A stretch of DNA of 64,000 bases from a bacterium HR17 (GTDB taxonomy: Bacteria > Armatimonadota > Fervidibacteria > Fervidibacterales > Fervidibacteraceae), in NCBI GenBank assembly GCA_002898575.1, contig BEHT01000017.1, forward strand, positions 1 through 64,000, in the 5' to 3' direction. Below are positions 1-64,000 of the stretch, piece after piece. How positions within the stretch are numbered: position 1 is the first letter of the stretch; each line of letters starts with the position of its first letter. Made by a program: the position numbers and the translations under genes. The notes beneath the pieces are model-generated. The model was not told where the DNA came from, did no database searches, and worked only from the letters and a program-made list of their open reading frames with translations.

Positions 1-198
1 TAAGCGCTGAGTGACTTTTTCTGCGGCTTTTTGTTGCTTCTGCAGTTCGGCGAGTTGAGCCTCAAGTTTTGCCAGTTGTTCTTTCAGTCGGGCGATTTCT
101 GCCTGCAACGCCTCAACGGAGCCAGTCCCGCTTTGCGCCGCTCCGAAGTTCCCGAAGGCGACCAACACACTCAAAGCCACCGCGACTGCCCAACGCAT
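1..198 (-). CDS. Exported coiled-coil protein, C-terminus outside window
   Basis: The reverse strand reads from ATG at 198 to the window edge without a stop, so at least 66 residues are visible and the rest is cut off. The N-terminus MRWAVAVALSVLVAFG is a typical signal peptide. It is followed by a short Gly/Ser/Thr stretch and then a Lys/Glu/Gln/Leu-rich heptad-like segment (about residues 30-66), which should form a coiled coil. An AAGGAGG ribosome-binding site lies about eight bases upstream. Such proteins often act as periplasmic or outer-membrane spacers, but no family can be named from this fragment. Confidence 0.75.
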   Translation of the reverse strand, partial: MRWAVAVALSVLVAFGNFGAAQSGTGSVEALQAEIARLKEQLAKLEAQLAELQKQQKAAEKVTQRL

Positions 199-409
199 CG
201 TTCATCCCTCCTTCACAGTGTTTTTACTCGCTACCAAATCTGGCGATGATTTCTTTCTCACTTTCGCGTTGGGTGCTAATCCGTAGTTGAACGCCAAGAC
301 ATGCCTGCCATCAAACCCACCAAGCCGACTGTTGGAATGTTATTTAACCCCTTGCCATCTCACTAACACCCCCATCACAATGCACCTCCTAAGTGCAAAG
401 GTCCGTTCA
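199..409. other. Intergenic region with one copy of a 26-bp leader repeat
   Basis: No gene is seen here apart from an 11-codon reading frame on the minus strand. That frame starts at ATG 375 and stops at 340, inside and just beyond the 26-bp repeat described separately. The stretch separates the 3' end of the cobW-like gene from the start of the coiled-coil gene. Confidence 0.5.
372..397 (-). repeat. 26-bp direct repeat, downstream copy
   Basis: These 26 bases are identical to 1552-1577, which form the ribosome-binding site and start codon of the cobW-like gene. Read on the minus strand the repeat holds TGCAC-N7-GTGCA (a 5-bp inverted repeat), an AGGAGGT Shine-Dalgarno sequence and an ATG. 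The similarity ends abruptly on both sides. Here the ATG opens only an 11-codon frame. Confidence 0.85.
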
Positions 410-1555
410 TCAACTACCGATAGGTTCACTCAACCGATAAGGCGGGCGTGGATAGGGTGGGCTGAAAGATTGCACATTCAACACCTCGGCTTCGGCGCCA
501 ACCGCTTGAGCGGTGCTCAGAATCGCTTGAATGGTGATCCCACCTAACGCTTCAGGTGAAAGAGCCACGCGGGCGTTGAGCACTAAGGTCGCTTCTTCAA
601 CCTCATTCAACTCGCCGATGAAGGTCGGCGCTGCATCGGCTTTTGTCAAGTGTGCTCGCAATGATCCTGTGCCACTGGTTAACAGGAACTTAAGGTGCGC
701 CACTTCAGCATTGCGGGCATTAACGGCTGTGCGCAATTCGTCCATCAATTGCTCAGCGAATTGGCGGGCGTTGAACTGAGGTGTTCCGACGAGCCGAACA
801 GTTGCGTTGAGCCATCCCAGCACTGCTTCTCCTTTGGCGTAAGTGTCGTAGTCAAGGTCGCGCAGGATATGTGAGCCGGCGGGCGCATCGCTCATCAACA
901 TTTGCAACCATTCGTCCACGCCGTCGCCGCGCAACGCTGACACTTTCAAAACGGGCTTGTTGGGCTGCAGTTCCTTGAGGGCTGAGACCATTCGGTCGGC
1001 TTCGTCCGGCGATAGTGTGTCCACTTTGTTGAGGACGATGATGTCGGCTTCCTCCAGTTGTTTGCGGAAAATATAAGCGACCTCTTCAGGGAAACGAGTT
1101 GGTATCTCTTTCAGCACCAACTCCCGCACCCGTTGTGGGTCAACGAGCACCGAAAAAGGAGCGAGACGGAAGATGTCGCCGTAAAAGAGTTTGAGAGGGT
1201 TGACAACAGTCGCTGCCAAATCGGTGCAACTGCCGACGGGTTCGCCCAGCAAGACATCGGGGTTATTCGCCAGCACCTGCTCTGTCGCATCCACAAGGTC
1301 GCTGAAGCGACAGCAGAAACAACCGCCTGCCACTTCAGCCACAGGGACGCCCAACTCCTTGACAATCGCTGTGTCCACCAAATTGGCGGCTTGGTCGTTG
1401 GTGACCAAACCGACGGTCAAGCCCTGCTGAAGCAACCGACGAGCGAGGGCACCCAGCGCCGTCGTTTTGCCCGCGCCCAAAAAGCCCCCCGTGAAGATGA
1501 CCCGCACGGGTTTTTGCGTCCGCAAATCTTTGGGCTTTTGCAACTGCACTGCCAT
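410..1555 (-). CDS. CobW/P47K-family G3E GTPase
   Basis: A 381-residue P-loop GTPase of the CobW/COG0523 family, whose members deliver or insert metal ions (Zn, Co, Fe) into target proteins. Walker A GGFLGAGKTT is at residues 23-32, the family metal-binding motif GGCFCC follows about 65 residues later, and LNKVD supplies guanine recognition. The C-terminal third does not look like a standard CobW C-terminal domain. I chose the ATG at 1555 because AGGAGGT sits seven bases upstream; a longer frame lacks such a site. The aquaporin gene ends 72 bases upstream in the same direction. The metal cannot be read from sequence. Confidence 0.88.
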   Translation of the reverse strand: MAVQLQKPKDLRTQKPVRVIFTGGFLGAGKTTALGALARRLLQQGLTVGLVTNDQAANLVDTAIVKELGVPVAEVAGGCFCCRFSDLVDATEQVLANNPDVLLGEPVGSCTDLAATVVNPLKLFYGDIFRLAPFSVLVDPQRVRELVLKEIPTRFPEEVAYIFRKQLEEADIIVLNKVDTLSPDEADRMVSALKELQPNKPVLKVSALRGDGVDEWLQMLMSDAPAGSHILRDLDYDTYAKGEAVLGWLNATVRLVGTPQFNARQFAEQLMDELRTAVNARNAEVAHLKFLLTSGTGSLRAHLTKADAAPTFIGELNEVEEATLVLNARVALSPEALGGITIQAILSTAQAVGAEAEVLNVQSFSPPYPRPPYRLSEPIGS

Positions 1556-1577
1556 CACAATGCACCTCCTAAGTGCA
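1552..1577 (-). repeat. 26-bp direct repeat, cobW leader copy
   Basis: This copy contains the AGGAGGT site (1563-1569) and the ATG (1553-1555) of the cobW-like gene. The TGCAC/GTGCA arms flank the Shine-Dalgarno sequence, so the site could be presented in, or masked by, a small hairpin. The other copy is at 372-397. Confidence 0.85.
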
Positions 1578-1627
1578 TGAGTTTTTGCGCTCGGCAAACG
1601 ACTTTACGGGCGATTTGTCAGTCGCAC

Positions 1628-2371
1628 TTACACGGACTGGCTTATGCCGACGGCGTATTCCATCAGGTCTTCAGGCGCCCCTTTGCGGGCGAACTCTTCG
1701 GGTCGCAGGCACTCATAAACCCGCGCTGCGATAGCGGCGCCAATGACAGGCGCTGTCAAGTAGAGCCACAGTTGCTGCAAAGGCGTTTTCGTCGCCATCG
1801 CTGCAAACACCGCTGGCGCCAGCGAACGCGCTGGGTTCATAGATGCTCCTGTCAATGCCCCACCTGCAAGCGCACACAAGGTCACCGTCATACCGATCGC
1901 TAACCCTGACGCTGCTGACGGCACTCTTTTGTCTGTCGCTACTGCCATGATGACGAACATCAGGAAAAAGGTCAAGATCACTTCAACGACGAAGGCTTGT
2001 CCGACAGACAAACCCTCGCCCACCACAGTGGCGCCGAAGTTGACATTGAACGCGTGCCCTGAAACCAAAGCCCAGTGCAAGAGACTGGCAAAGAGGGCTC
2101 CCGCAAACTCAGCGGCAAGGTAGTGCGGGACATAGCGCCACGGGAACCGCCCGGCGACAGCGAAACCGATAGTGACTGCTGGGTTGAAATGCGCTGCCGA
2201 GATGTGTCCCGTTGCGTAAATCATCGCCATGACAGTCAACCCGAACGCCAGAGAGATGCCGACCGGTGTCACCTTGCCGTTCGTGATGCCGTCAGCGATG
2301 ACGGCGCCGCATCCAATGAACAGCAAAGCGAAAGTGCCCACGAACTCCGCCACCAGTTTGCGCACCAACAT
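1628..2371 (-). CDS. Aquaporin (MIP family channel)
   Basis: A 247-residue membrane channel of the major intrinsic protein family, the usual length. Both half-pore motifs are intact: HFNPAVT at about residues 61-67 and MNPARS at about 178-183. The residue after the second NPAR is Ser, as in water-selective aquaporins; glycerol facilitators usually have Asp there. Six hydrophobic segments can be followed. The ATG at 2371 is preceded by GGAGGT; the frame extends 16 codons further up but without a site. Transport of water, or of another small neutral solute, is expected. Confidence 0.93.
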   Translation of the reverse strand: MLVRKLVAEFVGTFALLFIGCGAVIADGITNGKVTPVGISLAFGLTVMAMIYATGHISAAHFNPAVTIGFAVAGRFPWRYVPHYLAAEFAGALFASLLHWALVSGHAFNVNFGATVVGEGLSVGQAFVVEVILTFFLMFVIMAVATDKRVPSAASGLAIGMTVTLCALAGGALTGASMNPARSLAPAVFAAMATKTPLQQLWLYLTAPVIGAAIAARVYECLRPEEFARKGAPEDLMEYAVGISQSV

Positions 2372-2432
2372 ACCCCACACCTCCGAGCGTAAGTTTCCAA
2401 CATACCCATCGCGCCACATTTTCCCATTGGCA

Positions 2433-3548
2433 TTACGGTTTCAACCAAAGCGACCAAGGAAAGACGACGGTTTGGTCGTGTTTGGCGTCCCAAACCAACT
2501 GCCATGCGAATTCCATCTTGTTCGGGTTGGCAGGGTCGGGGTCAGGCAGCACTTTGTCGTCGCAAACGATGTAAGCGGTTCGGATAACGGGCGGGTTGGG
2601 TGCGACAGGTGGGACGACGGGAAAGTCAGAGCCGATCGTGACCCGATACCAAGTGTTGTCGCGGAAGCCACTAAACAGCCAGCGCAAAATTTCCTCGCGC
2701 TTTTTCGCTTTGACCTCGGCAGGCAAATCGCTCTTTGCCAGTTGCTCCAGCACCTTGTCTGTCTCCGACAAGTCAAACGGCACCCAGCCGTAAGGTGGCA
2801 GGAAAACTTCCACCTTGCAATGTGACGGCGAGCGGCGCTTGAAGGGGTTGACACCGTAAGTGATGCGGGCAGGGATGCCCACACTGCGCAACAGCGCCGT
2901 CGCAAAGCCGTGATAGTCGCTGCAATGACCGATGCGTTTCGTCAAAGCGTGCAAGGCGCTGGCTTGCAGCGAACATTCACCGTGTGAGTAGGTCATTGTG
3001 TCCATCACAAATTGCAAAATGCGTTTTGCCCGCTCAAAGGGTTCGGTTGTATCGCCTGCTGCTTTTTGGGCAACGGCTCTAATGCGCGGGTCATCTGTGA
3101 CGATACGGCTTTCATTCCGTAGCCATTCGGGCATGGATGCTTCCAGATATTTCGCCACCCTCATTGGGTCAAGCCGCCAATGCAACTCCCAGACGCGGAT
3201 TTTCAGGCGGTAGCGAATGACTTGCGCTCCATCGGGGTTGTCCAAGCGGAAGTAAACGAGATGGTTGCCGTAAAGCGGGTCAGGGGCTTCCATCGTGGGC
3301 GGTGGTTCGGTCTCAAATTCCAGCACCTGTTGACCAGCATCATCGGGTGGTTTGACCAGCCAAACATGTGCCACCTTCGTGCCCAGCGGCGGCGTGAAGA
3401 CCAGCGTGGCAGTGATGTCATAGGTGACGGGGTTCGTTCGTTCCGCTGGCTGGAACAATCCGATGCGTGGCGCAGCGCTTTGCGCCGCCATGACAGCGAC
3501 AACGGCAGCCACAACCAAACCCACCAGCGTCCAACGCTGAAGCGTCAT
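2433..3548 (-). CDS. Exported transglutaminase-like protein
   Basis: A 371-residue protein with an N-terminal signal or anchor segment (about residues 6-25), a beta-rich middle region and a C-terminal transglutaminase-like papain-fold domain. The expected triad is visible: Cys209 in GHCSDYHGF, His in SHCKVEV and Asp in PFDLSE. Bacterial members of this superfamily act as periplasmic peptidases or amidases, or have unknown substrates. The ATG at 3548 has AAGGAGGTG upstream. It is in line with the aquaporin gene (61 bases between them). A pilin-operon terminator at 3607-3629 separates it from the upstream gene. Confidence 0.85.
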   Translation of the reverse strand: MTLQRWTLVGLVVAAVVAVMAAQSAAPRIGLFQPAERTNPVTYDITATLVFTPPLGTKVAHVWLVKPPDDAGQQVLEFETEPPPTMEAPDPLYGNHLVYFRLDNPDGAQVIRYRLKIRVWELHWRLDPMRVAKYLEASMPEWLRNESRIVTDDPRIRAVAQKAAGDTTEPFERAKRILQFVMDTMTYSHGECSLQASALHALTKRIGHCSDYHGFATALLRSVGIPARITYGVNPFKRRSPSHCKVEVFLPPYGWVPFDLSETDKVLEQLAKSDLPAEVKAKKREEILRWLFSGFRDNTWYRVTIGSDFPVVPPVAPNPPVIRTAYIVCDDKVLPDPDPANPNKMEFAWQLVWDAKHDQTVVFPWSLWLKP

Positions 3549-3606
3549 CCAAGCACACCTCCTTGCACTATTCAATGCATCAACATCCGTTTATGCGTCC
3601 CACAGT

Positions 3607-3629
3607 AAAAAACGCTGCCGCAGGGGCAG
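3607..3629 (-). terminator. Rho-independent terminator after pseudopilin gene
   Basis: On the minus strand CTGCC-CCTGC-GGCAG forms a 5-bp stem and is followed two bases later by six T. It lies 18 bases past the stop at 3648 and before the transglutaminase ribosome-binding site, so it should end the ModA-like/pseudopilin transcript. Confidence 0.7.
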
Positions 3630-3647
3630 TAAGTTCCCGGAAAAGCG

Positions 3648-4295
3648 TTACTTAAAATTGTCAATCGGACGCCCGTGAAAGACGGCGACGCGCCCGTCCA
3701 TGCGAGCGCAAAGTAAGGTAAGGGCGTGTTCGTAATCATGCGGGAAGCGAGGTGCACGCGGCCAGAACCAATCGGTCAGCATCCAACTATCGGGCGATGC
3801 AGTGGCTTCATGCAGGGCGCGCGGAACAAAGGGAGGAAATGCAGGATAACGCTCCGACCAAGACCAAAAGTGGTAACTGATGTTGCCGACTTGCCAGTTT
3901 TGTTCGGTGGACAAAATCGTCGGGTCCCATTGAGCGCACAAGGCGGCGCTGGGGCAATACCAGATGCCGTGCGTGCGAATATAGGGGTGCAGCGGGCGCA
4001 CTAAGCGATTGAGCCGATCCAAAGTCGGCGCTCCAGGGAAGCCAGGGTCAACGACTGGTCCGTAAGTGCCAGCGGTGCGGTAGGAGTTGCAGTGGAAGCG
4101 GTCAACGGGGTAGGCTTCGTCCCAATCATTGCTGTAGCATTTGCAGGCTAAACCCAGTTGCCGCAAGTTGCTCAGGCACGCCGTCATTCTCGCTTTCTCC
4201 CGCACACGGGCAAACACGGGAAACAGGATGGCTGCCAAAATGGCGATAATCGCGATGACGACCAACAACTCAATGAGCGTGAAGGCACGACGCAT
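3648..4295 (-). CDS. DUF1559 pseudopilin (H-x9-DG protein)
   Basis: A 215-residue secreted pilin-like protein. The N-terminus [20 protein letters not shown] is a class III (prepilin peptidase) leader plus hydrophobic helix, with cleavage expected before Phe4 and Glu at mature position 5. Further on the chain has the family's Cys-rich globular part. Near the end, [12 protein letters not shown] fits H-x9-DG, although the usual following H-x-KW is replaced by RVAVF. GGAGGG precedes the ATG at 4295; a GTG nine bases up is too close to that site. It lies 15 bases downstream of another DUF1559 gene. Confidence 0.88.
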
Positions 4296-4310
4296 CGCGC
4301 CCACCCTCCT

Positions 4311-5072
4311 TCACTGCGGTTCATTGCCGTAAAGCGGCACCCAATACTGCTGGTAATAGCCTTCGTTGGCGTAGAACATGCGCCCGCGCAGCAAACTGGG
4401 GCGCATCCATTTAGCGTGCCCATCGTAGAAGGCGATGTCAAACCCATCTGAGTGGCGGTTGGGGTAGTGGATGGTTTGGGCACCGGGAACACCTTCAAAG
4501 GGGTAGAAGGGCGGGATAGGTGGGACGACAGGCTTTTTGCGGGTGTCGGCGCAGCCAGGGGTTCGGCGATGGTCCCAAATCACCATCGCCGTCGTGTTGG
4601 TCACCGCCCCGTCAGGCAACCCCATCGGTGAACCTGTCACATAAGTCATCGCGTAGCCGATTTGCCACTGGGGCTCCTCTGGGCACTTGAAAATCTGTTC
4701 GTTGCGGACATACGGGCGCAGCAAATAGCGTTGCGGGTCAAAGCCCGCTGCGGGCGGTTGGTCAGGTGCCACGCGGTTGTCATACGGTCCCCACCAAACT
4801 TCGCTGGGACCTGTGTAGTAGGTCGCGTCAGGTAATCCCGCACAAAACGGGTCAGTCCAATCGGGGCAAAAGCGATAGCGCACATTGACCTCGTCGTAAT
4901 CGTTGCGGTAACATGCGACGGCTAATGCCATGTTGCGCAGGTTGGACAGGCAACTGGCTTGACGCGCTTTGGCTCGGGCACGACTGAACACGGGAAACAG
5001 CATCGCCGCCAGAATGGCGATAATCGCGATGACGACCAGCAACTCAATGAGCGTGAAGGCACGACGCCCCAT
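4311..5072 (-). CDS. DUF1559 pseudopilin coupled to ModA-like gene
   Basis: A 253-residue pilin-like protein with leader [20 protein letters not shown] and the C-terminal motif [16 protein letters not shown] (H-x9-DG). The mature domain begins with the conserved CLSNLRN segment seen in all six copies here. Its ATG shares one base with the TGA of the ModA-like gene (TGATG at 5070-5074). It therefore lacks its own spaced ribosome-binding site and is probably translated by coupling. The frame continues upstream, but that part overlaps the binding-protein gene in another frame and is not credible. Confidence 0.88.
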
Positions 5073-5887
5073 CACTTTGCATCCCCCTTGTTTTTCCCGC
5101 TTGCCAGCGCCGGCGGGTTGACGCAGTAGCCGCATTGGGCGTAACAGCGTTTGCCGTCTTTGGACGCCAGGAAATTGACAAAGCGTTGTGCCTCTTTTTT
5201 GTCGCGGGCGAAGACCGTCACGCCTGCCGGGATGTGGCGCACCCGCAGCACATCCGACGGAATAGGGATGTTGTCCATCGGCGTATCGGGATACCAGTAG
5301 GCGAAAACATCCCAACCGATGATGGCGTCAACGGTGCCGAGTTTTATCTGAGCAGCCAAATCGGCACAGTCTTTCGCTTGCATGACAATGTTGGGCTTCA
5401 CTTTGTCCCACAAGCCCGCTTTGCGCAGAATCTCCACGGCTACATCGCCCAAGCAGACGGAACCAGGCGTAGCGATGGCAAGGCGGATGTTGGGTTTAGC
5501 GAGGTCGTGCAGCGACTTGATACCTTTGGGGTTACCCTTGGGCACATTAATGACAGGCACGAGCCAACTGATCACGCGCACCGATTTGGGGTCAATGATA
5601 CGGTCTTTGATGGCTTTCTCCATATAGTCGTCGCTGCCAGGCACATAGACATCGCCCTTGCGGGCGAGTTTCATTTGCGACAAGACGACCCCCGAACCAC
5701 CGAAAGTCAGCCGCACTTTAACGCCATAGCGCTTCTCGTAAAGGCGCGCCGCTTCCGTCAGCGGCGGCAAATTCGCCGCCCCCGCAAACACATGTAACTC
5801 CTTGGTTGGACGCTGCCCCCCCTGCGCCATCAGCAGTGCCGCACCGCTCAGTGCCCAAATAATAGCCGACCAAACCAGCCGACGCAC
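5072..5887 (-). CDS. ModA-like periplasmic anion-binding protein
   Basis: A 271-residue extracellular solute-binding protein. Residues 1-21 are a signal peptide, and the mature part starts with [14 protein letters not shown] and continues with the FGGSG segment typical of ModA/type 2 periplasmic binding folds that bind molybdate, tungstate or similar oxyanions. Near the end [10 protein letters not shown] gives three closely spaced Cys, which is unusual. GTG at 5887 is the start, with GGAGGT seven bases upstream. No ABC permease or ATPase gene is near; the next gene is a pseudopilin joined by a TGATG overlap. Substrate assignment is uncertain. Confidence 0.78.
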
Positions 5888-5934
5888 CTAACTCACCTCC
5901 GCCGCGATTTCGGTAGGTCGCTGTGCCCTGCTTT

Positions 5935-6034
5935 GTTGAATTGCCTTTCGGCAGTGCCTCGGAGGGGCGCGTCCCCTGACGCGCCCCTGGTTTTCACGCC
6001 ATTTTTCGGCGGCTCAGGAGAGCCGCCCTCCGAC
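5935..6034 (+). repeat. Dispersed two-hairpin intergenic element, copy 1
   Basis: This is the best-preserved copy. Hairpin 1 is GGGGCGCGTC-CCCT-GACGCGCCCC (5964-5987), a perfect 10-bp stem. Hairpin 2 is GGCGGCTC-AGGA-GAGCCGCC (6008-6027), a perfect 8-bp stem. TCGGA (5959-5963) and TCCGA (6029-6033) can close a third, outer stem, giving a three-way junction. A T-rich linker joins the hairpins. Other copies are at 15351-15452, 22444-22526 and, inverted, 57619-57722. Confidence 0.85.
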
Positions 6035-6163
6035 CAAACCCCGTTGTTCAACCCAGCACCCTGTCCGACGGTAAAAGCGCCTGTTACGCTATTGCGCCGG
6101 CGCTGGACACCGATAACGCCGGCAGCGAGCGAAAAGTTCCATGGGTGCGGGACCGATTTTCAC

Positions 6164-6186
6164 GCCCCTCGGCGCCGAAGAGGGGC
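6164..6186. repeat. Inverted repeat upstream of HAD gene
   Basis: GCCCCTC and GAGGGGC form a 7-bp stem around a 9-base loop that itself contains GGCGCC. It lies 70 bases before the HAD start codon, with no T-run after it on either strand. Leader structure or an operator are both possible. Confidence 0.4.
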
Positions 6187-6255
6187 TTTAGGGGCAGAGC
6201 GGTATGCCCTATCAGCAACGAGGAGGCTCATTCGGCACGCAAAGGAGGATTCGCC

Positions 6256-6933
6256 ATGCAGCCGCGAGCGGCACTGTTTGACTTAGACGGCGTGCTCATC
6301 GACTCGTCGCCGTTCCACTACGAAAGTTGGGTCAAACTGGGCGAAGAAGTCGGCTTCGTGATGACGCCAGAACTGTTTCGCCAAACCTTTGGGCAACGCA
6401 ACGACGCCATTTTGCGGCGTTTGACCCCGCAGGCAACAGAGGAGCAGATTCGCCAATGGAGCGAACGCAAAGAAGCCCTGTATCGCCAAGTGGCGCAAGG
6501 ACGGCTTCAACCGTTGCCAGGTGCGGTGGAACTGGCGCGGGGGTTGAAGGCGTTGGGCTTCAAGGTGGCTATCGCTTCGTCCACGCCGCACCGCAACATC
6601 CAATTTGCGTTGGAGCAGTTGGGCATCGCAGACTTGTTTGATGTGCTTGTCGGTGCGGAAGATGTGACAAGGGGCAAACCCGACCCCGAAGTGTTCTTGA
6701 CGGCGGCGTCCCGTTTAAGCGTCCCACGCGAGCGCTGCGTCGTCTTTGAAGACGCTATCGTTGGCGTCCTCGCCGCCAAACGAGGTGGAATGAAGTGCAT
6801 CGCCGTGACGACCACCAACCCCCACACCCTCTTAGCCGACGCCGGCGCCGACCTGATCGTGGACCGTCTATCTGACCTCACACCCGAGCAAGTCGCCGCT
6901 TTGCTGGACGCTGAACCTTTTCAGTTAGCCTAA
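6256..6933 (+). CDS. HAD-superfamily sugar-phosphate hydrolase / phosphoglucomutase-like
   Basis: A 225-residue HAD subfamily IA protein. Motif I FDLDGVLIDSS is at residues 8-18, motif II is in IASSTP, and the motif III Lys and motif IV acidic residues are in GKPDPEVF and VFEDAIVG. The alpha-helical cap after motif I resembles beta-phosphoglucomutase and 2-deoxyglucose-6-phosphatase. These enzymes use the first Asp as nucleophile on sugar phosphates; whether this one is a phosphatase or a mutase cannot be told. AAAGGAGG lies just upstream of the ATG at 6256, which I prefer to the longer frame. Confidence 0.87.
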   Translation: MQPRAALFDLDGVLIDSSPFHYESWVKLGEEVGFVMTPELFRQTFGQRNDAILRRLTPQATEEQIRQWSERKEALYRQVAQGRLQPLPGAVELARGLKALGFKVAIASSTPHRNIQFALEQLGIADLFDVLVGAEDVTRGKPDPEVFLTAASRLSVPRERCVVFEDAIVGVLAAKRGGMKCIAVTTTNPHTLLADAGADLIVDRLSDLTPEQVAALLDAEPFQLA

Positions 6934-6972
6934 ACTGTCGGAACACAAGCGGCGCGTGGCAGGGCAGCCCGC

Positions 6973-7770
6973 TCAATAAGCAGCGAACAAGACAACGCTC
7001 ATGCCACCGTCAACGGGTAGGGTAATGCCGTTGACATAGTTGGTGCAGGTCGCCAAGAAAATCGTCGCCGCTCGCAGGTCTTCGTAAACACCGATACGGT
7101 TGGCAGGCGTCGCTTGGAGAAATCGGCGCAACCGTTCGGGCTCGCGCTCCAGCACAGTGCGGTTCAAATCTGTCGGGATCAGCCCGGGTGCGAGGGCATT
7201 GACACACAACCCGTAGCGCGCCCACTCACACGCCAGTTGCGCCGTCAACGCCCGCACGCCGCCTTTACTTGTCCCGTAAGCAGCCACATACGGAATGGCG
7301 CGCAAACTCGTCTCGCTGGCGACATTGATAATATGCCCGCGCCCTCGCGCGATCATGCGCTTGCCGACGATTTGGCACGCCCGCGCCACGCTCAACAAGT
7401 TGACCGTTAAGATGTCCTCCCACACTTCTGGTGGGATGTCCTCGGCGTTGTAGCGGGCGAGGACGCCTTGCGCGTTGACGAGGATATCAATCGGACCGAA
7501 CTCCGATTCAATCCAATCGCAGCAGGTCATCAACGCCGATTCGTCGCGGGCATCAAACGCCAATTTGTTCAAGTCAACGGGGTGAGGGTAGGGATGCCTT
7601 TGTGCGATGGCGTTGACGGTCGCTTCCACTTTTTCGCGGCTGCGGGAAGTCGGCAAAACGACGGCTCCTTCGTCCGCGAGGAAATGCGCCATCGCCGCGC
7701 CGATAGCGTTGAACCCGTCCCGAGCCGTCCCGCCGATGACCAACGCCACTTTGCCGTCCAATTGCCCCAT
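6973..7770 (-). CDS. SDR-family NAD(P)-dependent oxidoreductase
   Basis: A 265-residue classical short-chain dehydrogenase/reductase. The cofactor loop has GGTARDGFNAIG rather than the usual TGxxxGIG, NAQG stands for the NNAG motif, and the catalytic residues are Ser in VASETS and Tyr/Lys in YGTSKGG. VDGG close to the C-terminus is also typical. The closest-looking functions are gluconate 5-dehydrogenase or 3-oxoacyl reductase, but the substrate is not readable. The ATG at 7770 is preceded by GGAGGTC. The gene lies convergent to the HAD gene and follows prmA in the same direction. Confidence 0.87.
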   Translation of the reverse strand: MGQLDGKVALVIGGTARDGFNAIGAAMAHFLADEGAVVLPTSRSREKVEATVNAIAQRHPYPHPVDLNKLAFDARDESALMTCCDWIESEFGPIDILVNAQGVLARYNAEDIPPEVWEDILTVNLLSVARACQIVGKRMIARGRGHIINVASETSLRAIPYVAAYGTSKGGVRALTAQLACEWARYGLCVNALAPGLIPTDLNRTVLEREPERLRRFLQATPANRIGVYEDLRAATIFLATCTNYVNGITLPVDGGMSVVLFAAY

Positions 7771-7863
7771 GCCCCAGACCTCCTTACCGCGCAAAGCGTA
7801 AACGGCTTTAATTTGGCTGGGTGTAGCGCTTCCGCCTTCATTGATGTCACAAACGGGTAGCGG

Positions 7864-8739
7864 TCACAGCGTCGCTTGAAAGGCGACCCACCCGTCCACG
7901 CAGCGTTCGGCGTGGATGCGATAGCCCAATTTTGTCAGCACCGCCCGCACCTCGTCCCAACTTTCAGCGCTGATGCCCGAACCGATCCAAACGCCCTCAG
8001 ATGCCAAAGCACGCCGCGATTGCAACTGCCACGCCAAGTCTTTGATTTGCGGCGCCAGCAGGTTGGACAAAACCGCATCAAATTGCCCCTCAACGCGCCG
8101 CAGCAAATCGCTTTTGACGAAATGGATGCGCCCTTCCACACCGTTGCGTTGCGCGTTGTCACTGGCGGCATCCAATGCGGCGTCATCAATGTCTGTCGCG
8201 ATGACTTCTGCCGCTCCCAGGAGCGCTGCCGCGATGGCGAGGATGCCAGAACCCGTCCCGATGTCCAACACGCGTTTGCCAGCGATGGGCAATCGCTCCA
8301 ACCACTCCACACACATGCGGGTCGTCGGGTGATGCCCTGTCCCGAACCCGCCCAAACTGCGCAACCGCACGACGATGCGCCCTTGCAGGTTATCCGCTGG
8401 CTCATCCGTCAGCGTGACTAAAAAGCGGTCGCCGATGGGTAAAGGCGGGAGCACTTGCCGCAGCGGGACTTCCCATGCGTCTGCGTCCAACAGACGGGTC
8501 GTCACTTGCGGCGACCGTTGCAACCAACCGTGCGCAACGGCGTAATCCAATTGCTCCGAAAACCCGATCAATTGCTCGGTCACACCCTCCGTCGCCGGAA
8601 GGTAGCCGACAACTTGAACCGTCCCGTCAGAGGCAAAAGTTTGCGCCGTTCCCGTGCACCCGCAATTGAGCAGCAACCCAGTCACGACTTCCGCATCAGT
8701 TGCGGCAGTGGTTACTGCAATTTCCAACCATGCTACCAT
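7864..8739 (-). CDS. prmA: Ribosomal protein L11 methyltransferase
   Basis: A 291-residue SAM-dependent methyltransferase. The family signature GFGTGHHPTT leads into the SAM-binding loop VLDIGTGSGILAIAA, and SNLLA supplies the post-II NxxA motif. PrmA trimethylates ribosomal protein L11 in the cytoplasm. The N-terminal substrate-recognition domain (about residues 1-90) is present but diverged. I take the ATG at 8739 (VAWLEI matches the usual family start); no strong ribosome-binding site is visible. The AraC-type gene diverges from it across 59 bases. Confidence 0.88.
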   Translation of the reverse strand: MVAWLEIAVTTAATDAEVVTGLLLNCGCTGTAQTFASDGTVQVVGYLPATEGVTEQLIGFSEQLDYAVAHGWLQRSPQVTTRLLDADAWEVPLRQVLPPLPIGDRFLVTLTDEPADNLQGRIVVRLRSLGGFGTGHHPTTRMCVEWLERLPIAGKRVLDIGTGSGILAIAAALLGAAEVIATDIDDAALDAASDNAQRNGVEGRIHFVKSDLLRRVEGQFDAVLSNLLAPQIKDLAWQLQSRRALASEGVWIGSGISAESWDEVRAVLTKLGYRIHAERCVDGWVAFQATL

Positions 8740-8798
8740 GATTAAGTGACACCGCTCAGTATTTTGGCGCACCTCTTGGAAGGAGACACACAAACGAG

Positions 8799-9800
8799 AT
8801 GCAAAGGGCTGGGGCGCCGTTGCTCACGACGCTTGCCAATCTGTTGCGCGGGCGCGTGTTGCCTTGGGTGCGGCACGGTAGTGTCCCAATAGTGCCGTGC
8901 CTTCCGCAAGGCGTGGCGGGCACAATCCCTCGCGGTGTGACGGTGCGGGAAACTGCCCCTCCGTCTGAATCCCCGAAAGTGCTCCGCCGAGGTTGGGCAG
9001 CTTCGCATCTGTGGGTCAACGATCACCTGTGTGCCTATCGGTTTGCTCATTTGGCTGTCGTTTTGGAAGGGGTCGCGGAAGTGCGCATCGGTCAGGTTGT
9101 CATCTGCGCCCCGCACGGCACTTGGCTGTTCGTCTCCCCCTCCGTGCCAATTGACGACGACATCGCCCACGCCCACTGGACTAAGATGGCGGCTGCTTCG
9201 TCAATACTTTGGCTGTTATTAGCCCCTTTCGTCGTGAGGGTGCATGTGTGTTTCACCGAAGGCTATCACCATTGGGGAACGCCGGGGCAATTTCTGTGGT
9301 TGCCTGAAGCGATCTTTGTGGCTGACTTGCTTCAAACCGAGTTAACCCAGCGAGGGGAAGGGGCGGACGAGGTCGTGGCAGCATGTCTAACTGTCCTGCT
9401 TTGGCGGCTGCTTCGGGCGACAGAAGGTGTCGCCTTCCCCACGCCGGTCGCGCTGCAGCCTTTACCTTCAGGGTCGTTAGCCCACCGTGTGCAGCAAATA
9501 CTCTTGCACAACTTGCAGCAGGCTTACTCCCCGAAAAAGATCGCGCAAGCCTTAGGCATAAGCCCGTCTTATCTACGCCACCGATTTAAGGCAGAGACCG
9601 GACGAAGCCTGCGGGCGTACACCAACGAGGTGCGCCTCCAGTTAGCCCGGTTGTTGCTGCAGCGCACCGATTTGCCCATCGCCGTCGTCGCCCAGTTGCT
9701 GGGGTTTGGCAGCCCATTTCACTTCACCCGCTGGTTCCGTCGCAACTGCGATGTGCCTCCGTCCACATTGCGCCGTCCGCCGATATTGGGGAGACCGTGA
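8799..9800 (+). CDS. AraC-family transcriptional regulator
   Basis: A 333-residue regulator with a C-terminal AraC DNA-binding domain at about residues 228-325. Two helix-turn-helix units are visible: one around KKIAQALGISPSYLRHRFK, the other around AVVAQLLGFGSPFHFTRWFR. The N-terminal part, about 220 residues, resembles an effector-binding cupin-like region only loosely. It diverges from prmA and is followed by a pseudopilin gene. A GGAG element lies 13 bases before the ATG, a long spacing, so the start is less sure. Its target genes and ligand are unknown. Confidence 0.85.
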   Translation: MQRAGAPLLTTLANLLRGRVLPWVRHGSVPIVPCLPQGVAGTIPRGVTVRETAPPSESPKVLRRGWAASHLWVNDHLCAYRFAHLAVVLEGVAEVRIGQVVICAPHGTWLFVSPSVPIDDDIAHAHWTKMAAASSILWLLLAPFVVRVHVCFTEGYHHWGTPGQFLWLPEAIFVADLLQTELTQRGEGADEVVAACLTVLLWRLLRATEGVAFPTPVALQPLPSGSLAHRVQQILLHNLQQAYSPKKIAQALGISPSYLRHRFKAETGRSLRAYTNEVRLQLARLLLQRTDLPIAVVAQLLGFGSPFHFTRWFRRNCDVPPSTLRRPPILGRP

Positions 9801-9893
9801 TAGGCAAATTTATCGGCGTTTTGTGCATTTGCCCGCTCGTAAGAGAGGTCGCAAAAGTTAAGGCGACGCAAATTCACGAGGAGGTGATAGCCG

Positions 9894-10718
9894 ATGCGCC
9901 CGTCGGCTTTCACGCTCATTGAGCTGTTAGTCGTCATCGCGATCATCGCCGTGCTGGCAGCCATTCTGTTCCCCGTCTTCAGCCAAGCCCGCGAAAAAGC
10001 CCGCCAAGCCCAATGCGTCAGCAATGTCCGCAACATCGCCATGGGCTTCATGCAGTACACCCAAGATTGGGACGAGCGGTTTTACGCTCAGCCGACCCCG
10101 TGCGATTTCGGTTTAGCCAACCCCGCCCTCGCCGATTCGCACCCGCCTTATTACGCCGTGTTGCAGCCCTATTTGCGCAACGCGCAGGTGTTCGTGTGCC
10201 CCAGTGCCCCACAGGTCTTCGGTTGCGCCCAGCCATCGTGCAAGTTGTATTGCAACACCTTTCCCAACACCTACGGCTATAACGACCTACTCAATCACGC
10301 CGTAGATTACGACGACCCCCGCAATTTGCCGGCAGGCTTTCTGAAGAACAAAGGGGCATGGTCGCGGTTACCCACCATTCAAGAGCCCGCCCGCTTCTTC
10401 GTGCTGGGCGATTGCGCGATGGGTTTGGTGTGCACCCCCAATGTGACCCGCGACGGCATCCAGTTACGGGTCGCATTAGCCAATTACCCGCCCTGTCAGA
10501 AAGGGTTGGCATGCTTCTGGAACTTGACCGGACGGGATGTAGAGCAGCGGGTCGGTAACATCGCTACCGTCACGCGCCATTTGGAAGGCAGCGAAATCGT
10601 TTTCGCGGACGGTCACACCAAATGGTTTCGGTGGCAGACCGTCCGTGACGCCCGTTTGGGCGGTCCCATTCAGTTCGGTGCCGATTGCCGCCCCTCATGG
10701 GTGGCGGCATTTCAATGA
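9894..10718 (+). CDS. DUF1559 pseudopilin (H-x9-DG protein)
   Basis: A 274-residue pilin-like protein with a short class III leader ([12 protein letters not shown]) and the shared helix [20 protein letters not shown], then CVSNVRN. Close to the C-terminus [16 protein letters not shown] fits H-x9-DG. The interior holds several Cys. GAGGAGGTGATAG lies before the ATG at 9894. A 66-residue membrane protein gene follows 39 bases later and probably shares the transcript. Confidence 0.9.
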
Positions 10719-10757
10719 CGCACCTTGTCCACCACAACCTGAAAGGGTGAATGAACG

Positions 10758-10958
10758 ATGTCTGCGCGCCTTGTGTGGTTCATCGGCATCACCGCCGCTG
10801 TCGTGCTCATCGTCGTGGCTGTTTGGTTTTTCTACCCGCGCCCGGTGCGCCCCGCAGCGCCCATGCCTGCTTCCGCGCAAGAAAAACAACAGCGCTTCCG
10901 TGAGGCGATGCAAAAGTCCCTGCAACAGACGACCAGCACGCCTTTGGCACCTCGGTAA
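10758..10958 (+). CDS. Small single-pass membrane protein next to pseudopilin
   Basis: A 66-residue protein with one strong transmembrane helix at about residues 5-25, a Pro-rich patch and a polar tail rich in Gln, Glu and Lys. It matches no family that I know. AAAGGGTGAATGAACG precedes the ATG. It is placed 39 bases after a DUF1559 gene; another small membrane protein (15029-15265) sits beside another DUF1559 gene, so such pairing may mean a shared role in pilus-like assembly. It is convergent with glmS, four bases away. Confidence 0.7.
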   Translation: MSARLVWFIGITAAVVLIVVAVWFFYPRPVRPAAPMPASAQEKQQRFREAMQKSLQQTTSTPLAPR

Positions 10959-10962
10959 ACAG

Positions 10963-12819
10963 TTACTCCACCGTCACGCTTTTCGCTAGGTTGCGGGGTT
11001 TGTCCACATCCAAGCCTTTCATGGCGGCGACATGGTGCGCCAGCAGTTGCAACGGCACGACCGTCAGTAAGGGCGTCAAGCACTCGTGGGTTGATGGAAC
11101 GGTGAAAACGAACTCCGCCATGTCGTCAAAATCGCCGTTGCCTTCCGTCGTCACGACAATTAACCGCCCCCCGCGCGCCTTCACTTCCTCAATGTTCGCC
11201 AGCGTTTTCTCGTAAACGCTGTCAACGGGCGCGATGCAAACGACAGGCGTGTCCTTGTCCACTAGCGCGATCGGACCGTGCTTAAATTCGCCTGCAGGGT
11301 AACCTGAAGCGTGGATGTAACTGACTTCCTTGAGTTTGAGGGCACCTTCCAACGCCGTCGGGTAGTTGACGCCCCGCGCCAGATACAAAAAGTAGCGGGC
11401 GTTCAAAAAGGTGCGGGCACACTCGCGCACCGTCTCGTCTCGTTCGTTCAAGATGCGCTCCATCTTTGCGGGCAATTGCCGAAACTCCGCCAACAAATCG
11501 GCGATGTCGTCGTCCGTCAACAACCACCGCAACCGCCCCATGTAAAGCGTGAGCAAGAACAGGTGGGCTAATTGTGCCGTGTAAGCCTTTGTGGACGCCA
11601 CGCCGATCTCGGGACCTGCGTGCAGGTAAATCACGGCGTCGCTTTCGCGGGTCATCGTCGACCCCGGCACATTGCAGAGGCTCAACACGGGCACGAAGCG
11701 GCTGCGGGCTTGGCGAATGCCCGCCAAAGTGTCGGCGGTTTCACCCGACTGGCTGATGGCGATGACGAGTGTGTCTTGCTCCAAAACAGGTTCGCGGTAG
11801 CGAAACTCTGAGGCGATTTCGGCGTCGGTCGGGATGCGTAAATAGCGTTCAAACAGGTATTTACCGTAAAGCCCCGCGTGCCACGAGGTGCCCGCCGCTT
11901 GCACGACGATGCGCCGAAAAGCGACCAATTGCGACGGGGACATCGTCAGTTCCTCAAAGGCAGGCGGTTGCGCCACACCGTCGCACCGTGCGGCGATGAT
12001 GCGCCGCAAGCGGTCGGGCTGTTCGTGGATTTCCTTGAGCATGAAGGTCGGATAGCCGGCGCGGTCTTCTTCGGCGATTTCCCAATCCATCCGTTGCACC
12101 CGCAAGGGGCGTTCGTTGCCGTCAAGGTCAAACAGGCGCACCTGCGTTTGCGTGATGCACGCGACTTCGCCGTCGTTCAACAACACGACCCGTTTGGTGA
12201 TGGGCAAAACAGCGTTCAGGTCAGAACCGACGCAGGCTTCGTTGTGCCCGATGCCGATGAGCAAAGGCGACCCGTGTCGTGCCGCGACGATAACGCCGGG
12301 CGCTGCCTCCCATAAGCACGCAATGGCGTAACTGCCCCGCAGTTGCCGCACGGCGCGGCAAACGGCGTGCAAAAACGCCACCGGCTTGTTTTGTCCGTCG
12401 CTGCGGCTCAACTCCTCTTCAATCAGGTGGGCGATCACTTCCGTGTCGGTCTCCGAGCGCAAAATATGTCCCCGCCGCAAAAGGGCTTCCCGCAGCGGCA
12501 GGAAGTTCTCAATGACACCGTTGTGGACAAGGCTCAAGGTGCCGTGACAATCGGTGTGGGGATGGGCGTTGACGGTGGTCGGCGTGCCGTGCGTCGCCCA
12601 ACGGGTATGGGCGATGCCGACTTTGGCTTGAAAGGTGTAGCGGCTCAACAGTTGCTCCAACCGCTCAATGCGTCCGGCTTCCTTGACGACCGCCAAATCG
12701 TTGCCGTCCAAGACGGCGATACCGCACGAGTCGTAGCCGCGATACTGCAACCGCTTCAACCCAGCGACCAACACTTCCACGACATCGCGTTCACCGACAT
12801 AGCCGAAAATCCCGCACAT
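10963..12819 (-). CDS. glmS: Glutamine-fructose-6-phosphate aminotransferase (isomerizing)
   Basis: A 618-residue enzyme making glucosamine-6-phosphate from fructose-6-phosphate and glutamine, the first step toward UDP-GlcNAc. The start MCGIFGYVG places the catalytic Cys at position 2 after Met removal. The class II amidotransferase domain (to about 240) is followed by two SIS sugar-isomerase domains, with SQSGETADT in the first. The chain ends LAKSVTVE as in known GlmS. The ATG at 12819 is fixed by the required N-terminal Cys. GlmM, the next enzyme, is encoded at 32594-33949. I found no glmS ribozyme core upstream. Confidence 0.96.
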   Translation of the reverse strand: MCGIFGYVGERDVVEVLVAGLKRLQYRGYDSCGIAVLDGNDLAVVKEAGRIERLEQLLSRYTFQAKVGIAHTRWATHGTPTTVNAHPHTDCHGTLSLVHNGVIENFLPLREALLRRGHILRSETDTEVIAHLIEEELSRSDGQNKPVAFLHAVCRAVRQLRGSYAIACLWEAAPGVIVAARHGSPLLIGIGHNEACVGSDLNAVLPITKRVVLLNDGEVACITQTQVRLFDLDGNERPLRVQRMDWEIAEEDRAGYPTFMLKEIHEQPDRLRRIIAARCDGVAQPPAFEELTMSPSQLVAFRRIVVQAAGTSWHAGLYGKYLFERYLRIPTDAEIASEFRYREPVLEQDTLVIAISQSGETADTLAGIRQARSRFVPVLSLCNVPGSTMTRESDAVIYLHAGPEIGVASTKAYTAQLAHLFLLTLYMGRLRWLLTDDDIADLLAEFRQLPAKMERILNERDETVRECARTFLNARYFLYLARGVNYPTALEGALKLKEVSYIHASGYPAGEFKHGPIALVDKDTPVVCIAPVDSVYEKTLANIEEVKARGGRLIVVTTEGNGDFDDMAEFVFTVPSTHECLTPLLTVVPLQLLAHHVAAMKGLDVDKPRNLAKSVTVE

Positions 12820-13017
12820 GAGCGACGACACCTCCAAAGGTTGTCCGTCTTGTGCCTACCTGTTCATTACGGGTAAACTCCCGAAAGATAACGCCTTTCC
12901 TGCCACCGATGCCGCATAATGCCCCAAAAGTGCCGTCGCAAAGCCGACACAGCGTGATGGGTCAGCAATTCAGTGTGCGCCAATTGTGCCACAAGGGCAA
13001 TGACCGAGGTGGCTATG

Positions 13018-14094
13018 ATGGTTGGCATACCCGCATGGCGAGCGGTTGCGGAACGCCTCGCTGCGACGCAGCGACCGCTGATCGCCCTTGTCATCGGGGC
13101 GATGGACACGGGCAAGAGCACCCTTTGCGCCTTCCTTGCCCGTCGCTTGTTTGAAGGCGGATGGAGAGTCGCCGTCGTGGACGCCGATTTGGGGCAGTCG
13201 GACATCGGGTTGCCGACGACCATTGGCATGGGCTTTGTAGAGCGCCCTATTGAGCGCCTCGCCGAAATCCCTTTGCGCGCCGCTTATTTCGTCGGCAGCC
13301 TTTCGCCTGTCGGGCATCTGCTGCCGACCGTCACGGGCACAAAGTTGCTGGTGGAGCGGGCGTTGGCGTTGGGCGCCGATGCAGTCATCGTGGACACGGA
13401 CGGTTTAGTGCACGGCGGCGTCGGTTGGGCGCTCAAGCACTACACCTTTGAGTTGCTCCGTCCGACGCACGTCCTTTTGCTACAGCGGGCGCACGAACTC
13501 ATCCCCTTTGAACGGCAATGGCGCCACATCATGTGGGTGCAAGTGCTTTCCGTGCCTGTGCCCGATGCTGTAGCCGTGAAGACACGGGAGATGCGTCGGG
13601 CATTTCGGCAGCAACGGTTTCGGGAGTGGTTGGCGGGTTGTCAAACGCTCACGCTGCCCTTGGCGCAAGCGCGATTGCGCAACACGCTGTTGGGACAAGG
13701 TATCGCGGTGCCGCCCGCCGTCTTGGGACACCTTTCCAGCCTGTTGGGCACATCGGTGCTGCATGCTGAGCGCGTGGGCGATACAGTGTTGGTCGTCGTA
13801 AGCGCTCCGCCGACAAGCAGCGACTTTTCAGCGGTGCGCCAATTTTGGGGCGGGGCGCCTTACATCCGATGGGTTACGCCTGACCGCTACGAGCAAGTGA
13901 TTGTCGGGCTGTTGGACGGCAACAACGAATTGCTCACAGTGGGCGTAACTTTTCAGTTGGACTTTGTGGAGGCGACCCTGACGGTTTTAGCCCCGCCTAT
14001 TGACCCTGACCGCGTGCGTGCCGTCGTCTTTGGCTTTTTGCGCCTCGCACTGGACGGGACGGAGTTGGAAACTTTGCCGCCAGAGCAGTTGTGA
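13018..14094 (+). CDS. Clp1/Grc3-type P-loop polynucleotide kinase-like protein
   Basis: A 358-residue P-loop protein. Walker A is GAMDTGKST at about residues 27-35, followed by VVDADLGQSDIGLP, a signature of the CLP1_P family, and the Walker B-like strand VIVDTDGLV. Known relatives are eukaryotic Clp1 and Grc3/Nol9 and archaeal polynucleotide 5'-hydroxyl kinases, which phosphorylate RNA or DNA 5' ends. The C-terminal 130 residues form a separate mixed domain. I chose ATG 13018 because GAGGTG lies six bases upstream; ATG 13015 is almost as good. It diverges from glmS. The activity is inferred from the family only. Confidence 0.78.
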   Translation: MVGIPAWRAVAERLAATQRPLIALVIGAMDTGKSTLCAFLARRLFEGGWRVAVVDADLGQSDIGLPTTIGMGFVERPIERLAEIPLRAAYFVGSLSPVGHLLPTVTGTKLLVERALALGADAVIVDTDGLVHGGVGWALKHYTFELLRPTHVLLLQRAHELIPFERQWRHIMWVQVLSVPVPDAVAVKTREMRRAFRQQRFREWLAGCQTLTLPLAQARLRNTLLGQGIAVPPAVLGHLSSLLGTSVLHAERVGDTVLVVVSAPPTSSDFSAVRQFWGGAPYIRWVTPDRYEQVIVGLLDGNNELLTVGVTFQLDFVEATLTVLAPPIDPDRVRAVVFGFLRLALDGTELETLPPEQL

Positions 14095-14153
14095 CAGCAG
14101 GCGCCCTCAGGAAGCGACGGCGCCTGCTGTCCTTTGCCGGCAGACAGCGCGAG

Positions 14154-14993
14154 TTAATCGCCACTTGTGCCCGGACCGCCGATCTCGTAGATGGAAATCT
14201 TGCCGTCCTGGCGGGGCAGGTGGGGGCGGAAGATGTTGGCACAGTTCTGTGCCAGTTTGCTCCATGTCTCCCATTTCGCATGGCCGTCGGCGTAGGTCAA
14301 GATACTCCCGCCCAAGTGGCGGGTGTTTCGGGTGCTGCGGCGACGGGTGTAAGGCTGCTCCGCCTCCCACGCCCCACAGCCTTCATGTGGGGCGCAAGTG
14401 TCAGCCCAAATAGCGCGCCGCCCTCCGCAACTGGAGAAGTGGGGGGCGTCTGCAAACGCCGCTGTGCTGGCAGGAGCAGGCAATTGCGCGAGGCGAATGG
14501 GACGACCGTTCCAGTTACAAGTCAGGCTAATCATGAGAGGTTCGTTATAGCCAATAGAAAGCAAAATGCCGTTGAAGTCAGGTGGGAAATGCCAGTTCGT
14601 CCAAGTCCAGTTGGATGCCCCGGTGTAACCCAGATCGCCCAGTTCAGGTTTAGGGTGGCGCACCAGTTGGATGCCCCGCTTGGCAGACGGACACTGCCAG
14701 ATTTGGGAGTTACGGGCATACGGGTGCACTTGCCCCTGAGGAAGCGTCCACGCCTGAGGAGGTAAGGGTTGTCCACTGTTGTTAGGACACGCCGTCGTGA
14801 AGGGAAAAGTTTCATCGTAGTCCTGCACATACTGGGTTACGGCTAAGCCGACATTGCGCATGTTGGAAAGGCACTGGGCTTGCCGTGCCTTCTCGCGAGC
14901 CTGGCTGAACACGGGGAACAGAATCGCCGCCAGGATCGCGATGATCGCGATGACAACCAACAACTCAATCAGCGTGAAGCCACGATAACGCAT
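14154..14993 (-). CDS. DUF1559 pseudopilin (H-x9-DG protein)
   Basis: A 279-residue pilin-like protein. Leader MRYRG is followed by [20 protein letters not shown] and [23 protein letters not shown] is the H-x9-DG motif. Cys residues in the middle may form disulfides outside the cytoplasm. The gene follows the 78-residue membrane protein gene by 35 bases and probably shares its promoter (15306-15335). It ends 60 bases from the convergent Clp1-like gene. Confidence 0.9.
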
Positions 14994-15028
14994 CGCAAAC
15001 TCCCTCCTTTGTCGTTGGGGTCGCCGAC

Positions 15029-15265
15029 TCAGCGCCCTGGTGCTTGTTGCCCTCCAGCCGGTGGTGCCCCTAAAGCCCCAGGCGGTAAACCCTTGCCGCT
15101 ATAGGGACCACCCGGACGGGGTTGCGTTAAGGCTTCGGGGTTAACCGGCAGGTTGCCGACATCTTGAGGCGCAGGGTGCATGCGGGTCCAGAACACAACC
15201 GCTATGGCGACGACGACTACGGCAACGATGACCACCACCGCCCACAGCGGCACTTCACGCCGCAT
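15029..15265 (-). CDS. Small single-pass membrane protein ahead of pseudopilin
   Basis: A 78-residue protein with one transmembrane helix (about residues 7-27) rich in Val, Ala and Ile, then a Pro/Gly-rich tail. There is no recognisable family. GAGGAGGTG lies before the ATG at 15265; the frame could start at a GTG two codons earlier. A pseudopilin gene follows in the same direction. Its layout resembles the 66-residue protein at 10758-10958, although the sequences are not clearly related. Confidence 0.7.
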
Positions 15266-15305
15266 CGTCACTCACCTCCTCAGAGGTATCGTGCACGGCG
15301 TTCCA

Positions 15306-15335
15306 ATTTTACATTTGGCTAACGCTGGTTGTCAA
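15306..15335 (-). promoter_or_regulatory. Sigma70-type promoter for small protein and pseudopilin
   Basis: On the minus strand TTGACA (15330-15335) and TAAAAT (15306-15311) are 18 bases apart, and TG lies just before the -10 box. Transcription should begin near 15299, about 34 bases before the ATG at 15265. Confidence 0.65.
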
Positions 15336-15350
15336 TAGCTGATTTCGTTT

Positions 15351-15452
15351 GTTGAATTTTCTTTCCAGCAGCGCCTTAGAGGGCGCGTCTCCTGACGCGC
15401 CCTGATGGTTTTCACATGCCACTTTTGGCGGCTCAGGAGAGCCGCCCTCCGA
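15351..15452 (+). repeat. Dispersed two-hairpin intergenic element, copy 2
   Basis: It has the same layout as copy 1. Hairpin 1 is GGGCGCGTC-TCCT-GACGCGCCC (15381-15402) and hairpin 2 GGCGGCTC-AGGA-GAGCCGCC (15427-15446). The left end GTTGAATTTTC is shared with the other copies. The outer closing stem is weaker because TCGGA has become TTAGA. It fills most of the gap (15266-15566) between the divergent small-protein and DUF1549 genes. Confidence 0.85.
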
Positions 15453-15566
15453 CTCGTTATGGGGCGCACCCCAGATAGGTGTGAGACACCTTTTGAATGA
15501 AGCCTGCGTCCAATTAAACAGGCATTAGCCACGCGCCGAAGGGTTATGATGAAGGGGTGAGGCGCA

Positions 15567-17234
15567 ATGTGCCGCCAATTGGTAGGTTTGACTGTTGCCC
15601 TGACGCTGGCGTGGGTCATTGCGTTGGCAGAATCCCCCCACAATGCCCCGCAAAGTGAGCAGAGCGTCGTGCAAGCGATTAACGGGGCGTTAGCCCGCTA
15701 TTGGTATGAGCACCAAATCAAGCCCGCACCGCCTGCAACCGATGCGGAATTTCTGCGCCGCGTTTACTTGGACTTGACGGGCAATGTGCCCCCCGAGGAA
15801 GTGACCCGCCAGTTTCTCGCCGACCGTTCCCCTGACAAGCGCCGCCGGTTGGTAGAGCAGCTGCTCAACAGCCCCGATTACGCTAAGTGGTGGGCGACGA
15901 TGTGGCGCATCTGGCTCATCGGACGGGATAGCCGCCGGGTCGGTGTGGTCGCCGGTGTTCGGGCAATGGAGCAGTGGCTGCAAGACAAACTGGCGCAAAA
16001 TGTCCCTTACAATCGCTGGGTTTACGAATTGTTGACGGCATCGGGACGCACCGACGAAAACGGAGCGGCATCGTTCTTTGTCAAATACGAAGCCCGCCCC
16101 GAAGAGTTGGCAGGTGCTGTCTCCCGCATCTTTTTGGGCACGCGAATCCAGTGTGCTCAATGTCATGACGCCTTCAATGACCCGCGCTGGAAGCAGACGG
16201 ACTTTTGGAGCGTCGCCGCTTATTTCGCCCGCGTTCGCCTTCGTCCCGTACGCGACCAAAACCGCATCGTTGCGTTTGAAGTGTGGGACGCGCCGCGCGG
16301 GGAAGCGGTGATGGAACGCCACGGGCAGCGCCAAGTCGTGACGCCCAAGTTCGTCCTTGCCAATCTGAGCCTGCCCGAAGAGCCCAGCGACCGTCGCGCG
16401 GCGTTTGCCGCTTACTTGACCCATCCGCAAAACCGTCTGTTTGCGCAAGCGGTCGTCAACCGCTATTGGGCTTACTTTTTCGGGCACGGTTTGGTGCACC
16501 CCATTGACGACTTTCGCCCTGACAACGCGCCTGTTGTCCCTGAAGTGCTGGAGCAGTTGACCGACGACTTCACACAAAACGGCTACGACCTGAAGCGCCT
16601 TATCCGCATCATCGTCAGCACGCGGGCGTATCAACTGTCCTGTCAAGCGCCCGGCAGCAAACCCAATTCGCCGGAAACTTTTGCCCAAGCCCAGTTGCGC
16701 CCGCTGATGCCGGAGCAACTGTTCAACGCGTTTTTGCGGGCGACGGGCGCCGAGGAAGTGCTCAAGGCACGGGTGCCCCGCCTTTACGAGCAACTGCAAC
16801 AGTTCATGGTGCGGCGGTTTGTGCTTGTCTTCAGCACGGACGATGAGCCCGATGTCGCTGCTTTTGAGCAAACTATCCAGCAAGCGCTGATGCTGATGAA
16901 CAACGAACAGGTGCAACGGGCGGTGCGGTTGGCGGGCGGTCTGCCCATCTTTCGGGATGTGGGGGATGGACAAACGGACGCCGACGAAGAGCATCTCAAT
17001 GCGTTGTTTTTGCGCTTCTATTGTCGCTACCCGACGCCTGAGGAGAAGCGGGTGATGTTGGAACATGTGCGGCGCGAAGCGGCAGGACTGCAACGCATTC
17101 CCGTGTTGAGGGGACGGCGCGATATTCGGTTGGCGATGATGCAAGGCAATGTGCCTTTGCCCCCGAAAGCCCAAGCCTTTGAAGACATCGCCTGGGCACT
17201 GCTCAATGCGGGCGAGTTTCTGTTCAACCATTAG
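15567..17234 (+). CDS. DUF1549/DUF1553 domain protein
   Basis: A 555-residue exported protein. A signal peptide (about 1-21) is followed by the DUF1549 domain, with DAEFLRRVYLDLTGNVP and a single CAQCHD site near residue 195 that could bind haem c or a metal. The DUF1553 domain follows (FAQAVVNRYWAYFFGHGLVHP onward). Such proteins are abundant in Planctomycetes, nearly always next to a DUF1501 gene, as here. Their biochemical role is unsettled; cell-surface degradation of organic matter has been suggested. AGGGGTGAG precedes the ATG. Confidence 0.9.
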   Translation: MCRQLVGLTVALTLAWVIALAESPHNAPQSEQSVVQAINGALARYWYEHQIKPAPPATDAEFLRRVYLDLTGNVPPEEVTRQFLADRSPDKRRRLVEQLLNSPDYAKWWATMWRIWLIGRDSRRVGVVAGVRAMEQWLQDKLAQNVPYNRWVYELLTASGRTDENGAASFFVKYEARPEELAGAVSRIFLGTRIQCAQCHDAFNDPRWKQTDFWSVAAYFARVRLRPVRDQNRIVAFEVWDAPRGEAVMERHGQRQVVTPKFVLANLSLPEEPSDRRAAFAAYLTHPQNRLFAQAVVNRYWAYFFGHGLVHPIDDFRPDNAPVVPEVLEQLTDDFTQNGYDLKRLIRIIVSTRAYQLSCQAPGSKPNSPETFAQAQLRPLMPEQLFNAFLRATGAEEVLKARVPRLYEQLQQFMVRRFVLVFSTDDEPDVAAFEQTIQQALMLMNNEQVQRAVRLAGGLPIFRDVGDGQTDADEEHLNALFLRFYCRYPTPEEKRVMLEHVRREAAGLQRIPVLRGRRDIRLAMMQGNVPLPPKAQAFEDIAWALLNAGEFLFNH

Positions 17235-17297
17235 CCGATACGGGTAGGGGCGCAAGGTTAATGCGTCCCTACACCAAACGCAAGGAGGTGCGTCGTG

Positions 17298-18605
17298 ATG
17301 CCGCTGGGTCAATGGACGCAGGAATACTGCTGCGGCTGCTTGGAGACTTGGTCGGAAGGGTTGAGCCGACGCGGGTTCATCAAAGTCGGGTTGAGCGGGC
17401 TCATCGGCATGTTGTTTGCCGACTGGTTGGTGCAACAACCCCTGCAGGCGCAAGGTGCGGCGAAAAAAGCCAAGTCGGTCATCTTGCTCTGGATGAACGG
17501 TGGACCGAGCCAACTGGACACTTTTGACCCCAAACCCAACAGCGTCAACGGCGGCATCTTTAAACCCATCAAGACGCGTGTGCCCGAAGTGCAGTTTACA
17601 GAGTTGCTCCCACAACTGGCGGAGCACGCCGACAAACTGGCGGTCATTCGGTCTATGGTGTCGCGGGAGACGAACCACCAGCGCGCCCAATACTTTCTGC
17701 ACACGGGCTATTTGCCGCAGGGGACGGTGGAGCATCCCAGTTTCGGGGCAATTATCGCCAAAGAGTTGGGCGATGAACACTTTGACCTGCCTCACTTCGT
17801 CAGCGTTCGCGGTCCGTCCTTTGGTGCAGGGTTTCTCGGCGCCACTTACAACCCGCTGGTCGTCACCAACCTAAGCCAACCCGTGGAGAACCTGCTGCCA
17901 CCGCAATATGTGACGCCCGACCGCTTGGAGCGCCGGCTGTTTTTACTGCGTTACTTGGAAGGCAAATTCGCCGACTGGACGAAGGACGAAAATCAGCAGC
18001 GCCACTTGGTCGCCTACAACAAAGCCCTGCGGTTGATGCGGTCGCCGCTGACCAAAGCCTTCAACATCGCCGAAGAACCCGAAAGCGTCAAGCAAGCCTA
18101 CGGCGACAACGATTTCGGGCGGGGGTGTTTACTGGCGCGCCGGTTGGTGGAAGCAGGTGTGCGGTTCGTGGAAGTTTATTTGGACGGTTGGGACACGCAC
18201 CAGGACAACTTCACCCGCACGCAAAAGTTGTGCAGTGTCCTTGACCCCGCTTTTGCGACTTTGCTGAAAGAACTGCAGGAGCGCGAGTTGCTTGACAGCA
18301 CTTTGGTCGTGTGGATGGGCGAATTCGGGCGGACGCCCCGCATCAACCAAAACGAAGGGCGCGACCATTGGGCACGCGGGTTCAGCGTCGTGTTGGCAGG
18401 CGGCGGCATCAAAGGGGGGCAAGTCATCGGCGCCACCAACGAAGACGGCACAGATGTCGTCCATCGCCCCGTCGCTGTGCCCGATTTGTTTGCGACTTTG
18501 TGCCACCTGTTGGGCATTGACCCCAACAAGCGCTATTACACCCCCAACGGACGCCCCATCACCATCGTGGACAAGGGGCAAGTCGTGACGGAGTTGTTGG
18601 GTTGA
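17298..18605 (+). CDS. DUF1501 Tat-exported protein (sulfatase-like fold)
   Basis: A 435-residue protein with a twin-arginine signal: SRRGFIK at residues 23-29, followed by a hydrophobic stretch. The mature part begins with SVILLWMNGGPSQLDTFDPKP, the DUF1501 hallmark, and has WMGEFGRTP and GRDHWARGFS near the active-site end of this alkaline-phosphatase-like fold. The ATG at 17298 has GGAGG nine bases upstream; a GTG directly before it is an alternative. It lies 63 bases after the DUF1549 gene, so the two are likely co-transcribed. The substrate is unknown. Confidence 0.9.
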   Translation: MPLGQWTQEYCCGCLETWSEGLSRRGFIKVGLSGLIGMLFADWLVQQPLQAQGAAKKAKSVILLWMNGGPSQLDTFDPKPNSVNGGIFKPIKTRVPEVQFTELLPQLAEHADKLAVIRSMVSRETNHQRAQYFLHTGYLPQGTVEHPSFGAIIAKELGDEHFDLPHFVSVRGPSFGAGFLGATYNPLVVTNLSQPVENLLPPQYVTPDRLERRLFLLRYLEGKFADWTKDENQQRHLVAYNKALRLMRSPLTKAFNIAEEPESVKQAYGDNDFGRGCLLARRLVEAGVRFVEVYLDGWDTHQDNFTRTQKLCSVLDPAFATLLKELQERELLDSTLVVWMGEFGRTPRINQNEGRDHWARGFSVVLAGGGIKGGQVIGATNEDGTDVVHRPVAVPDLFATLCHLLGIDPNKRYYTPNGRPITIVDKGQVVTELLG

Positions 18606-18622
18606 AGGCAGTAACGCGCTCA

Positions 18623-18657
18623 AGCCGATGGGGGAGCTCGCACGCCCTCCATCGGCT
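18623..18657. terminator. Hairpin between convergent DUF1501 and pilin genes
   Basis: AGCCGATGG (18623-18631) pairs with CCATCGGCT (18649-18657), and GG/CC pairs extend the stem past one mismatch. It lies between the two stop codons (18605 and 18676). No long T-run follows on either strand, so its strength as a terminator is uncertain. Confidence 0.5.
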
Positions 18658-18675
18658 AACTTTCCTCGGCAATCG

Positions 18676-18816
18676 CTATGGGAAGGGCAAGCGGTTCAGC
18701 ATGTTGGCGTAGCGGTTGCCTAACCCGCCTCCAAACACCGTCAAAGCGACGATGACCCCCATCGCTACCAACGCCAGCAAGAACATGTATTCCATCAACG
18801 CTTGTCCGCGCCGCAT
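18676..18816 (-). CDS. Flp-type pilin, 46 residues
   Basis: A short protein beginning MRRGQALMEYMFLLALVAMG. A basic start, G-Q-A-L-M-E-Y and then an unbroken hydrophobic helix are the hallmarks of Flp/tight-adherence pilins and TadE-like class III substrates: cleavage is expected after Gly4, leaving Glu at mature position 5. The polar tail has the length usual for Flp pilins. GAGGTTT lies ten bases before the ATG at 18816, and a consensus sigma70 promoter is 45 bases further up. No Tad assembly genes (tadA, rcpC, tadZ) are in the window, so they must lie elsewhere if it is a working pilin. Confidence 0.85.
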   Translation of the reverse strand: MRRGQALMEYMFLLALVAMGVIVALTVFGGGLGNRYANMLNRLPFP

Positions 18817-18867
18817 AGCGCATCAAACCTCGCAAGTAGCGGTGGATTGTGCACTTAACTTAATTTA

Positions 18868-18896
18868 ATTATACACCGCGGGTGCCCCAAAGTCAA
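18868..18896 (-). promoter_or_regulatory. Near-consensus sigma70 promoter for Flp-type pilin
   Basis: On the minus strand TTGACT (18891-18896) and TATAAT (18868-18873) are exactly 17 bases apart. The region downstream is AT-rich. Initiation should fall near 18861, giving a leader of about 45 bases before the pilin ATG. Confidence 0.85.
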
Positions 18897-18926
18897 GGGC
18901 AGCCGTCCCGTTGTAACGGAGGGCGT

Positions 18927-21900
18927 TCATTCGCGCAGGGTAATCAGAGCTGCTTTACGCAAGGTAACGAGGGCGTCAGGGTCAGGCAGCAGCGCTGTTG
19001 ACCGCAGCCCGCCTTGGTTGGGGATGCGCACCAACGAGCGGGCATGTTCCAACACTTTGCGCGCCCGTTCCGCTTTTGCGCCTCGCCATTCGCCGTTGTG
19101 TAATCGCCGCTCTATCGCCCGAAAGAGCAAGTAGTCTTCAACGCCGTCGCGCACTTGCATCAAGCGGATGGACGGCAGTGGCTCAGAGCGTCCAAACCGT
19201 TCGCCGGGATAGACGAGATAACCGTCCCCGTTTGGGTAGCGCACCCAGTAGTAGCGTTCACCCTCGTCGCTTTGGCGGATGAAGGTGTGCCAACCCCGCT
19301 CCCAAGGGTCGTAAGTCCACCACGAAACGCCCCAAAACTCGTAGCCCGCCACGCCGTAAGCGAAGCACAAGTAAGGCAGCAACCGTTCAATTGCCAAGTA
19401 GGGCGTGTCAATGCACATGTGCCCGTCCGTCGTGAACCACAGTTGGGCGCCTGCGCGTTTCAACCGCTCCATTTCGGCGACGGAGCACGAACCGTGCGGA
19501 CCGATGCCCCAAATGTCCAAGTCGCCGACCCAATCGGGCACAAATTGCCAAGTGCTTGAGTAGATGCGGATGCCTTCCGTCGCTTCATGTGCCAAAGCGC
19601 AAAGTTGCTTCATTTGCTTTCGGACGCGTTCGTGCCAGAAGTGCGGTTCGTCCGAGATGTAGTAAACGAACCTGTCGCCCCATCCTTTCTGGCGCACATG
19701 GGCAAAAAAGGTTCGCAGCAGCGCTTGATAGGCACGGTTGTATTCGGGCGTGAAAGGCTCAAGGTCAAAGAAGCGCTTGGGCGGATATGCCCAACCGAAG
19801 GCGTAAAGAAAACTGGGCGTGTAAAGGGTGCGCACCTTCAGTTCGTCCAGCAAAAACTGTGCCATTGCGTCAAAGCCTCCAGCGTCCATGCGAACTTTGC
19901 CGTCCTCGTGACGGAAAGTCGGCTCAGGAATGACGAAGCCGGGCGACAGGCGGTAGCGGGCAAGGAAGCGATACCACGCTTTGAGCCGTTCGGGGTCCGC
20001 TTGCAGTTGAGGGACGATGCGCCCGCGCAAGTCAAAGATGACAGTGAGTTCCGTCTCCTGCGGGAGCGTCAACGGCACGACTTCCACTTGAACGGGCAGC
20101 GTGAGCGTCCGCGATGCAGCGCTGATGCGGATTTGACCCTCATAGCGCCCCGCGGGCGCATCAGGTGGGGCGTAGAACACGAACCAAACCGCTTCGGTGC
20201 GGTTGGGGTGCAAATCAAAAGGCTGCAGCGGTGTCAACGGGTCAGCCCATTCGCCTGCCCAACCGTCGCTGCTGCCTTGCCCTTTGGGCACGAGCCGATA
20301 CCATGCGGGCAGTTGCGACGAATAGTAGGCACTGGGATGGTCAACAGGCACATAGCCGACCCGCCACAGTTCGGGCGGCGGCAAAATGCGCCCTTGCGCA
20401 TCTTTCAACGCCGTTATTTCCACGCGCACTTGACGAACGGGATGGTCGCTGCGCAACGCAATTTGCACCGATTCATACTCGTTGCGCACCATCAGCACCG
20501 CAATCCGCTCGGGCATCGGCTCAGGCGGCGTGTCGGGAAACACTTTGACCAGCGGGTTGATCGCCCAAACTTGTAGGGGCGCGGCGTTGCGTGCTCGCAG
20601 GTTCTGGGCTTGCCGTTCCCACTCGCCGACAACGGCTTGCAAAACTTCACCGAAAAAGACCCCGTCGTGCCAAAAAGTGCCCGGCGCGTTCGTCGTCAGG
20701 TGCAGTTCAGCGAACGCAGCATCGCCAGGGCTTTCCACGAAGGCGAAAGTGTGCGTCCAGCCTTGCCCTGCAGCGACGGGCGGATGTGTGGAGAAAAAGG
20801 GCGCTTGTTGGCTCAAACGGTGCTGCGCATCGTGCCAATGCCCGTGCAGGCGAACGGGTGTCGGGGTGTTTTCAGTTTTGATGAACCCGCTGTAAAAGTA
20901 GGTGCGGTTGGGCTTGACAGGAACGGGCAACCGCCAACCGACCCATTGCCCTTGGAGGGCAGACGCAATTTGCAACTGCGCCGCTAACTCACCAAATTTG
21001 CCTCCGGGCACAACTTGCGCCACAACCCCTTGCCGTCGGTCAACCTGCCAAAACTTCGGCAACCCTGTGTCCCGCTCCTCAAAACTCGGGTTGGGCACGA
21101 GGTTGGCGGGACTAGACAGCAGCGCCGCAGGATCGCGTTCGCCTTCGCTGGCTGCGGTCGCTGAAAGGTAAAGGTCAAACCGCTTGGCGCTTCGCGGAGG
21201 CAAGGTCGCAAGGAACAAAACGCCGTCGCCCAACCGCCAATGGGGGCAAATGCGCTTGCTTGGTGGGGCTTGTGGGTCAACGATGCGCAACCCGACAGGA
21301 CGACGCACCGTTGAAAAACGCCAAAGGACTTTGCGCAAATCGGCATAAACAAGGGCTGTCGTCGGTTGACCGTCAAAGTGATAGACCGTCAGCGGAACGC
21401 GCTCGCGCCACACGGTCGCGTCCGTCCACGCCGACGCCTGCGTGTGGGGCGTCAGCCGCATCGTTTCCACGCTGGTGACTTGCACCCGTAACGGCAACTC
21501 ATCTTTGTCCAACAGATCCAACGCCGCATCGTCAAACCATGCGATGCCCGTTCCGTAAAGCACCGTGCCGACGGTCGCGTAGCACCCGTTTGCGGGGACG
21601 GTGAAGGTGAACTCAACGGGGCGCCAATCGTAAGTGCCGTCGCCCGCGTTGAGCACCTGATTGACGAGCCATTCGCCTTTTGTCCCGAAGACATGGATGA
21701 ACCAACCGACCGTGCCCTTTGCGTTTTGCGCCTTCACCCAGCCGCGCAAGCGATAGCGCTTGCCGGGCAGGACGGGAATTTGCGCCTGTTGAAATTTGAC
21801 CCAAGATGGCGGCGCGCCTTCCGCGACTATCGCTTGCACTGACCGCTGTCCCGTTCGCGCGACGCCTTGCCCCCAAACCAGGCGGTGCAGGGCGTCTTCG

Positions 21901-22379
21901 TCAACGCGCTCCCAATCGTCGGGGTCATCGTCGCCTGCTTCAAAACTGCCGTTGACCAAACTCGTGCGGATGAACTCAGGGGGCGACCACGCTTGCGGGT
22001 TGTCGGCATAGACGAAGTAGCGGACGGTCGCCTTGGCGGGCACTTCAACGAAGAAGGACAAACGGTCGCCGACTTGCAAAGCGCCGTTGCGTCGGGGTGT
22101 GCCTTGCGCCGTCCGTAGGTCATATTGCAACTCTAACCCGCGCTCGTCGCAGAGGCGAACGGCTTTGACCTCCTTACCCGCCAAAGGCAGTGACGGAAGC
22201 GCTGTGCCGATGGACAGCGTGATGGGCACACCGATTTGAGGTTGGTCGCTGGTGTTCGTCACTTGCACGACGGCGCGGGTGCGCCAATAACCGTTGCCGT
22301 GATAGGCAAGCGGGTGATGCCATGCCCCTGACGCTGACGCCGCCACCGCTAACGCCATCGCGCTGCACCACTGTCGCAT
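18927..22379 (-). CDS. Large exported glycosidase-like protein with DUF4091
   Basis: A protein of about 1,150 residues with a signal peptide. The first 700 residues are beta-rich, with carbohydrate-binding-like segments (for example a galactose-binding-like part around residues 140-290). The C-terminal third is a DUF4091 (GH123-related) TIM-barrel-type domain with YYISDEPHFW, where Asp-Glu is the expected catalytic pair, and EFWGVSWWTYDPW. GH123 enzymes cleave beta-N-acetylgalactosaminides. The start is uncertain among ATG 22388, GTG 22385 and ATG 22379; the last is best for the signal peptide. It is transcribed away from the NlpC/P60 gene. Confidence 0.83.
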   Translation of the reverse strand: MRQWCSAMALAVAASASGAWHHPLAYHGNGYWRTRAVVQVTNTSDQPQIGVPITLSIGTALPSLPLAGKEVKAVRLCDERGLELQYDLRTAQGTPRRNGALQVGDRLSFFVEVPAKATVRYFVYADNPQAWSPPEFIRTSLVNGSFEAGDDDPDDWERVDEDALHRLVWGQGVARTGQRSVQAIVAEGAPPSWVKFQQAQIPVLPGKRYRLRGWVKAQNAKGTVGWFIHVFGTKGEWLVNQVLNAGDGTYDWRPVEFTFTVPANGCYATVGTVLYGTGIAWFDDAALDLLDKDELPLRVQVTSVETMRLTPHTQASAWTDATVWRERVPLTVYHFDGQPTTALVYADLRKVLWRFSTVRRPVGLRIVDPQAPPSKRICPHWRLGDGVLFLATLPPRSAKRFDLYLSATAASEGERDPAALLSSPANLVPNPSFEERDTGLPKFWQVDRRQGVVAQVVPGGKFGELAAQLQIASALQGQWVGWRLPVPVKPNRTYFYSGFIKTENTPTPVRLHGHWHDAQHRLSQQAPFFSTHPPVAAGQGWTHTFAFVESPGDAAFAELHLTTNAPGTFWHDGVFFGEVLQAVVGEWERQAQNLRARNAAPLQVWAINPLVKVFPDTPPEPMPERIAVLMVRNEYESVQIALRSDHPVRQVRVEITALKDAQGRILPPPELWRVGYVPVDHPSAYYSSQLPAWYRLVPKGQGSSDGWAGEWADPLTPLQPFDLHPNRTEAVWFVFYAPPDAPAGRYEGQIRISAASRTLTLPVQVEVVPLTLPQETELTVIFDLRGRIVPQLQADPERLKAWYRFLARYRLSPGFVIPEPTFRHEDGKVRMDAGGFDAMAQFLLDELKVRTLYTPSFLYAFGWAYPPKRFFDLEPFTPEYNRAYQALLRTFFAHVRQKGWGDRFVYYISDEPHFWHERVRKQMKQLCALAHEATEGIRIYSSTWQFVPDWVGDLDIWGIGPHGSCSVAEMERLKRAGAQLWFTTDGHMCIDTPYLAIERLLPYLCFAYGVAGYEFWGVSWWTYDPWERGWHTFIRQSDEGERYYWVRYPNGDGYLVYPGERFGRSEPLPSIRLMQVRDGVEDYLLFRAIERRLHNGEWRGAKAERARKVLEHARSLVRIPNQGGLRSTALLPDPDALVTLRKAALITLRE

Positions 22380-22443
22380 GCTCACCATCTCTCCTTCGGT
22401 AAGTTCAGCAAAAACCCACCAGCGTTTGTGAACTGTCCCTTTA

Positions 22444-22526
22444 GTTGAATTTTTCTTTTCGGCAGTTCCTCGGAGGGCGCGTCTCTTGACGCGCCGTTAT
22501 GTTGTCATGCCATTTTGCGGCGGCTC
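22444..22526 (+). repeat. Dispersed two-hairpin intergenic element, copy 3 (truncated)
   Basis: The left half is intact: GTTGAATTTTTC end, CGGAGG and hairpin 1 GGCGCGTC-TCTT-GACGCGCC (22476-22495), then the T-rich linker. The right half stops after the first arm of hairpin 2 (GGCGGCTC, 22519-22526), so the second hairpin cannot form. It lies in the 290-base gap between the DUF4091 and NlpC/P60 genes, which otherwise shows nothing. Confidence 0.75.
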
Positions 22527-22669
22527 ATCAAAGGCTTGCAGGTCACTGCCATTGCATCAAAAGGTTACCGCATCGGAGCGCGCTGCGCGCCCCGCCGGGC
22601 TTGACGGGCAAAAGGGCAGGCGTTAGCCTGTTAGGGGTTTGTAACACTGGGTGGAAAGGAGGCGTAAGA

Positions 22670-23320
22670 ATGCGTGGGCGTTGGTGGTTGGCGGTCATCG
22701 TTGGTGCGACCGCCAGTGTGGTAATGGTGGCGCAGAGTGTGCCGCCTACCTCCCCGCAAAAGAAAGTAATCGTCAAAGGGTTCGCCGATGTCGTGGGAGC
22801 AAGACACAAGCAGAAGCAGCAACAACAAGGAGCCGCGCCGTCTCGGGCTGCACCTGCGAAGGTCGGTGCGCCACAGCGTATGTTCTCGCACCCTTCAAAG
22901 TCCAACGCCGCAACGGCGCAAAGTAGCGGTGCCGCTTTAGTGCGCACAGCGCGGCGTTATTTGGGGTTGCGTTACCGCTATGGGGGCAGTTCACCCTCGC
23001 GTGGATTTGATTGTTCGGGCTTCGTCTACTTTTTGCTGAGCCGTTACGGGATTCGGGCGCCGAGGACGGCAGCGGAACTTTTTCGCATGGGCGTGCCCGT
23101 GAAAAAATCGGCGTTGCGCCCTGGCGACTTGGTCTTTTTCCGCAACACGGCACGGCGCCGCGGTATCACCCATGTCGGCATTTACATCGGCGACGGCAAG
23201 TTCATCCATGCGTCCAGTGGACGCGGGCGGGTGACGGTCACGCCCTTGAGTGACCCTTACTACGCCGCGCGGTTTGCGGGAGCGCGCCGTTTGCCTGTGC
23301 GCGGTGGCGATGGTAAGTGA
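22670..23320 (+). CDS. NlpC/P60 peptidoglycan endopeptidase
   Basis: A 216-residue exported cysteine peptidase. A signal peptide (1-24) and a Lys/Gln/Ala-rich linker lead to the NlpC/P60 domain (about residues 88-210). Catalytic Cys is in GFDCSGFVYF, His in THVGIYIG and a third polar residue in FIHASS. These enzymes cut stem peptides of peptidoglycan. AAAGGAGG lies upstream of the ATG at 22670; an upstream in-frame ATG at 22499 reads through repeat DNA and is rejected. The last 83 bases overlap the 3' end of the sigma-54-like gene on the other strand. Confidence 0.9.
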   Translation: MRGRWWLAVIVGATASVVMVAQSVPPTSPQKKVIVKGFADVVGARHKQKQQQQGAAPSRAAPAKVGAPQRMFSHPSKSNAATAQSSGAALVRTARRYLGLRYRYGGSSPSRGFDCSGFVYFLLSRYGIRAPRTAAELFRMGVPVKKSALRPGDLVFFRNTARRRGITHVGIYIGDGKFIHASSGRGRVTVTPLSDPYYAARFAGARRLPVRGGDGK

Positions 23321-24530
23321 CGGTGCGACGGCTAAGGCGAACGCCCCATCGCTGCTGTAGGTAATCGGCGATCTGCTGGTCACTCCAATCGGGATAGGTG
23401 TGGAAGAGGCGGGCAACGATTTCCTGCGTGCGGGGCAGCAGGTCAGTTAACGGGATGCGCCCATGCGGTGTCTTGATCCACTGCCCTCGCACCAACCGGC
23501 ACACGACGGAACGGTGGCATCCGATTTGGCGGGCGACTTCGGCTTGCGTCAATGGGCGCAGCGAGAGCGGAGCACCCGTCACTAAAAACTCTCTCTGGGC
23601 TTGGCACACACGATGCACCAATGACGCCAAAACGCCGCTTCGCTCGTTAAGCGCCTGCAGGGCGTCCAACAGATCGGTCAACGCCGGCGCAGTGCCCTGT
23701 CGGCGTTTCCACTCCGCCAATCGTTCCCAATCAATGAGGTAGCGCAGATAATATCGCTGCTGAACGAACCGCCAACGCACTTGCCCCTCGTTGTCCACCC
23801 ATACTTCTGCCAATAAGGAGTCGGTCGCCGGCACCTGCGGCAAGGGCTCCATGGTAAGCGGTGCGCCGACGACCATTTCTTGCACTTCCAAATGATCTAA
23901 AGCGTCCAGCAGAGAGCGGGCTTCCGCAACGGAACAACCGAAGCGCTGGGCGATAACTTCCGGGGAATAACGCCCGCTGAGGAAGTAGTCCACAAACTCT
24001 TGCTGGCTGACGCCGTAGCGGCGGACGAAATCCGTCGCCAAATCTATCAGCTCCCCGAAATCGTCCACGCCGCTGGGAGCCGGCACCGCCTGTTCGTCAC
24101 GAAAGTCAGCCAGCAACATGTCCTGTCGCGGTGGGGTATACTGGCGCAGGTAACGAATCACCCGCCGCAATTCGCGTTCGGGGACGCCCCATTGTTGTGC
24201 CCAATCGGGCAGAAACTCTTCCGCACGAGGGTGCGTTAAAAGGAATTGCCACTCAGGGCGGTCGTAAAGACGGTGGCGATGCACAAAGGCAACGGCATGC
24301 CGTTCCATGAAAGCCAAATAGCGGTCACGGGGAAGGTAACGGTCCCATCGCAGTTTGCGGATGACCCCTGCAGACGCCAGCGCGCGGAACAATTCGTGCC
24401 TTTCCACCCATTCCGCCAATTGACGGGCACTCTGTTCAGACGCAAACGCACGCCGCCAATGCACTGAGGGGCGCCGCAACGCTGGTTTTAACTTGGGGTG
24501 CACGGAAGGGCGCAATCGCATCTCCGTCAT
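23238..24530 (-). CDS. Divergent sigma-54 (RpoN)-like protein
   Basis: A 430-residue protein related to sigma-54 over its core-binding and DNA-binding regions. The central part (about 120-320) matches the sigma-54 core-binding pattern, ending in QREFLVTGAPLSLRPLTQAE. The HTH segment follows (about 324-365; RQIGCHRSVVCRLVRG, KTPHGRIPL). The end has SRRTVTYHRHR (about 400-410) in place of the RpoN box ARRTVAKYRE. The glutamine-rich activator-contacting region I is missing or unrecognisable; the N-terminus is Arg/Pro-rich instead. GGGTGAT lies seven bases before the ATG at 24530. No AAA+ enhancer-binding protein or -24/-12 promoter was seen nearby. Confidence 0.75.
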   Translation of the reverse strand: MTEMRLRPSVHPKLKPALRRPSVHWRRAFASEQSARQLAEWVERHELFRALASAGVIRKLRWDRYLPRDRYLAFMERHAVAFVHRHRLYDRPEWQFLLTHPRAEEFLPDWAQQWGVPERELRRVIRYLRQYTPPRQDMLLADFRDEQAVPAPSGVDDFGELIDLATDFVRRYGVSQQEFVDYFLSGRYSPEVIAQRFGCSVAEARSLLDALDHLEVQEMVVGAPLTMEPLPQVPATDSLLAEVWVDNEGQVRWRFVQQRYYLRYLIDWERLAEWKRRQGTAPALTDLLDALQALNERSGVLASLVHRVCQAQREFLVTGAPLSLRPLTQAEVARQIGCHRSVVCRLVRGQWIKTPHGRIPLTDLLPRTQEIVARLFHTYPDWSDQQIADYLQQRWGVRLSRRTVTYHRHRAQANGALPQTARRSKGHSRA

Positions 24531-24620
24531 CCATTTATCACCCGCATTAAATTGTGCGGCACGAGGGCAAATACAAGCGTGACACAATTGGAGCGACGGC
24601 GCACGAAAGGGGGACTGACA

Positions 24621-25583
24621 ATGCGCGTCGTCTTAGTAGGTGGGACGGGGTTTATCGGTCAAGCCGTGTTAACGCGCTTACATGACACTTTCGGGCGCGA
24701 CCTTGCGCTGATTTTTATTACCCGTCACCAAGACAAAGCGAATCAGTTGCCCGCGTGGATTTACCCGGCGGTGTGGGACACTATGGAGGCGCCGCCTTCC
24801 CCACGCTGGCTGGACGGCGCCGATGCGGTTATCAACTTGGCGGGCGAGACGGTTGCCCAACGCTGGACAGCCGCCGCCAAGCAACGCATCCGCGACTCAC
24901 GGGTGCTGACGACCCGCCACCTCGTGGAAGCGATGCGCCAGACCGCAAAGCCCCCTAAGGTGCTGATCAACGCTTCGGCGACCGGCTACTACGGGGACCG
25001 TGGCGACGAAGAGTTAACGGAGTCGTCGCCCCCTGGGACAGGTTTTTTGGCTGAAGTGTGTCAACTCTGGGAAGAGGAAGCCCAACGGGCGACGGAGCTG
25101 GGAGTGCGGGTCGTTTGTGTGCGGTTCGGCGTCGTCCTCGGTGTCGGCGGAGGGGCTCTGGAACGGATACTGCCCTTTTTTGAGTGGGGCATCGGGGGGC
25201 GGTTGGGCAGCGGACAGCAGTGGATGGCATGGGTGCATCGGCAAGACGCCGCCCGCCTCATCGTGCACGCCTTGACGACGGAAACAGTGCGCGGACCGAT
25301 TAACGCTGTCGCCCCGAACCCCGTGCGCAATCGTGAATTTACCCGCTCTTTGGCACGCGCCGTCGGCAAACCGGCGCTGTTTCCTGTGCCGACCTTTGCC
25401 CTACGCGCCCTTTACGGTGAGATGGCGGATATCCTGCTCCACAGTCAGCGGGCGCTGCCGCAGGCGGCGTTAGCGGCAGGCTTCCAGTTTGAACATCCCG
25501 ATATAGAAGAAGCCCTCAGGCACATCCTCTACTGGCGCCGCCGCGCCCAGGAAGCGCCGGCAATTGCATACGCCGTCGCTTAA
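24621..25583 (+). CDS. TIGR01777-family NAD(P)-binding epimerase-like protein
   Basis: A 320-residue extended-SDR protein. GGTGFIGQ at residues 7-14 is the dinucleotide loop, INLAGE and SATGYYGDRG are characteristic of the TIGR01777 (SDR39U1/YfcH) group, and the end has the DUF1731 segment LPQAALAAGFQFEHPDIEEA. The reaction of this family is not established. AAAGGGGGA precedes the ATG at 24621. It diverges from the sigma-54-like gene across 90 bases and is followed by a receiver protein gene 75 bases later. Confidence 0.9.
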   Translation: MRVVLVGGTGFIGQAVLTRLHDTFGRDLALIFITRHQDKANQLPAWIYPAVWDTMEAPPSPRWLDGADAVINLAGETVAQRWTAAAKQRIRDSRVLTTRHLVEAMRQTAKPPKVLINASATGYYGDRGDEELTESSPPGTGFLAEVCQLWEEEAQRATELGVRVVCVRFGVVLGVGGGALERILPFFEWGIGGRLGSGQQWMAWVHRQDAARLIVHALTTETVRGPINAVAPNPVRNREFTRSLARAVGKPALFPVPTFALRALYGEMADILLHSQRALPQAALAAGFQFEHPDIEEALRHILYWRRRAQEAPAIAYAVA

Positions 25584-25658
25584 AAAGGACCGATCCACAT
25601 GGCACAAAATTTTCGGCGACGCCGGTCGCCCAACGCAGGGAAAGGAGGTGATTTAATT

Positions 25659-26054
25659 TTGACTGGCAAGCGCGTGCTCGTCGTAGAAGACGACCCTGCC
25701 ATCATGGAACTTCTTCATTTTTTGCTGAAGCAGGAAGGGCTCCATGTGGAAGTGGCTCGGGACGGTTTAGAGGCGTTAGACCGCATGGACGCAGCAAAGC
25801 CCGACCTGGTGCTTTTGGACCTGCGCCTGCCTAAACTGGAAGGGCTGGATGTCCTTTGGGAAATCCGCAACAATCCCCGCTGGCAGTCGGTGCCTGTCAT
25901 CATCATTTCGGTGGACGACTCACCGCACACGATGCTGCAAGGATGGCAGTTGGGCGTAGAAGGCTACTTTGTCAAACCCTTTGACCCCGATGAGTTGTTG
26001 CGCATCGTTCGGCGCGTCTTGTCGCTACCGCACGAAGCGTCCTACAATGTGTGA
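25659..26054 (+). CDS. Stand-alone response-regulator receiver protein
   Basis: A 131-residue CheY-like protein made of one receiver domain. Acidic residues are in VVEDDPA, the phospho-accepting Asp in LVLLDLRLP (about residue 52), Ser in IIISVDD and Lys in FVKPFD. There is no output domain, so it probably acts by protein contact or in a phosphorelay. I chose the TTG at 25659 because AAAGGAGGTGA, almost fully complementary to the 16S 3' end, lies seven bases upstream; an in-frame ATG at 25599 with a weaker site is the alternative. No histidine kinase is encoded nearby. Confidence 0.88.
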   Translation: MTGKRVLVVEDDPAIMELLHFLLKQEGLHVEVARDGLEALDRMDAAKPDLVLLDLRLPKLEGLDVLWEIRNNPRWQSVPVIIISVDDSPHTMLQGWQLGVEGYFVKPFDPDELLRIVRRVLSLPHEASYNV

Positions 26055-26070
26055 AACTGGCAGATGCACC

Positions 26071-26115
26071 GCCGGCGTTCACCGTTGAACGGGGGAGCGC
26101 CGGCGCTCTTCTTTG
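26071..26115 (+). terminator. Rho-independent terminator after receiver gene
   Basis: CGCCGGCG (26071-26078) pairs with CGCCGGCG (26099-26106) in an 8-bp stem around a 20-base loop, followed by CTCTTCTTT. It starts 16 bases after the receiver stop codon. Confidence 0.65.
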
Positions 26116-26148
26116 CATCCCGTATGAGGGACGAGGGGGCGAACGCGT

Positions 26149-26793
26149 GTGAAGTGGTCTCTAACAGCCGTGGAGGTCGGTAGCCACCGCATGGGTGTGG
26201 TCGTGGCGCGATTGATGACAGGCGATTTCGTGGAAGCCCGCAATCGGGCAGAAATGTTCGCCGTCGGTGATCTGTTCAGCCGTTGGCTTGCCGCACTGGG
26301 GCAAACTTTCGCTCTCACCGCGCTGCGCGAAAGTGGATTGCTGGTCGCTCCATCAGGTTTGACCGATCTGGTCGTCATGCAAACCTTGCGGGTGCGGGTA
26401 CGGGTTTCCACCTTCGCCCGCCCGACCAACAAAGTGACTCCCCACGCACTCATTCAGCGGTTCGCCCTGCTCGGTCCCCGTTGCACCCCTGACGGCGAGG
26501 TAACCGAGGAACCAGCCGATTTTTACGCGCAAGTCGTGATCGCCCTTTCTACAAATGAATTGCGCCAACTGTTCGCGCGGGAAGTCGGCACGGTCAGCGC
26601 CGTTTTGGTCGGGGCTGCTGCCTTGCCGCAGGTTTTGGAGCGGGGCACGCCCCGTCCCGTTGCAGGTAAATGGTTCGTCACCTTACCTCTCACTGACGCT
26701 ATCGCCGCGGCAGATTTGCCCATCTATCTGCGCGAGGCAGCGGCGCGCTTGCAACTGCGCAACACCGCCGATGCCACTGACAGCACCTTTTGA
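26149..26793 (+). CDS. Hypothetical protein, 214 residues
   Basis: I do not recognise this protein. It starts with GTG at 26149 (MKWSLTAVEVG) without a clear ribosome-binding site, has no signal peptide or membrane segment, and is a soluble alpha/beta-looking chain rich in Ala, Leu, Val, Arg and Thr. Codon use and GC content match the neighbours. It lies after the receiver-gene terminator, so it needs its own promoter, and is convergent with rfbB. Its start could be later. Confidence 0.55.
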   Translation: MKWSLTAVEVGSHRMGVVVARLMTGDFVEARNRAEMFAVGDLFSRWLAALGQTFALTALRESGLLVAPSGLTDLVVMQTLRVRVRVSTFARPTNKVTPHALIQRFALLGPRCTPDGEVTEEPADFYAQVVIALSTNELRQLFAREVGTVSAVLVGAAALPQVLERGTPRPVAGKWFVTLPLTDAIAAADLPIYLREAAARLQLRNTADATDSTF

Positions 26794-26832
26794 GGGGTAA
26801 GTAATTGCCCTTTCAGCGACCTGACGGCGCGA

Positions 26833-27864
26833 TCACGGTGACGCGCCTTGCCCGTGCTGCCATCGCCACCCGTAGTTGGCTTCGTAGTAGCGCTGAAACT
26901 CGTCGCTGTCGCGGATCTGCCGCCACCACCATTCGTTGGCGCGATACCATTCAACCGTTTGCGCCAGCGCCGCTTCAAACGCGTGCACCGGCTCCCAGCC
27001 CAATTTGTGCAATTTTTGCCAGTTCACCGAATAGCGCCGGTCATGGGCAGGGCGGTCAGCGACGAACCGAATGAGGCTCTCGGGTTTTCCCAACTGCTCC
27101 AAGATGAACCGCACGACGTCTAAGTTGGTGCGCTCGTAGCCCGTGCCGATGTTGTAAACCTCGCCGGGGCTGCCATGTTCAATGAGGAAGTCCAGCGCCC
27201 GGCAATGGTCGTCCACGAAAATCCACTCGCGCACTTGCCGCCCGTCACCGTAAACGGGCAAAGGCCAATCCAGCAGCGCGTTGGTGATCATCATCGGGAT
27301 GAGTTTTTCCGGGTGCTGGTAGGGACCGAAGTTGTTACAGCAACGGGTGATGATGACGGGCAGTCGGAAACTTTTGGCATACGCCAGCGCCAACAAATCG
27401 CCGCCGGCTTTGCTGGCGGCGTAAGGGCTGGTCGGGTTGAGCGGGGCGTCTTCAGCGGCGCTGCCGTCCAAAATCGGTCCGTAAACTTCGTCGGTGGAGA
27501 TGTGGACGATGAGCCCCGTCCCGTGCCGACGGGCACATTCCATCAGCGTGTGCACGCCTAAAATATCCGTCCGCACGAAATCGCCCGATTGCAGCAGCGA
27601 ACGGTCCACATGCGTTTCAGCGGCGAAATTGACGACGATGTCGGCTTTTGTGACCCATGCGTCCAACTGCTCGCGGTCGCAGATGTCGCCTTGCACGAAG
27701 GTAAAATGGCGCTGACCGTCCAAATCGTGCAAATTGCTGCGGTTGCCCGCGTAGGTCAGTTTGTCGTAAACGACGATGTGCCAATCGGGATGCGCCGCAC
27801 GCCAATAGCGAGCAAAATTGCTGCCGATAAAGCCCGCACCGCCCAACACCAAGACGGTCGGCAT
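26833..27864 (-). CDS. rfbB: dTDP-glucose 4,6-dehydratase
   Basis: A 343-residue extended-SDR enzyme that turns dTDP-glucose into dTDP-4-keto-6-deoxyglucose, on the way to rhamnose and other deoxysugars. GGAGFIGSN at residues 8-16 binds NAD; STDEVYG carries the catalytic Thr, Asp and Glu; YAASKAG holds Tyr/Lys; and RCCNNFGPYQHPEKLIP is diagnostic. GGGCGGTGA lies before the ATG at 27864. The partner genes rfbA, rfbC and rfbD are not in the window. It diverges from the cobA-hemD gene across 125 bases. Confidence 0.93.
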   Translation of the reverse strand: MPTVLVLGGAGFIGSNFARYWRAAHPDWHIVVYDKLTYAGNRSNLHDLDGQRHFTFVQGDICDREQLDAWVTKADIVVNFAAETHVDRSLLQSGDFVRTDILGVHTLMECARRHGTGLIVHISTDEVYGPILDGSAAEDAPLNPTSPYAASKAGGDLLALAYAKSFRLPVIITRCCNNFGPYQHPEKLIPMMITNALLDWPLPVYGDGRQVREWIFVDDHCRALDFLIEHGSPGEVYNIGTGYERTNLDVVRFILEQLGKPESLIRFVADRPAHDRRYSVNWQKLHKLGWEPVHAFEAALAQTVEWYRANEWWWRQIRDSDEFQRYYEANYGWRWQHGQGASP

Positions 27865-27989
27865 CGCAGGTCACCGCCCTTTACAGGTTCTCGTCGCAGA
27901 GCGCTCTATGAGCGTGAAAAAATGCCTTTGGCACTCCTACAATTTTACTGCGTGCTGTCCTGTCAGCCAGCGCAGGAGCGAGAGGCATC

Positions 27990-29552
27990 ATGCCAAACGG
28001 TTTCGTCTGGATTGTCGGCGCCGGACCGGGCGATGCGCGCTTGTTGACGCTCAAAGCCAAAGAGTGCTTGGAGCGGGCGGATGTCGTCGTCTACGACCGC
28101 TTGCTGACGCCATCCGTCATGGCGTTCATCCGCTCGGACGCCGAGTTGATTTATGCGGGCAAAGCGCCCGGCGGCGTCCAACCGTTACCGCAGTCTGCCA
28201 TCAATGAATTGCTCATCGCCAAAGCGCGAGAGGGCAAAAAGGTCGTGCGGCTCAAAAACGGTGACCCCTTCGTCTTCGGACGGGGGGCAGAAGAGGCGGA
28301 AGCCTTGGCGCAAGCGGGCATCCCGTTTGAAATCGTGCCGGGGCTGAGTTCTGTCTTCACCGTCCCCGCTTATGCGGGTATCCCGCTCACCGACCGTCGC
28401 TACGCGTCCAGTTTCGCCGTCGCCGCCGGACACGGTGCGGAAGGGAAACCTACCCCGTTTCAGGCGCTGGCGGCGGCGGAAACAGTCGTGGCGCTCATGG
28501 CGGTCAGTGAGTTGCCCCGTATCGTCGCCGAGTTGTTGGACGGCGGCAAAGACCCGCAAACACCCGCCGCTGTGATTGAGTGGGGGGCAACGCCCCGCCA
28601 ACGCACGCTTGTCGCACCCCTCGCTCAATTGCCCGACCTTGCCCGACGCCATCAAGTCCAACCGCCTGCCGTTTTGGTCGTCGGCGAAGTCGTGCGGTTG
28701 CGAGAAAGGATCGCATGGTATGAGCGCAAACCCCTCTTTGGCAAACGCGTCCTCGTCACCCGCGCGGAAGAGCAAGCGGAAGCCCTCGCTTCCAAGCTGG
28801 AAGACTTGGGCGCGGAAGCCATCCGCTTGCCACTCATCAAAATTGTCCCCGTTGACGACGAAGCGCCGCTGAACGCCGCCCTTGAACGGGCGTTGCAGGG
28901 CGGTTACGACTGGATCGTTTTCACCAGCACGCACGGTGTGCGCACCTTCTTTGAGCGGGTCTGGCAGCGCGGCGCTGACGCCCGCGTTTTCGCCTCCACC
29001 AAATTTGCCGTCATCGGTCCAGCGACAGGGGACGCGTTGCGCCAATGGGGTATCTGCTGGGACGCCATGCCCGAGCGCTACACCAACGAGGGGTTATCTG
29101 AACTGCTGACGACGCAGGTCGTCAGCGCGGCGACACGCCCACCGCGGTTTTTGTTGTGGCGGGCACATGGGGCGCGGGAAGTGTTGGCGCACCGCCTGCG
29201 CCAAGCGGGGGCACAAGTGGACGAAGTCTACGCTTACCGCACCGTCCCAACCGAGTTGCCCCCCGATTACTTGGCGGCGCTGCTCAGAGACCCCATTCAC
29301 ATAATCACCTTCACCAGCCCGTCCACCGTTCAGGCATTTTTCGCTGTGTTGGGCGAAGCGCGGGCGACACAAATCCTGCAAAACGCCGCCATCGCTGTCA
29401 TCGGTCCCGTCACGGAGCAAGCCGTCCGCCAACGGGGCTTTGTGCCCGCAATCGTTTCCGCAGTTCACACCATTGACGGATTGGTGGACGCTTTGACCCA
29501 ATCGCCCCTCGTTCGCGAAAAGGGCTCAACTGGTTGTCAGCCACCGCAATAA
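27990..29552 (+). CDS. cobA-hemD: Uroporphyrinogen-III C-methyltransferase / synthase fusion
   Basis: A 520-residue bifunctional protein. Residues 1-245 are the SAM-dependent methyltransferase (CobA/SUMT) with VGAGPGDARLLTLKA, VVYDRLL, RLKNGDPFVFGRG and the PGLSS loop. Residues 255-510 are uroporphyrinogen-III synthase (HemD) with VLVTRAEEQAE and TSPSTVQAFF. The fusion links closure of the tetrapyrrole ring with the first methylations toward sirohaem and cobalamin, and is common in several phyla. CAGGAGCGAGAGG precedes the ATG. Its 3' end overlaps the convergent TPR gene by 27 bases. Confidence 0.93.
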   Translation: MPNGFVWIVGAGPGDARLLTLKAKECLERADVVVYDRLLTPSVMAFIRSDAELIYAGKAPGGVQPLPQSAINELLIAKAREGKKVVRLKNGDPFVFGRGAEEAEALAQAGIPFEIVPGLSSVFTVPAYAGIPLTDRRYASSFAVAAGHGAEGKPTPFQALAAAETVVALMAVSELPRIVAELLDGGKDPQTPAAVIEWGATPRQRTLVAPLAQLPDLARRHQVQPPAVLVVGEVVRLRERIAWYERKPLFGKRVLVTRAEEQAEALASKLEDLGAEAIRLPLIKIVPVDDEAPLNAALERALQGGYDWIVFTSTHGVRTFFERVWQRGADARVFASTKFAVIGPATGDALRQWGICWDAMPERYTNEGLSELLTTQVVSAATRPPRFLLWRAHGAREVLAHRLRQAGAQVDEVYAYRTVPTELPPDYLAALLRDPIHIITFTSPSTVQAFFAVLGEARATQILQNAAIAVIGPVTEQAVRQRGFVPAIVSAVHTIDGLVDALTQSPLVREKGSTGCQPPQ

Positions 29553-30572
29553 CTCCTGCAAGCGCACGCGTAGAGCGGATGGGTCATCGCGGTAGAGCGG
29601 TTCCAAGTAAGCGATGCAAGCGCGCTCCGTTTCGCCTTGAAAATACCGCGCCAAACCGATGTAATAGCGCACTAACGGATGCGTCAAGTCGGCGTCTTGG
29701 AACAAAGCGACGCCTTCTGGGAGTTGGCGTTGGCGCACCCGTAGAGCCCCCAACGCTATCCGTCGCTCCACCAGCGTCTCGGGCACTTGCGCCAGCAGTT
29801 GCTCCGCTTGCGTCCAGTGCCCACCTTCCAGCAAGGCGATCGCGCCCAGCACCTTTGCCCACACATCGCTGGGGCGTAATTGAACGGCGGCGTTGAGCCA
29901 TTGCGCTGCTGTATCAAACGCCCCATCTTCCAACAATCGCTCCCCGCGCCAGCGCAGCAACCAACCCACCAATTGACGCACCGCTGGCACAAACAGCCAA
30001 CGGGGCAATTGGGCAGGCGGCAACGGGGGGCGCTCCCCGCGTTCGTGCACCAAGCGTTCCAAGTGCAGCACCAGCCGCGCTTGCAAGTAAGGGTCATCGG
30101 CGACGGGAAACTGCTGCAGCAGCCCAATGCCTTCGCGCTCCCGACGCGTCTGCAGCAGCACCAGCGCCAACCAACTGGCAGCGACTAAGTTATCGGGTTG
30201 CAGGTGCAAGGCATGACGCAAAAAGCGCTCGGCATCGTCCCATTTGTCTCGCAGCGCCATCAACTTGCCGGCAAAGACCCACGCCGGTGCGTGATGGGGC
30301 ATCAACTCCGTTGCCCGCACCGCATGTAAGCGAACGGTGCCGACATGCTTCAAATGCCAATGTGCCCATGCAAGGTGCATCCGCGCAAAGGCGTCGTCGC
30401 CCACCGCTGCCAAAAATCGTTCCAACAGTTGCGCCGCCTGTCGGTAGCGCCCACGCCACAACGCCGTGACGCCTCGGTGAAAAAGCCAGAACGCCCGCCA
30501 CCGCTTCAACAGCCCCTGTAGGGCAGTTGGCGCGACAGGCGCTTTATGGCGGCGCGATTGACCTTGCCTCAT
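29526..30572 (-). CDS. Tetratricopeptide-repeat protein
   Basis: A 348-residue helical protein built of TPR-like units: for example YRQAAQLLERFL, WDDAERFLRHALHLQPDN, FDTAAQWLNAAVQLRPSD and WTQAEQLLAQVPE. There is no signal peptide or catalytic domain. It is probably a protein-protein scaffold. Its ATG overlaps the stop of the archaemetzincin gene by four bases (30569-30572), so the two are in one operon and translationally coupled. The 3' end runs 27 bases into the cobA-hemD gene on the other strand. Confidence 0.82.
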   Translation of the reverse strand: MRQGQSRRHKAPVAPTALQGLLKRWRAFWLFHRGVTALWRGRYRQAAQLLERFLAAVGDDAFARMHLAWAHWHLKHVGTVRLHAVRATELMPHHAPAWVFAGKLMALRDKWDDAERFLRHALHLQPDNLVAASWLALVLLQTRREREGIGLLQQFPVADDPYLQARLVLHLERLVHERGERPPLPPAQLPRWLFVPAVRQLVGWLLRWRGERLLEDGAFDTAAQWLNAAVQLRPSDVWAKVLGAIALLEGGHWTQAEQLLAQVPETLVERRIALGALRVRQRQLPEGVALFQDADLTHPLVRYYIGLARYFQGETERACIAYLEPLYRDDPSALRVRLQELLRWLTTS

Positions 30573-31123
30573 GGCGTCTTTGGATCCCCCTGCGGTTCAC
30601 CTATCCGTCGCCACGCTGCTGCCAGCCGCTCCCAGCAGGCAGGGCAGAAAGACGGACCCTTGCGGTCAGTGTCCGCCAAAGTGGTGCTGAAGGCGGCAAC
30701 ACATCGGGGGTTAGGGCAATGAAGTAAGCCCAGAGTGTGTCCCAATTCGTGTAAGATTTCCTTCAGTGTCCGCCGCTGCGTGATGCGTTCATCGGTGTCC
30801 ATCAGACGCGCCAGCGAAACAAGCGCGCGTTGCCCGTTCACCTCCGCAACGCCGAAGATGAACCGCAAAGGCGGCGCGAACAAATCCACGGCAGTGACGC
30901 CGACGACGCGGTCGTAACCGGGCGGGACGAACAAGTGCGTCAGCAACATATCGGCACGCCATTGCCCTTGCCCGTTGCGCGGCACGGCAGGCAACGGCGC
31001 CGACCGCGCTGCGACTTGGCAGCGGACGAAGGGCAAAAATTGTGGCACTTGCGCCGCCACTGCCGTTAACAGATGCCAATCGGCGTCTCCCAACGGCTGC
31101 AGCCATACCCGCATCGGTCGCAT
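30569..31123 (-). CDS. Archaemetzincin-like zinc metalloprotease
   Basis: A 184-residue protein of peptidase family M54. HELGHTLGLLHC gives the zinc-binding HExxHxxGxxH plus the first family Cys; the second Cys is in PRCVAAFS and the pair CPAC follows, for a second zinc. In typical members the C-x-M Met-turn follows; here that position is Ala (CVA). Activity was shown for human forms, while archaeal and bacterial roles are unknown. AAGGGGAAA lies before the ATG at 31123; a TTG at 31192 would overlap the ceramidase gene. The TPR gene follows with a four-base overlap. Confidence 0.85.
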   Translation of the reverse strand: MRPMRVWLQPLGDADWHLLTAVAAQVPQFLPFVRCQVAARSAPLPAVPRNGQGQWRADMLLTHLFVPPGYDRVVGVTAVDLFAPPLRFIFGVAEVNGQRALVSLARLMDTDERITQRRTLKEILHELGHTLGLLHCPNPRCVAAFSTTLADTDRKGPSFCPACWERLAAAWRRIGEPQGDPKTP

Positions 31124-31181
31124 CCGCGTTTCCCCTTGCTTTGGCAGCCTTGTCGCTTCAATTGCCCTCGTTTGTGGGTGC

Positions 31182-32567
31182 TCACGGGTCAACTTCCGTA
31201 AGTCCGGTCAATGCAGGTGGGGATGCCCCGACATCCCACGGCGGTGTCGTGGTTGGGTTCACAGCAGGCGCTGGCGGAACGGTGAAATCGTTTAGCAGCC
31301 GCACCGCTTCGGCGACCAACCGTTCACCTGCATCGGGCATCAATTGTGATGACCGCGCCAATCGCACTTCGTAACCGCCGCCTCTAAAAGCGTCAGGCGT
31401 CGGCAAATAGCCGACCATCCCGTTAGCACACGACACGACGAAAGTCAGCGGAAAGGGGGAGCGCCGTTTGATGTCCCAACCGAATTGACAAAACAGTTCA
31501 CCCGGGATGCCGACCAACGCACACCGCCCGATGCCGATGACTTGCACTTCAGCGGTCACGGTCGGTTGCCGTTGCACTTTCTCTGCCAAGAGCAACCATT
31601 CACGGGCGTAAATGCGCTCTACGCTGGGCGTCCCGTTCTGTGCCAGCAACTGCTTTGCTGTTTCCAGCAACGCTTCGGGCACACGCCGTCGCTGCAGCGC
31701 GACCGAGGTGACCGCCGCTTGCAGGGGCGCTTCCGCATGAAAGTCCATTTGCGCCACCGTTTGCGCGACGACGCCTGCCAATGCCGTGCCGATGCGCCAC
31801 GCCCAGCGCTCACCGAACTCGCGTTCGCGCAGGCTCAGGTTATCCACCTGCGTCACATCTCCGCACGCTCCAGGCAAAAACACCGCCACGCATTGCTCGC
31901 CAAACACGCGTCGCAAAGTTTCACCGAGGTAAAACGGGTAATCGGCGCTGAACTGCGACCCTCCCATGACGGTGCAATGGCAGGCGAAGTTGACGATGCA
32001 GCCGAGCATATGCCCTTGCCCGTCGCGGGCGGCGACGACGCCGACCGTTGGGTCAGTTGGACCGGCGGGCTTAACGATGTCTGGATGCCCTTTGCCCGGA
32101 TGGGTTTGGTGTAAACCGTTGCGCATGACGAAGCGGCGGTTGAACGCCAAGCCTTCGGCGTCGCCCACACCGACCCCGACAGTCGCAGGGCGCCGCTGCA
32201 CCGTCGCTGCCTCAACGACCTTAGCGATTTGCTCCGCGACGAAGGCACAATAAGACAAATCGGCTTCGCTCTCAAAGACATCAGCGATCGGTCCGCCCGT
32301 GTGCGTGTGGGTGGCGGCGATGAGCACCTGCGCTGGGGCGATTCCACAGCGCTGCTGAATTCGCTGGCGCGCTTGCTTCACCACCGAGCCCTTCACCGAT
32401 AAAGCGTCCACCGAGACGATGGCGACCATCGTTTTGCCATCGTCCAACACACACGCTGTCGCGTGCAGCGGGTCATGCACACCGGTAGAGACGAGGCGGC
32501 GAAAACCGCCCGGAATCAGTGCACCGGCAGGCGGTGTGATGTCCACGCGTGCGAACCCGACCTGCAT
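31182..32567 (-). CDS. Neutral/alkaline ceramidase N-terminal-like protein
   Basis: A 461-residue protein related to the N-terminal catalytic domain of neutral/alkaline non-lysosomal ceramidases. QVGFARVDITPP is the usual start, AATHTHTGG carries zinc-binding His, NFACHCTVMG and PGACGDVTQ follow. No signal peptide is seen, and the immunoglobulin-like C-terminal domain of true ceramidases is missing. Many bacterial members have no known substrate. GGGGTGGAGG precedes the ATG at 32567; a longer start overlaps glmM. It sits 26 bases after glmM and before the archaemetzincin gene. Confidence 0.85.
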   Translation of the reverse strand: MQVGFARVDITPPAGALIPGGFRRLVSTGVHDPLHATACVLDDGKTMVAIVSVDALSVKGSVVKQARQRIQQRCGIAPAQVLIAATHTHTGGPIADVFESEADLSYCAFVAEQIAKVVEAATVQRRPATVGVGVGDAEGLAFNRRFVMRNGLHQTHPGKGHPDIVKPAGPTDPTVGVVAARDGQGHMLGCIVNFACHCTVMGGSQFSADYPFYLGETLRRVFGEQCVAVFLPGACGDVTQVDNLSLREREFGERWAWRIGTALAGVVAQTVAQMDFHAEAPLQAAVTSVALQRRRVPEALLETAKQLLAQNGTPSVERIYAREWLLLAEKVQRQPTVTAEVQVIGIGRCALVGIPGELFCQFGWDIKRRSPFPLTFVVSCANGMVGYLPTPDAFRGGGYEVRLARSSQLMPDAGERLVAEAVRLLNDFTVPPAPAVNPTTTPPWDVGASPPALTGLTEVDP

Positions 32568-32593
32568 CGCCTCCACCCCTTTGCGCCACTGCA

Positions 32594-33949
32594 TCAAGGG
32601 ATCAAGAACTGACGCAAATCGGCGATGACCTCGTCACAAAGTCGGTCGGCGTATTCGGGTGTTTTGGCTTCAGCGATGACCCGTAAAATTGGCTCAGTGC
32701 CCGACGGGCGGACATGAACCCAATGGTCATCCCATTGTAACTTGACGCCGTCTTCCTCAATGACTTCCTCTGCGGTGTAGCGTTGCTTGATTCGCTCCAG
32801 CAGTTCATGCACCGCCATCGTGCCGATGGGCAAGCGTTTTTTGACCATGTGGTAGCGGGGCAGTTTTTTGACCAACGCGCTCAGCGGTTCCTCGTGCATT
32901 GCCATGAACTCCAACACCAATGCCAGCGCCGCGATCGCGTCGCGGGCATATTGGACGCGCGGGTAGATCACACCACCGTTACCTTCTCCGCCGATAGCGC
33001 CGCCGACTTCCTTGAGCCGCTTGCTGACATTGATGTCGCCGACGGGTGTGCGGTAAACGGGGACACCAAATTGTCGCGCCACTTCATCCACCGCCATCGT
33101 CGTGGACAAGTTGGTCACGACCGCGCCCCGCTCCTTATGCGCGAGCACATGGTAAACGGCGATGACGAGCGTCATCTCTTCGCCCAGCGTTTCGCCCCCA
33201 TCCGCAACGATTGCGAGGCGGTCCACATCGGCGTCGTGAGCAAAGCCGACATCGGCGCGCGTTTCGCGCACCACGCGGCACAGTTCGCCCAAGTTTTCTG
33301 CGATCGGTTCGGGGTCACGCTGAAAAACACCTGTCGGTTCCGCAAACAGCGGGATAACTTCACAGCCCAATCGTTCCAATAAACGGGGCGAAATGAAACA
33401 CGCCGCACCATTGACGCAATCAACGACGACCCGAAACTTCTTCGCCCGAATGCGCTCCACATCCACGCAGGTCAAGATGCGCTCAATGTGGCGGTCAATG
33501 GCGGTCGCATCGGTTTGGATTTGCCCGACTTCGTTCCAACAGGCACGCTTGAAGGCGCCACTCTCGTAAATCGCCCGCAACCGCTTCAACCCTTCGGCGT
33601 CCAGATACATGCCCGATGGTTCAAAAAATTTCAAGGCGTTCCATTCGGCAGGGTTGTGGGATGCGGTGACCGCGACCGCCCCGTCCGCCTGCCAATGTTG
33701 CACCGCCAATTGTAAAGTGGGTGTCGGGACGACGCCTAAGTCAATGACCCTACATCCCGTTGAAAGCAACCCTGCCAGCACCGCGCCCCGCAGCATCTCA
33801 CCCGACGGGCGCGTGTCGCGCCCCAACACGACCGTGCCCCCGTTAACCATCGTCCCGTAAGCCAACGACCAACGCAACGCTTCTTCGGGGGGTAAAGTTT
33901 TCCCGATCACGCCCCGAATGCCCGACACACTCACGATAGGTTTGCTCAC
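32594..33949 (-). CDS. glmM: Phosphoglucosamine mutase
   Basis: A 451-residue alpha-D-phosphohexomutase that converts glucosamine-6-phosphate to glucosamine-1-phosphate for UDP-GlcNAc. The phosphoserine loop is TASHNP, the metal loop HDADVDR, the sugar loop GEGNGG and the phosphate loop RPSGTEP. The N-terminal part (VSGIRGVIG, GRDTRPSGEML, LLSTGCRVIDLG) is closer to the archaeal type GlmM than to the usual bacterial one, so phosphomannomutase activity is possible. GTG at 33949 has GAGGTGATG upstream. GlmS is encoded 20 kb away. Confidence 0.88.
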   Translation of the reverse strand: MSKPIVSVSGIRGVIGKTLPPEEALRWSLAYGTMVNGGTVVLGRDTRPSGEMLRGAVLAGLLSTGCRVIDLGVVPTPTLQLAVQHWQADGAVAVTASHNPAEWNALKFFEPSGMYLDAEGLKRLRAIYESGAFKRACWNEVGQIQTDATAIDRHIERILTCVDVERIRAKKFRVVVDCVNGAACFISPRLLERLGCEVIPLFAEPTGVFQRDPEPIAENLGELCRVVRETRADVGFAHDADVDRLAIVADGGETLGEEMTLVIAVYHVLAHKERGAVVTNLSTTMAVDEVARQFGVPVYRTPVGDINVSKRLKEVGGAIGGEGNGGVIYPRVQYARDAIAALALVLEFMAMHEEPLSALVKKLPRYHMVKKRLPIGTMAVHELLERIKQRYTAEEVIEEDGVKLQWDDHWVHVRPSGTEPILRVIAEAKTPEYADRLCDEVIADLRQFLIP

Positions 33950-34249
33950 TTTTCATCACCTCGCTCACAAAGCCACAGCGCCTCTGCCTGTAGCCGCTTG
34001 CCGAGCCGCCCAGTGCAGTTTCTCCTGCACCGCTTGCATCCCAACGAGCGTATAGCGTATCAGCGGCGCAGGCGAATGGGTCGTGTCAACCCTTTCGGTC
34101 ACCCCCCACAAATTTTGTCCCTCACCGACTTGTGCTGAAGTCACGCAGGTAGCGCGACGGCGGAGTAGTTGAGTCGGTCGGTTGATCGGGGAGGTTTGAA
34201 GGCGGTGACGCCTCCGGCGACGATGGAGCGATGGCAAATGTTCACGCAG
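33950..34249. other. Intergenic region between glmM and tRNA genes
   Basis: About 300 bases between tRNA-Phe and glmM, both on the minus strand. The longer reading frames here have no ribosome-binding site or recognisable product. An AGGCG-TCAC-CGCCT hairpin lies near 34200 and could end the tRNA transcript, though no T-run follows. Confidence 0.5.
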
Positions 34250-34324
34250 TGGTGCCAGGGCGCGGAGTTGAACCGCGGACACCCGGATTTTCAGTCCGGT
34301 GCTCTACCACTGAGCTACCCTGGC
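34250..34324 (-). tRNA. tRNA-Phe (GAA)
   Basis: The minus strand folds as a full cloverleaf: acceptor GCCAGGG/CCCTGGC, D-arm with GTAGCTCAGTGGTAGAGC, anticodon loop CTGAAAA (anticodon GAA), T-loop GGTTCAACTCC and an encoded CCA end. It is 75 bases long and follows tRNA-Asp by 11 bases in the same transcript. Confidence 0.96.
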
Positions 34325-34335
34325 GGTGAGAGTGA

Positions 34336-34413
34336 TGGCGGGCCCGACGGGACTTGAACCCGCGACCTCCGGCTTGACAGGCCGGTGTGCTAACCTGGCT
34401 GCACCACGGGCCC
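34336..34413 (-). tRNA. tRNA-Asp (GTC)
   Basis: A cloverleaf of 78 bases with encoded CCA: acceptor GGGCCCG/CGGGCCC, discriminator G, anticodon stem CCGGC/GCCGG around loop CTGTCAA (anticodon GTC), and T-arm GGGTTCAAGTCCC. A promoter-like pair lies just upstream (34427-34455). Confidence 0.96.
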
Positions 34414-34426
34414 GCCGGCGCCGTAA

Positions 34427-34455
34427 AGTTTAAAACGCTACAGTGTCACCGTCAA
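34427..34455 (-). promoter_or_regulatory. Probable sigma70 promoter for tRNA-Asp/tRNA-Phe
   Basis: On the minus strand TTGACG (34450-34455) and TAAACT (34427-34432) are 17 bases apart, and the tRNA-Asp 5' end is 14 bases below the -10 box. The -10 matches four of six consensus positions. Confidence 0.5.
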
Positions 34456-34474
34456 CAACAGGGGCGGGCGAGGG

Positions 34475-35410
34475 TCAGCGTCGTCGCCACTGATCTAACA
34501 AGACCGCCATCACGACGAGACATCCCAAGATGACTTGTTGCCATTCGTAAGGGATGTTGAGCAAATCGCTGCCATTACGAATGACTGCCATCAACAACGC
34601 GCCCAGCACAGTGCCTAACACGCTACCGCGCCCGCCGGCAAGGCTGGCGCCGCCGATGACCGCAGCGGCGATGGCATGGAGTTCATAAAGTTGCCCACCA
34701 GTGGGCTGCCCGATGGACAAGCGGGCGGTTTCCACCACTCCTCCGAGCCCTGCGGTCAACCCGCAAAGGGCAAACACAATTAACAACACCCGCCGGACAG
34801 GCACGCCGGAGAGCCTCGCGGCTTCAGGATTACCCCCGACGGCGTAAATGTGCCGTCCCAATCGCGTGAAGACCAATAGGGCTTCCGTTAGCGCCGAGGC
34901 TATCGCGGCGATCACGAAAGGGAGCGGCAAGCCCAACAGGTGCCCCGTGCCCAACTCCAAAAACGGGCTGTCTTCGGGGATGAAAATGTTTTGGGCACCG
35001 CTGAGCACTAACGCCAAACCGCGCGCAACACCCATCATGCCCAGCGTGGCGATGAAGGGCGGAATGCGCCCTTTCGTGACCAATAACCCGTTGATTGCCC
35101 CGCAGGCGACACCGACGAGTAATCCCCCGCTGGCAGCCATGGCGACGGTGATCTCGTGACGCAGTAAAAGCGCCGTCACGACCCCGACGAGCGCTAACAC
35201 GGAACCGACCGACAAATCAATACCGCCCGCGATGATGACAAGGGTTTGTCCGACCGACAGCAGAACGATAACCGCCGTCTGGAAACCGATGTTGCGGAAA
35301 TTTTCTACGGTGCGGAAGGCAGGGACATAGACTGCCAGCGCCCCGCTCAGGACTGTCAGCGCCAGCAGCGGGGCAAACCATTCTGCTCGCCACAGTTGCC
35401 GCCACCGCAT
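34475..35410 (-). CDS. ABC sugar transporter permease (RbsC/XylH type)
   Basis: A 311-residue inner-membrane protein of the branched-chain/ribose permease family. About eight to ten hydrophobic helices are seen; [13 protein letters not shown] and the loop around [14 protein letters not shown], which contacts the ATPase, are family marks. It should move ribose, xylose or a similar sugar with an ATPase and a binding protein, but neither is next to it. AAGGGGGC lies before the ATG at 35410; the longer frame upstream is shadow sequence of the nadC leader. It diverges from nadC. Confidence 0.88.
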
Positions 35411-35509
35411 GCCTTTGCCCCCTTTTGTGTCTTGGATTGTAGCGCTATCGGGCTGGCTCCTCACAAAATTGCTGACGGGTCGGGACAGCCCCCGACGGAG
35501 GTGATTGTG

Positions 35510-36367
35510 ATGCTGGACGCCCAGTGGGTGCGTCATCTTGTGGAGCGGGCGTTAAGCGAAGATGCCCCTTCGGGCGATGTCACGACGGAAGCGATCGTCC
35601 ACGCTGATGACCAAGGGGTGGGCATTCTCATCGCGAAAAGCGACGGCGTAATTTGCGGATTGGCAATCGCTCAGATGGTTTTTACAGCGTTGGACAGCGA
35701 TGCCCGTTTCACCGCTCGTGTCGCCGACGGCGACCGTGTCGCTGCTGGCATGACCATCGCCCAAGTGCAAGGGCGATTGAGAGCGTTACTGACAGGCGAA
35801 CGGACAGCGCTAAATTTCCTGCAACGCCTCTCTGGGATCGCCACGCTCACCCGTCGCTTCGTGGACAAAGTTGCCCCTTACGGCGTCCGCATCGCAGACA
35901 CGCGTAAAACGACACCGACTTTGCGGTTGCTGGAAAAATACGCTGTCCGCTGCGGCGGCGGTGTCAATCATCGTTTCGGGCTGTCCGATGGGGTGTTGAT
36001 CAAGGACAACCACATCCGTGTCGCTGGCAGCCTAACGGAGGCGGTCCGCCGGGTGCGTTCGTCCGTTCACCACCTGTTGCGCATAGAGGTAGAGGCACAA
36101 AGCGTAGACCAAGTGCGAGAAGCCTTAGCCTGCAATGTGGACGCCATTTTGCTGGATAACCTCGGTGTGGATGAGGTCCAAGAGGCTGTGGAAATCGTTC
36201 GGGCATGGAGCGAACAGATGCATCAGCCTCGCCCCCTGTTGGAAGTCTCTGGGGGTGTTTCTTTAGAAACAGTGGAAGCATTCGCCCGAACGGGCGTGGA
36301 TTTGATTTCCGTCGGGGCTCTAACCCATTCCGCCTCTGCGTTGGATATCAGTTTGGAAGTCACCTGA
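35510..36367 (+). CDS. nadC: Nicotinate-nucleotide pyrophosphorylase (carboxylating)
   Basis: A 285-residue quinolinate phosphoribosyltransferase of de novo NAD synthesis; it joins quinolinate and PRPP. Recognisable parts are EDAPSGDVTTEA at the start, GERTALNFLQRLSGIAT, DTRKTTPTLRLLEKYAVRCGGGVNHRFGL and IKDNH. The end SVGALTHSASALDISLE is typical. GGAGGTGATTG precedes the ATG at 35510. nadA and nadB are not in the window. The ftsK gene follows 193 bases later. Confidence 0.94.
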   Translation: MLDAQWVRHLVERALSEDAPSGDVTTEAIVHADDQGVGILIAKSDGVICGLAIAQMVFTALDSDARFTARVADGDRVAAGMTIAQVQGRLRALLTGERTALNFLQRLSGIATLTRRFVDKVAPYGVRIADTRKTTPTLRLLEKYAVRCGGGVNHRFGLSDGVLIKDNHIRVAGSLTEAVRRVRSSVHHLLRIEVEAQSVDQVREALACNVDAILLDNLGVDEVQEAVEIVRAWSEQMHQPRPLLEVSGGVSLETVEAFARTGVDLISVGALTHSASALDISLEVT

Positions 36368-36560
36368 TTCGGAGGGTGTGCCTGCAGCGTGCCGTGTTGC
36401 CGTTACTTGCGCGGGCGTCCCTGCCGGCGCACGCAAAGTCGGCAGGGTAGGGAACACGCTTTCCGGAAAGGGCGCGATGCCTCAGCGCCGTTTCAGCGTT
36501 ATGCTAAATGCACGGCTCAGGGACTTTCGGGGGCAGCCGACGCGTGGAGGCATGTTGTCT

Positions 36561-38849
36561 ATGCCAGAGCGACGAAAAATCGGGCGCAAAAGCAGGTTCC
36601 AAGGGACGCCAAACCGTATCGTGCCGTCCGATTTGTGGTATGAAGTGGCTGGTATCGTCCTGTTGGCAGTTGGGGGGTTGCTGTTCGTCGGTCTGTCTGG
36701 CAGCGGTGGTGGTGTCGTCCTACGGCACTTCGTGACAGCGCTCACAACGCTGCTGGGCTTGGGCGCTCGGGCGCTCACTGTCCTGACCGCCTTTTTGGGC
36801 TTAGCGCTCATCGTGCAAAAACGGCGGCTCCCGTTAGCGCCGCTTCTTGTGGGCGGTGGGGCATTGCTGTGGGTGTTGGTGACAGCGGTGCATTTGACGG
36901 TGCCGCGCGGCAATGAGTGGGCTCAAGAGATGGTGCCCACGCACGGCGGTTGGATCGGTGCCGCCACTGCTTTCCTTTTGCGCAAAGCCTTCGGCGATGT
37001 CGGTGCCGTGATTGTCTTAATGGCGCTGACGCTGGTCGGATGCTTGGTCGCAACGCGACGGACATTGACCGACATCGTGCGGTCAATACAGCAACGGTGC
37101 GCCGAGGCGTGGCGATCTTACCGGCACAAGCGCCAAGAACGCCGCGCGGCGTCCACTCCATCGTCGTCCGCTGACGAGCGCATAAAACGGTCCCCGACGA
37201 CACCCCATCCAGCGCCACCAGAACCCTCGCCCGCTGGCGCCCACGGGCAAGAGAAGCCGGCAAAGGCTGAGCCCTTGCGCCCCTCGGTCGGCAATGACCC
37301 CTCTGAGGACGCAGAATTTCCGTTCCCGATGGAAACGCTGGTAGCCGCGACAGCGCCCAAGCGAGGACGGCGCCGCGACTTGCCGTTCCTGCCCGAGCAC
37401 TACGAAAAAGTCGTGTCCGTCTTGGACCCGCCGCGCCCTGAAGACAACCCTGAAACAGCGGCGAGTGAAGAGGAAGGCATCCGCTTGGTAGAAGAAACAT
37501 TGGCAAGTTTTCGGATTGAGGCAAAGGTCGTTAATGTCAAGCGCGGTCCGGTGATCACGCGTTATGAGGTGCAGCCGGCGCCGGGCGTTCGGGTCAGGCG
37601 GATTGAAAACCTCGCCGACGATTTGGCGCTGGCGCTGGCGGCAATAGATGTCCGCGTGGAAGCGCCGGTGCCAGGCAAAAGCGTCATCGGCATTGAAGTC
37701 CCCAACAAACGCATCGCGTTGGTGCGGCTCCGCGAGTTGGTGGAGTTGGAGCAGTTCAAGGCGGCACCGTCCAAACTGACCTTCGCGTTGGGGAAAGATA
37801 TCGCCGGCACGCCGCGGTTGGCGGACTTGAGCAAAATGCCCCATTTGCTTATCGGTGGGGCGACCAACAGTGGGAAAAGCGTTTGCCTCAACTCGCTCAT
37901 TGTCAGCCTGCTGGCACGGGCACACCCCGACGAGTTAAAGTTGAGCCTGATTGACCCCAAGCGCGTGGAGTTGACGCTGTTCAACGGTGTCCCACACTTG
38001 GCGCACCCGGTCGTCGTGGACGCGAAAGGCGCTGCACGGGCGTTGAAGTGCGCGATCCGCGAGATGGAACGGCGTTATCGCCTTTTCGCCGAACGAGGCG
38101 TCCGCAACATTGACAGTTACAACGAGACGGTAAAAGGCGATGAGACCGCTGAACCGCTGCCCCACATCGTCGTCGTTATTGACGAGTTAGCCGACTTGAT
38201 GATGCAAGCCGGCAGCGAGTTTGAAAAGTTGATTTGCCGCATCGCCCAATTGGCGCGGGCGACGGGTATTCACTTGGTCGTCGCCACGCAGCGCCCCTCA
38301 GTCAATGTCATCACCGGACTCATCAAAGCCAACATCCCGTCCCGCATCGCCTTTGCCGTCGCGTCGCAAACGGACAGCCGCGTGATTTTGGATTGCAACG
38401 GTGCCGAGCGGCTCATCGGACGCGGGGATATGCTGTTCCAACCGATTGATGCCCCCAAGCCGATTCGCATCCAAGGCGCTTTCCTCACCGAGCAGGAAGT
38501 CCATCGGGTCGTGGAGGTGTTGGTCAACGAATATGGTGAACCTGACGACTACCTATTTGATGTTTACAGCGACGAAGATGAAGAAGCGCAGTGGTTGGGC
38601 GTGCGGTTGGATAAAAAGGACCCGCTGTTTGACCGCGCCGTAGAGGTCGTGCGACGCAAGGGTTACGCATCCGCCAGTTTGCTGCAGCGAGAGTTGGAGA
38701 TCGGCTACCCGCGAGCGGGCAAATTGATTGACCAACTGGAAAAAGCCGGGATCATCGGTCCTGCGGAAGGCAACAAACCGCGCAAAGTGCTCGCGCCGTT
38801 TATGGACATCACCTCGGTGCCGCCTGATAGCGCCACCGAGGAGGCATAA
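36561..38849 (+). CDS. ftsK: FtsK/SpoIIIE DNA translocase
   Basis: A 762-residue membrane-anchored DNA pump for chromosome segregation at division. Four N-terminal transmembrane segments (about 30-180) are followed by a Pro/Ala/Glu-rich linker. The motor domain has Walker A GGATNSGKSV near residue 431, Walker B IVVVIDELADLMM and ATQRPSVNVITG. The C-terminal gamma winged-helix (DPLFDRAVEVVRRKG) recognises polar DNA sites. Among several in-frame starts I chose ATG 36561, ten bases after GGAGG. A membrane-protein gene begins two bases after the stop. Confidence 0.93.
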   Translation: MPERRKIGRKSRFQGTPNRIVPSDLWYEVAGIVLLAVGGLLFVGLSGSGGGVVLRHFVTALTTLLGLGARALTVLTAFLGLALIVQKRRLPLAPLLVGGGALLWVLVTAVHLTVPRGNEWAQEMVPTHGGWIGAATAFLLRKAFGDVGAVIVLMALTLVGCLVATRRTLTDIVRSIQQRCAEAWRSYRHKRQERRAASTPSSSADERIKRSPTTPHPAPPEPSPAGAHGQEKPAKAEPLRPSVGNDPSEDAEFPFPMETLVAATAPKRGRRRDLPFLPEHYEKVVSVLDPPRPEDNPETAASEEEGIRLVEETLASFRIEAKVVNVKRGPVITRYEVQPAPGVRVRRIENLADDLALALAAIDVRVEAPVPGKSVIGIEVPNKRIALVRLRELVELEQFKAAPSKLTFALGKDIAGTPRLADLSKMPHLLIGGATNSGKSVCLNSLIVSLLARAHPDELKLSLIDPKRVELTLFNGVPHLAHPVVVDAKGAARALKCAIREMERRYRLFAERGVRNIDSYNETVKGDETAEPLPHIVVVIDELADLMMQAGSEFEKLICRIAQLARATGIHLVVATQRPSVNVITGLIKANIPSRIAFAVASQTDSRVILDCNGAERLIGRGDMLFQPIDAPKPIRIQGAFLTEQEVHRVVEVLVNEYGEPDDYLFDVYSDEDEEAQWLGVRLDKKDPLFDRAVEVVRRKGYASASLLQRELEIGYPRAGKLIDQLEKAGIIGPAEGNKPRKVLAPFMDITSVPPDSATEEA

Positions 38850-38851
38850 TA

Positions 38852-39631
38852 GTGCAAAAGGCGGAGCATAATCAAAGCGCGCAAAATCGTTTGGAGGTGG
38901 TGCCCGTGACACGCCCCGACCAAAACTGGTGGGCGTCCGTGAAAGGGTTTTTCGGTGAATATTTGTTACCCGCCGGCGTGTTAGCGGTGGCGATGGTCGT
39001 CGTGCTGGGATTGCTCGCAATAGGCGGCTTGTTAGGGGCGGTTGTTTTTGTCCCTGTTATTATCGTGCTCGCCTTGCTCGGTTTGAGCGTGTTGGTGGTA
39101 GCGGAAATGCTTTGGCGCATCGCCGTTTTGGATTTGCTGCTGGGCTTGATCGGCGCGATTTACGCCGCTACGCAACTGGTTCAAGAGCCGATACCGACCC
39201 TCGTCGGCGCTTTACTTGGCGGCGTGGTCGCGTGGGGATTGCACTTGAGCGGAGACACCGCCAAAGTGCACCGATTATCTACCCGCACCTTGACCGACGC
39301 CACAGGGCGTTCGCACCGTGTGGTTGTGCTTAACGGTGACTCGTCACTGCTTCCCGTATCGGTTGGCACCGTCGTGGGGTTACTGGCACTGTTGATTTGT
39401 TGGGGTTTACGCCACTACGGGCTGTGGAGCCTTTTCTGGGGCACTTTCGCGGGGCTGGCGCTGGGACGGGCGTTGTCTTGGTTCAGTGTGGAATCGGACG
39501 CACAGGTGAAAGTATTTTGGCGTCCTTTCGCTTTCCTGCGTCACCACCCACCGTTTCAGCAGGTGTTCCGATGGTGGCAGCGTGCTCGCTCCCTTTTGGG
39601 CATCGGCGTCGCACATTGGTCTAACGATTGA
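38852..39631 (+). CDS. Hypothetical multi-pass membrane protein
   Basis: A 259-residue protein of no family I know. Hydrophobic segments lie at about residues 38-60, 62-85, 90-108, 110-130, 172-190 and 195-212, with a soluble loop between the fourth and fifth. GTG at 38852 follows GAGGAGG by seven bases and the ftsK stop by two, so it is probably co-translated with ftsK. A second in-frame GTG with GGAGGTGG ahead of it, about 18 codons on, is an alternative. Confidence 0.7.
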   Translation: MQKAEHNQSAQNRLEVVPVTRPDQNWWASVKGFFGEYLLPAGVLAVAMVVVLGLLAIGGLLGAVVFVPVIIVLALLGLSVLVVAEMLWRIAVLDLLLGLIGAIYAATQLVQEPIPTLVGALLGGVVAWGLHLSGDTAKVHRLSTRTLTDATGRSHRVVVLNGDSSLLPVSVGTVVGLLALLICWGLRHYGLWSLFWGTFAGLALGRALSWFSVESDAQVKVFWRPFAFLRHHPPFQQVFRWWQRARSLLGIGVAHWSND

Positions 39632-39713
39632 CTGCCGTTCAACTTGCCCGTGCAATCGGTAGCGTCAGGGAAGTTCACAAATCAATCGCTGGCGCCCAGT
39701 TAGGTGATGGTCA

Positions 39714-40406
39714 ATGGCACCTCAAGTTCAAGTGCATGTTCAGTTTTTTGGACCCACCAAAGACTTGACAGGTTGCGAACGGGTGACAACGGTGTTGCCC
39801 GCAACGACTTCGGTCGCAACGGTCATGGCAACTTTGGCGGAACGTTTCCCGTCACTGCAAGAGTTGCTACCGCATTGCCGGTTAGCCCTCAACGGGCGCT
39901 ATGTGGAAGGGGCGCTGCAGTTGCGAGACGGTGACCATCTGGCGCTCATCCCACCTGTCAGCGGGGGGAGCGTGACCGCTTCCCCTTTTGTCGCTGTCAC
40001 CGACCAACCGATCAATGTGCCCGCACTGCTGCACATGGTGGAAACATCTGAAGCGGGCGCCGTCGTGACCTTTTTGGGGGCAGTGCGGCGGCATAGCCAC
40101 GGGAAAACCGTCACCGCCGTCACTTACGAAGCCTTTGTCCCGATGGCGGAACAGGAATTACAGCGCATCGGGGAAGAGATGCAACAGCGTTGGCAATTAA
40201 GCCGTGTCGCTCTCGTTCATCGGGTCGGAACGCTGTCAGTCGGGGAAGTCTCGGTCGCCATCGTCGTCGCAGCGCCCCATCGGGCAGACGCTTTTGACGC
40301 CGCGCGTTACGCCATTGAACGCATCAAGGAAATTGTGCCCATTTGGAAGCGCGAACACTTTGCTGACGGCTCGTCTCAATGGGTGACCCCTCTCGCACAC
40401 CCATGA
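39714..40406 (+). CDS. moaD-moaE: MoaD-MoaE fusion, molybdopterin synthase
   Basis: A 230-residue protein carrying both subunits of molybdopterin synthase, which puts the dithiolene sulfurs into precursor Z. Residues 1-85 are MoaD and end PPVSGG (Gly84-Gly85); residues 95-226 are MoaE with GAVVTFLGAVR, VTYEAFVPMAE and the catalytic Lys in WKREHF. MoaD needs a free C-terminal Gly thiocarboxylate, so the chain must be cut after the GG, as shown for mycobacterial MoaX, or rely on the separate MoaD at 42995-43231. TTAGGTGA precedes the ATG. Confidence 0.92.
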   Translation: MAPQVQVHVQFFGPTKDLTGCERVTTVLPATTSVATVMATLAERFPSLQELLPHCRLALNGRYVEGALQLRDGDHLALIPPVSGGSVTASPFVAVTDQPINVPALLHMVETSEAGAVVTFLGAVRRHSHGKTVTAVTYEAFVPMAEQELQRIGEEMQQRWQLSRVALVHRVGTLSVGEVSVAIVVAAPHRADAFDAARYAIERIKEIVPIWKREHFADGSSQWVTPLAHP

Positions 40407-40490
40407 CCCTCCGCCTATTGAAAACTTGCCCCTGTCTGTGGCATAAACAGCGACAGCACAGAAAACCTCACCGGCAAAGGGGGATGTGCC

Positions 40491-41303
40491 ATGCCGAATC
40501 GGTTTCAAATGCTTCCTTTTCGTGCCGCATCTCGGTTGGGAGCAGGGTTTACGCTCATTGAGCTGCTGGTGGTGATTGCGATAATCGCCATCTTGGCAGC
40601 CATCCTGTTCCCCGTGTTCAGCCAAGCCCGCGAAAAAGCGCGACAAGCGTCGTGTGGCAGCAACCTGCGGCAAATTCAACTGGCTATCGCTCAATACGCC
40701 CAAGATTACGATGAACGCCACCCTCACACCTGGTTTACCGTTACGGGACAGTTCAACGATTGGCCTGGCGGTTACCAGTGGGAGGAAGCGGCGCTGCCTT
40801 ATGTCAGAAATCAGCAACTGTTTGTCTGCTCCAGCGCAGCCACTCTCATTTACGTTCCTGACCCAACCCCCAACCTTGTTGATAACCCTTACCCTCACAG
40901 CACTTACCCGCGTGGCGGTTATGCGGGCAATGTGGCATATTGGAGCGGCTCCGGCATCTCAGGTATTTCCGCAAACCACCCTTGGGGGTTCCGCTCATTG
41001 GCACAAATTGCTGACCCTGCGGGAACCTTCATGGTCTGGGACGCGTTGCCGGCTGGAGCAAACAGCGGCAGGTTTGAGGAAGGATGGGCAAATGTCAATG
41101 AGCAGCCGACGACTTACAATTCAGCGTCCAACCCACCGCGCTTAGCCAGTGCAAGCCGCGAAGTCATTGCAGGGCGCCACACGGAGGGCGCCAACTTCAG
41201 TTATGTAGACGGGCACATGAAATGGAACGCCCTAAGCAAGTTGCTCGTCAGGAGCGCCGTCAACGGAGTGACCCTTCCTCCCTTCACGATTGAGCAAGAT
41301 TGA
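40491..41303 (+). CDS. DUF1559 pseudopilin (H-x9-DG protein)
   Basis: A 270-residue pilin-like protein. Its leader is longer than in the other copies (about 19 residues before [16 protein letters not shown], cleaved after Gly/before Phe). CGSNLRQ follows the helix and [16 protein letters not shown] is the H-x9-DG motif. The central part is rich in Tyr, Asn and Pro. GGGGGATG precedes the ATG at 40491. It lies 84 bases after the MoaD-MoaE gene and seems to be a single-gene unit. Confidence 0.9.
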
Positions 41304-41381
41304 TACTTGAGTTTGGAAGAGGCACGGAAGAAGCGGCTTTCCCCACTGAGTTCGTCAGATAGCCAGCGCGCTGCTCAATGC

Positions 41382-42791
41382 CTACTGATGGCGCACGACA
41401 AAGGTGCCTGCCGCTAAGTCATGCCAACCCTGCTTGTAAGGGTCAAAGAGCGCCCAGACGATACCTAACCCGCAGGCACACCAAACGAGGCTGAACATAA
41501 TTTCGCGCACGATTGCCCGCCACCAGCCGCAAGGTAGTCCTTGTCGGTTCACAACCCGTAACCCGCAAAGGGCTTTACCTACGGTGCGTCCGGCTGCAGC
41601 GTGCATTAGGGAGCGGTAGATGAAAAAGCCGCCCAGAAACATCGCACTCAACACATGTCGCTGCATCATTTCGTCCCATACCCACCAAAAGGGTTGTTGC
41701 GACCAATAAGTTAACGCCGTCGCATATCCCAAAGTCACCAACCAACTGACACCGCCCCAAATTAGCAAGTCCAGGAAGAACGCGACCGCGCGCAACCAGA
41801 TCGGGGCTGCGACGACGGACACCCCTGTCGCCGGTAAATTGGCGGGGTTGCTCGGCGCTCGTTGGGGGCGATGCCGCGATTTTGGTTGGGGAAGCGCTGA
41901 TGGAGCCGTCAAAGCGGTGTTGAGAGCCCGCCGCATCTCGCCAACCGAGGCAAACCGTTCAGCGGGTGTGACCCGCATCGCCCGCAAAATGGCTTGTTCT
42001 AATGCAGGCGGGATGGTTGGGTTGATGCTGCGGGGCGGGATGAGTTTATCGGTGTGCCCCGTCACCCGCTCAATCGCTTCAGGCGGCACGCGCCCTGTTA
42101 CCGCAAAGTAAAGCGTTGCCCCCAACGCGTAAATATCGGAGCGTTGATCGGTCGGTGCCGTGCCGTATTGCTCTGGCGGCGAATAGCCCGGCGTGACCGC
42201 GCGGGCACCCGCTTGCGTGCGGTTGCCTGCCTGGAGCACTTTGGCGATGCCAAAGTCAACCAAATATGCTTTGCCATCTGTTCCCAATTTGATGTTGGCG
42301 GGTTTGATGTCGCGGTGGATGATGGGCGGATTTTGCGCGTGCAAATACTGCACGGCGTCTAAAACTTGCAACAACCATTTCACGGCTTCCGCTGGCGGCA
42401 GTGGACCTCGCTTGCGCACCAAATCCTCCAAACTGTCGCCTGCAATGTAGTCCATGACGAGATATTGCCGTCCGTCCGCGACGAAAAAATCTTGCACGCG
42501 GGGCAGATGGGGATGGCGCAGATGTGCTAAGATGCGGGCTTCCATCGCAAACTGGTTCTGGCTTTCAGGCGACATGTCTAAGTTCTCTTTGAGCGCCACT
42601 TTGTTGCCCAACCGCAAATCCGTCGCCAGATAGACCGCGCCCATCCCGCCGCATCCCAAAACCCGTTCCAGCCGATACCGTCCTTGCAACACCGTTCCCC
42701 GCCCCCGCAACCGTCGCAACGGGGCACCACAACGGATGCAGAACCGCGCCGTGTCCTTGTTGTCCGCACTGCATTCGGGGCACATCTGCAT
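41382..42791 (-). CDS. Zinc-ribbon Ser/Thr protein kinase with RDD membrane domain
   Basis: A 469-residue protein with three parts. Residues 1-25 form a zinc ribbon (CPEC...CIRC). Residues 37-295 are a eukaryotic-like kinase with glycine loop GCGGMGAVY, Lys in VALKE, catalytic loop HRDIKPAN and DFG; all key residues are present. After a Pro/Arg-rich linker, residues 330-465 are an RDD domain with about four membrane helices and GKALCGLRVV. The kinase domain should face the cytoplasm. GGTGAG lies close before the ATG at 42791. It diverges from the MoaD-like gene; no target is evident. Confidence 0.9.
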   Translation of the reverse strand: MQMCPECSADNKDTARFCIRCGAPLRRLRGRGTVLQGRYRLERVLGCGGMGAVYLATDLRLGNKVALKENLDMSPESQNQFAMEARILAHLRHPHLPRVQDFFVADGRQYLVMDYIAGDSLEDLVRKRGPLPPAEAVKWLLQVLDAVQYLHAQNPPIIHRDIKPANIKLGTDGKAYLVDFGIAKVLQAGNRTQAGARAVTPGYSPPEQYGTAPTDQRSDIYALGATLYFAVTGRVPPEAIERVTGHTDKLIPPRSINPTIPPALEQAILRAMRVTPAERFASVGEMRRALNTALTAPSALPQPKSRHRPQRAPSNPANLPATGVSVVAAPIWLRAVAFFLDLLIWGGVSWLVTLGYATALTYWSQQPFWWVWDEMMQRHVLSAMFLGGFFIYRSLMHAAAGRTVGKALCGLRVVNRQGLPCGWWRAIVREIMFSLVWCACGLGIVWALFDPYKQGWHDLAAGTFVVRHQ

Positions 42792-42994
42792 GTGCTCTCA
42801 CCGTGACGGTCACCGATAAACGGTTAGAATGCGCTGCCCCCGAAGAACCCCTGTCTAACGCGAGGGTACGGGCGGCAACAGGTTCGTTGATGCCGATATC
42901 GGCGCTCAATCTCTTCGTCCGTCAGTTGCCACATCCTACGCTCACCTCGCTCGGCGTGGCGAAGGACTGCCAAAATTATTGCGGTGACGCGACG

Positions 42995-43231
42995 ATGCGG
43001 GTGAAGGTGAAACTGTTCGGTCCGCTGCTGGAGCGGTTGCCGCCTGAAAATCGCCGCATGCCGTTGGAGTTGGAGTTACCTGACGGGGCGACGGTCAACG
43101 CCGTCGTTGAAGCGTTAGGCATCGGCGATGTCGGCGCTGTCATCCTCGTCAACGACCAAGAAGCCCATCGCGGCAAACACCTCAACGACGGCGATGTCGT
43201 CAGTTTCTTCCCGCCATTGGCAGGCGGTTAG
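42995..43231 (+). CDS. MoaD/ThiS-family sulfur carrier
   Basis: A 78-residue ubiquitin-fold protein, MRVKVKLFGPLLE to FFPPLAGG. The free C-terminal Gly-Gly is the site of adenylation and thiocarboxylation by a MoeB/ThiF-type enzyme (not in the window). LPDGATVNAVVEALGI and VSFFPPLAGG favour MoaD over ThiS. It could replace the carrier half of the MoaD-MoaE fusion or serve tungsten cofactor or another sulfur pathway. GCGGTGA lies ahead of the ATG at 42995. The GHL6 gene follows about 100 bases later. Confidence 0.88.
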   Translation: MRVKVKLFGPLLERLPPENRRMPLELELPDGATVNAVVEALGIGDVGAVILVNDQEAHRGKHLNDGDVVSFFPPLAGG

Positions 43232-43334
43232 CATTGTAACGGCAGCATCTCATCAGCGCCCAATTTACCGAAGCGTCACTTTGGGGGTCAAGGCGTTGGA
43301 ACTTCCCGCCGAAAAAACGACGGAGGTGGTCAAA

Positions 43335-45308
43335 GTGGGCAGGTTACCGTTTCGGCAAATTCATCTGGACTTTCACACTTCGCCGCTCATCCCCGATGTC
43401 GCTGCCGAGTTTGACCCCGACGATTTTGCCCGCACGCTCAAAGACGCCTTTGTCAACTCCGTCACCGTCTTCGCCAAATGCCATCACGGCATGAGTTACT
43501 ACGACACGAAAGTCGGCGTCAAACATCCCGCCTTGAAGCGCGATTTGCTGGGCGACATGGTGGAAGCCTGCCATCGCTACGGCGTTCGCGTCGCCGCTTA
43601 CCTCAGCGTCGTTTGGGACAATTGGGCGGCGGAACATCATCCCGAATGGCGACAGGTCAATCGTGAGGGCAAGTTCATCGGTGCCGAGCCGTTTCAAGCC
43701 GGTTGGCGCTGGCTGTGCTTGAACACCGAGTATGCCGATTATGTGGCGGCGCAAGCGGAAGAGGTCGTCAAAGGCTACGCCGTTGATGGCGTGTTCTTTG
43801 ACATCGTGATGCAGTGGGAGTGCTATTGCGAGAAGTGTCGGCACGACATGCTGGCGCAAGGGTTGAACCCCGAAGACGCCGCTCACGCCCGCCAGTTTGC
43901 GCGGCGAGTCTGCGAACGCTTTATGGGACGCGTGAACGAAATCGTCAAACACTACCGCCCACAAGCAAGCATCTACCACAACAGCCGATTGCGCATCGGC
44001 ACAAGCCGCGAGGCGCCCTTTTACACCCACCAAGAGATTGAATCGCTGCCGACCGGCGGTTGGGGCTACTTGCACTTTCCTTTCTTCGCCCGATATGTGC
44101 GGACAATTTGGAAGGAGTTTTTGGGCATGACGGCGCGCTTCCATCGCAGCTGGGCGGATTTCGGGACGCTCAAAACGGAAGCGGCGCTGGCTTACGAGTG
44201 CTTCCATGCCCTTGCCTTAGGCGGCAAATGCTCCATCGGCGACCAACTACACCCGCGCGGCAAATTGGACACATCGGTCTATGAGCGCATCGGCAAGGTT
44301 TACAAGCAGGTCGCCGAACTGGAAGAATGGTGCGACGGCGCTGAAGGCGTCGCAGAGGTCGCCATCTTGACGAACGCGGACATGGAAGACGGACGCATGA
44401 CGGAAAGCGATGAAGGGGCGACGCGTATGTTGATGGAGACCCACTGGCAGTTTGATGTCATTGACCGCAACGGCGATTTTCTACGCTATCGCGCCATCGT
44501 CGTGCCCGACCGCTTTGTGCCCGACCCGACGACAGTGCGCAAACTCAAAGCCTACCTACAAAAAGGCGGCAAAGTGTTGCTGAGCCATCGCGCCTTTGTA
44601 GACGCGCAAGGTAACTTCGCTTTGGCAGATGTCGCTGGGTTCTCCCTGCGGGACGAATCGGTGTGGGATTGCGAATATTTGCTCGTCAGCAAAGCCTTGT
44701 CGGATGGCATACCCGACATGCCCCATGTCGTCAATGCGCCGGGCATGGTGGCTGAGACGAAGAACGCGAAAGTGTTGGCGACGGTCGGTGAGCCTTACTT
44801 CAACCGCACATGGCGGCATTTCACATCGCACCGCCATGCGCCGATGGCGAAAACAACCCGCCGTCCCGCGATTGTCCAAAGTGCGGACGGGCGCATCGTT
44901 TACTTTGCCCATCCGCTCTTTCACCTGTATGCGCAACACGGCTATCTCGTCTATCGCCAACTTGTCGTCAACGCGTTGCGGTCGCTTGTGCCTGACAGGG
45001 CGCTGGAGACCGATGCGCCCAGTTTCGCCCATGTGACGCTGACGCAGCAAAACAAGCGCAACCGCAAAGCCCGCTGGATGGTTCATTTGCTCGCTTACGC
45101 ACCTATCCGTCGCACCCGCACGATTGACATCGTGGAAGAACCCATTCGGCTAAACGATGTGCATTTGCAGGTACGCACGGGCAAACGCCCGCAGCGCATT
45201 TACCTTGCCCCGCAACGCACTGAATTGCCCTTTGAATTCGCCGATGGCGTGACCGCATTCCGCGTTCCCATGGTCAACGGTTATCAAGTTGTCGTTGCCG
45301 AATTGTAA
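43335..45308 (+). CDS. GHL6-type glycoside hydrolase with trimerization-like domain
   Basis: A 657-residue enzyme-like protein. Residues 1-330 match the hypothetical glycosyl hydrolase 6 family, a TIM barrel related to GH29/GH42: HLDFHTSPLIPDV, YYDTKVGVKHP, VFFDIVMQWECYCEKC. The middle (about 350-560) looks like the beta-galactosidase trimerization domain, with AILTNADMEDG and KAYLQKGGKVLLS. No signal peptide is seen. Related enzymes act on fucosides or galactosides, but no activity can be given. GTG at 43335 has GGAGGTGG six bases upstream. The Gfo/Idh gene follows 82 bases later. Confidence 0.82.
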   Translation: MGRLPFRQIHLDFHTSPLIPDVAAEFDPDDFARTLKDAFVNSVTVFAKCHHGMSYYDTKVGVKHPALKRDLLGDMVEACHRYGVRVAAYLSVVWDNWAAEHHPEWRQVNREGKFIGAEPFQAGWRWLCLNTEYADYVAAQAEEVVKGYAVDGVFFDIVMQWECYCEKCRHDMLAQGLNPEDAAHARQFARRVCERFMGRVNEIVKHYRPQASIYHNSRLRIGTSREAPFYTHQEIESLPTGGWGYLHFPFFARYVRTIWKEFLGMTARFHRSWADFGTLKTEAALAYECFHALALGGKCSIGDQLHPRGKLDTSVYERIGKVYKQVAELEEWCDGAEGVAEVAILTNADMEDGRMTESDEGATRMLMETHWQFDVIDRNGDFLRYRAIVVPDRFVPDPTTVRKLKAYLQKGGKVLLSHRAFVDAQGNFALADVAGFSLRDESVWDCEYLLVSKALSDGIPDMPHVVNAPGMVAETKNAKVLATVGEPYFNRTWRHFTSHRHAPMAKTTRRPAIVQSADGRIVYFAHPLFHLYAQHGYLVYRQLVVNALRSLVPDRALETDAPSFAHVTLTQQNKRNRKARWMVHLLAYAPIRRTRTIDIVEEPIRLNDVHLQVRTGKRPQRIYLAPQRTELPFEFADGVTAFRVPMVNGYQVVVAEL

Positions 45309-45390
45309 AGGCATTGCCCCAAAACGGTGGTGGCGGCTAAAAACGGACGCCTGTTTGGGGCGAAAAATTTTGTTGGGTGGTGAGGGCACA

Positions 45391-46521
45391 ATGCTGCGCG
45401 TCGGCGTGATCGGGACAGGCGATGTGGCGCGCAAAAGTTACTTGCCCAACTTGCACGACCCTGACGCAGGCATCATCTTGCAGGCGGTCTGCGATCGCGT
45501 GCAAGAACGAGCGGCAGCCGCCGCTCGCGACTTCGGGGCACAAGCGGTTTACACGGACGCCGCAACGATGTTGGAACGCGAAGAGTTGGATGTCGTGTTC
45601 GTGCTGACACCGTTGCTCACCCATGCGCCTATCGTTCGGCAAGTGTTGCAGGCGGGTAAACACTGCTACTCGGAAAAGCCGCTGACCTTGAGCCGCCGAG
45701 AAGCGGACGAGTTGGCGGAAATGGCGGAGCGCAACAAGGTGCTACTGTTGTGTGCGCCGATTTACCCGTTGCTGCCGCCGGTGCAATTTTTGCGGGATTT
45801 GGTGGCGCGGGGGGCGTTGGGCAAGGTGGCGCTTGCCCGCGCCCATAGCAGTCATGGCGGTCCTGACCGCGGCACTTTTCACACCGATGCAGGCAACTAC
45901 TTTCGGGCAGAAACGGCGGGACCTTACGCACCCCTTTACGACATGGGCGTTTATGCCTTAACGCTGCTGACCTTCGTTTTAGGTTCGGTGCGCCGCGTCG
46001 TGGCAATGGCGGGCACCGCCATCCCCACGCGGCGGATTGAAAAGGTGCTGGAGGCGGGTTTTGTGCCCTACACGCTGCAAGTGACGACGCGTGATAACGG
46101 GTTTGTGCTGTTGGATTTCGGCGACGGGTGCTTCGCATGCGTGGACGCCAGTTTCTGCATGCGCTACAACCGAACGCCGACCTACGAGTTTTACGGCAGT
46201 CACGGGGCGCTGACAGCGGATTTGTGGCGCAACGAAATTTGGCTCGTCAGCGAAGTGGACGGGTTTCAGCATCCCGACGGATGGCACCGGGTGGAGGTGC
46301 CGCCCGAAAAGATACCGGCGGAGCGACAGCGTGAGGGCGAACGGCGCCCGACGATGGGGCAACGGGTCGCTGAGCATGTGCGGCAGTGTTTGGCGACAGG
46401 TATGCTGTCGCCCATCCATGTCCGTTTTGCCCGTCACATTGTTGAGGTCATGGAGAAGGCATTGCTGGCGTTGGAGACGGGGCAAGTGCAGGAAGTGGAA
46501 AGTCGCTTGCCGACAGGGTGA
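45391..46521 (+). CDS. Gfo/Idh/MocA-family oxidoreductase
   Basis: A 376-residue NAD(P)-dependent sugar or inositol dehydrogenase-like protein. The N-terminal Rossmann fold has VGVIGTGDVARKSYLP, and HCYSEKPLT carries the conserved Lys. The C-terminal alpha/beta domain includes YDMGVYALTLL. GGTGAGGG precedes the ATG at 45391. It follows the GHL6 gene, suggesting that it handles a sugar released by that enzyme, though this is a guess from position. The SRP RNA promoter overlaps its last codons. Confidence 0.88.
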   Translation: MLRVGVIGTGDVARKSYLPNLHDPDAGIILQAVCDRVQERAAAAARDFGAQAVYTDAATMLEREELDVVFVLTPLLTHAPIVRQVLQAGKHCYSEKPLTLSRREADELAEMAERNKVLLLCAPIYPLLPPVQFLRDLVARGALGKVALARAHSSHGGPDRGTFHTDAGNYFRAETAGPYAPLYDMGVYALTLLTFVLGSVRRVVAMAGTAIPTRRIEKVLEAGFVPYTLQVTTRDNGFVLLDFGDGCFACVDASFCMRYNRTPTYEFYGSHGALTADLWRNEIWLVSEVDGFQHPDGWHRVEVPPEKIPAERQREGERRPTMGQRVAEHVRQCLATGMLSPIHVRFARHIVEVMEKALLALETGQVQEVESRLPTG

Positions 46522-46535
46522 GCGCCGGTTAAAAT
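46507..46535 (+). promoter_or_regulatory. Sigma70-type promoter for SRP RNA
   Basis: TTGCCG (46507-46512) and TAAAAT (46530-46535) are 17 bases apart. The predicted start, about six bases later, falls at the 5' end of the folded SRP RNA (46541). Confidence 0.65.
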
Positions 46536-46540
46536 CAAAG

Positions 46541-46823
46541 GCGGGAGCCGCGCTAAGCGGGGAGCTCGCCGTGCCCTGAACCCGCAATCGGCGATAGCGG
46601 GGCTGAACTCCCTGCCTGCGGGCTCGCCTTGTGGGGACGGGCTGACGCGCGGAGCGAGGAAGGCTGGGTCCTGCGCGGCGGCACAGGGTGAACCCCGCCA
46701 GGCCCGGAAGGGAGCAACGGTAAGCCCTCCCTGCCGCGCGCCGCAGGGGTGCCTGGCTGGAGCCACCGGCGTCGGTAACGCCTGGAAGGCGAGTTCAACG
46801 GTGGGGTGCGCGGCTCCCCTCCA
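46541..46823 (+). ncRNA. ffs: Signal recognition particle RNA, large bacterial type
   Basis: About 280 bases. The ends pair as GGGAGCCGCGC (46543-46553) with GCGCGGCTCCC (46808-46818). The S domain holds the universal segment GTGAACCCCGCCAGGCCC, then the GGAA tetraloop (46706-46709) and AGCAACGGTAAG, the Ffh (SRP54) binding site. GCCGTGCCCTGAACCCGCAA near 46569 matches the Alu-domain part of Bacillus-type scRNA, so it is the large form rather than the 4.5S form. A T-run at 46824-46828 ends it. Confidence 0.95.
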
Positions 46824-46828
46824 TTTTT
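46824..46828 (+). terminator. T-run ending SRP RNA
   Basis: Five T directly follow the terminal SRP RNA stem, which itself serves as the terminator hairpin. Confidence 0.6.
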
Positions 46829-46853
46829 ACGCAAGTTGAGGGGTCGCACCCTT

Positions 46854-48533
46854 ATGCCCACACGGGTCCTTTTGCTCGCCGATGACGAACGCATCGTCAA
46901 TTTGTTCCGGAGCGCGGAGCCGGAAGTCTGTGCGGTTTCTTCTATGCCTGCGGCAGTCGCTCGGTTGCATGAGCCATGGTCGGTCGTGGCAGCCCTTTAC
47001 CCTTTGACCCGTGGGGACAGTATCGCGTGGTTAAAGGAGAGTCAAGACCATTGCCCCCATGCAGGGCGATTACTGGTGTGCGCATCGCCTCCGTCCGTTG
47101 AAACGGTGTTGCGCGCCGTCAATGTCGCACAAGTTTCGCATGTCCTCGTCGCACCCCAGTCACCCGAGCAAGTGCGCCTCGCAGTGCTCCAAACTCAAGC
47201 CGCTGCGGAAAAGGCACGCGCTGCAGCGTTGATTCCTTTCGCAGAGGGGTTAACGGAGTTAACTGACACCGACAACGCGACAAGGGCAGGACACGCGCTG
47301 CGGGTGCAACATTACGCTTGGGCGATCGGGCAAGCGATGCAACTGCCAGACCATCTACTGGCTGCGTTGCGGCTCGCTTGCTTGCTGCACGACCTCGGCA
47401 AAGTTGCGGCGCCTGACGATGAATCCCAGCAGCATCCCCTTTACGGTGCTTATTGGGCGTTGCGGTGTGGGCTGGCAAAAGAAGTGCAAGAAGCCATCCG
47501 CTATCACCACGAACGCTGGGACGGCACCGGGGTGCCAGAGGGGCTAAAGGGCAGCGATATCCCACTGTTAGCCCGGTTAATCGCCATGGCAGATGCCTAT
47601 GACCGATGGACGACTGAGTTGAAGTTGCCGCCGGCTCAACTGCACGCGCAATTGCACGGCAGTGCAGGCAAGGCGATGGACCCTCAAATCGTTCAAGCGC
47701 TCTTTGCGTTACGCGAGCCGCACGATGTGTTCGCCGTTTTAGAACAGCGGGACGACTTACCCGTGTTGGCGCCGGTCGTGCAACAAGCCTTAGAGTTGTT
47801 GATGCGTGATGACTTTGATTGGCGCCAGGTCGCTGAAGTCTTGTCGCGCGATGAACGGTTGGCAGCCCACCTGTTGCGGTTGGCGAACTCCGCCATCACA
47901 GGGTTTCGTCGTCGCATTACCAACTTACCAACCGCTTTGCGCGTGCTGGGGGCGCGTCCCGTTTGCAACCTTTTGCTGACGCTCTCGGTCCGGCCGCTGC
48001 TACGGGTATCGGCGGAATACGACCTATGGCGCCATTCGTTGGGATGCGCTTTGTTGGCGCGGGCGATTGCCCAACGAACGCGGCAGGTTGAACCGGACGA
48101 AGCCTTCGCCGCTGGGCTGTTGCACGATATCGGCAAGAATTTGCTGTGGCGCTACTTCCCTGAGGGATCGCGGCGTGCCCACGAGATTACTCAACGGCAA
48201 CGATGCCCGCTATTTCTCGCAGAGCGGTTGATTTTCGGCACGACCCATGCAGAAGTGGGCGGATGGCTGTTGGAGCGATGGCGCCTGCCCAGCCCGTTGC
48301 CAGAGGCGGTTGCGACCCATCACGATCCACCTCCCGATGCTGCACCGTTGGTATGGCACATTTACTGGGCAAACGCCCTGTGGCACCAGGCGCAAGGGAC
48401 ACCGACCGACAGGCACCACTGGTGCCCGTTGCCCGTCGCGTTAGCGTGGCAAAAAACCTTGTCGGATGTGTCAACGCTGGTCGCGGAGGCTGACCAACAG
48501 GTGCGCGAAGTGGAACGGCTGATGGGCGTTTGA
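46854..48533 (+). CDS. HD-GYP plus HDOD signalling protein
   Basis: A 559-residue three-part protein. Residues 1-120 resemble a receiver domain but lack the usual acidic pocket (ADDER is all that remains). Residues 135-275 form an HD domain with LLHDLGK and HHERWDGTGVPEGLKG; the GYP of active c-di-GMP phosphodiesterases is GVP. Residues 305-530 are an HDOD domain with its own LLHDIGK. Combined HD-GYP/HDOD proteins are rare. The ATG at 46854 has GAGGGG ten bases upstream. Its last 63 bases overlap hflX on the other strand. Confidence 0.82.
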   Translation: MPTRVLLLADDERIVNLFRSAEPEVCAVSSMPAAVARLHEPWSVVAALYPLTRGDSIAWLKESQDHCPHAGRLLVCASPPSVETVLRAVNVAQVSHVLVAPQSPEQVRLAVLQTQAAAEKARAAALIPFAEGLTELTDTDNATRAGHALRVQHYAWAIGQAMQLPDHLLAALRLACLLHDLGKVAAPDDESQQHPLYGAYWALRCGLAKEVQEAIRYHHERWDGTGVPEGLKGSDIPLLARLIAMADAYDRWTTELKLPPAQLHAQLHGSAGKAMDPQIVQALFALREPHDVFAVLEQRDDLPVLAPVVQQALELLMRDDFDWRQVAEVLSRDERLAAHLLRLANSAITGFRRRITNLPTALRVLGARPVCNLLLTLSVRPLLRVSAEYDLWRHSLGCALLARAIAQRTRQVEPDEAFAAGLLHDIGKNLLWRYFPEGSRRAHEITQRQRCPLFLAERLIFGTTHAEVGGWLLERWRLPSPLPEAVATHHDPPPDAAPLVWHIYWANALWHQAQGTPTDRHHWCPLPVALAWQKTLSDVSTLVAEADQQVREVERLMGV

Positions 48534-49877
48534 TTCTGCGACGACGGGCGTCACACTCACTGAACCAGCGTTCAACAAGGTGACCTGCTTCTGCAAGTGC
48601 TCAGCGAAGTGGCGCTCCATTTCGGCATCCAACACGATGGCGTCATCCGTATAGGCGACACTGTAAACGACGCCGTTGCGGTAGGCGAACGCCACGAGGT
48701 CTTGCGCCCACAGCGCTAACTGCCCCCGCACCCGCACCAATCGTTGTTTGGCGTATTCGCGCTGAATGCGTCGGCGCAGTTCGTCCAAACCGTTTCCAGT
48801 GAGTGCGGACACCAGCAGGGCGTTGGGGTAGCGTTGGCTTAACCGCTCGCGGTCCCAGTCAGGTGGTAGCCGGTCGGCTTTGTTGAGAACCAGAATCGTC
48901 GGCTTACCGCCTGCACCGATTTCTTGCAAGGTGCGTTCCACGACAGCGATGTGATCGTCAAGCGCTGGATGGGTGACATCAGCGACATGCAGCAGCAAAT
49001 CAGCGGTGCGCACTTCCTCCAGCGTCGCGTGGAAGGACGCGATGAGGTGAGGCGGTAGTTTGCGGATGAACCCGATGGTGTCCGTTAACAGAGCACGGTG
49101 TCCGTCAGGGAGGACCAACACGCGGGTCGTCGCATCCAGCGTCGCGAACAAGCGGTCTTCCACAAACACTTGCGCTTTTGTCAGAGCGTTCATCAGCGTG
49201 GACTTACCGACATTCGTGTAGCCGACGAGGGCGACGGTGAACAGTTGTCGTTCCTTACGGCTCTGCACACGGGCGCTGGTTTGGCGCTGGATTTCCCGCA
49301 ACTGGCGCTGCAAGTCAGCGATGCGTTTTTTGGCACGGCGTTGGTCTATCTCCAACTGCGTTTCGCCAGGACCGCGTGTGCCGATGCCGCCGCCCAAGCG
49401 TGACAGGTGCTGCCACATGCGGCGCAGGCGGGGCAGTTGGTATTGCAGTTGCGCTAACTCCACCTGCAGCATCGCTTGTTTGGTGCGGGCGCGACGGGCG
49501 AAGATGTCCAAGATCAACTCGGTGCGGTCAACGACCCGCACCCCCACCAAGTTTTCTAAGTTGCGGGCTTGAGCGGGGGTCAGCTCGTGGTCAACGATGA
49601 CTATGTCGGCGTTGAGTTCTCCACACAAGCGAGCGACTTCTTCGGCTTTACCGCGTCCGACGAAATAAGCGGGGTCAGCCTCACGGCGCACTTGCGTCAC
49701 CATGCCGACCACTTCTAGTTCGGCGGTGTCTGCCAACGCCGCTAATTCCGACAAGGACTCACGCAAATCGTCGGCGCCGTTGAACGCCACACCGACGAGC
49801 ACAGCGCGTTCTTTGCGCGGCGCTTTGGATAAAGTTGGTTGGTTCAACGCGATGCCGATCACCTCCACGAACGACAA
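48471..49877 (-). CDS. hflX: Ribosome-associated GTPase HflX
   Basis: A 468-residue GTPase that splits stalled or heat-damaged 70S ribosomes. The N-terminal domain holds NADIVIVDHELTPAQARNLE and the glycine-rich GGGIGTRGPGETQLE. The G domain has VALVGYTNVGKSTL, DTIGFI and LNKAD. TTG at 49877 with AAAGGT nearby is the first start; in-frame GTG codons a few residues on are possible. The 3' end overlaps the HD-GYP/HDOD gene by 63 bases. Confidence 0.93.
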   Translation of the reverse strand: MSFVEVIGIALNQPTLSKAPRKERAVLVGVAFNGADDLRESLSELAALADTAELEVVGMVTQVRREADPAYFVGRGKAEEVARLCGELNADIVIVDHELTPAQARNLENLVGVRVVDRTELILDIFARRARTKQAMLQVELAQLQYQLPRLRRMWQHLSRLGGGIGTRGPGETQLEIDQRRAKKRIADLQRQLREIQRQTSARVQSRKERQLFTVALVGYTNVGKSTLMNALTKAQVFVEDRLFATLDATTRVLVLPDGHRALLTDTIGFIRKLPPHLIASFHATLEEVRTADLLLHVADVTHPALDDHIAVVERTLQEIGAGGKPTILVLNKADRLPPDWDRERLSQRYPNALLVSALTGNGLDELRRRIQREYAKQRLVRVRGQLALWAQDLVAFAYRNGVVYSVAYTDDAIVLDAEMERHFAEHLQKQVTLLNAGSVSVTPVVAESNAHQPFHFAHLLVSLRDQR

Positions 49878-50019
49878 CGATACCTTTTCAAGACCACCTT
49901 CATTTTAACCCCGCCTTTGCCCAAAGGTGCCAGCGAGCAGGACGGTGCAAAGACATCAGCGCCAAAGGTGCGCCCTCGCGGGGGCAAAAGGGCAATGCCA
50001 CTCGTCAAGCGCCACGCCC

Positions 50020-50766
50020 CTACTGGCGGGGGGTTGGGGGGCTTTGTTGCGGGGCTTGAAATTCAGCGACTTGCTGGTAGCCTTTGGGCAAGGTGTAGCG
50101 GAAATCGGACGCCGACAGACGAGGGTTGAGGGTCATCTCTTGAAAGGTTTCGTCTACGGTAACGGTCATCGTGCCGCCTCCAGGGTGAGCGCGACGGATG
50201 ACGCGTCGGCTGCGCCAGATGCGCCCGTCTTTGTCCAACCAAAGGGTTTGTTGGACCCCGTCCTTGAGGGTGAGGGCGATGCGGGTAACGGAGCGCCCGC
50301 CCACTGTCTCGCTACCGACGACCTTGGCGGTTTGCACCTTCGCCCGCCAGCCTTCACCCAAGAAACAACTGAGTGCGTCCACAGCGGGCAGTTGTTTGCG
50401 GTCACCTCGCACGACCGCCTGAAGGGTCTTGGGAGCGGTCTCTTTCTTGACCTGGCGCAACGCATCCACCTGAGTGAACATGGTCTTACCGTCACAGGTC
50501 ACGGAGAGCCCACCTTGCTGATTTTCCATCCAGCGCACCCGCAAGCGGTTGGGGCGTTGAAAGACGGCGTCGTGGCGCACCGTTTGTTTCGCCTTCGCAT
50601 CACCAAGTTGCTGTTCTACGACGATCGTAGACCGAACGCGCAAAGCCGTCGCCGATGCGTAACTTTTTGCCATTTTGTCCAGCAAGGGTGCAGCGTTTTG
50701 CTGTGCGGCACTCAAGGCGCCCACGACGATGACGCACAAGCCTAACGACACCGTTCGGCAAAGCAT
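50020..50766 (-). CDS. LolA/DUF2092-like exported protein
   Basis: A 248-residue exported protein. After a signal peptide (1-20), YASATALRVRSTIVVEQQ, FQRPNRLRVRW and LSVTCDGKTMFTQ follow the pattern of the LolA/LolB-like fold and its DUF2092 relatives, which carry lipids or lipoproteins across the periplasm. The C-terminal half has more beta strands and a Pro/Gln-rich tail. CAGGAG precedes the ATG at 50766; the frame extends upstream across the divergent M16 gene and that part is rejected. Confidence 0.78.
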   Translation of the reverse strand: MLCRTVSLGLCVIVVGALSAAQQNAAPLLDKMAKSYASATALRVRSTIVVEQQLGDAKAKQTVRHDAVFQRPNRLRVRWMENQQGGLSVTCDGKTMFTQVDALRQVKKETAPKTLQAVVRGDRKQLPAVDALSCFLGEGWRAKVQTAKVVGSETVGGRSVTRIALTLKDGVQQTLWLDKDGRIWRSRRVIRRAHPGGGTMTVTVDETFQEMTLNPRLSASDFRYTLPKGYQQVAEFQAPQQSPPTPRQ

Positions 50767-50898
50767 GCTGAATCCACTCCTGACGCAAAATTTTAGAGAC
50801 GCCCCCAATTGTGCCGCACCCGTAACGGTTTTGCGGCAATGGCAAAGGCGTGCTACAACATTCCTCACGCCTATCATCCGTAAAGGAGGCTGTGGACA

Positions 50899-52134
50899 AT
50901 GACATTGTGGGAACCCGTTCGGATGACGCTGCCCAACGGTTGCACAGTGATCGCCCGTCGGGTCGCCGCGACGCCAATGGTCACTGTGCATGGGTTCATC
51001 AAAGGTGGTGCAGTGTGGGACAGCCCCACAAAGCCCGGTTGCGCAGCGTTGATGGCGCAAGTGATGCGCCGTGGCACAGAACACCACTCCGCTCAAGAAA
51101 TTGATGACTTACTGGAACGGCGCGGAGCGGAATTGTCTTTAAATGTTCAGCCCGAAGGTTTAGCGATTCAACTGAGTTGCTTACCGCAGGACTTGCCTGA
51201 CTGCCTCCGCTTGATGGCAGAGGTGCTGCGATACCCGACCTTTCCCGACGACGAAGTAGAAAAACAGCGTTTGCGTTGGCTGAACGCCCTGCGGGATGCG
51301 TTGACCCGCCCTGAAGAAGTTTCCCGCCGACGGTTTTTGCAACTGGCTTACCCCCCCGATCACCCTTTCCATTGTCCCGTTGAAGGGACACCGGAAGGTG
51401 TGGCGACGGTAACGCGGGACGATCTGCTGGCAACTCATCGTCGGGTAACCCCTTCCAACGGCGTTTTTGCCGTTGTCGGCAATATGGAACCGCAAGCCTT
51501 AGCCGAACAATTGGCGCTTGCGCTGGCAGATTGGACAGCGGATGGGACGCCTGTCGTGTTCCCGCCCGCCTCACTGCCGCCAAGCACTGTGTTGGAGCGG
51601 CAGGCTTTACCTGACCGCACGCAGTGTTGGATCGCAATGGGGCACCGAGGACTGCGCCGCACCGATGAACGGTTTTACGCCGCCAATGTGCTGGTGACCA
51701 TTTTGGGGGCAGGATGGGGCCGACTGTTCACGCAAATTCGGGACAATCAAGGGTTGGCGTACGCCGTCAGCGCATCGCTACAAGCCGGTTTGGGCGAGGG
51801 ACCTTTCCTCGTGCGCATGGGCGTCAACCCCAAAGATGTGGACCGAGCGCTGGACAGCGCCTTGGCGGAGTTGCGCAAAGCCTGTCAAGAACCGCCCAGC
51901 CCCGATGAAGTCGCCGACGCTAAAAACTACCTACTGGGGCGGTTGGTGCTGGGCATGGAAACCAGCGCCGGCGTGGCAAGCCTGTTGGTCAACTGCGAAC
52001 TGTTTGGTTTGGGCTTGGATTACCCTCAACGCGCCAAATGTTTTTACGACCCGATCACACCCGAACAGGTGCTGGAAGTCGCCCGCAGCGTGCTTCACCC
52101 CGACCGCGTGGCGATCGCCATCGCAGGACCGTAA
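50899..52134 (+). CDS. M16 peptidase homologue lacking the zinc motif
   Basis: A 411-residue protein with the fold of insulinase-family (M16) peptidases. LPNGCTVIARR, VHGFIKGGAVWDSP and the C-terminal RLFTQIRDNQGLAYAVSAS region are characteristic. The HxxEH motif that binds zinc should lie around residues 47-55, but the segment reads GCAALMAQVMRRGTEHHS. It is therefore a non-catalytic type, which normally pairs with an active M16 subunit; none is encoded nearby. AAAGGAGG precedes the ATG. It ends two bases from the convergent pseudopilin gene. Confidence 0.87.
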   Translation: MTLWEPVRMTLPNGCTVIARRVAATPMVTVHGFIKGGAVWDSPTKPGCAALMAQVMRRGTEHHSAQEIDDLLERRGAELSLNVQPEGLAIQLSCLPQDLPDCLRLMAEVLRYPTFPDDEVEKQRLRWLNALRDALTRPEEVSRRRFLQLAYPPDHPFHCPVEGTPEGVATVTRDDLLATHRRVTPSNGVFAVVGNMEPQALAEQLALALADWTADGTPVVFPPASLPPSTVLERQALPDRTQCWIAMGHRGLRRTDERFYAANVLVTILGAGWGRLFTQIRDNQGLAYAVSASLQAGLGEGPFLVRMGVNPKDVDRALDSALAELRKACQEPPSPDEVADAKNYLLGRLVLGMETSAGVASLLVNCELFGLGLDYPQRAKCFYDPITPEQVLEVARSVLHPDRVAIAIAGP

Positions 52135-52136
52135 GG

Positions 52137-52967
52137 TCACTGCAATCCGACGCCGACGCAATCGTCTTGGATGGACCACTCGCAGACTTTGGTGCTGCCA
52201 TACTTGCGCCACTTGGCGTGCCCGTCGCCAAAGATGGCATTGAAGCCCTCCATGTGGCGGTTAGCGGCTTTGGACGCTGTGCAGTCGGGCCAGCGGTCAG
52301 TGCGGATTTCTTCCTGCAACCCACGAATGGAGTTGCCGGGGAAACCGGTGCCTGCTTGTCGGGTCCACGCGTCCACGATGTGGATGCTGCCAGCGGGGTC
52401 GGCGACTTCCGCTTCGTGCACGCCGACGGTCGTGCCCGTGCGGACGAACCCGCTTTTGTTGCCGTCGTAGAAATTCGGCGTTCGCCACGCTTGAGGGATG
52501 TTGCGAATGACATTGCGCCCGTAGGAGAGAGCGTGAACGACGCACCCCAACGAGTAAGTCGTTCCGTCTCCGCACATTCCGCCAAAAAGGTTAGGGTCGT
52601 CCACTGTTACGCCGACATAAGGCGTTGGGCAAGTTGCCGCCCCGTTGGTGGTGGTGAAACTGACCGTCGTCGCAGAACGCTCGCCCGACGGGCAGACGAA
52701 CACTTGCTCGTTTTTGATATAGGGGTAAATCATCGTCGGCCACGAGTAGTTAGGACCTGAGGGCGGCAACTGGGCAGGGACAAAGTTGCCGTCGTAGTCC
52801 TGCGTATACATGGACACAGCAGTCCCGATTTGGCGGCAGTTGCTCAGGCAACTGATTTGGCGGGCTTTTTCACGCACGCGGCTGAACACGGGGAACAAAA
52901 TCGCCGCCAGAATGGCGATGATCGCGATGACCACCAACAACTCAATCAGCGTGAATGCCCGACGCAT
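52137..52967 (-). CDS. DUF1559 pseudopilin (H-x9-DG protein)
   Basis: A 276-residue pilin-like protein starting [20 protein letters not shown], then CLSNCRQ, several spaced Cys and the C-terminal [16 protein letters not shown] (H-x9-DG). It is the only copy here with a Cys pair straddling the end of the helix (CLSNC). Its stop lies two bases from the M16 gene stop on the other strand. The ribosome-binding site before the ATG at 52967 is weak. Confidence 0.9.
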
Positions 52968-53123
52968 CGCAGGTCACCCCGTTGGCACACAGGTTTTCTC
53001 AGCCCCGCTTTGCAGGCTGTTGTGCGGCGGCACTAAAATTTTGCTGACCTGACAGCCGCAGCGCATCAAGGAACCGTTAACCGTGCGTTAACGATCGCTG
53101 AAGGGCAAAAGGGGAGAGTGCCG

Positions 53124-54296
53124 GTGAACTGGCAACGGTTACAGGAGGCGGTCCGCTGCAACGGTGTGGACGGGTGGCTGCTGGCGGACTGGCGAGGGCG
53201 CAACCCCATCGCTGTAGCCCTTGTCCCGTTGCCTCACACGCCAACGCGGGGCTGGTTTTGCCTTGTGCCAGCGGAAGGGGAACCCAAGTGGTTGGTCCCG
53301 CGTTTGGAGCGGTCGCTGTTTGCCACGATGCCCGGTCACATCTACGATTACGCGGCGCGCCACGAACTGCTGACAGGGCTCCGCTGGCTGCTGGATGGGA
53401 CAAAACGGGTCGCTGTGGAGTATTCGCCCAACGCCGAACTCCCCAGCGTCTCCCATCTGGACGCCGGCACTTTTGAACTGCTGCGCCAGTGCGGCGTGGA
53501 AGTCGTCTCATCGGCAGATTTGATCCACTGGGTCTTGGGGCGCGTGAGTGAAAGGGCATTGATGCTGCACCGCCAAGCGGCGCAGAAGTTGCTGCACCTG
53601 AAAGACGAAGCCTTTCAGTTCATCGCCGACGCCCTCATGCGGGGGCGGTCGGTGACCGAGGGAGAAGTTCAGCGGTTTTTGCTGCAGCGGTTCACGGAGG
53701 AAGGGTTGACGACCACTCTACCGCCCATCGTCGCCGCCGGCGCCAACAGCGCCGACCCCCATTACTTTCCCACCGCAGATTTGTCTGCTCCTATCGGTTG
53801 GGGCGATTTCGTGCTGTTGGACTTGTTTGCCAAAATCGCTGGCGACCCAGACGCCGTTTATGCCGACATCACTTGGTGCGGCTACACGGGCAGCACCGTC
53901 CCGCCCCGCTTTGAGGCACAATTTGCCATCGTGCGCGCGGCACGAGACGCCGCGCTGGAGTTTTTGGCGGAACGGGTCTGCAAGGGTGAACCGGTGCGCG
54001 GCTTTGAGGTGGACGCCGTCGCCCGTCAAGTCGTCGCCCGCCATGGCGGAGCCGACCGGTTCATCCACCGCACCGGACACAGTTTGGGACGCGAGGTGCA
54101 TGGCTGGGGTGTCAACTTGGACGGCTATGAAACCCACGACGCCCGCTTGCTGGTGCCCGGCACCCTGGTGACTGTTGAACCCGGCGTCTATGGACCTGAA
54201 GTCGGCACCCGCACGGAAATCAATGTCGCCGTTCACGACGGCAAAGTGGAAGTCACGACGATGCCCTTGCAGGAAAACATCGTGCCCTTGCTGTAA
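53124..54296 (+). CDS. M24-family metallopeptidase (Xaa-Pro aminopeptidase type)
   Basis: A 390-residue peptidase with a creatinase-like N-terminal domain and a pita-bread catalytic domain. All five metal ligands are visible: Asp in FVLLDLFAKI, Asp in YADITWCG, His in HRTGHSLGREVHG, Glu in VTVEPGVYG and Glu in TRTEINV. Such enzymes remove N-terminal residues before Pro. GTG at 53124 is seven bases after GGGGAG; a GTG at 53118 is too close. A rhomboid gene starts 43 bases after it. Confidence 0.91.
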   Translation: MNWQRLQEAVRCNGVDGWLLADWRGRNPIAVALVPLPHTPTRGWFCLVPAEGEPKWLVPRLERSLFATMPGHIYDYAARHELLTGLRWLLDGTKRVAVEYSPNAELPSVSHLDAGTFELLRQCGVEVVSSADLIHWVLGRVSERALMLHRQAAQKLLHLKDEAFQFIADALMRGRSVTEGEVQRFLLQRFTEEGLTTTLPPIVAAGANSADPHYFPTADLSAPIGWGDFVLLDLFAKIAGDPDAVYADITWCGYTGSTVPPRFEAQFAIVRAARDAALEFLAERVCKGEPVRGFEVDAVARQVVARHGGADRFIHRTGHSLGREVHGWGVNLDGYETHDARLLVPGTLVTVEPGVYGPEVGTRTEINVAVHDGKVEVTTMPLQENIVPLL

Positions 54297-54339
54297 CGCG
54301 CGTCGCACCGCACTGTGCAAGCAAAGGGGGGAGACAGCG

Positions 54340-55047
54340 ATTTTTCCGTTAAAGGACGACATCCCGTCGCGGCGGTTTCCGTTCGTGACCTACGGGCTGA
54401 TCGCTGCAAATGTCGTCGTTTTTCTGTTTGAGATCTCGTTGGGGCGGCAGTTGGATGAGTTCATCCGCTTAGTCGCCGTCATTCCCGCTGAATACACGGC
54501 GTGGCTGCGGGGCGAGCCGGTGCCAACTCTCAAACTCCTCGTCGCCCCGCTGTGCACGATGTTTTTGCACGGCGGTTGGGCGCACTTGCTCGGCAACATG
54601 TGGTTCTTGTTTTTGTTCGGCGACAATGTGGAGGACGCGATGGGGCACCTCCGCTATCTCGCGTTTTACTTGGTGTGCGGGTTGGTAGCGACCCTCGCCC
54701 ATATCGCTGTTAGCCCGACATCGCCCATCCCTGTCGTCGGCGCTAGCGGCGCTATCTCTGGGGTCGTCGGAGCCTATCTGGTTTTGTTTCCTACGGCGCG
54801 CGTCTTGACCCTTGTGCCCATTTTCTTTTTCTTTGACATCGTTTTGCTGCCGGCGCTCATTTTCATCGGGTTGTGGTTCGTTTTTCAATTTGCCTCGGGC
54901 GTTTTCGCGTTGCTGGCACCAGACATCAGCGGCGTGGCGTGGTGGGCGCATATCGGCGGGTTCGTGGCAGGAGTCCTGCTCGCCCCATTGCTGCGGGAAC
55001 GGCGTCCTTACCGACACCGTGTGCGGATTTACCGCTACCCTTTCTGA
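54340..55047 (+). CDS. Rhomboid intramembrane serine protease, apparent ATT start
   Basis: A 235-residue rhomboid protease with six or seven membrane helices. HGGWAHLLGNMWFLFLFGDNVED, the nucleophile motif VVGASGAISG and WWAHIGGFVAG (catalytic His) are intact. Family members commonly begin M-(I/F)-P-L-(K/R)-D-D; here I-F-P-L-K-D-D is encoded and the first codon is ATT (54340-54342), with GGGGGGAG six bases upstream. No ATG, GTG or TTG lies in frame between the upstream stop and this point except inside the M24 gene. Substrates of bacterial rhomboids are mostly unknown. Confidence 0.88.
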   Translation: MFPLKDDIPSRRFPFVTYGLIAANVVVFLFEISLGRQLDEFIRLVAVIPAEYTAWLRGEPVPTLKLLVAPLCTMFLHGGWAHLLGNMWFLFLFGDNVEDAMGHLRYLAFYLVCGLVATLAHIAVSPTSPIPVVGASGAISGVVGAYLVLFPTARVLTLVPIFFFFDIVLLPALIFIGLWFVFQFASGVFALLAPDISGVAWWAHIGGFVAGVLLAPLLRERRPYRHRVRIYRYPF

Positions 55048-55131
55048 ACCCGTGTTCGGAGAAGATCGTCGCGGGCGGAAGTCACCCGCCCCAGTGATGC
55101 TCGGTGCAACTCTACGAGGGAGGTAGGTGCG

Positions 55132-55983
55132 ATGGACTGGTTTTTTCAACTGTTCTGGCTGTTGCTCGCTATCTCTGCCGTCACCCCATGGCTCCAACAG
55201 AAGATGCTGGAGGAAATGCGGATGCGGGTTATGCAGCGGCTGGAGCGGCGCCGCCGCTCACGAGTGATTGCCCTCATCCACCGCCAAGAGACCGTTAGTT
55301 GGCTGGGCTTACCCTTGATGCGGTTCATCAACATTGACGACTCCGAAGAGGTGCTGCGCGCCATTCGGTTGACGCCGCCCGACATGCCCATTGACCTCAT
55401 CGTCCACACGCCGGGCGGGTTGGTCCTTGCCGCCGAACAAATCGCCCGGGCGTTGCACCGCCACCCTGGCAGGGTCACCGTTTTCGTGCCCCACTATGCC
55501 ATGTCGGGCGGCACGATGATCGCCTTGGCAGCGGACGACATCGTGATGGACGAAAACGCTGTCCTCGGTCCACTGGATCCGCAAATCGGCAACTGCCCCG
55601 CTGCCTCAGTCTTGCGGGTGTTAGAGCGCAAGGACATCAACCAAGTGGATGACCAAACCCTCATCATGGCGGACATTGCCGAGAAGGCTATCCAGCAAGT
55701 CCGCCGCACGGTCATGGAGTTGTTGGCGGACAAGATGCCGCCTGAACGGGCGGAAGCCATCGCCGTCGCGTTGACGGAAGGGCGATGGACCCACGACTAT
55801 CCCATCTCAGCGGATGAAGCCCGCGAGTTGGGTTTGCCCGTTCGCACCGACATGCCCGACGAGGTTTACGAGTTAATGGCGCTCTACCCGCAGCCCATGC
55901 AACGCCGTCCGTCTGTGCAATATGTGCCACTGCCTTATCGCACCGAACACCCGCCGACGCCGCCCGCACCGCGCCCGCGCTGA
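55132..55983 (+). CDS. SDH-family serine protease (ClpP-like), membrane-anchored
   Basis: A 283-residue protein of the serine dehydrogenase proteinase family, related to ClpP and signal peptide peptidase A. An N-terminal hydrophobic helix (about 4-22) anchors it and a basic stretch follows. LIVHTPGGLV forms the oxyanion side, and AMSGGTMIALAAD holds the nucleophile Ser; DENAVLGPLDPQIG follows. GGGAGGTAGG precedes the ATG. It lies downstream of a rhomboid gene, so two membrane proteases may be co-expressed. Confidence 0.88.
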   Translation: MDWFFQLFWLLLAISAVTPWLQQKMLEEMRMRVMQRLERRRRSRVIALIHRQETVSWLGLPLMRFINIDDSEEVLRAIRLTPPDMPIDLIVHTPGGLVLAAEQIARALHRHPGRVTVFVPHYAMSGGTMIALAADDIVMDENAVLGPLDPQIGNCPAASVLRVLERKDINQVDDQTLIMADIAEKAIQQVRRTVMELLADKMPPERAEAIAVALTEGRWTHDYPISADEARELGLPVRTDMPDEVYELMALYPQPMQRRPSVQYVPLPYRTEHPPTPPAPRPR

Positions 55984-55995
55984 AAAAAGGCGCCG

Positions 55996-57258
55996 TCATA
56001 GCCCTGTCATTTCAACGCACCGCAAATCCTCGGGTGTATCCACGCCGACGCTCCGGTAAGCCGTCGTGATGACCTTGATGCGGACGCCGTGTTCCAACGC
56101 CCGCAGTTGCTCCAGACCCTCCGCTTTCTCCAACCCCGTTGGCGCCCATCGGGCAAACCGCAGCAAAAATTCCCGCCGGTAGGCGTAAAGCCCGATATGG
56201 CGCAACGGGCGAACGGGCGCATCGGCGGGCAACGCAAACTGCGGTGCCTCCGCCATCGTCCCCTGCGGACGGAAAAAGGGCAGCGGCGACCGCGAAAAAT
56301 AGAGGGCAAAGCCGTCGCGGTCTACGACGACTTTGACGACATTGGGGTTACAGTATTCGCGTGCATCGGTGATGGGCGTCGCTAACGTCGCCATCTTTAT
56401 CGTCGGGTCGGCGAAAAAGGGCTGCACCGCTGCGTCAATGGCTTCGGGGGCGATCAGCGGTTCATCGCCCTGAATGTTCACGACGACATCGCACTCCAAT
56501 TGCCGTGCAACTTCTGCGACGCGGTCGGTTCCTGACGGGTGTTCGGGCGAAGTCATCACGCATTTACCACCAAACCGCTCAACAGCCTCCTTCACCCGCT
56601 CGTCGTCTGTCGCCACGACAACTTCGCTGAGCGTTCGTGCCCGCTTTGCCCGTTCGTAAACATGCTGGACAATTGGCTTGCCCCACAGCGGCGCCAGCAC
56701 TTTACCCGGAAACCTCACCGATGCGTAGCGGGCGGGGATGACGCCAATGACTGTTTTGATGGATGCGACCGCTTCACCTTTGCGGATGCGTTCTACCAAT
56801 TCCGTCGTGGAGCGCCCTTGCATTTTCGGCACGATGACGACTTGACCGCCGTAAGCGCGCACCAGCGGCGCTTCGGGCAAATCGGCTTCAGTGTAATCAC
56901 CCCCTTTGACATGGACATCGGGCTGGATGGCGGCGATAAGCCGATGGGGCGTCAAGTCGTCAAAGGACACGACGAAGTCCACGAACGCTAAACTCGCTAA
57001 CAGCAACATGCGGTCTTCCTGCGGCACCAACGGACGCCCGCCGCCTTTAAGCGCCCGCACCGATGTATCGCTGTTGAGCCCGACAATCAGCACATCACCC
57101 AACGCCTTCGCTCGTGCCAAGTAACTGACATGTCCTGCATGCAGCAGGTCAAAACAGCCGTTGGTGAACACGATGCGTTTGCCCTGCTGCCGCAGTTGCG
57201 CGACCAATGGCAGCAATTCGTCCAGCGATTTGATTTTTGCCCGCACAGCCTCCAACAT
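55996..57258 (-). CDS. hldE2-kdsB: HldE adenylyltransferase domain fused to KdsB
   Basis: One open frame of 420 residues encodes two enzymes. Residues 1-160 are the heptose-1-phosphate adenylyltransferase half of HldE (FTNGCFDLLHAGHVSYL with the nucleotidyl HxGH, GLNSDTSV, VKGGDYTE, GRSTTELV). Residues 172-420 are CMP-Kdo synthetase (IPARYASVRFPGK, VVATDDERV, SPEHPSGTDRVAE, NIQGDEPLI). Both activate sugars of the lipopolysaccharide core: ADP-heptose and CMP-Kdo. There is no linker longer than about ten residues. The ATG at 57258 fits; an in-frame extension upstream lacks similarity. The kinase half of HldE is absent here. Confidence 0.9.
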   Translation of the reverse strand: MLEAVRAKIKSLDELLPLVAQLRQQGKRIVFTNGCFDLLHAGHVSYLARAKALGDVLIVGLNSDTSVRALKGGGRPLVPQEDRMLLLASLAFVDFVVSFDDLTPHRLIAAIQPDVHVKGGDYTEADLPEAPLVRAYGGQVVIVPKMQGRSTTELVERIRKGEAVASIKTVIGVIPARYASVRFPGKVLAPLWGKPIVQHVYERAKRARTLSEVVVATDDERVKEAVERFGGKCVMTSPEHPSGTDRVAEVARQLECDVVVNIQGDEPLIAPEAIDAAVQPFFADPTIKMATLATPITDAREYCNPNVVKVVVDRDGFALYFSRSPLPFFRPQGTMAEAPQFALPADAPVRPLRHIGLYAYRREFLLRFARWAPTGLEKAEGLEQLRALEHGVRIKVITTAYRSVGVDTPEDLRCVEMTGL

Positions 57259-57581
57259 AGTGCGGTCACCGCTCCTTATCGCCCAGCGATTTTGTTTGGG
57301 TCTATGGGCATGCACCCCTGCGGTGTTGGCGCACGGGTGATCGTGGGTGTCGGCGGTTGGAGCCGCTGGCGTTAGTATCGGCAAAAGCATGGGTGACGGC
57401 GCTCCAACGGGACGGGTTTGCCCGCGACAAATAGGTTAATACACCTGGGTCACGACTTCCAGCGGGTCACCGTTCACGAACATCCGTTCGCCACCTTGTG
57501 TGGCTCTACGCTGCCCGACAGGTTGTTAACGCCTCAAATTTGGGTGGCGTTGCTGCGTTGGATCATGGGGTTTGAAATGGG

Positions 57582-57599
57582 TTTGGTCGGAGGGCGGCT
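57582..57599 (-). repeat. Extra 18-bp arm of repeat element
   Basis: These 18 bases, TTTGGTCGGAGGGCGGCT, are repeated exactly at 57615-57632, where they form the edge of copy 4. The 33-base offset suggests slippage or a second, mostly lost copy. Confidence 0.75.
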
Positions 57600-57618
57600 G
57601 TGTCTTGCAACTCATTTG

Positions 57619-57722
57619 GTCGGAGGGCGGCTCTCCTGAGCCGCCGCAAAATGACATGAAACCCGTTGAGGGGCGGGTCAGGAAACGCGCCCTCCGAGGC
57701 ACTGCCGAGAAGGAAAACGCGA
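57619..57722 (-). repeat. Dispersed two-hairpin intergenic element, copy 4 (inverted)
   Basis: It is in opposite orientation to copies 1-3. Hairpin 2 is perfect (GGCGGCTC-TCCT-GAGCCGCC, 57626-57645). Hairpin 1 is degenerate (GGGCGGGTC paired imperfectly with AAACGCGCCC). The far end reads CTCCGAGGCACTGCCGAGAAGGAAAACGC, the complement of the left end of the other copies. Confidence 0.8.
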
Positions 57723-57775
57723 CAAATGCTGTCCTCTATGCGTTTTGCGTGGCAATTTTTGGCAGGTGATGGCTT

Positions 57776-58702
57776 GTGGCGGTCATCGGCGTTGATGTCG
57801 GCGGAACGAAAATGAGCGCGGCGTTGGCAATGCCCGACGGACAAGTGCTTGCGCTGCAGCGCCGCCAAACCCACCGTGACGCAGGGGCGCAAGGTGGCTT
57901 TGCTGCCCTCTGCGACATGGTGCAAGCGCTGCTGGATGAAGCGGCGCAACGCCGCTTGTCCGTCACGCACCTCGGCGTCGGTTTTGGTGGTCCCGTTGAT
58001 TTTGCGCAAGGCATCGTTTACTTGTCGCACCATGTCGCAGGTTGGGAAAACTTTTCGCTCAAAAGGGCGTTGGAACAGCGCTTTGGTATCCCGACGGTCG
58101 TGGACAACGATGCGAACGCGGGCACGCTGGGCGAATGGCTGTTTGGTGCGGGCAAAGGCGTGAGCGACCTGCTGTATATCAACATCGGCACAGGCATCGG
58201 AGGCGGCATCGTCAGTGGCGGGCGGTTGGTGCGGGGATGGCGCAACTTGGCGGGCGAAATCGGGCACATGACGGTCAAACCCGACGGTCCCGTTTGCCCC
58301 TGCGGGCGTAACGGGTGTCTGGAAGCGTTCGCCAGCGGCAGTGCCATCGGGCGCGCAGGCACACAGCGCATCGGGCAACCGCTGACGAGCGAGGAAGTGT
58401 TCATGCTCGCCGAACGGGGCAATCCCATCGCACAACAAGTTGTCGCGGAAGCCGTTGACGCGTTGGCATTTGCCATCGGCGCCGCTGCCAACTTGCTCAA
58501 CCCGCGCCGCGTGGTTTTGGGTGGCGGGGTGGCGGAAGCGCCCGACGCGCTGTTGCTCACCCCACTGCGGGAACGCGTGCCCCGCTACATGCTCCCGCAA
58601 GTCGCTGGCGGGTTGGACATCGTGCGGGCACAACTGGGCTACGATGCCGGTGTCATGGGCGCGGTGGCGTTAGCCATCTTGCACGAAAGGGGGCAAGTGT
58701 GA
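57776..58702 (+). CDS. ROK-family glucokinase
   Basis: A 308-residue sugar kinase. VGVDVGGTK is the phosphate-1 motif, DNDANA holds the catalytic Asp, IGTGIGGGIV is phosphate-2, and the zinc-binding CPCGRNGCLE is the ROK signature. Glucose to glucose-6-phosphate is the likely reaction, supported by the next gene, a phosphoglucose isomerase. GTG at 57776 follows AGGTGATGG. The stop and the next ATG share one base (TGATG at 58700-58704), so the two genes are translationally coupled. Confidence 0.9.
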   Translation: MAVIGVDVGGTKMSAALAMPDGQVLALQRRQTHRDAGAQGGFAALCDMVQALLDEAAQRRLSVTHLGVGFGGPVDFAQGIVYLSHHVAGWENFSLKRALEQRFGIPTVVDNDANAGTLGEWLFGAGKGVSDLLYINIGTGIGGGIVSGGRLVRGWRNLAGEIGHMTVKPDGPVCPCGRNGCLEAFASGSAIGRAGTQRIGQPLTSEEVFMLAERGNPIAQQVVAEAVDALAFAIGAAANLLNPRRVVLGGGVAEAPDALLLTPLRERVPRYMLPQVAGGLDIVRAQLGYDAGVMGAVALAILHERGQV

Positions 58703-59499
58703 TGCTGGACTTGAGCGAAAAGGTCGGTCTGCCTGTCCGTCTCGTGCAGAGTGAGGGCGGATGGCAGTTGCAATTGAACGAACCGCTGCGGCACGAACCG
58801 CCACAAGGGCGCCGCATCGGCGACATGAAAGCCGTCCTGAAAAACCCCGCCGCCGATACCCCCCCAACGCTCTACTGGATGTATCGCGATGTCCGCCTGC
58901 CCGAACATGAAAAGCACATCGCCGCTAGCGGGTTGCGTTACGACCTGACGCTGTTTAACCCTGGCGTGCTGTCGGTCGGCGGAGTGCCGCAGGACGGCGA
59001 CGAGTGGAACAAAGCCGCCGGGCACTATCACCCTTACACGGCAACGGGCGTGACTTTCCCCGAAGTTTACGAAGTCGTGCACGGACGGGGGCTGTTTCTG
59101 CTGCAGTTTGTGGACGACATCTTTGCCATCCCGCCCAAAGTCACGCGGTTCGTTATCGTGGAAGTGCAAGCGGGGGATGTCGTCGTCATCCCGCCCAATT
59201 GCGCACACCCGACCATCGTGCTGGGCGATGAACCGTTGGTGACCGCCAATTGGGTGGCGCGGGCGTTTGACTCGCAGTACACGCCTATCAAGTTGATGCG
59301 GGGCGTCGCCTACTACATCGTCAAGCGAGGGGACGGTTACGCCGTGGAGCGCAATCCAGCCTATCCCGATGCGCCCACGCCGGAATTCGTGCGGGCGTCG
59401 GCGTTGGACCCTCGGGGCGTGCCAACAGATGAACCGACCTATCACGCCTTTTTGCGATCACCTGATGCCTTCGCTTTTTTGGTGCGCCCGAAAGGTTAG
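58702..59499 (+). CDS. pgiA: Cupin-type glucose-6-phosphate isomerase
   Basis: A 265-residue cupin metalloenzyme that interconverts glucose-6-phosphate and fructose-6-phosphate. The metal ligands are in GHYHP, PEVYEVVHGRG and NCAHP; TLFNPG and the pattern as a whole match archaeal cPGI (Pyrococcus, Archaeoglobus) rather than the usual bacterial PGI. The C-terminal 70 residues extend past the cupin core. It is directly coupled to the ROK kinase gene and ends in a four-base overlap with the convergent glycosidase-like gene. Confidence 0.9.
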   Translation: MLDLSEKVGLPVRLVQSEGGWQLQLNEPLRHEPPQGRRIGDMKAVLKNPAADTPPTLYWMYRDVRLPEHEKHIAASGLRYDLTLFNPGVLSVGGVPQDGDEWNKAAGHYHPYTATGVTFPEVYEVVHGRGLFLLQFVDDIFAIPPKVTRFVIVEVQAGDVVVIPPNCAHPTIVLGDEPLVTANWVARAFDSQYTPIKLMRGVAYYIVKRGDGYAVERNPAYPDAPTPEFVRASALDPRGVPTDEPTYHAFLRSPDAFAFLVRPKG

Positions 59500-61409
59500 G
59501 GGAGTGCTGGGGCAATCCGCGCTCGGTAAGTTGCCGCCTCGCGCTGCCATTCGGGCAAGCGTTGCGCCCACGCGTTGACAGGTCCGTAAAGGGCACTGGC
59601 GACAAGTGCCGCACGGTGCCACGCCTGCACTGCGTTGTCCAACGCCGCCACCACCGTGCGCCCAGCGGTGCGGTCGCCTCGTTCCCACTGCAGCCACGCC
59701 ATCGCCGCTTCAACCTTGTGGGCGAAGTGCTTGCCCAGCCACGCGGTCAGCATGGCAGCGCGCTTGGCTTGCTGCCAATCGGGTTCGGCTGGCTCTGGAA
59801 GTTGCGTGAGGGCAAACAACGCGCTCTCGGCGCGGCGGTGCAACCGCTGAGCGATGTCCGATGCCGTCAGCACGGCATCGCGTTCCAGCGCTGCTGCCTG
59901 TTGCACCGTGTCGGGCACGCTCAGCACTGTAGTGCCCCACGCAGGGTCAACGGGACGACGGTCAAAGAAGCGGGCAAGTGGGACGCCAAACTGCGGACGG
60001 AAGGGGCGCCCGTTGTCGGGCGCCGTCCCCAGCAGCATGACGACTTCAGGCATGATGCGACTGACATCGCGGAACGCCGCCAGCCATTGACCGGCGCGGT
60101 TGCCCCATCGGCGCACCCAGCGCCGCAGCCATCGGCGTTCGGCGGGCTCATCGCTATCGCGGAACACCGCTGCAAATGCCATCGCGCCCCACAGCGTCGG
60201 CACCGACCGCACCCGCAGCCATAACCCGCTCAGCCCTTCGTCACGGATGGACCGCACTATCGCTTGCGCCCATTCAGGGTCAAACCAAAACAGCCCTTCA
60301 TGCGCCCCTTCGGGACCACCGATGAGCACTATGCGCGCCCGCTGCGGGCGGGGCACCGACCTCAGCGCCGGCGGCAACAGCGGGGCAAACAAGTGCCCCT
60401 CTTGCAATGGCGCAGCGATGAGGGGGGCATCTGCCTTTAGGAGCGCTTTCATATCGGTCGCCCACAGCACAGCGGTCGGCGCCGGCGTGGGACGGTCAGT
60501 GACGACGCAGCCACCTTGTTGCCGCCACGCCTGGACGGCAGGGGTTAGCGGCGCCCATACGACGACCCGCACACCGTAAAGGGGCGCTTTCGTCCGCGCT
60601 TCCGTCAGCAGCGCTGTCAAAAATGGCTCTTGCCCCGTGCTTTCCAACACCCACCTATTGAAGCGGTGCCATGCCAACGACCGCAGCCGTTGCTGGACGA
60701 TGGACTGGAGCGTTGCCGGCGTCCAGCGGGACGGCACGAGGGACGCGACAGGCTCCACCCAACCGCGTTCGGGGAAAGGTGGCTGCCACTGCCACCGTGA
60801 CGGAACGGGTTCACCCGCCCGCAGTCGGTCAGCGACCTCTAACAGACCGTAAAGCCAACCGACAGGCGAGCGCGCCGCCACTTCCAGTTGGTCGCCGCTC
60901 AAGGCGACGGAGAAACCCTCTGCGCCTAAGCGGATGTCGGCGGCTGTCACCAGTCGGATGCGCCATTGAGGGCGTTCCTGCTGCACCAATTGTTGCGCCC
61001 ACCGCACGGGTTCTGGGACGGTTGGTTCCGTTGCTTTCGCCGGCGAGGGGCTGGGGGACGGGGGCAGTGCCCCCATGCCAGGCACAGGCGGCAAGACCGC
61101 CGGGTTAAGGGCACCGCTGGGGGCTGGCATCGCTGCCGATTGCGCCGGTGCGGCGATGACCGGAGGCGTTTCAGGCATTGGGCGCACTGTCGGCGTCGCC
61201 AGCGCAGCAGGAGCGGCACCCGCCGGCGGCGCAGGCAGAGTCGGGGGAGCAACGCCAGCAGGGGTTGTCGCTGCCGTCGTCGGAGGCGGTGCGGTCTCCT
61301 GAGGGGCAAGCGGTGTTGACGGGCGCAAAAGTTGCGTCGCATAAGCGACTAAAATGATGACGACGATGACCGTTATGCCCAGCAGCGCCAATGCCGTTTC
61401 CCGCTGCAT
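59496..61409 (-). CDS. Membrane-anchored glycosidase-like protein with Pro/Ala linker
   Basis: A 637-residue protein. An N-terminal transmembrane helix (about 6-28) is followed by about 100 residues of Pro/Ala/Thr repeats and then a domain with LEVAARSPVGWLYGLLEVADRL, the pattern of the small domain that precedes GH20/GH67 TIM barrels. PERGWVEPVASL marks the barrel start. The barrel strands (RVVVWAPL, RIVLIGGPEGAH, LFWFDPEW) can be followed, but I see no clear catalytic Asp-Glu pair, and the C-terminal 150 residues are helical. It may bind glycans without cutting them. GGTGAT precedes the ATG at 61409. Confidence 0.65.
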   Translation of the reverse strand: MQRETALALLGITVIVVIILVAYATQLLRPSTPLAPQETAPPPTTAATTPAGVAPPTLPAPPAGAAPAALATPTVRPMPETPPVIAAPAQSAAMPAPSGALNPAVLPPVPGMGALPPSPSPSPAKATEPTVPEPVRWAQQLVQQERPQWRIRLVTAADIRLGAEGFSVALSGDQLEVAARSPVGWLYGLLEVADRLRAGEPVPSRWQWQPPFPERGWVEPVASLVPSRWTPATLQSIVQQRLRSLAWHRFNRWVLESTGQEPFLTALLTEARTKAPLYGVRVVVWAPLTPAVQAWRQQGGCVVTDRPTPAPTAVLWATDMKALLKADAPLIAAPLQEGHLFAPLLPPALRSVPRPQRARIVLIGGPEGAHEGLFWFDPEWAQAIVRSIRDEGLSGLWLRVRSVPTLWGAMAFAAVFRDSDEPAERRWLRRWVRRWGNRAGQWLAAFRDVSRIMPEVVMLLGTAPDNGRPFRPQFGVPLARFFDRRPVDPAWGTTVLSVPDTVQQAAALERDAVLTASDIAQRLHRRAESALFALTQLPEPAEPDWQQAKRAAMLTAWLGKHFAHKVEAAMAWLQWERGDRTAGRTVVAALDNAVQAWHRAALVASALYGPVNAWAQRLPEWQREAATYRARIAPALP

Positions 61410-61473
61410 CGCAATCACCTACCCACAAGGCATCATGCCACACCGCCGCACATTCTTGCAAGTCAAGAGCGCC

Positions 61474-62415
61474 TTACACAACGGCAAAATCAGGTTCTTC
61501 GCCTCGTAGCACTTTGAGCACTTGTTCGGCGACGACCAGCGCCATCCGCTCCAAAGTTTCAGGCGTGTGGGCGGCGACATGCGGCGTGCCGAGAAAGTGC
61601 GGGTGACGAAACAGCGGGTGACTCACATCGGGCGGCTCGTTCGGGAACACATCCAGCGCCACGCCTGCCAGTCGCCCCGATTGCAGCCCGTCGTAAAGGG
61701 CATCCAAATCGCATACCTCGCCCCGCGCCGTGTTGATGAGCAGCGCACCCTGCTTCATCAGCGCGACCCGTTCGCGGTTGATGAGGTGGCGTGTCTGCTC
61801 CGTCAAAGGCACATGGAGCGTCACGAAATCGCTGCGGCGCAACAGTTCGTCCAGCGCGACACACGCTGCTCCCAACGCCTCAATCACTTCTTCAGGCACC
61901 AACGGGTCGTGCACAAGCAACTGCAATCCGAACGCTTTCGCCCGTTGCGCCACTGCTCTCCCGACATGCCCGAACCCGATGATGCCCAGAGTTTTGCCTT
62001 GCAGTTCCGTGTTGCGCTCCGTCCAACGCAAGTGGTAATTGCCCCGCACTAACGCCTCATGCCAAAACCGCAACCGCTTGGCTAACGCCAACAGCAACGC
62101 AAGCGTGTGTTCAGCGACCGCATCGGCGTTGGCGCCGGGCGTGAACACGACGCGAATGTTGCGCCGTCGGGCGGCGTCAAGGTCAATGTTGTCCACGCCA
62201 ACGCCGTAGCGCCCGATGACCTTCAATTGCGTGGCACCTGCCAGCAACGCGTCGTCCACGAACGGCATATTGCGCAAGATGAGGGCGTCCGCATCGGCGA
62301 GCGCCCGCTGTAGCGCGGTGCGGTCAATAGAGACCTTGACAACGGTCGCCGCGCGCATTAACCGCTCCTCAGCAACAGGCGGGAACGACCCACAAAGGAC
62401 GACGATGGGCTTCAT
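61474..62415 (-). CDS. D-isomer-specific 2-hydroxyacid dehydrogenase
   Basis: A 313-residue NAD-dependent dehydrogenase related to phosphoglycerate dehydrogenase. LKVIGRYGVGVDNIDLDAA precedes the cofactor loop GIIGFGHVGRAVAQRA; catalytic Arg is in NTARGEV, Glu in FPNEPP and His in TPHVAAHT. It lacks the ACT domain of SerA, so it could be phosphoglycerate dehydrogenase, hydroxypyruvate/glyoxylate reductase or another. No strong ribosome-binding site is visible before the ATG at 62415. Confidence 0.9.
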   Translation of the reverse strand: MKPIVVLCGSFPPVAEERLMRAATVVKVSIDRTALQRALADADALILRNMPFVDDALLAGATQLKVIGRYGVGVDNIDLDAARRRNIRVVFTPGANADAVAEHTLALLLALAKRLRFWHEALVRGNYHLRWTERNTELQGKTLGIIGFGHVGRAVAQRAKAFGLQLLVHDPLVPEEVIEALGAACVALDELLRRSDFVTLHVPLTEQTRHLINRERVALMKQGALLINTARGEVCDLDALYDGLQSGRLAGVALDVFPNEPPDVSHPLFRHPHFLGTPHVAAHTPETLERMALVVAEQVLKVLRGEEPDFAVV

Positions 62416-62507
62416 CCCTCGCCCTCACCATCCCCTGCACTTTGCGCTGAGGCACGGAGGCGACCTGTCACGAGTCGCCCCCATGCCCATTTGCGCCTTT
62501 GTCGCCG

Positions 62508-63038
62508 TTACGCCCCGACGACTTGCCTGAGCGCCGCCAACGCGGCGTCATAGTCGGGCTCGTTCGTCACTTCAGGCACGAGTTGCTTGTAGCGGATAAC
62601 GCCGTCCTTGTCCACGATCCAGACCGAGCGTGCCAGCAATTTCAGCTCCTTGATGAGGACGCCGTATTTGAGCCCAAAATCGCGCTCTTGGTAATCGCTG
62701 AAGACCTTGATTCGGGTAATGTCGTTGGCGCCACACCAACGGCGCTGCGCGAAGGGCAAATCCACGCTGATGTTGGCGACGACCACATCGTCTGAAAGGC
62801 TTGCCGCCAGTTCGTTGAACTTGCGCCCCTGCGCATCGCAGACAGGCGTGTCCAGCGACGGCGTGACGGAAATGAGCAGCACTTTACCCGCGAAATCCCG
62901 CAGCGTCACGGGGTTCAAGTCCAAATCCACGACGCGAAAATCGGGCGCTTTTTCGCCGACCTGCAGGTCGGGACCAAGCAGCGTCAGCGGGCTGCCCCGA
63001 AAAGTCACGACGCCCACGCGCTCCGGCACTTGCGCCAT
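62508..63038 (-). CDS. tpx: Thiol peroxidase (Tpx, atypical 2-Cys peroxiredoxin)
   Basis: A 176-residue periplasm/cytoplasm antioxidant enzyme. Peroxidatic Cys is in SLDTPVCDAQ and resolving Cys in QRRWCGA; VTFRGSPLTLLGP at the start and KVLLISVTPSLDTPVC are diagnostic of Tpx. It reduces peroxides with thioredoxin. AAAGGAGG lies a few bases before the ATG at 63038. It diverges from the fucosidase gene. Confidence 0.95.
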   Translation of the reverse strand: MAQVPERVGVVTFRGSPLTLLGPDLQVGEKAPDFRVVDLDLNPVTLRDFAGKVLLISVTPSLDTPVCDAQGRKFNELAASLSDDVVVANISVDLPFAQRRWCGANDITRIKVFSDYQERDFGLKYGVLIKELKLLARSVWIVDKDGVIRYKQLVPEVTNEPDYDAALAALRQVVGA

Positions 63039-63101
63039 CGTCCATAACCTCCTTTGCTTTAGGGGAAATTTAGCGTGCGCACCGACCGCCTCAAATTTTA
63101 A

Positions 63102-63134
63102 CGACCCTCTACGCCTTTACATGGTGGAGGGTCG
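63102..63134. repeat. Inverted repeat between tpx and fucosidase gene
   Basis: CGACCCTC and GAGGGTCG form an 8-bp inverted repeat with a 17-base spacer between two divergent genes. As it lies ahead of both, it could be an operator; no T-run supports a terminator. Confidence 0.4.
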
Positions 63135-63232
63135 GGACACACTTTTGCCCTGAGAGGTGGTGACCCAAAGTGAAGCGGCGGGCATTTTTGCGGTTGGGAC
63201 TTGTGCCGGTCGCCGCGAAAGGAGTGCGTGCA

Positions 63233-64000
63233 ATGGCGCACCAACCTACCACCGCTACCCGTTGGACGCTGTGGTATCGCCAGCCGGCGCGCGATTGGAA
63301 CGAAGCGCTGCCATTAGGCAACGGGCGGTTGGGTGCGATGGTGTTCGGCGGCGTCGCCAAAGAGCGCCTGCAACTCAACGACGACACGCTGTGGTCAGGC
63401 TATCCCTACGACCCGACTAACCCTGATGCCTTCCGTTACCTCGCCCGCGTGCGTCAACTCGTTTTCGCAGGCAAGTATCGTGACGCGGAGCAAACCGCCG
63501 ACCAGTTCATGATGGGTGTCGTGAAAATCGGTGACAAAGTTTACGCGCCTTTTCGCCGTCTGATGGCGTATCAACCCCTCGCCGATCTGTGGTTGACATT
63601 TCCGCACGCCACAGAACCGCAGGAGTATCGGCGCGCACTGGATTTGGACACAGCGACGGCGTATGTCCGCTACCGTATCGGCGCGGTGACCTTTCACCGC
63701 GAGGCGTTTATTTCTGCCGTCGACCAAGCGTTGGTGCTGCGCCTTACCGCTGATGCGCCCAAGCAAATCACCTTCACTGCCGCGCTGACGACACCTCACA
63801 CCCGTCGCGAAACGCTGAAAGGCAGTGCCGATGGGCTCATCCTGCGCGGGCAATGGGTCGGTGACGGAGAAGTGCGCCGCAGCCAAACGGATTTGCCTGG
63901 CGCGGGCATCCGCTTTGAGGTGTGGCTGGGAGTGCAAGCGGAAGGTGGGCGAGTGCAAGTCACCGACGACGCGCTGCAAGTTACAGGCGCCGATGCGGCG
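63233..64000 (+). CDS. GH95-type alpha-L-fucosidase, N-terminal part
   Basis: The frame is open from ATG 63233 to the window edge, 256 residues. WYRQPARDWNEALPLGNGRLGAMVFGG and LQLNDDTLWSG are the hallmark of the GH95 N-terminal beta domain; GH95 enzymes remove alpha-1,2-linked fucose or galactose. The (alpha/alpha) catalytic domain lies beyond the window. No signal peptide is seen at this start. AAAGGAGTG precedes the ATG. Confidence 0.88.
   Translation, partial: MAHQPTTATRWTLWYRQPARDWNEALPLGNGRLGAMVFGGVAKERLQLNDDTLWSGYPYDPTNPDAFRYLARVRQLVFAGKYRDAEQTADQFMMGVVKIGDKVYAPFRRLMAYQPLADLWLTFPHATEPQEYRRALDLDTATAYVRYRIGAVTFHREAFISAVDQALVLRLTADAPKQITFTAALTTPHTRRETLKGSADGLILRGQWVGDGEVRRSQTDLPGAGIRFEVWLGVQAEGGRVQVTDDALQVTGADAA

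Follow-up and report, generated by a model that had tools for sequence, protein, structure and literature searches.

The window, the whole stretch of 64,000 nucleotides of contig BEHT01000017.1 analysed here, carries a gene whose product is best read as an activator-dependent sigma-54-type factor. We put the probability at roughly 0.78 that this factor belongs to a separate Armatimonadota clade, with a rebuilt region I and with activators (bEBPs) that have co-adapted to it. Members of the widely conserved sigma-54 family share three signature domains and an RpoN box that hardly varies. The window protein fails Sigma54_AID, Sigma54_CBD, the TIGR02395 cut-off and the box, and for this reason RpoN would be the wrong label for it; judged by its predicted fold and its association with activators, it would work like sigma-54.

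The open reading frame is intact and encodes 430 amino acids from an ATG at 24530 (with an alternative ATG at 24521) to a stop at 23238-23240. An NlpC/P60 gene (22499-23320) runs convergently towards it and overlaps it slightly, and a NAD-dependent epimerase gene is oriented divergently. Its features are as follows:

23238-24530, minus strand: divergent sigma-54-type factor gene (open reading frame, Sigma54_DBD match, family of 22, fold match)
24465-24530, minus strand: basic N-terminal arm, residues 1-22, with RRPS at its end (mostly RRPP among relatives), occupying the position of the N-terminal part of region I (family alignment)
24372-24464, minus strand: short helices, residues 23-53, in place of the region I helices (AlphaFold2 model)
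23598-23687, minus strand: 30-residue helix, residues 282-311, positioned where canonical region III has its extra-long helix (model and profile alignment)
23490-23546, minus strand: helix-turn-helix QAEVARQIGCHRSVVCRLV, residues 329-347 (Sigma54_DBD match; model helices 329-336 and 340-347)
23307-23333, minus strand: changed RpoN box SRRTVTYHR, residues 400-408 (RRTVxYHR invariant in the family)

Other genes of the window were also recorded. A stand-alone receiver-domain protein without an output domain is encoded 1.1 kb from the sigma gene (25599-26054, plus strand), a large GH123-like protein of 1153 amino acids with a carbohydrate-binding match at 18930-22388 (minus strand), and a tetrapyrrole methylase fused to the uroporphyrinogen-III synthase HemD at 27990-29552 (plus strand).

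The sole clear Pfam match of the window protein was to Sigma54_DBD (PF04552, E 3.4e-15). This match bears out the sigma-54-like C-terminal helix-turn-helix (LRPLTQAE...KTPHGRIPL) in this open reading frame that an earlier, sequence-only reading had pointed out; the helix-turn-helix is expected to make the −12 contact. Sigma54_AID (PF00309) gave no match, even at E<=10, and TIGR02395 (NCBIfam) aligned to 122 C-terminal residues with 61.5 bits, against an equivalog cut-off of 277.35. The profile was the same across the family: Sigma54_DBD matched 15/15 members tested, while Sigma54_AID and Sigma54_CBD (PF04963) each matched 0/15 at E<=0.1, and all three domains matched in 11/11 canonical RpoNs of the phylum, which served as the control. 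The sequence-only reading had proposed this search in the expectation of DBD and CBD matches with no AID. The first and last were found, and the core-binding pattern that it had called plainly sigma-54-like was not; it is the predicted fold alone that suggests such a domain.

A profile built from 15 members was run against 291 Armatimonadota genomes and gave 21 full-length matches (E<1e-90); with one further member (G259) that is cut by a contig end, the clade has 22 members among the genomes searched. The next-best matches were ordinary RpoNs, whose alignment was confined to the C-terminal part. An RpoN-box pattern scan of 84,980 species genomes recovered 16 relatives, from Armatimonadetes, Abditibacteriales, Ca. 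Zipacnadia and Fimbriimonadaceae, one of them on the same contig as the member in G046. The clade was found only in Armatimonadota. The viral contigs searched contained no member, the plasmids searched gave just partial DBD matches to ordinary RpoN-like stretches, and a single-protein scan of genome contigs gave no matches. No paper linking Armatimonadota with sigma-54 or RpoN was found under the terms tried, which is not proof of novelty.

In a tree of the DNA-binding domain the family was monophyletic (100/100), and the branch that leads to it measures 2.5 changes per column. Where it belongs among the canonical RpoNs is uncertain because this branch is very long. The family clusters away from canonical RpoN as one clade in the tree that had been suggested as a check, and the separate branch of the sigma-54 family proposed from the sequence is upheld. 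Every member has the box RRTV[ASTN]YHR, compared with RRT[VI]xK[YH]R in the canonical RpoN of the phylum, so that RRTV is kept and the canonical K-Y is replaced by Y-H throughout. The degenerate box SRRTVTYHRHR reported earlier is present, with RRTVxYHR invariant in the family.

The genome that contains the window (G000) is a draft of 75 contigs, 3.15 Mb in size and 96% complete. No canonical rpoN was found in it, and it encodes one strong Sigma54_activat protein, which lies on another contig than the sigma gene; this was the outcome of the proposed check for a further rpoN and for bEBPs, and it agrees with the observation that no bEBP sits beside the gene. The bEBP is a REC-AAA+-Fis response regulator with the loop GAYTDA instead of GAFTGA, and its gene overlaps one for a PAS-HisKA-HATPase kinase (L138 7340-10236). 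By eye, a gene for a NadE-like, glutamine-dependent NAD synthetase was also seen near the kinase-bEBP pair, both here (L138 2124-3872) and in another genome (G035, L148 1822-3570).

Across the phylum, activators were detected at E<=1e-20 in 21/22 carriers of the divergent sigma. Thirteen carriers have no canonical CBD match at all, and 12 of these 13 encode bEBPs, compared with 1/43 genomes with no detected sigma-54, divergent or canonical (p=3e-10, with the absence counts for both sigma-54 and bEBPs resting on draft genomes). The divergent sigma accounts for the fact that some Armatimonadota seem to have bEBPs without RpoN. One genome with a TGA-type bEBP and no canonical rpoN detected (G062) is 88% complete. 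Separately, a GAFTSA bEBP (L257, G273:C279:9326-9823) occurs in a genome that yielded neither a canonical nor a divergent sigma-54; it may be an orphan activator, its rpoN may be missing, or it may have another partner.

In most genomes, as in the window's own, the divergent sigma and the bEBPs are encoded at unlinked sites, and synteny around the sigma gene is kept in close relatives only, apart from sigma-kinase-bEBP operons. In two genomes (G040, L158; G257, L157) a bEBP of the NAFDGA/DAFNNA clade, the divergent sigma and a TPR-HATPase kinase lie in one gene run, and a third (G258) has the same sigma-kinase-bEBP order split over two contigs. The kinases of these sigma operons (L157 8886-11243, L158 9535-11346) have no recognised HisKA and represent an unusual sensor form.

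The association extends to the L1 loop, with which the activator contacts sigma. The pattern FG-x3-G[AS][FY]TDA and its TGA equivalent were run over all 291 genomes. The TGA pattern was present in 131 genomes, whereas GA[FY]TDA occurred in 16, all of them carriers (16/22 carriers vs 0/269 non-carriers). Counted by family, TDA was present in 11/14 carrier families and 0/31 others. The p values are 9e-22 for the count of genomes and 4e-8 for that of families, and relatedness is not fully corrected in either. The six carriers without TDA are G040, G258 and G278 (NAFDGA), G255 (GAFTNA), and G053 (72% complete) and G277 (86%). All loop variants place Asp or Asn in the hexapeptide. In three genomes with both sigmas (G008, G022, G046), a TGA bEBP lies within about 2-3 kb of the canonical rpoN and the TDA bEBP lies elsewhere. 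An exception to this pairing was seen in G055, a genome with one divergent sigma-54 besides three canonical ones: there a GAFTDA bEBP has a canonical rpoN gene on either side (L164, G055:C22, about 2900-9800).

The pairing could reflect shared ancestry only, with carriers having happened to inherit TDA bEBPs and no mechanistic link between the two. Carriers do cluster in some families, and G055 departs from the pairing. TDA also occurs with canonical RpoN outside the phylum: GAFTDA and GAYTDA are natural among the 37 EBPs of Desulfovibrio vulgaris, which were studied as sigma-54-dependent (PMC4641369), and NorR G266D is active with sigma-54, the change abolishing repression by the GAF domain (PMC2941729). 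These cases make the loop change compatible with canonical sigma-54. However, in a tree of 60 bEBP AAA+ domains from which the loop was masked, the TDA/TNA label required 9 changes (bootstrap range 8-9), of which at least 3 were forced by strong branches, so the loop change was gained or lost repeatedly and TDA sits on several separate bEBP branches. The NAFDGA/DAFNNA bEBPs formed a separate clade (100/99). Furthermore, non-carriers from carrier families lack TDA (G003 in family f1; G260 and G261 in f44), and the split by family given above runs the same way. We therefore regard descent without a mechanistic link as unlikely, and favour co-adaptation of the activators to the divergent sigma.

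A second alternative is that a former sigma-54 became a DNA-binding regulator, its DNA-binding domain kept and its role with RNA polymerase lost, while the bEBPs serve other partners or act as sigma-70 regulators like TyrR. This would fit the unrecognisable CBD and AID sequences and the fact that the DNA-binding part is the best conserved. The predicted fold argues otherwise. A profile comparison of the family with canonical RpoN gave E 1.1e-22 over 219 columns. An AlphaFold2 model with the window protein and 16 of its relatives as input (mean pLDDT 80.6, pTM 0.58) matched sigma-54 over nearly its whole length: the best 30 PDB matches were all sigma-54 chains, the top one with probability 1.00 and E 8e-8 over 462 alignment columns. 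TM-scores of only about 0.3 mean that the domain placement is different or uncertain. The model suggests a sigma-54-like core-binding domain, and the helix at residues 282-311 may be the functional counterpart of the region III extra-long helix. The N-terminal half is also conserved within the family. In the sigma-70-dependent TyrR, DhaR and HupR, the GAFTGA motif is lost or broken (PMC3162934), whereas the bEBPs found here retain the REC-AAA+-Fis architecture and a near-GAFTGA loop with F or Y and usually T. Conversion to a plain regulator is thus quite improbable, and a sigma factor that works with RNA polymerase is preferred.

Region I bears on a third alternative, in which the canonical region I is gone and the holoenzyme opens DNA alone. 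Removal of region I from canonical sigma-54 relaxes activator dependence, and the lack of a Pfam AID match in all 15 members tested counts in favour. The sequence-only reading had found region I unrecognisable and had suggested that the factor might work without an activator. The AID match is indeed absent, but region I is not simply missing: residues 1-60 hold a conserved, family-specific sequence, consisting of a basic N-terminus, RRPP and then helices. In the alignment E43, F48, L51 and G55 are invariant, and the model has pLDDT of about 88-95 over residues 21-60. The arm is poor in glutamine and has a net charge of +5 in the window protein. In 17 members, where the arm was taken as 21-27 residues, the range is +2 to +8; the first 20 residues of ten canonical RpoNs from the phylum gave −1 to +3, two further rows of this comparison being left out because they had been cut wrongly. 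By position and by the model, the arm and helices may be the equivalent of canonical region I. A degenerate AID was also sought by sequence; 0/200 shuffles scored as high at first, 21 of 2000 shuffles then reached that score, and higher scores were obtained elsewhere in the protein, so this candidate was dropped.

Besides this conserved N-terminus, independence of activators is argued against by the bEBPs kept in 12/13 divergent-only genomes, by the confinement of the changed loop to carriers, by the sigma-bEBP operons and by the REC-AAA+-Fis bEBP of the window's own genome. We consider it very improbable. Because the sigma-contacting loop of the partner activators carries a matching change, the switch appears re-tuned rather than activator-free.

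That the gene is an artefact of assembly or alignment, or an ordinary rpoN decayed to a pseudogene, which the draft state of the genome might invite, was rejected as having next to no probability, given the intact frame, the identical changes in 21 other genomes and a box whose R-R-T-V-x-Y-H-R is invariant in aligned relatives and so is not a sequencing error.

Promoters were searched in 44 genomes with the strict consensus TGGCAC-N5-TTGCW and a reversed control. Several genomes with an ordinary RpoN showed a clear excess (11 vs 1 in G219, 13 vs 5 in G089, 12 vs 1 in G241), and there was no overall excess across the divergent-only genomes. The window's own genome gave 12 vs 2; all 11 of its sites outside the window are inside open reading frames, and the twelfth (window 19849) is inside the GH123-like gene. 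Hits to the canonical promoter near bEBPs numbered 54, against a shuffle mean of 55. In the upstream regions of 41% of the window's own genome, neither −24/−12 enrichment nor a new paired motif was found, and de novo dyads came down to ribosome binding sites, the starts of prepilin-like coding sequences and an interspersed repeat. Many genes have such a prepilin-like start, among them those at window 9893-10715, 14156-14993 and 52139-52967, with at least 10 in the sampled part of the genome. The repeat is palindromic, TCGGAGGGCG-N2-TCTCC, and lies in intergenic regions (e.g. L314, with four copies upstream of 6144-6987, L307, L260, L261), in tandem at one site.

Alanine mutants of R455 and R456 in the canonical RpoN box lose −24 binding (PMC7175178). 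The counterparts of both arginines are kept in the family, and the K-Y that follows is changed to Y-H. With this change, and with no canonical promoters found upstream of genes in the regions searched, altered −24 recognition by the divergent sigma is plausible.

In the mechanism that we propose, the divergent sigma would most likely bind core RNA polymerase, as its modelled fold suggests, and hold it in a closed complex. As with ordinary sigma-54, an AAA+ bEBP would be needed for DNA opening. The change would lie in the interface with the activator and probably also in the −24 contact. Region I would have been rebuilt into the basic arm, the RRPP motif and the helices. Its bEBP partners, most of which are response regulators with a histidine kinase as counterpart, have GA[FY]TDA, or NAFDGA/DAFNNA in one subgroup, where GAFTGA would stand. 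A signal would act through the kinase to give a phosphorylated bEBP hexamer, whose ATP-driven pull on region I would produce an open complex, presumably at non-canonical promoters. In canonical complexes, sigma-54 residues 1-14 enter the activator pore, sigma-54 leucines meet the GAFTGA phenylalanine, and P17 caps the first helix (PMC9770992); the N-terminus of the divergent sigma may likewise be threaded by the bEBP. The weakest step is a contact between the acidic bEBP loop and the basic sigma arm, which we put forward tentatively and at somewhat less than even odds.

A broader reading falls just short of even odds. In it, this is a second, orthogonal sigma-54 system: a single ancient, divergent sigma that reads a promoter code of its own repeatedly recruited bEBPs via a converging acidic loop (TDA, NAFDGA) that pairs with the basic region I, and fully replaced canonical RpoN in about a dozen of the sampled genomes. 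The divergent lineage has kept the fold and seemingly the activator requirement, while its region I, its box and the sequence of its core-binding part have been rewritten, and annotation by the three signature domains would call divergent-only genomes RpoN-free. The matched loop changes form a natural record that bears on a long-standing question, the residues that set the specificity of a bEBP for its sigma-54, which could be tested by loop and region I swaps, and an orthogonal enhancer-dependent promoter system is a possible use.

Among known systems, canonical sigma-54/RpoN (TIGR02395; PF00309, PF04963 and PF04552) shares with the divergent sigma its fold, its DNA-binding domain, the RRTV core of the box and co-occurrence with bEBPs. 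The divergent sigma differs in having no AID or CBD sequence match, in the change of K-Y to Y-H, and in a basic rather than glutamine-rich N-terminus. The specialised paralogues RpoN1-3 of Cereibacter (Rhodobacter) sphaeroides are, as far as known, canonical RpoNs. They provide a parallel in that a cell can hold more than one sigma-54, each with its own activator (PMC11999139); the divergent sigma, in contrast, lies outside the recognisable family and is the only sigma-54 detected in 13 genomes. The natural and mutant GAFTDA activators of D. vulgaris and NorR carry the same loop substitution as the bEBPs described here. There it works with canonical sigma-54, whereas within Armatimonadota only genomes that encode the divergent sigma have TDA.
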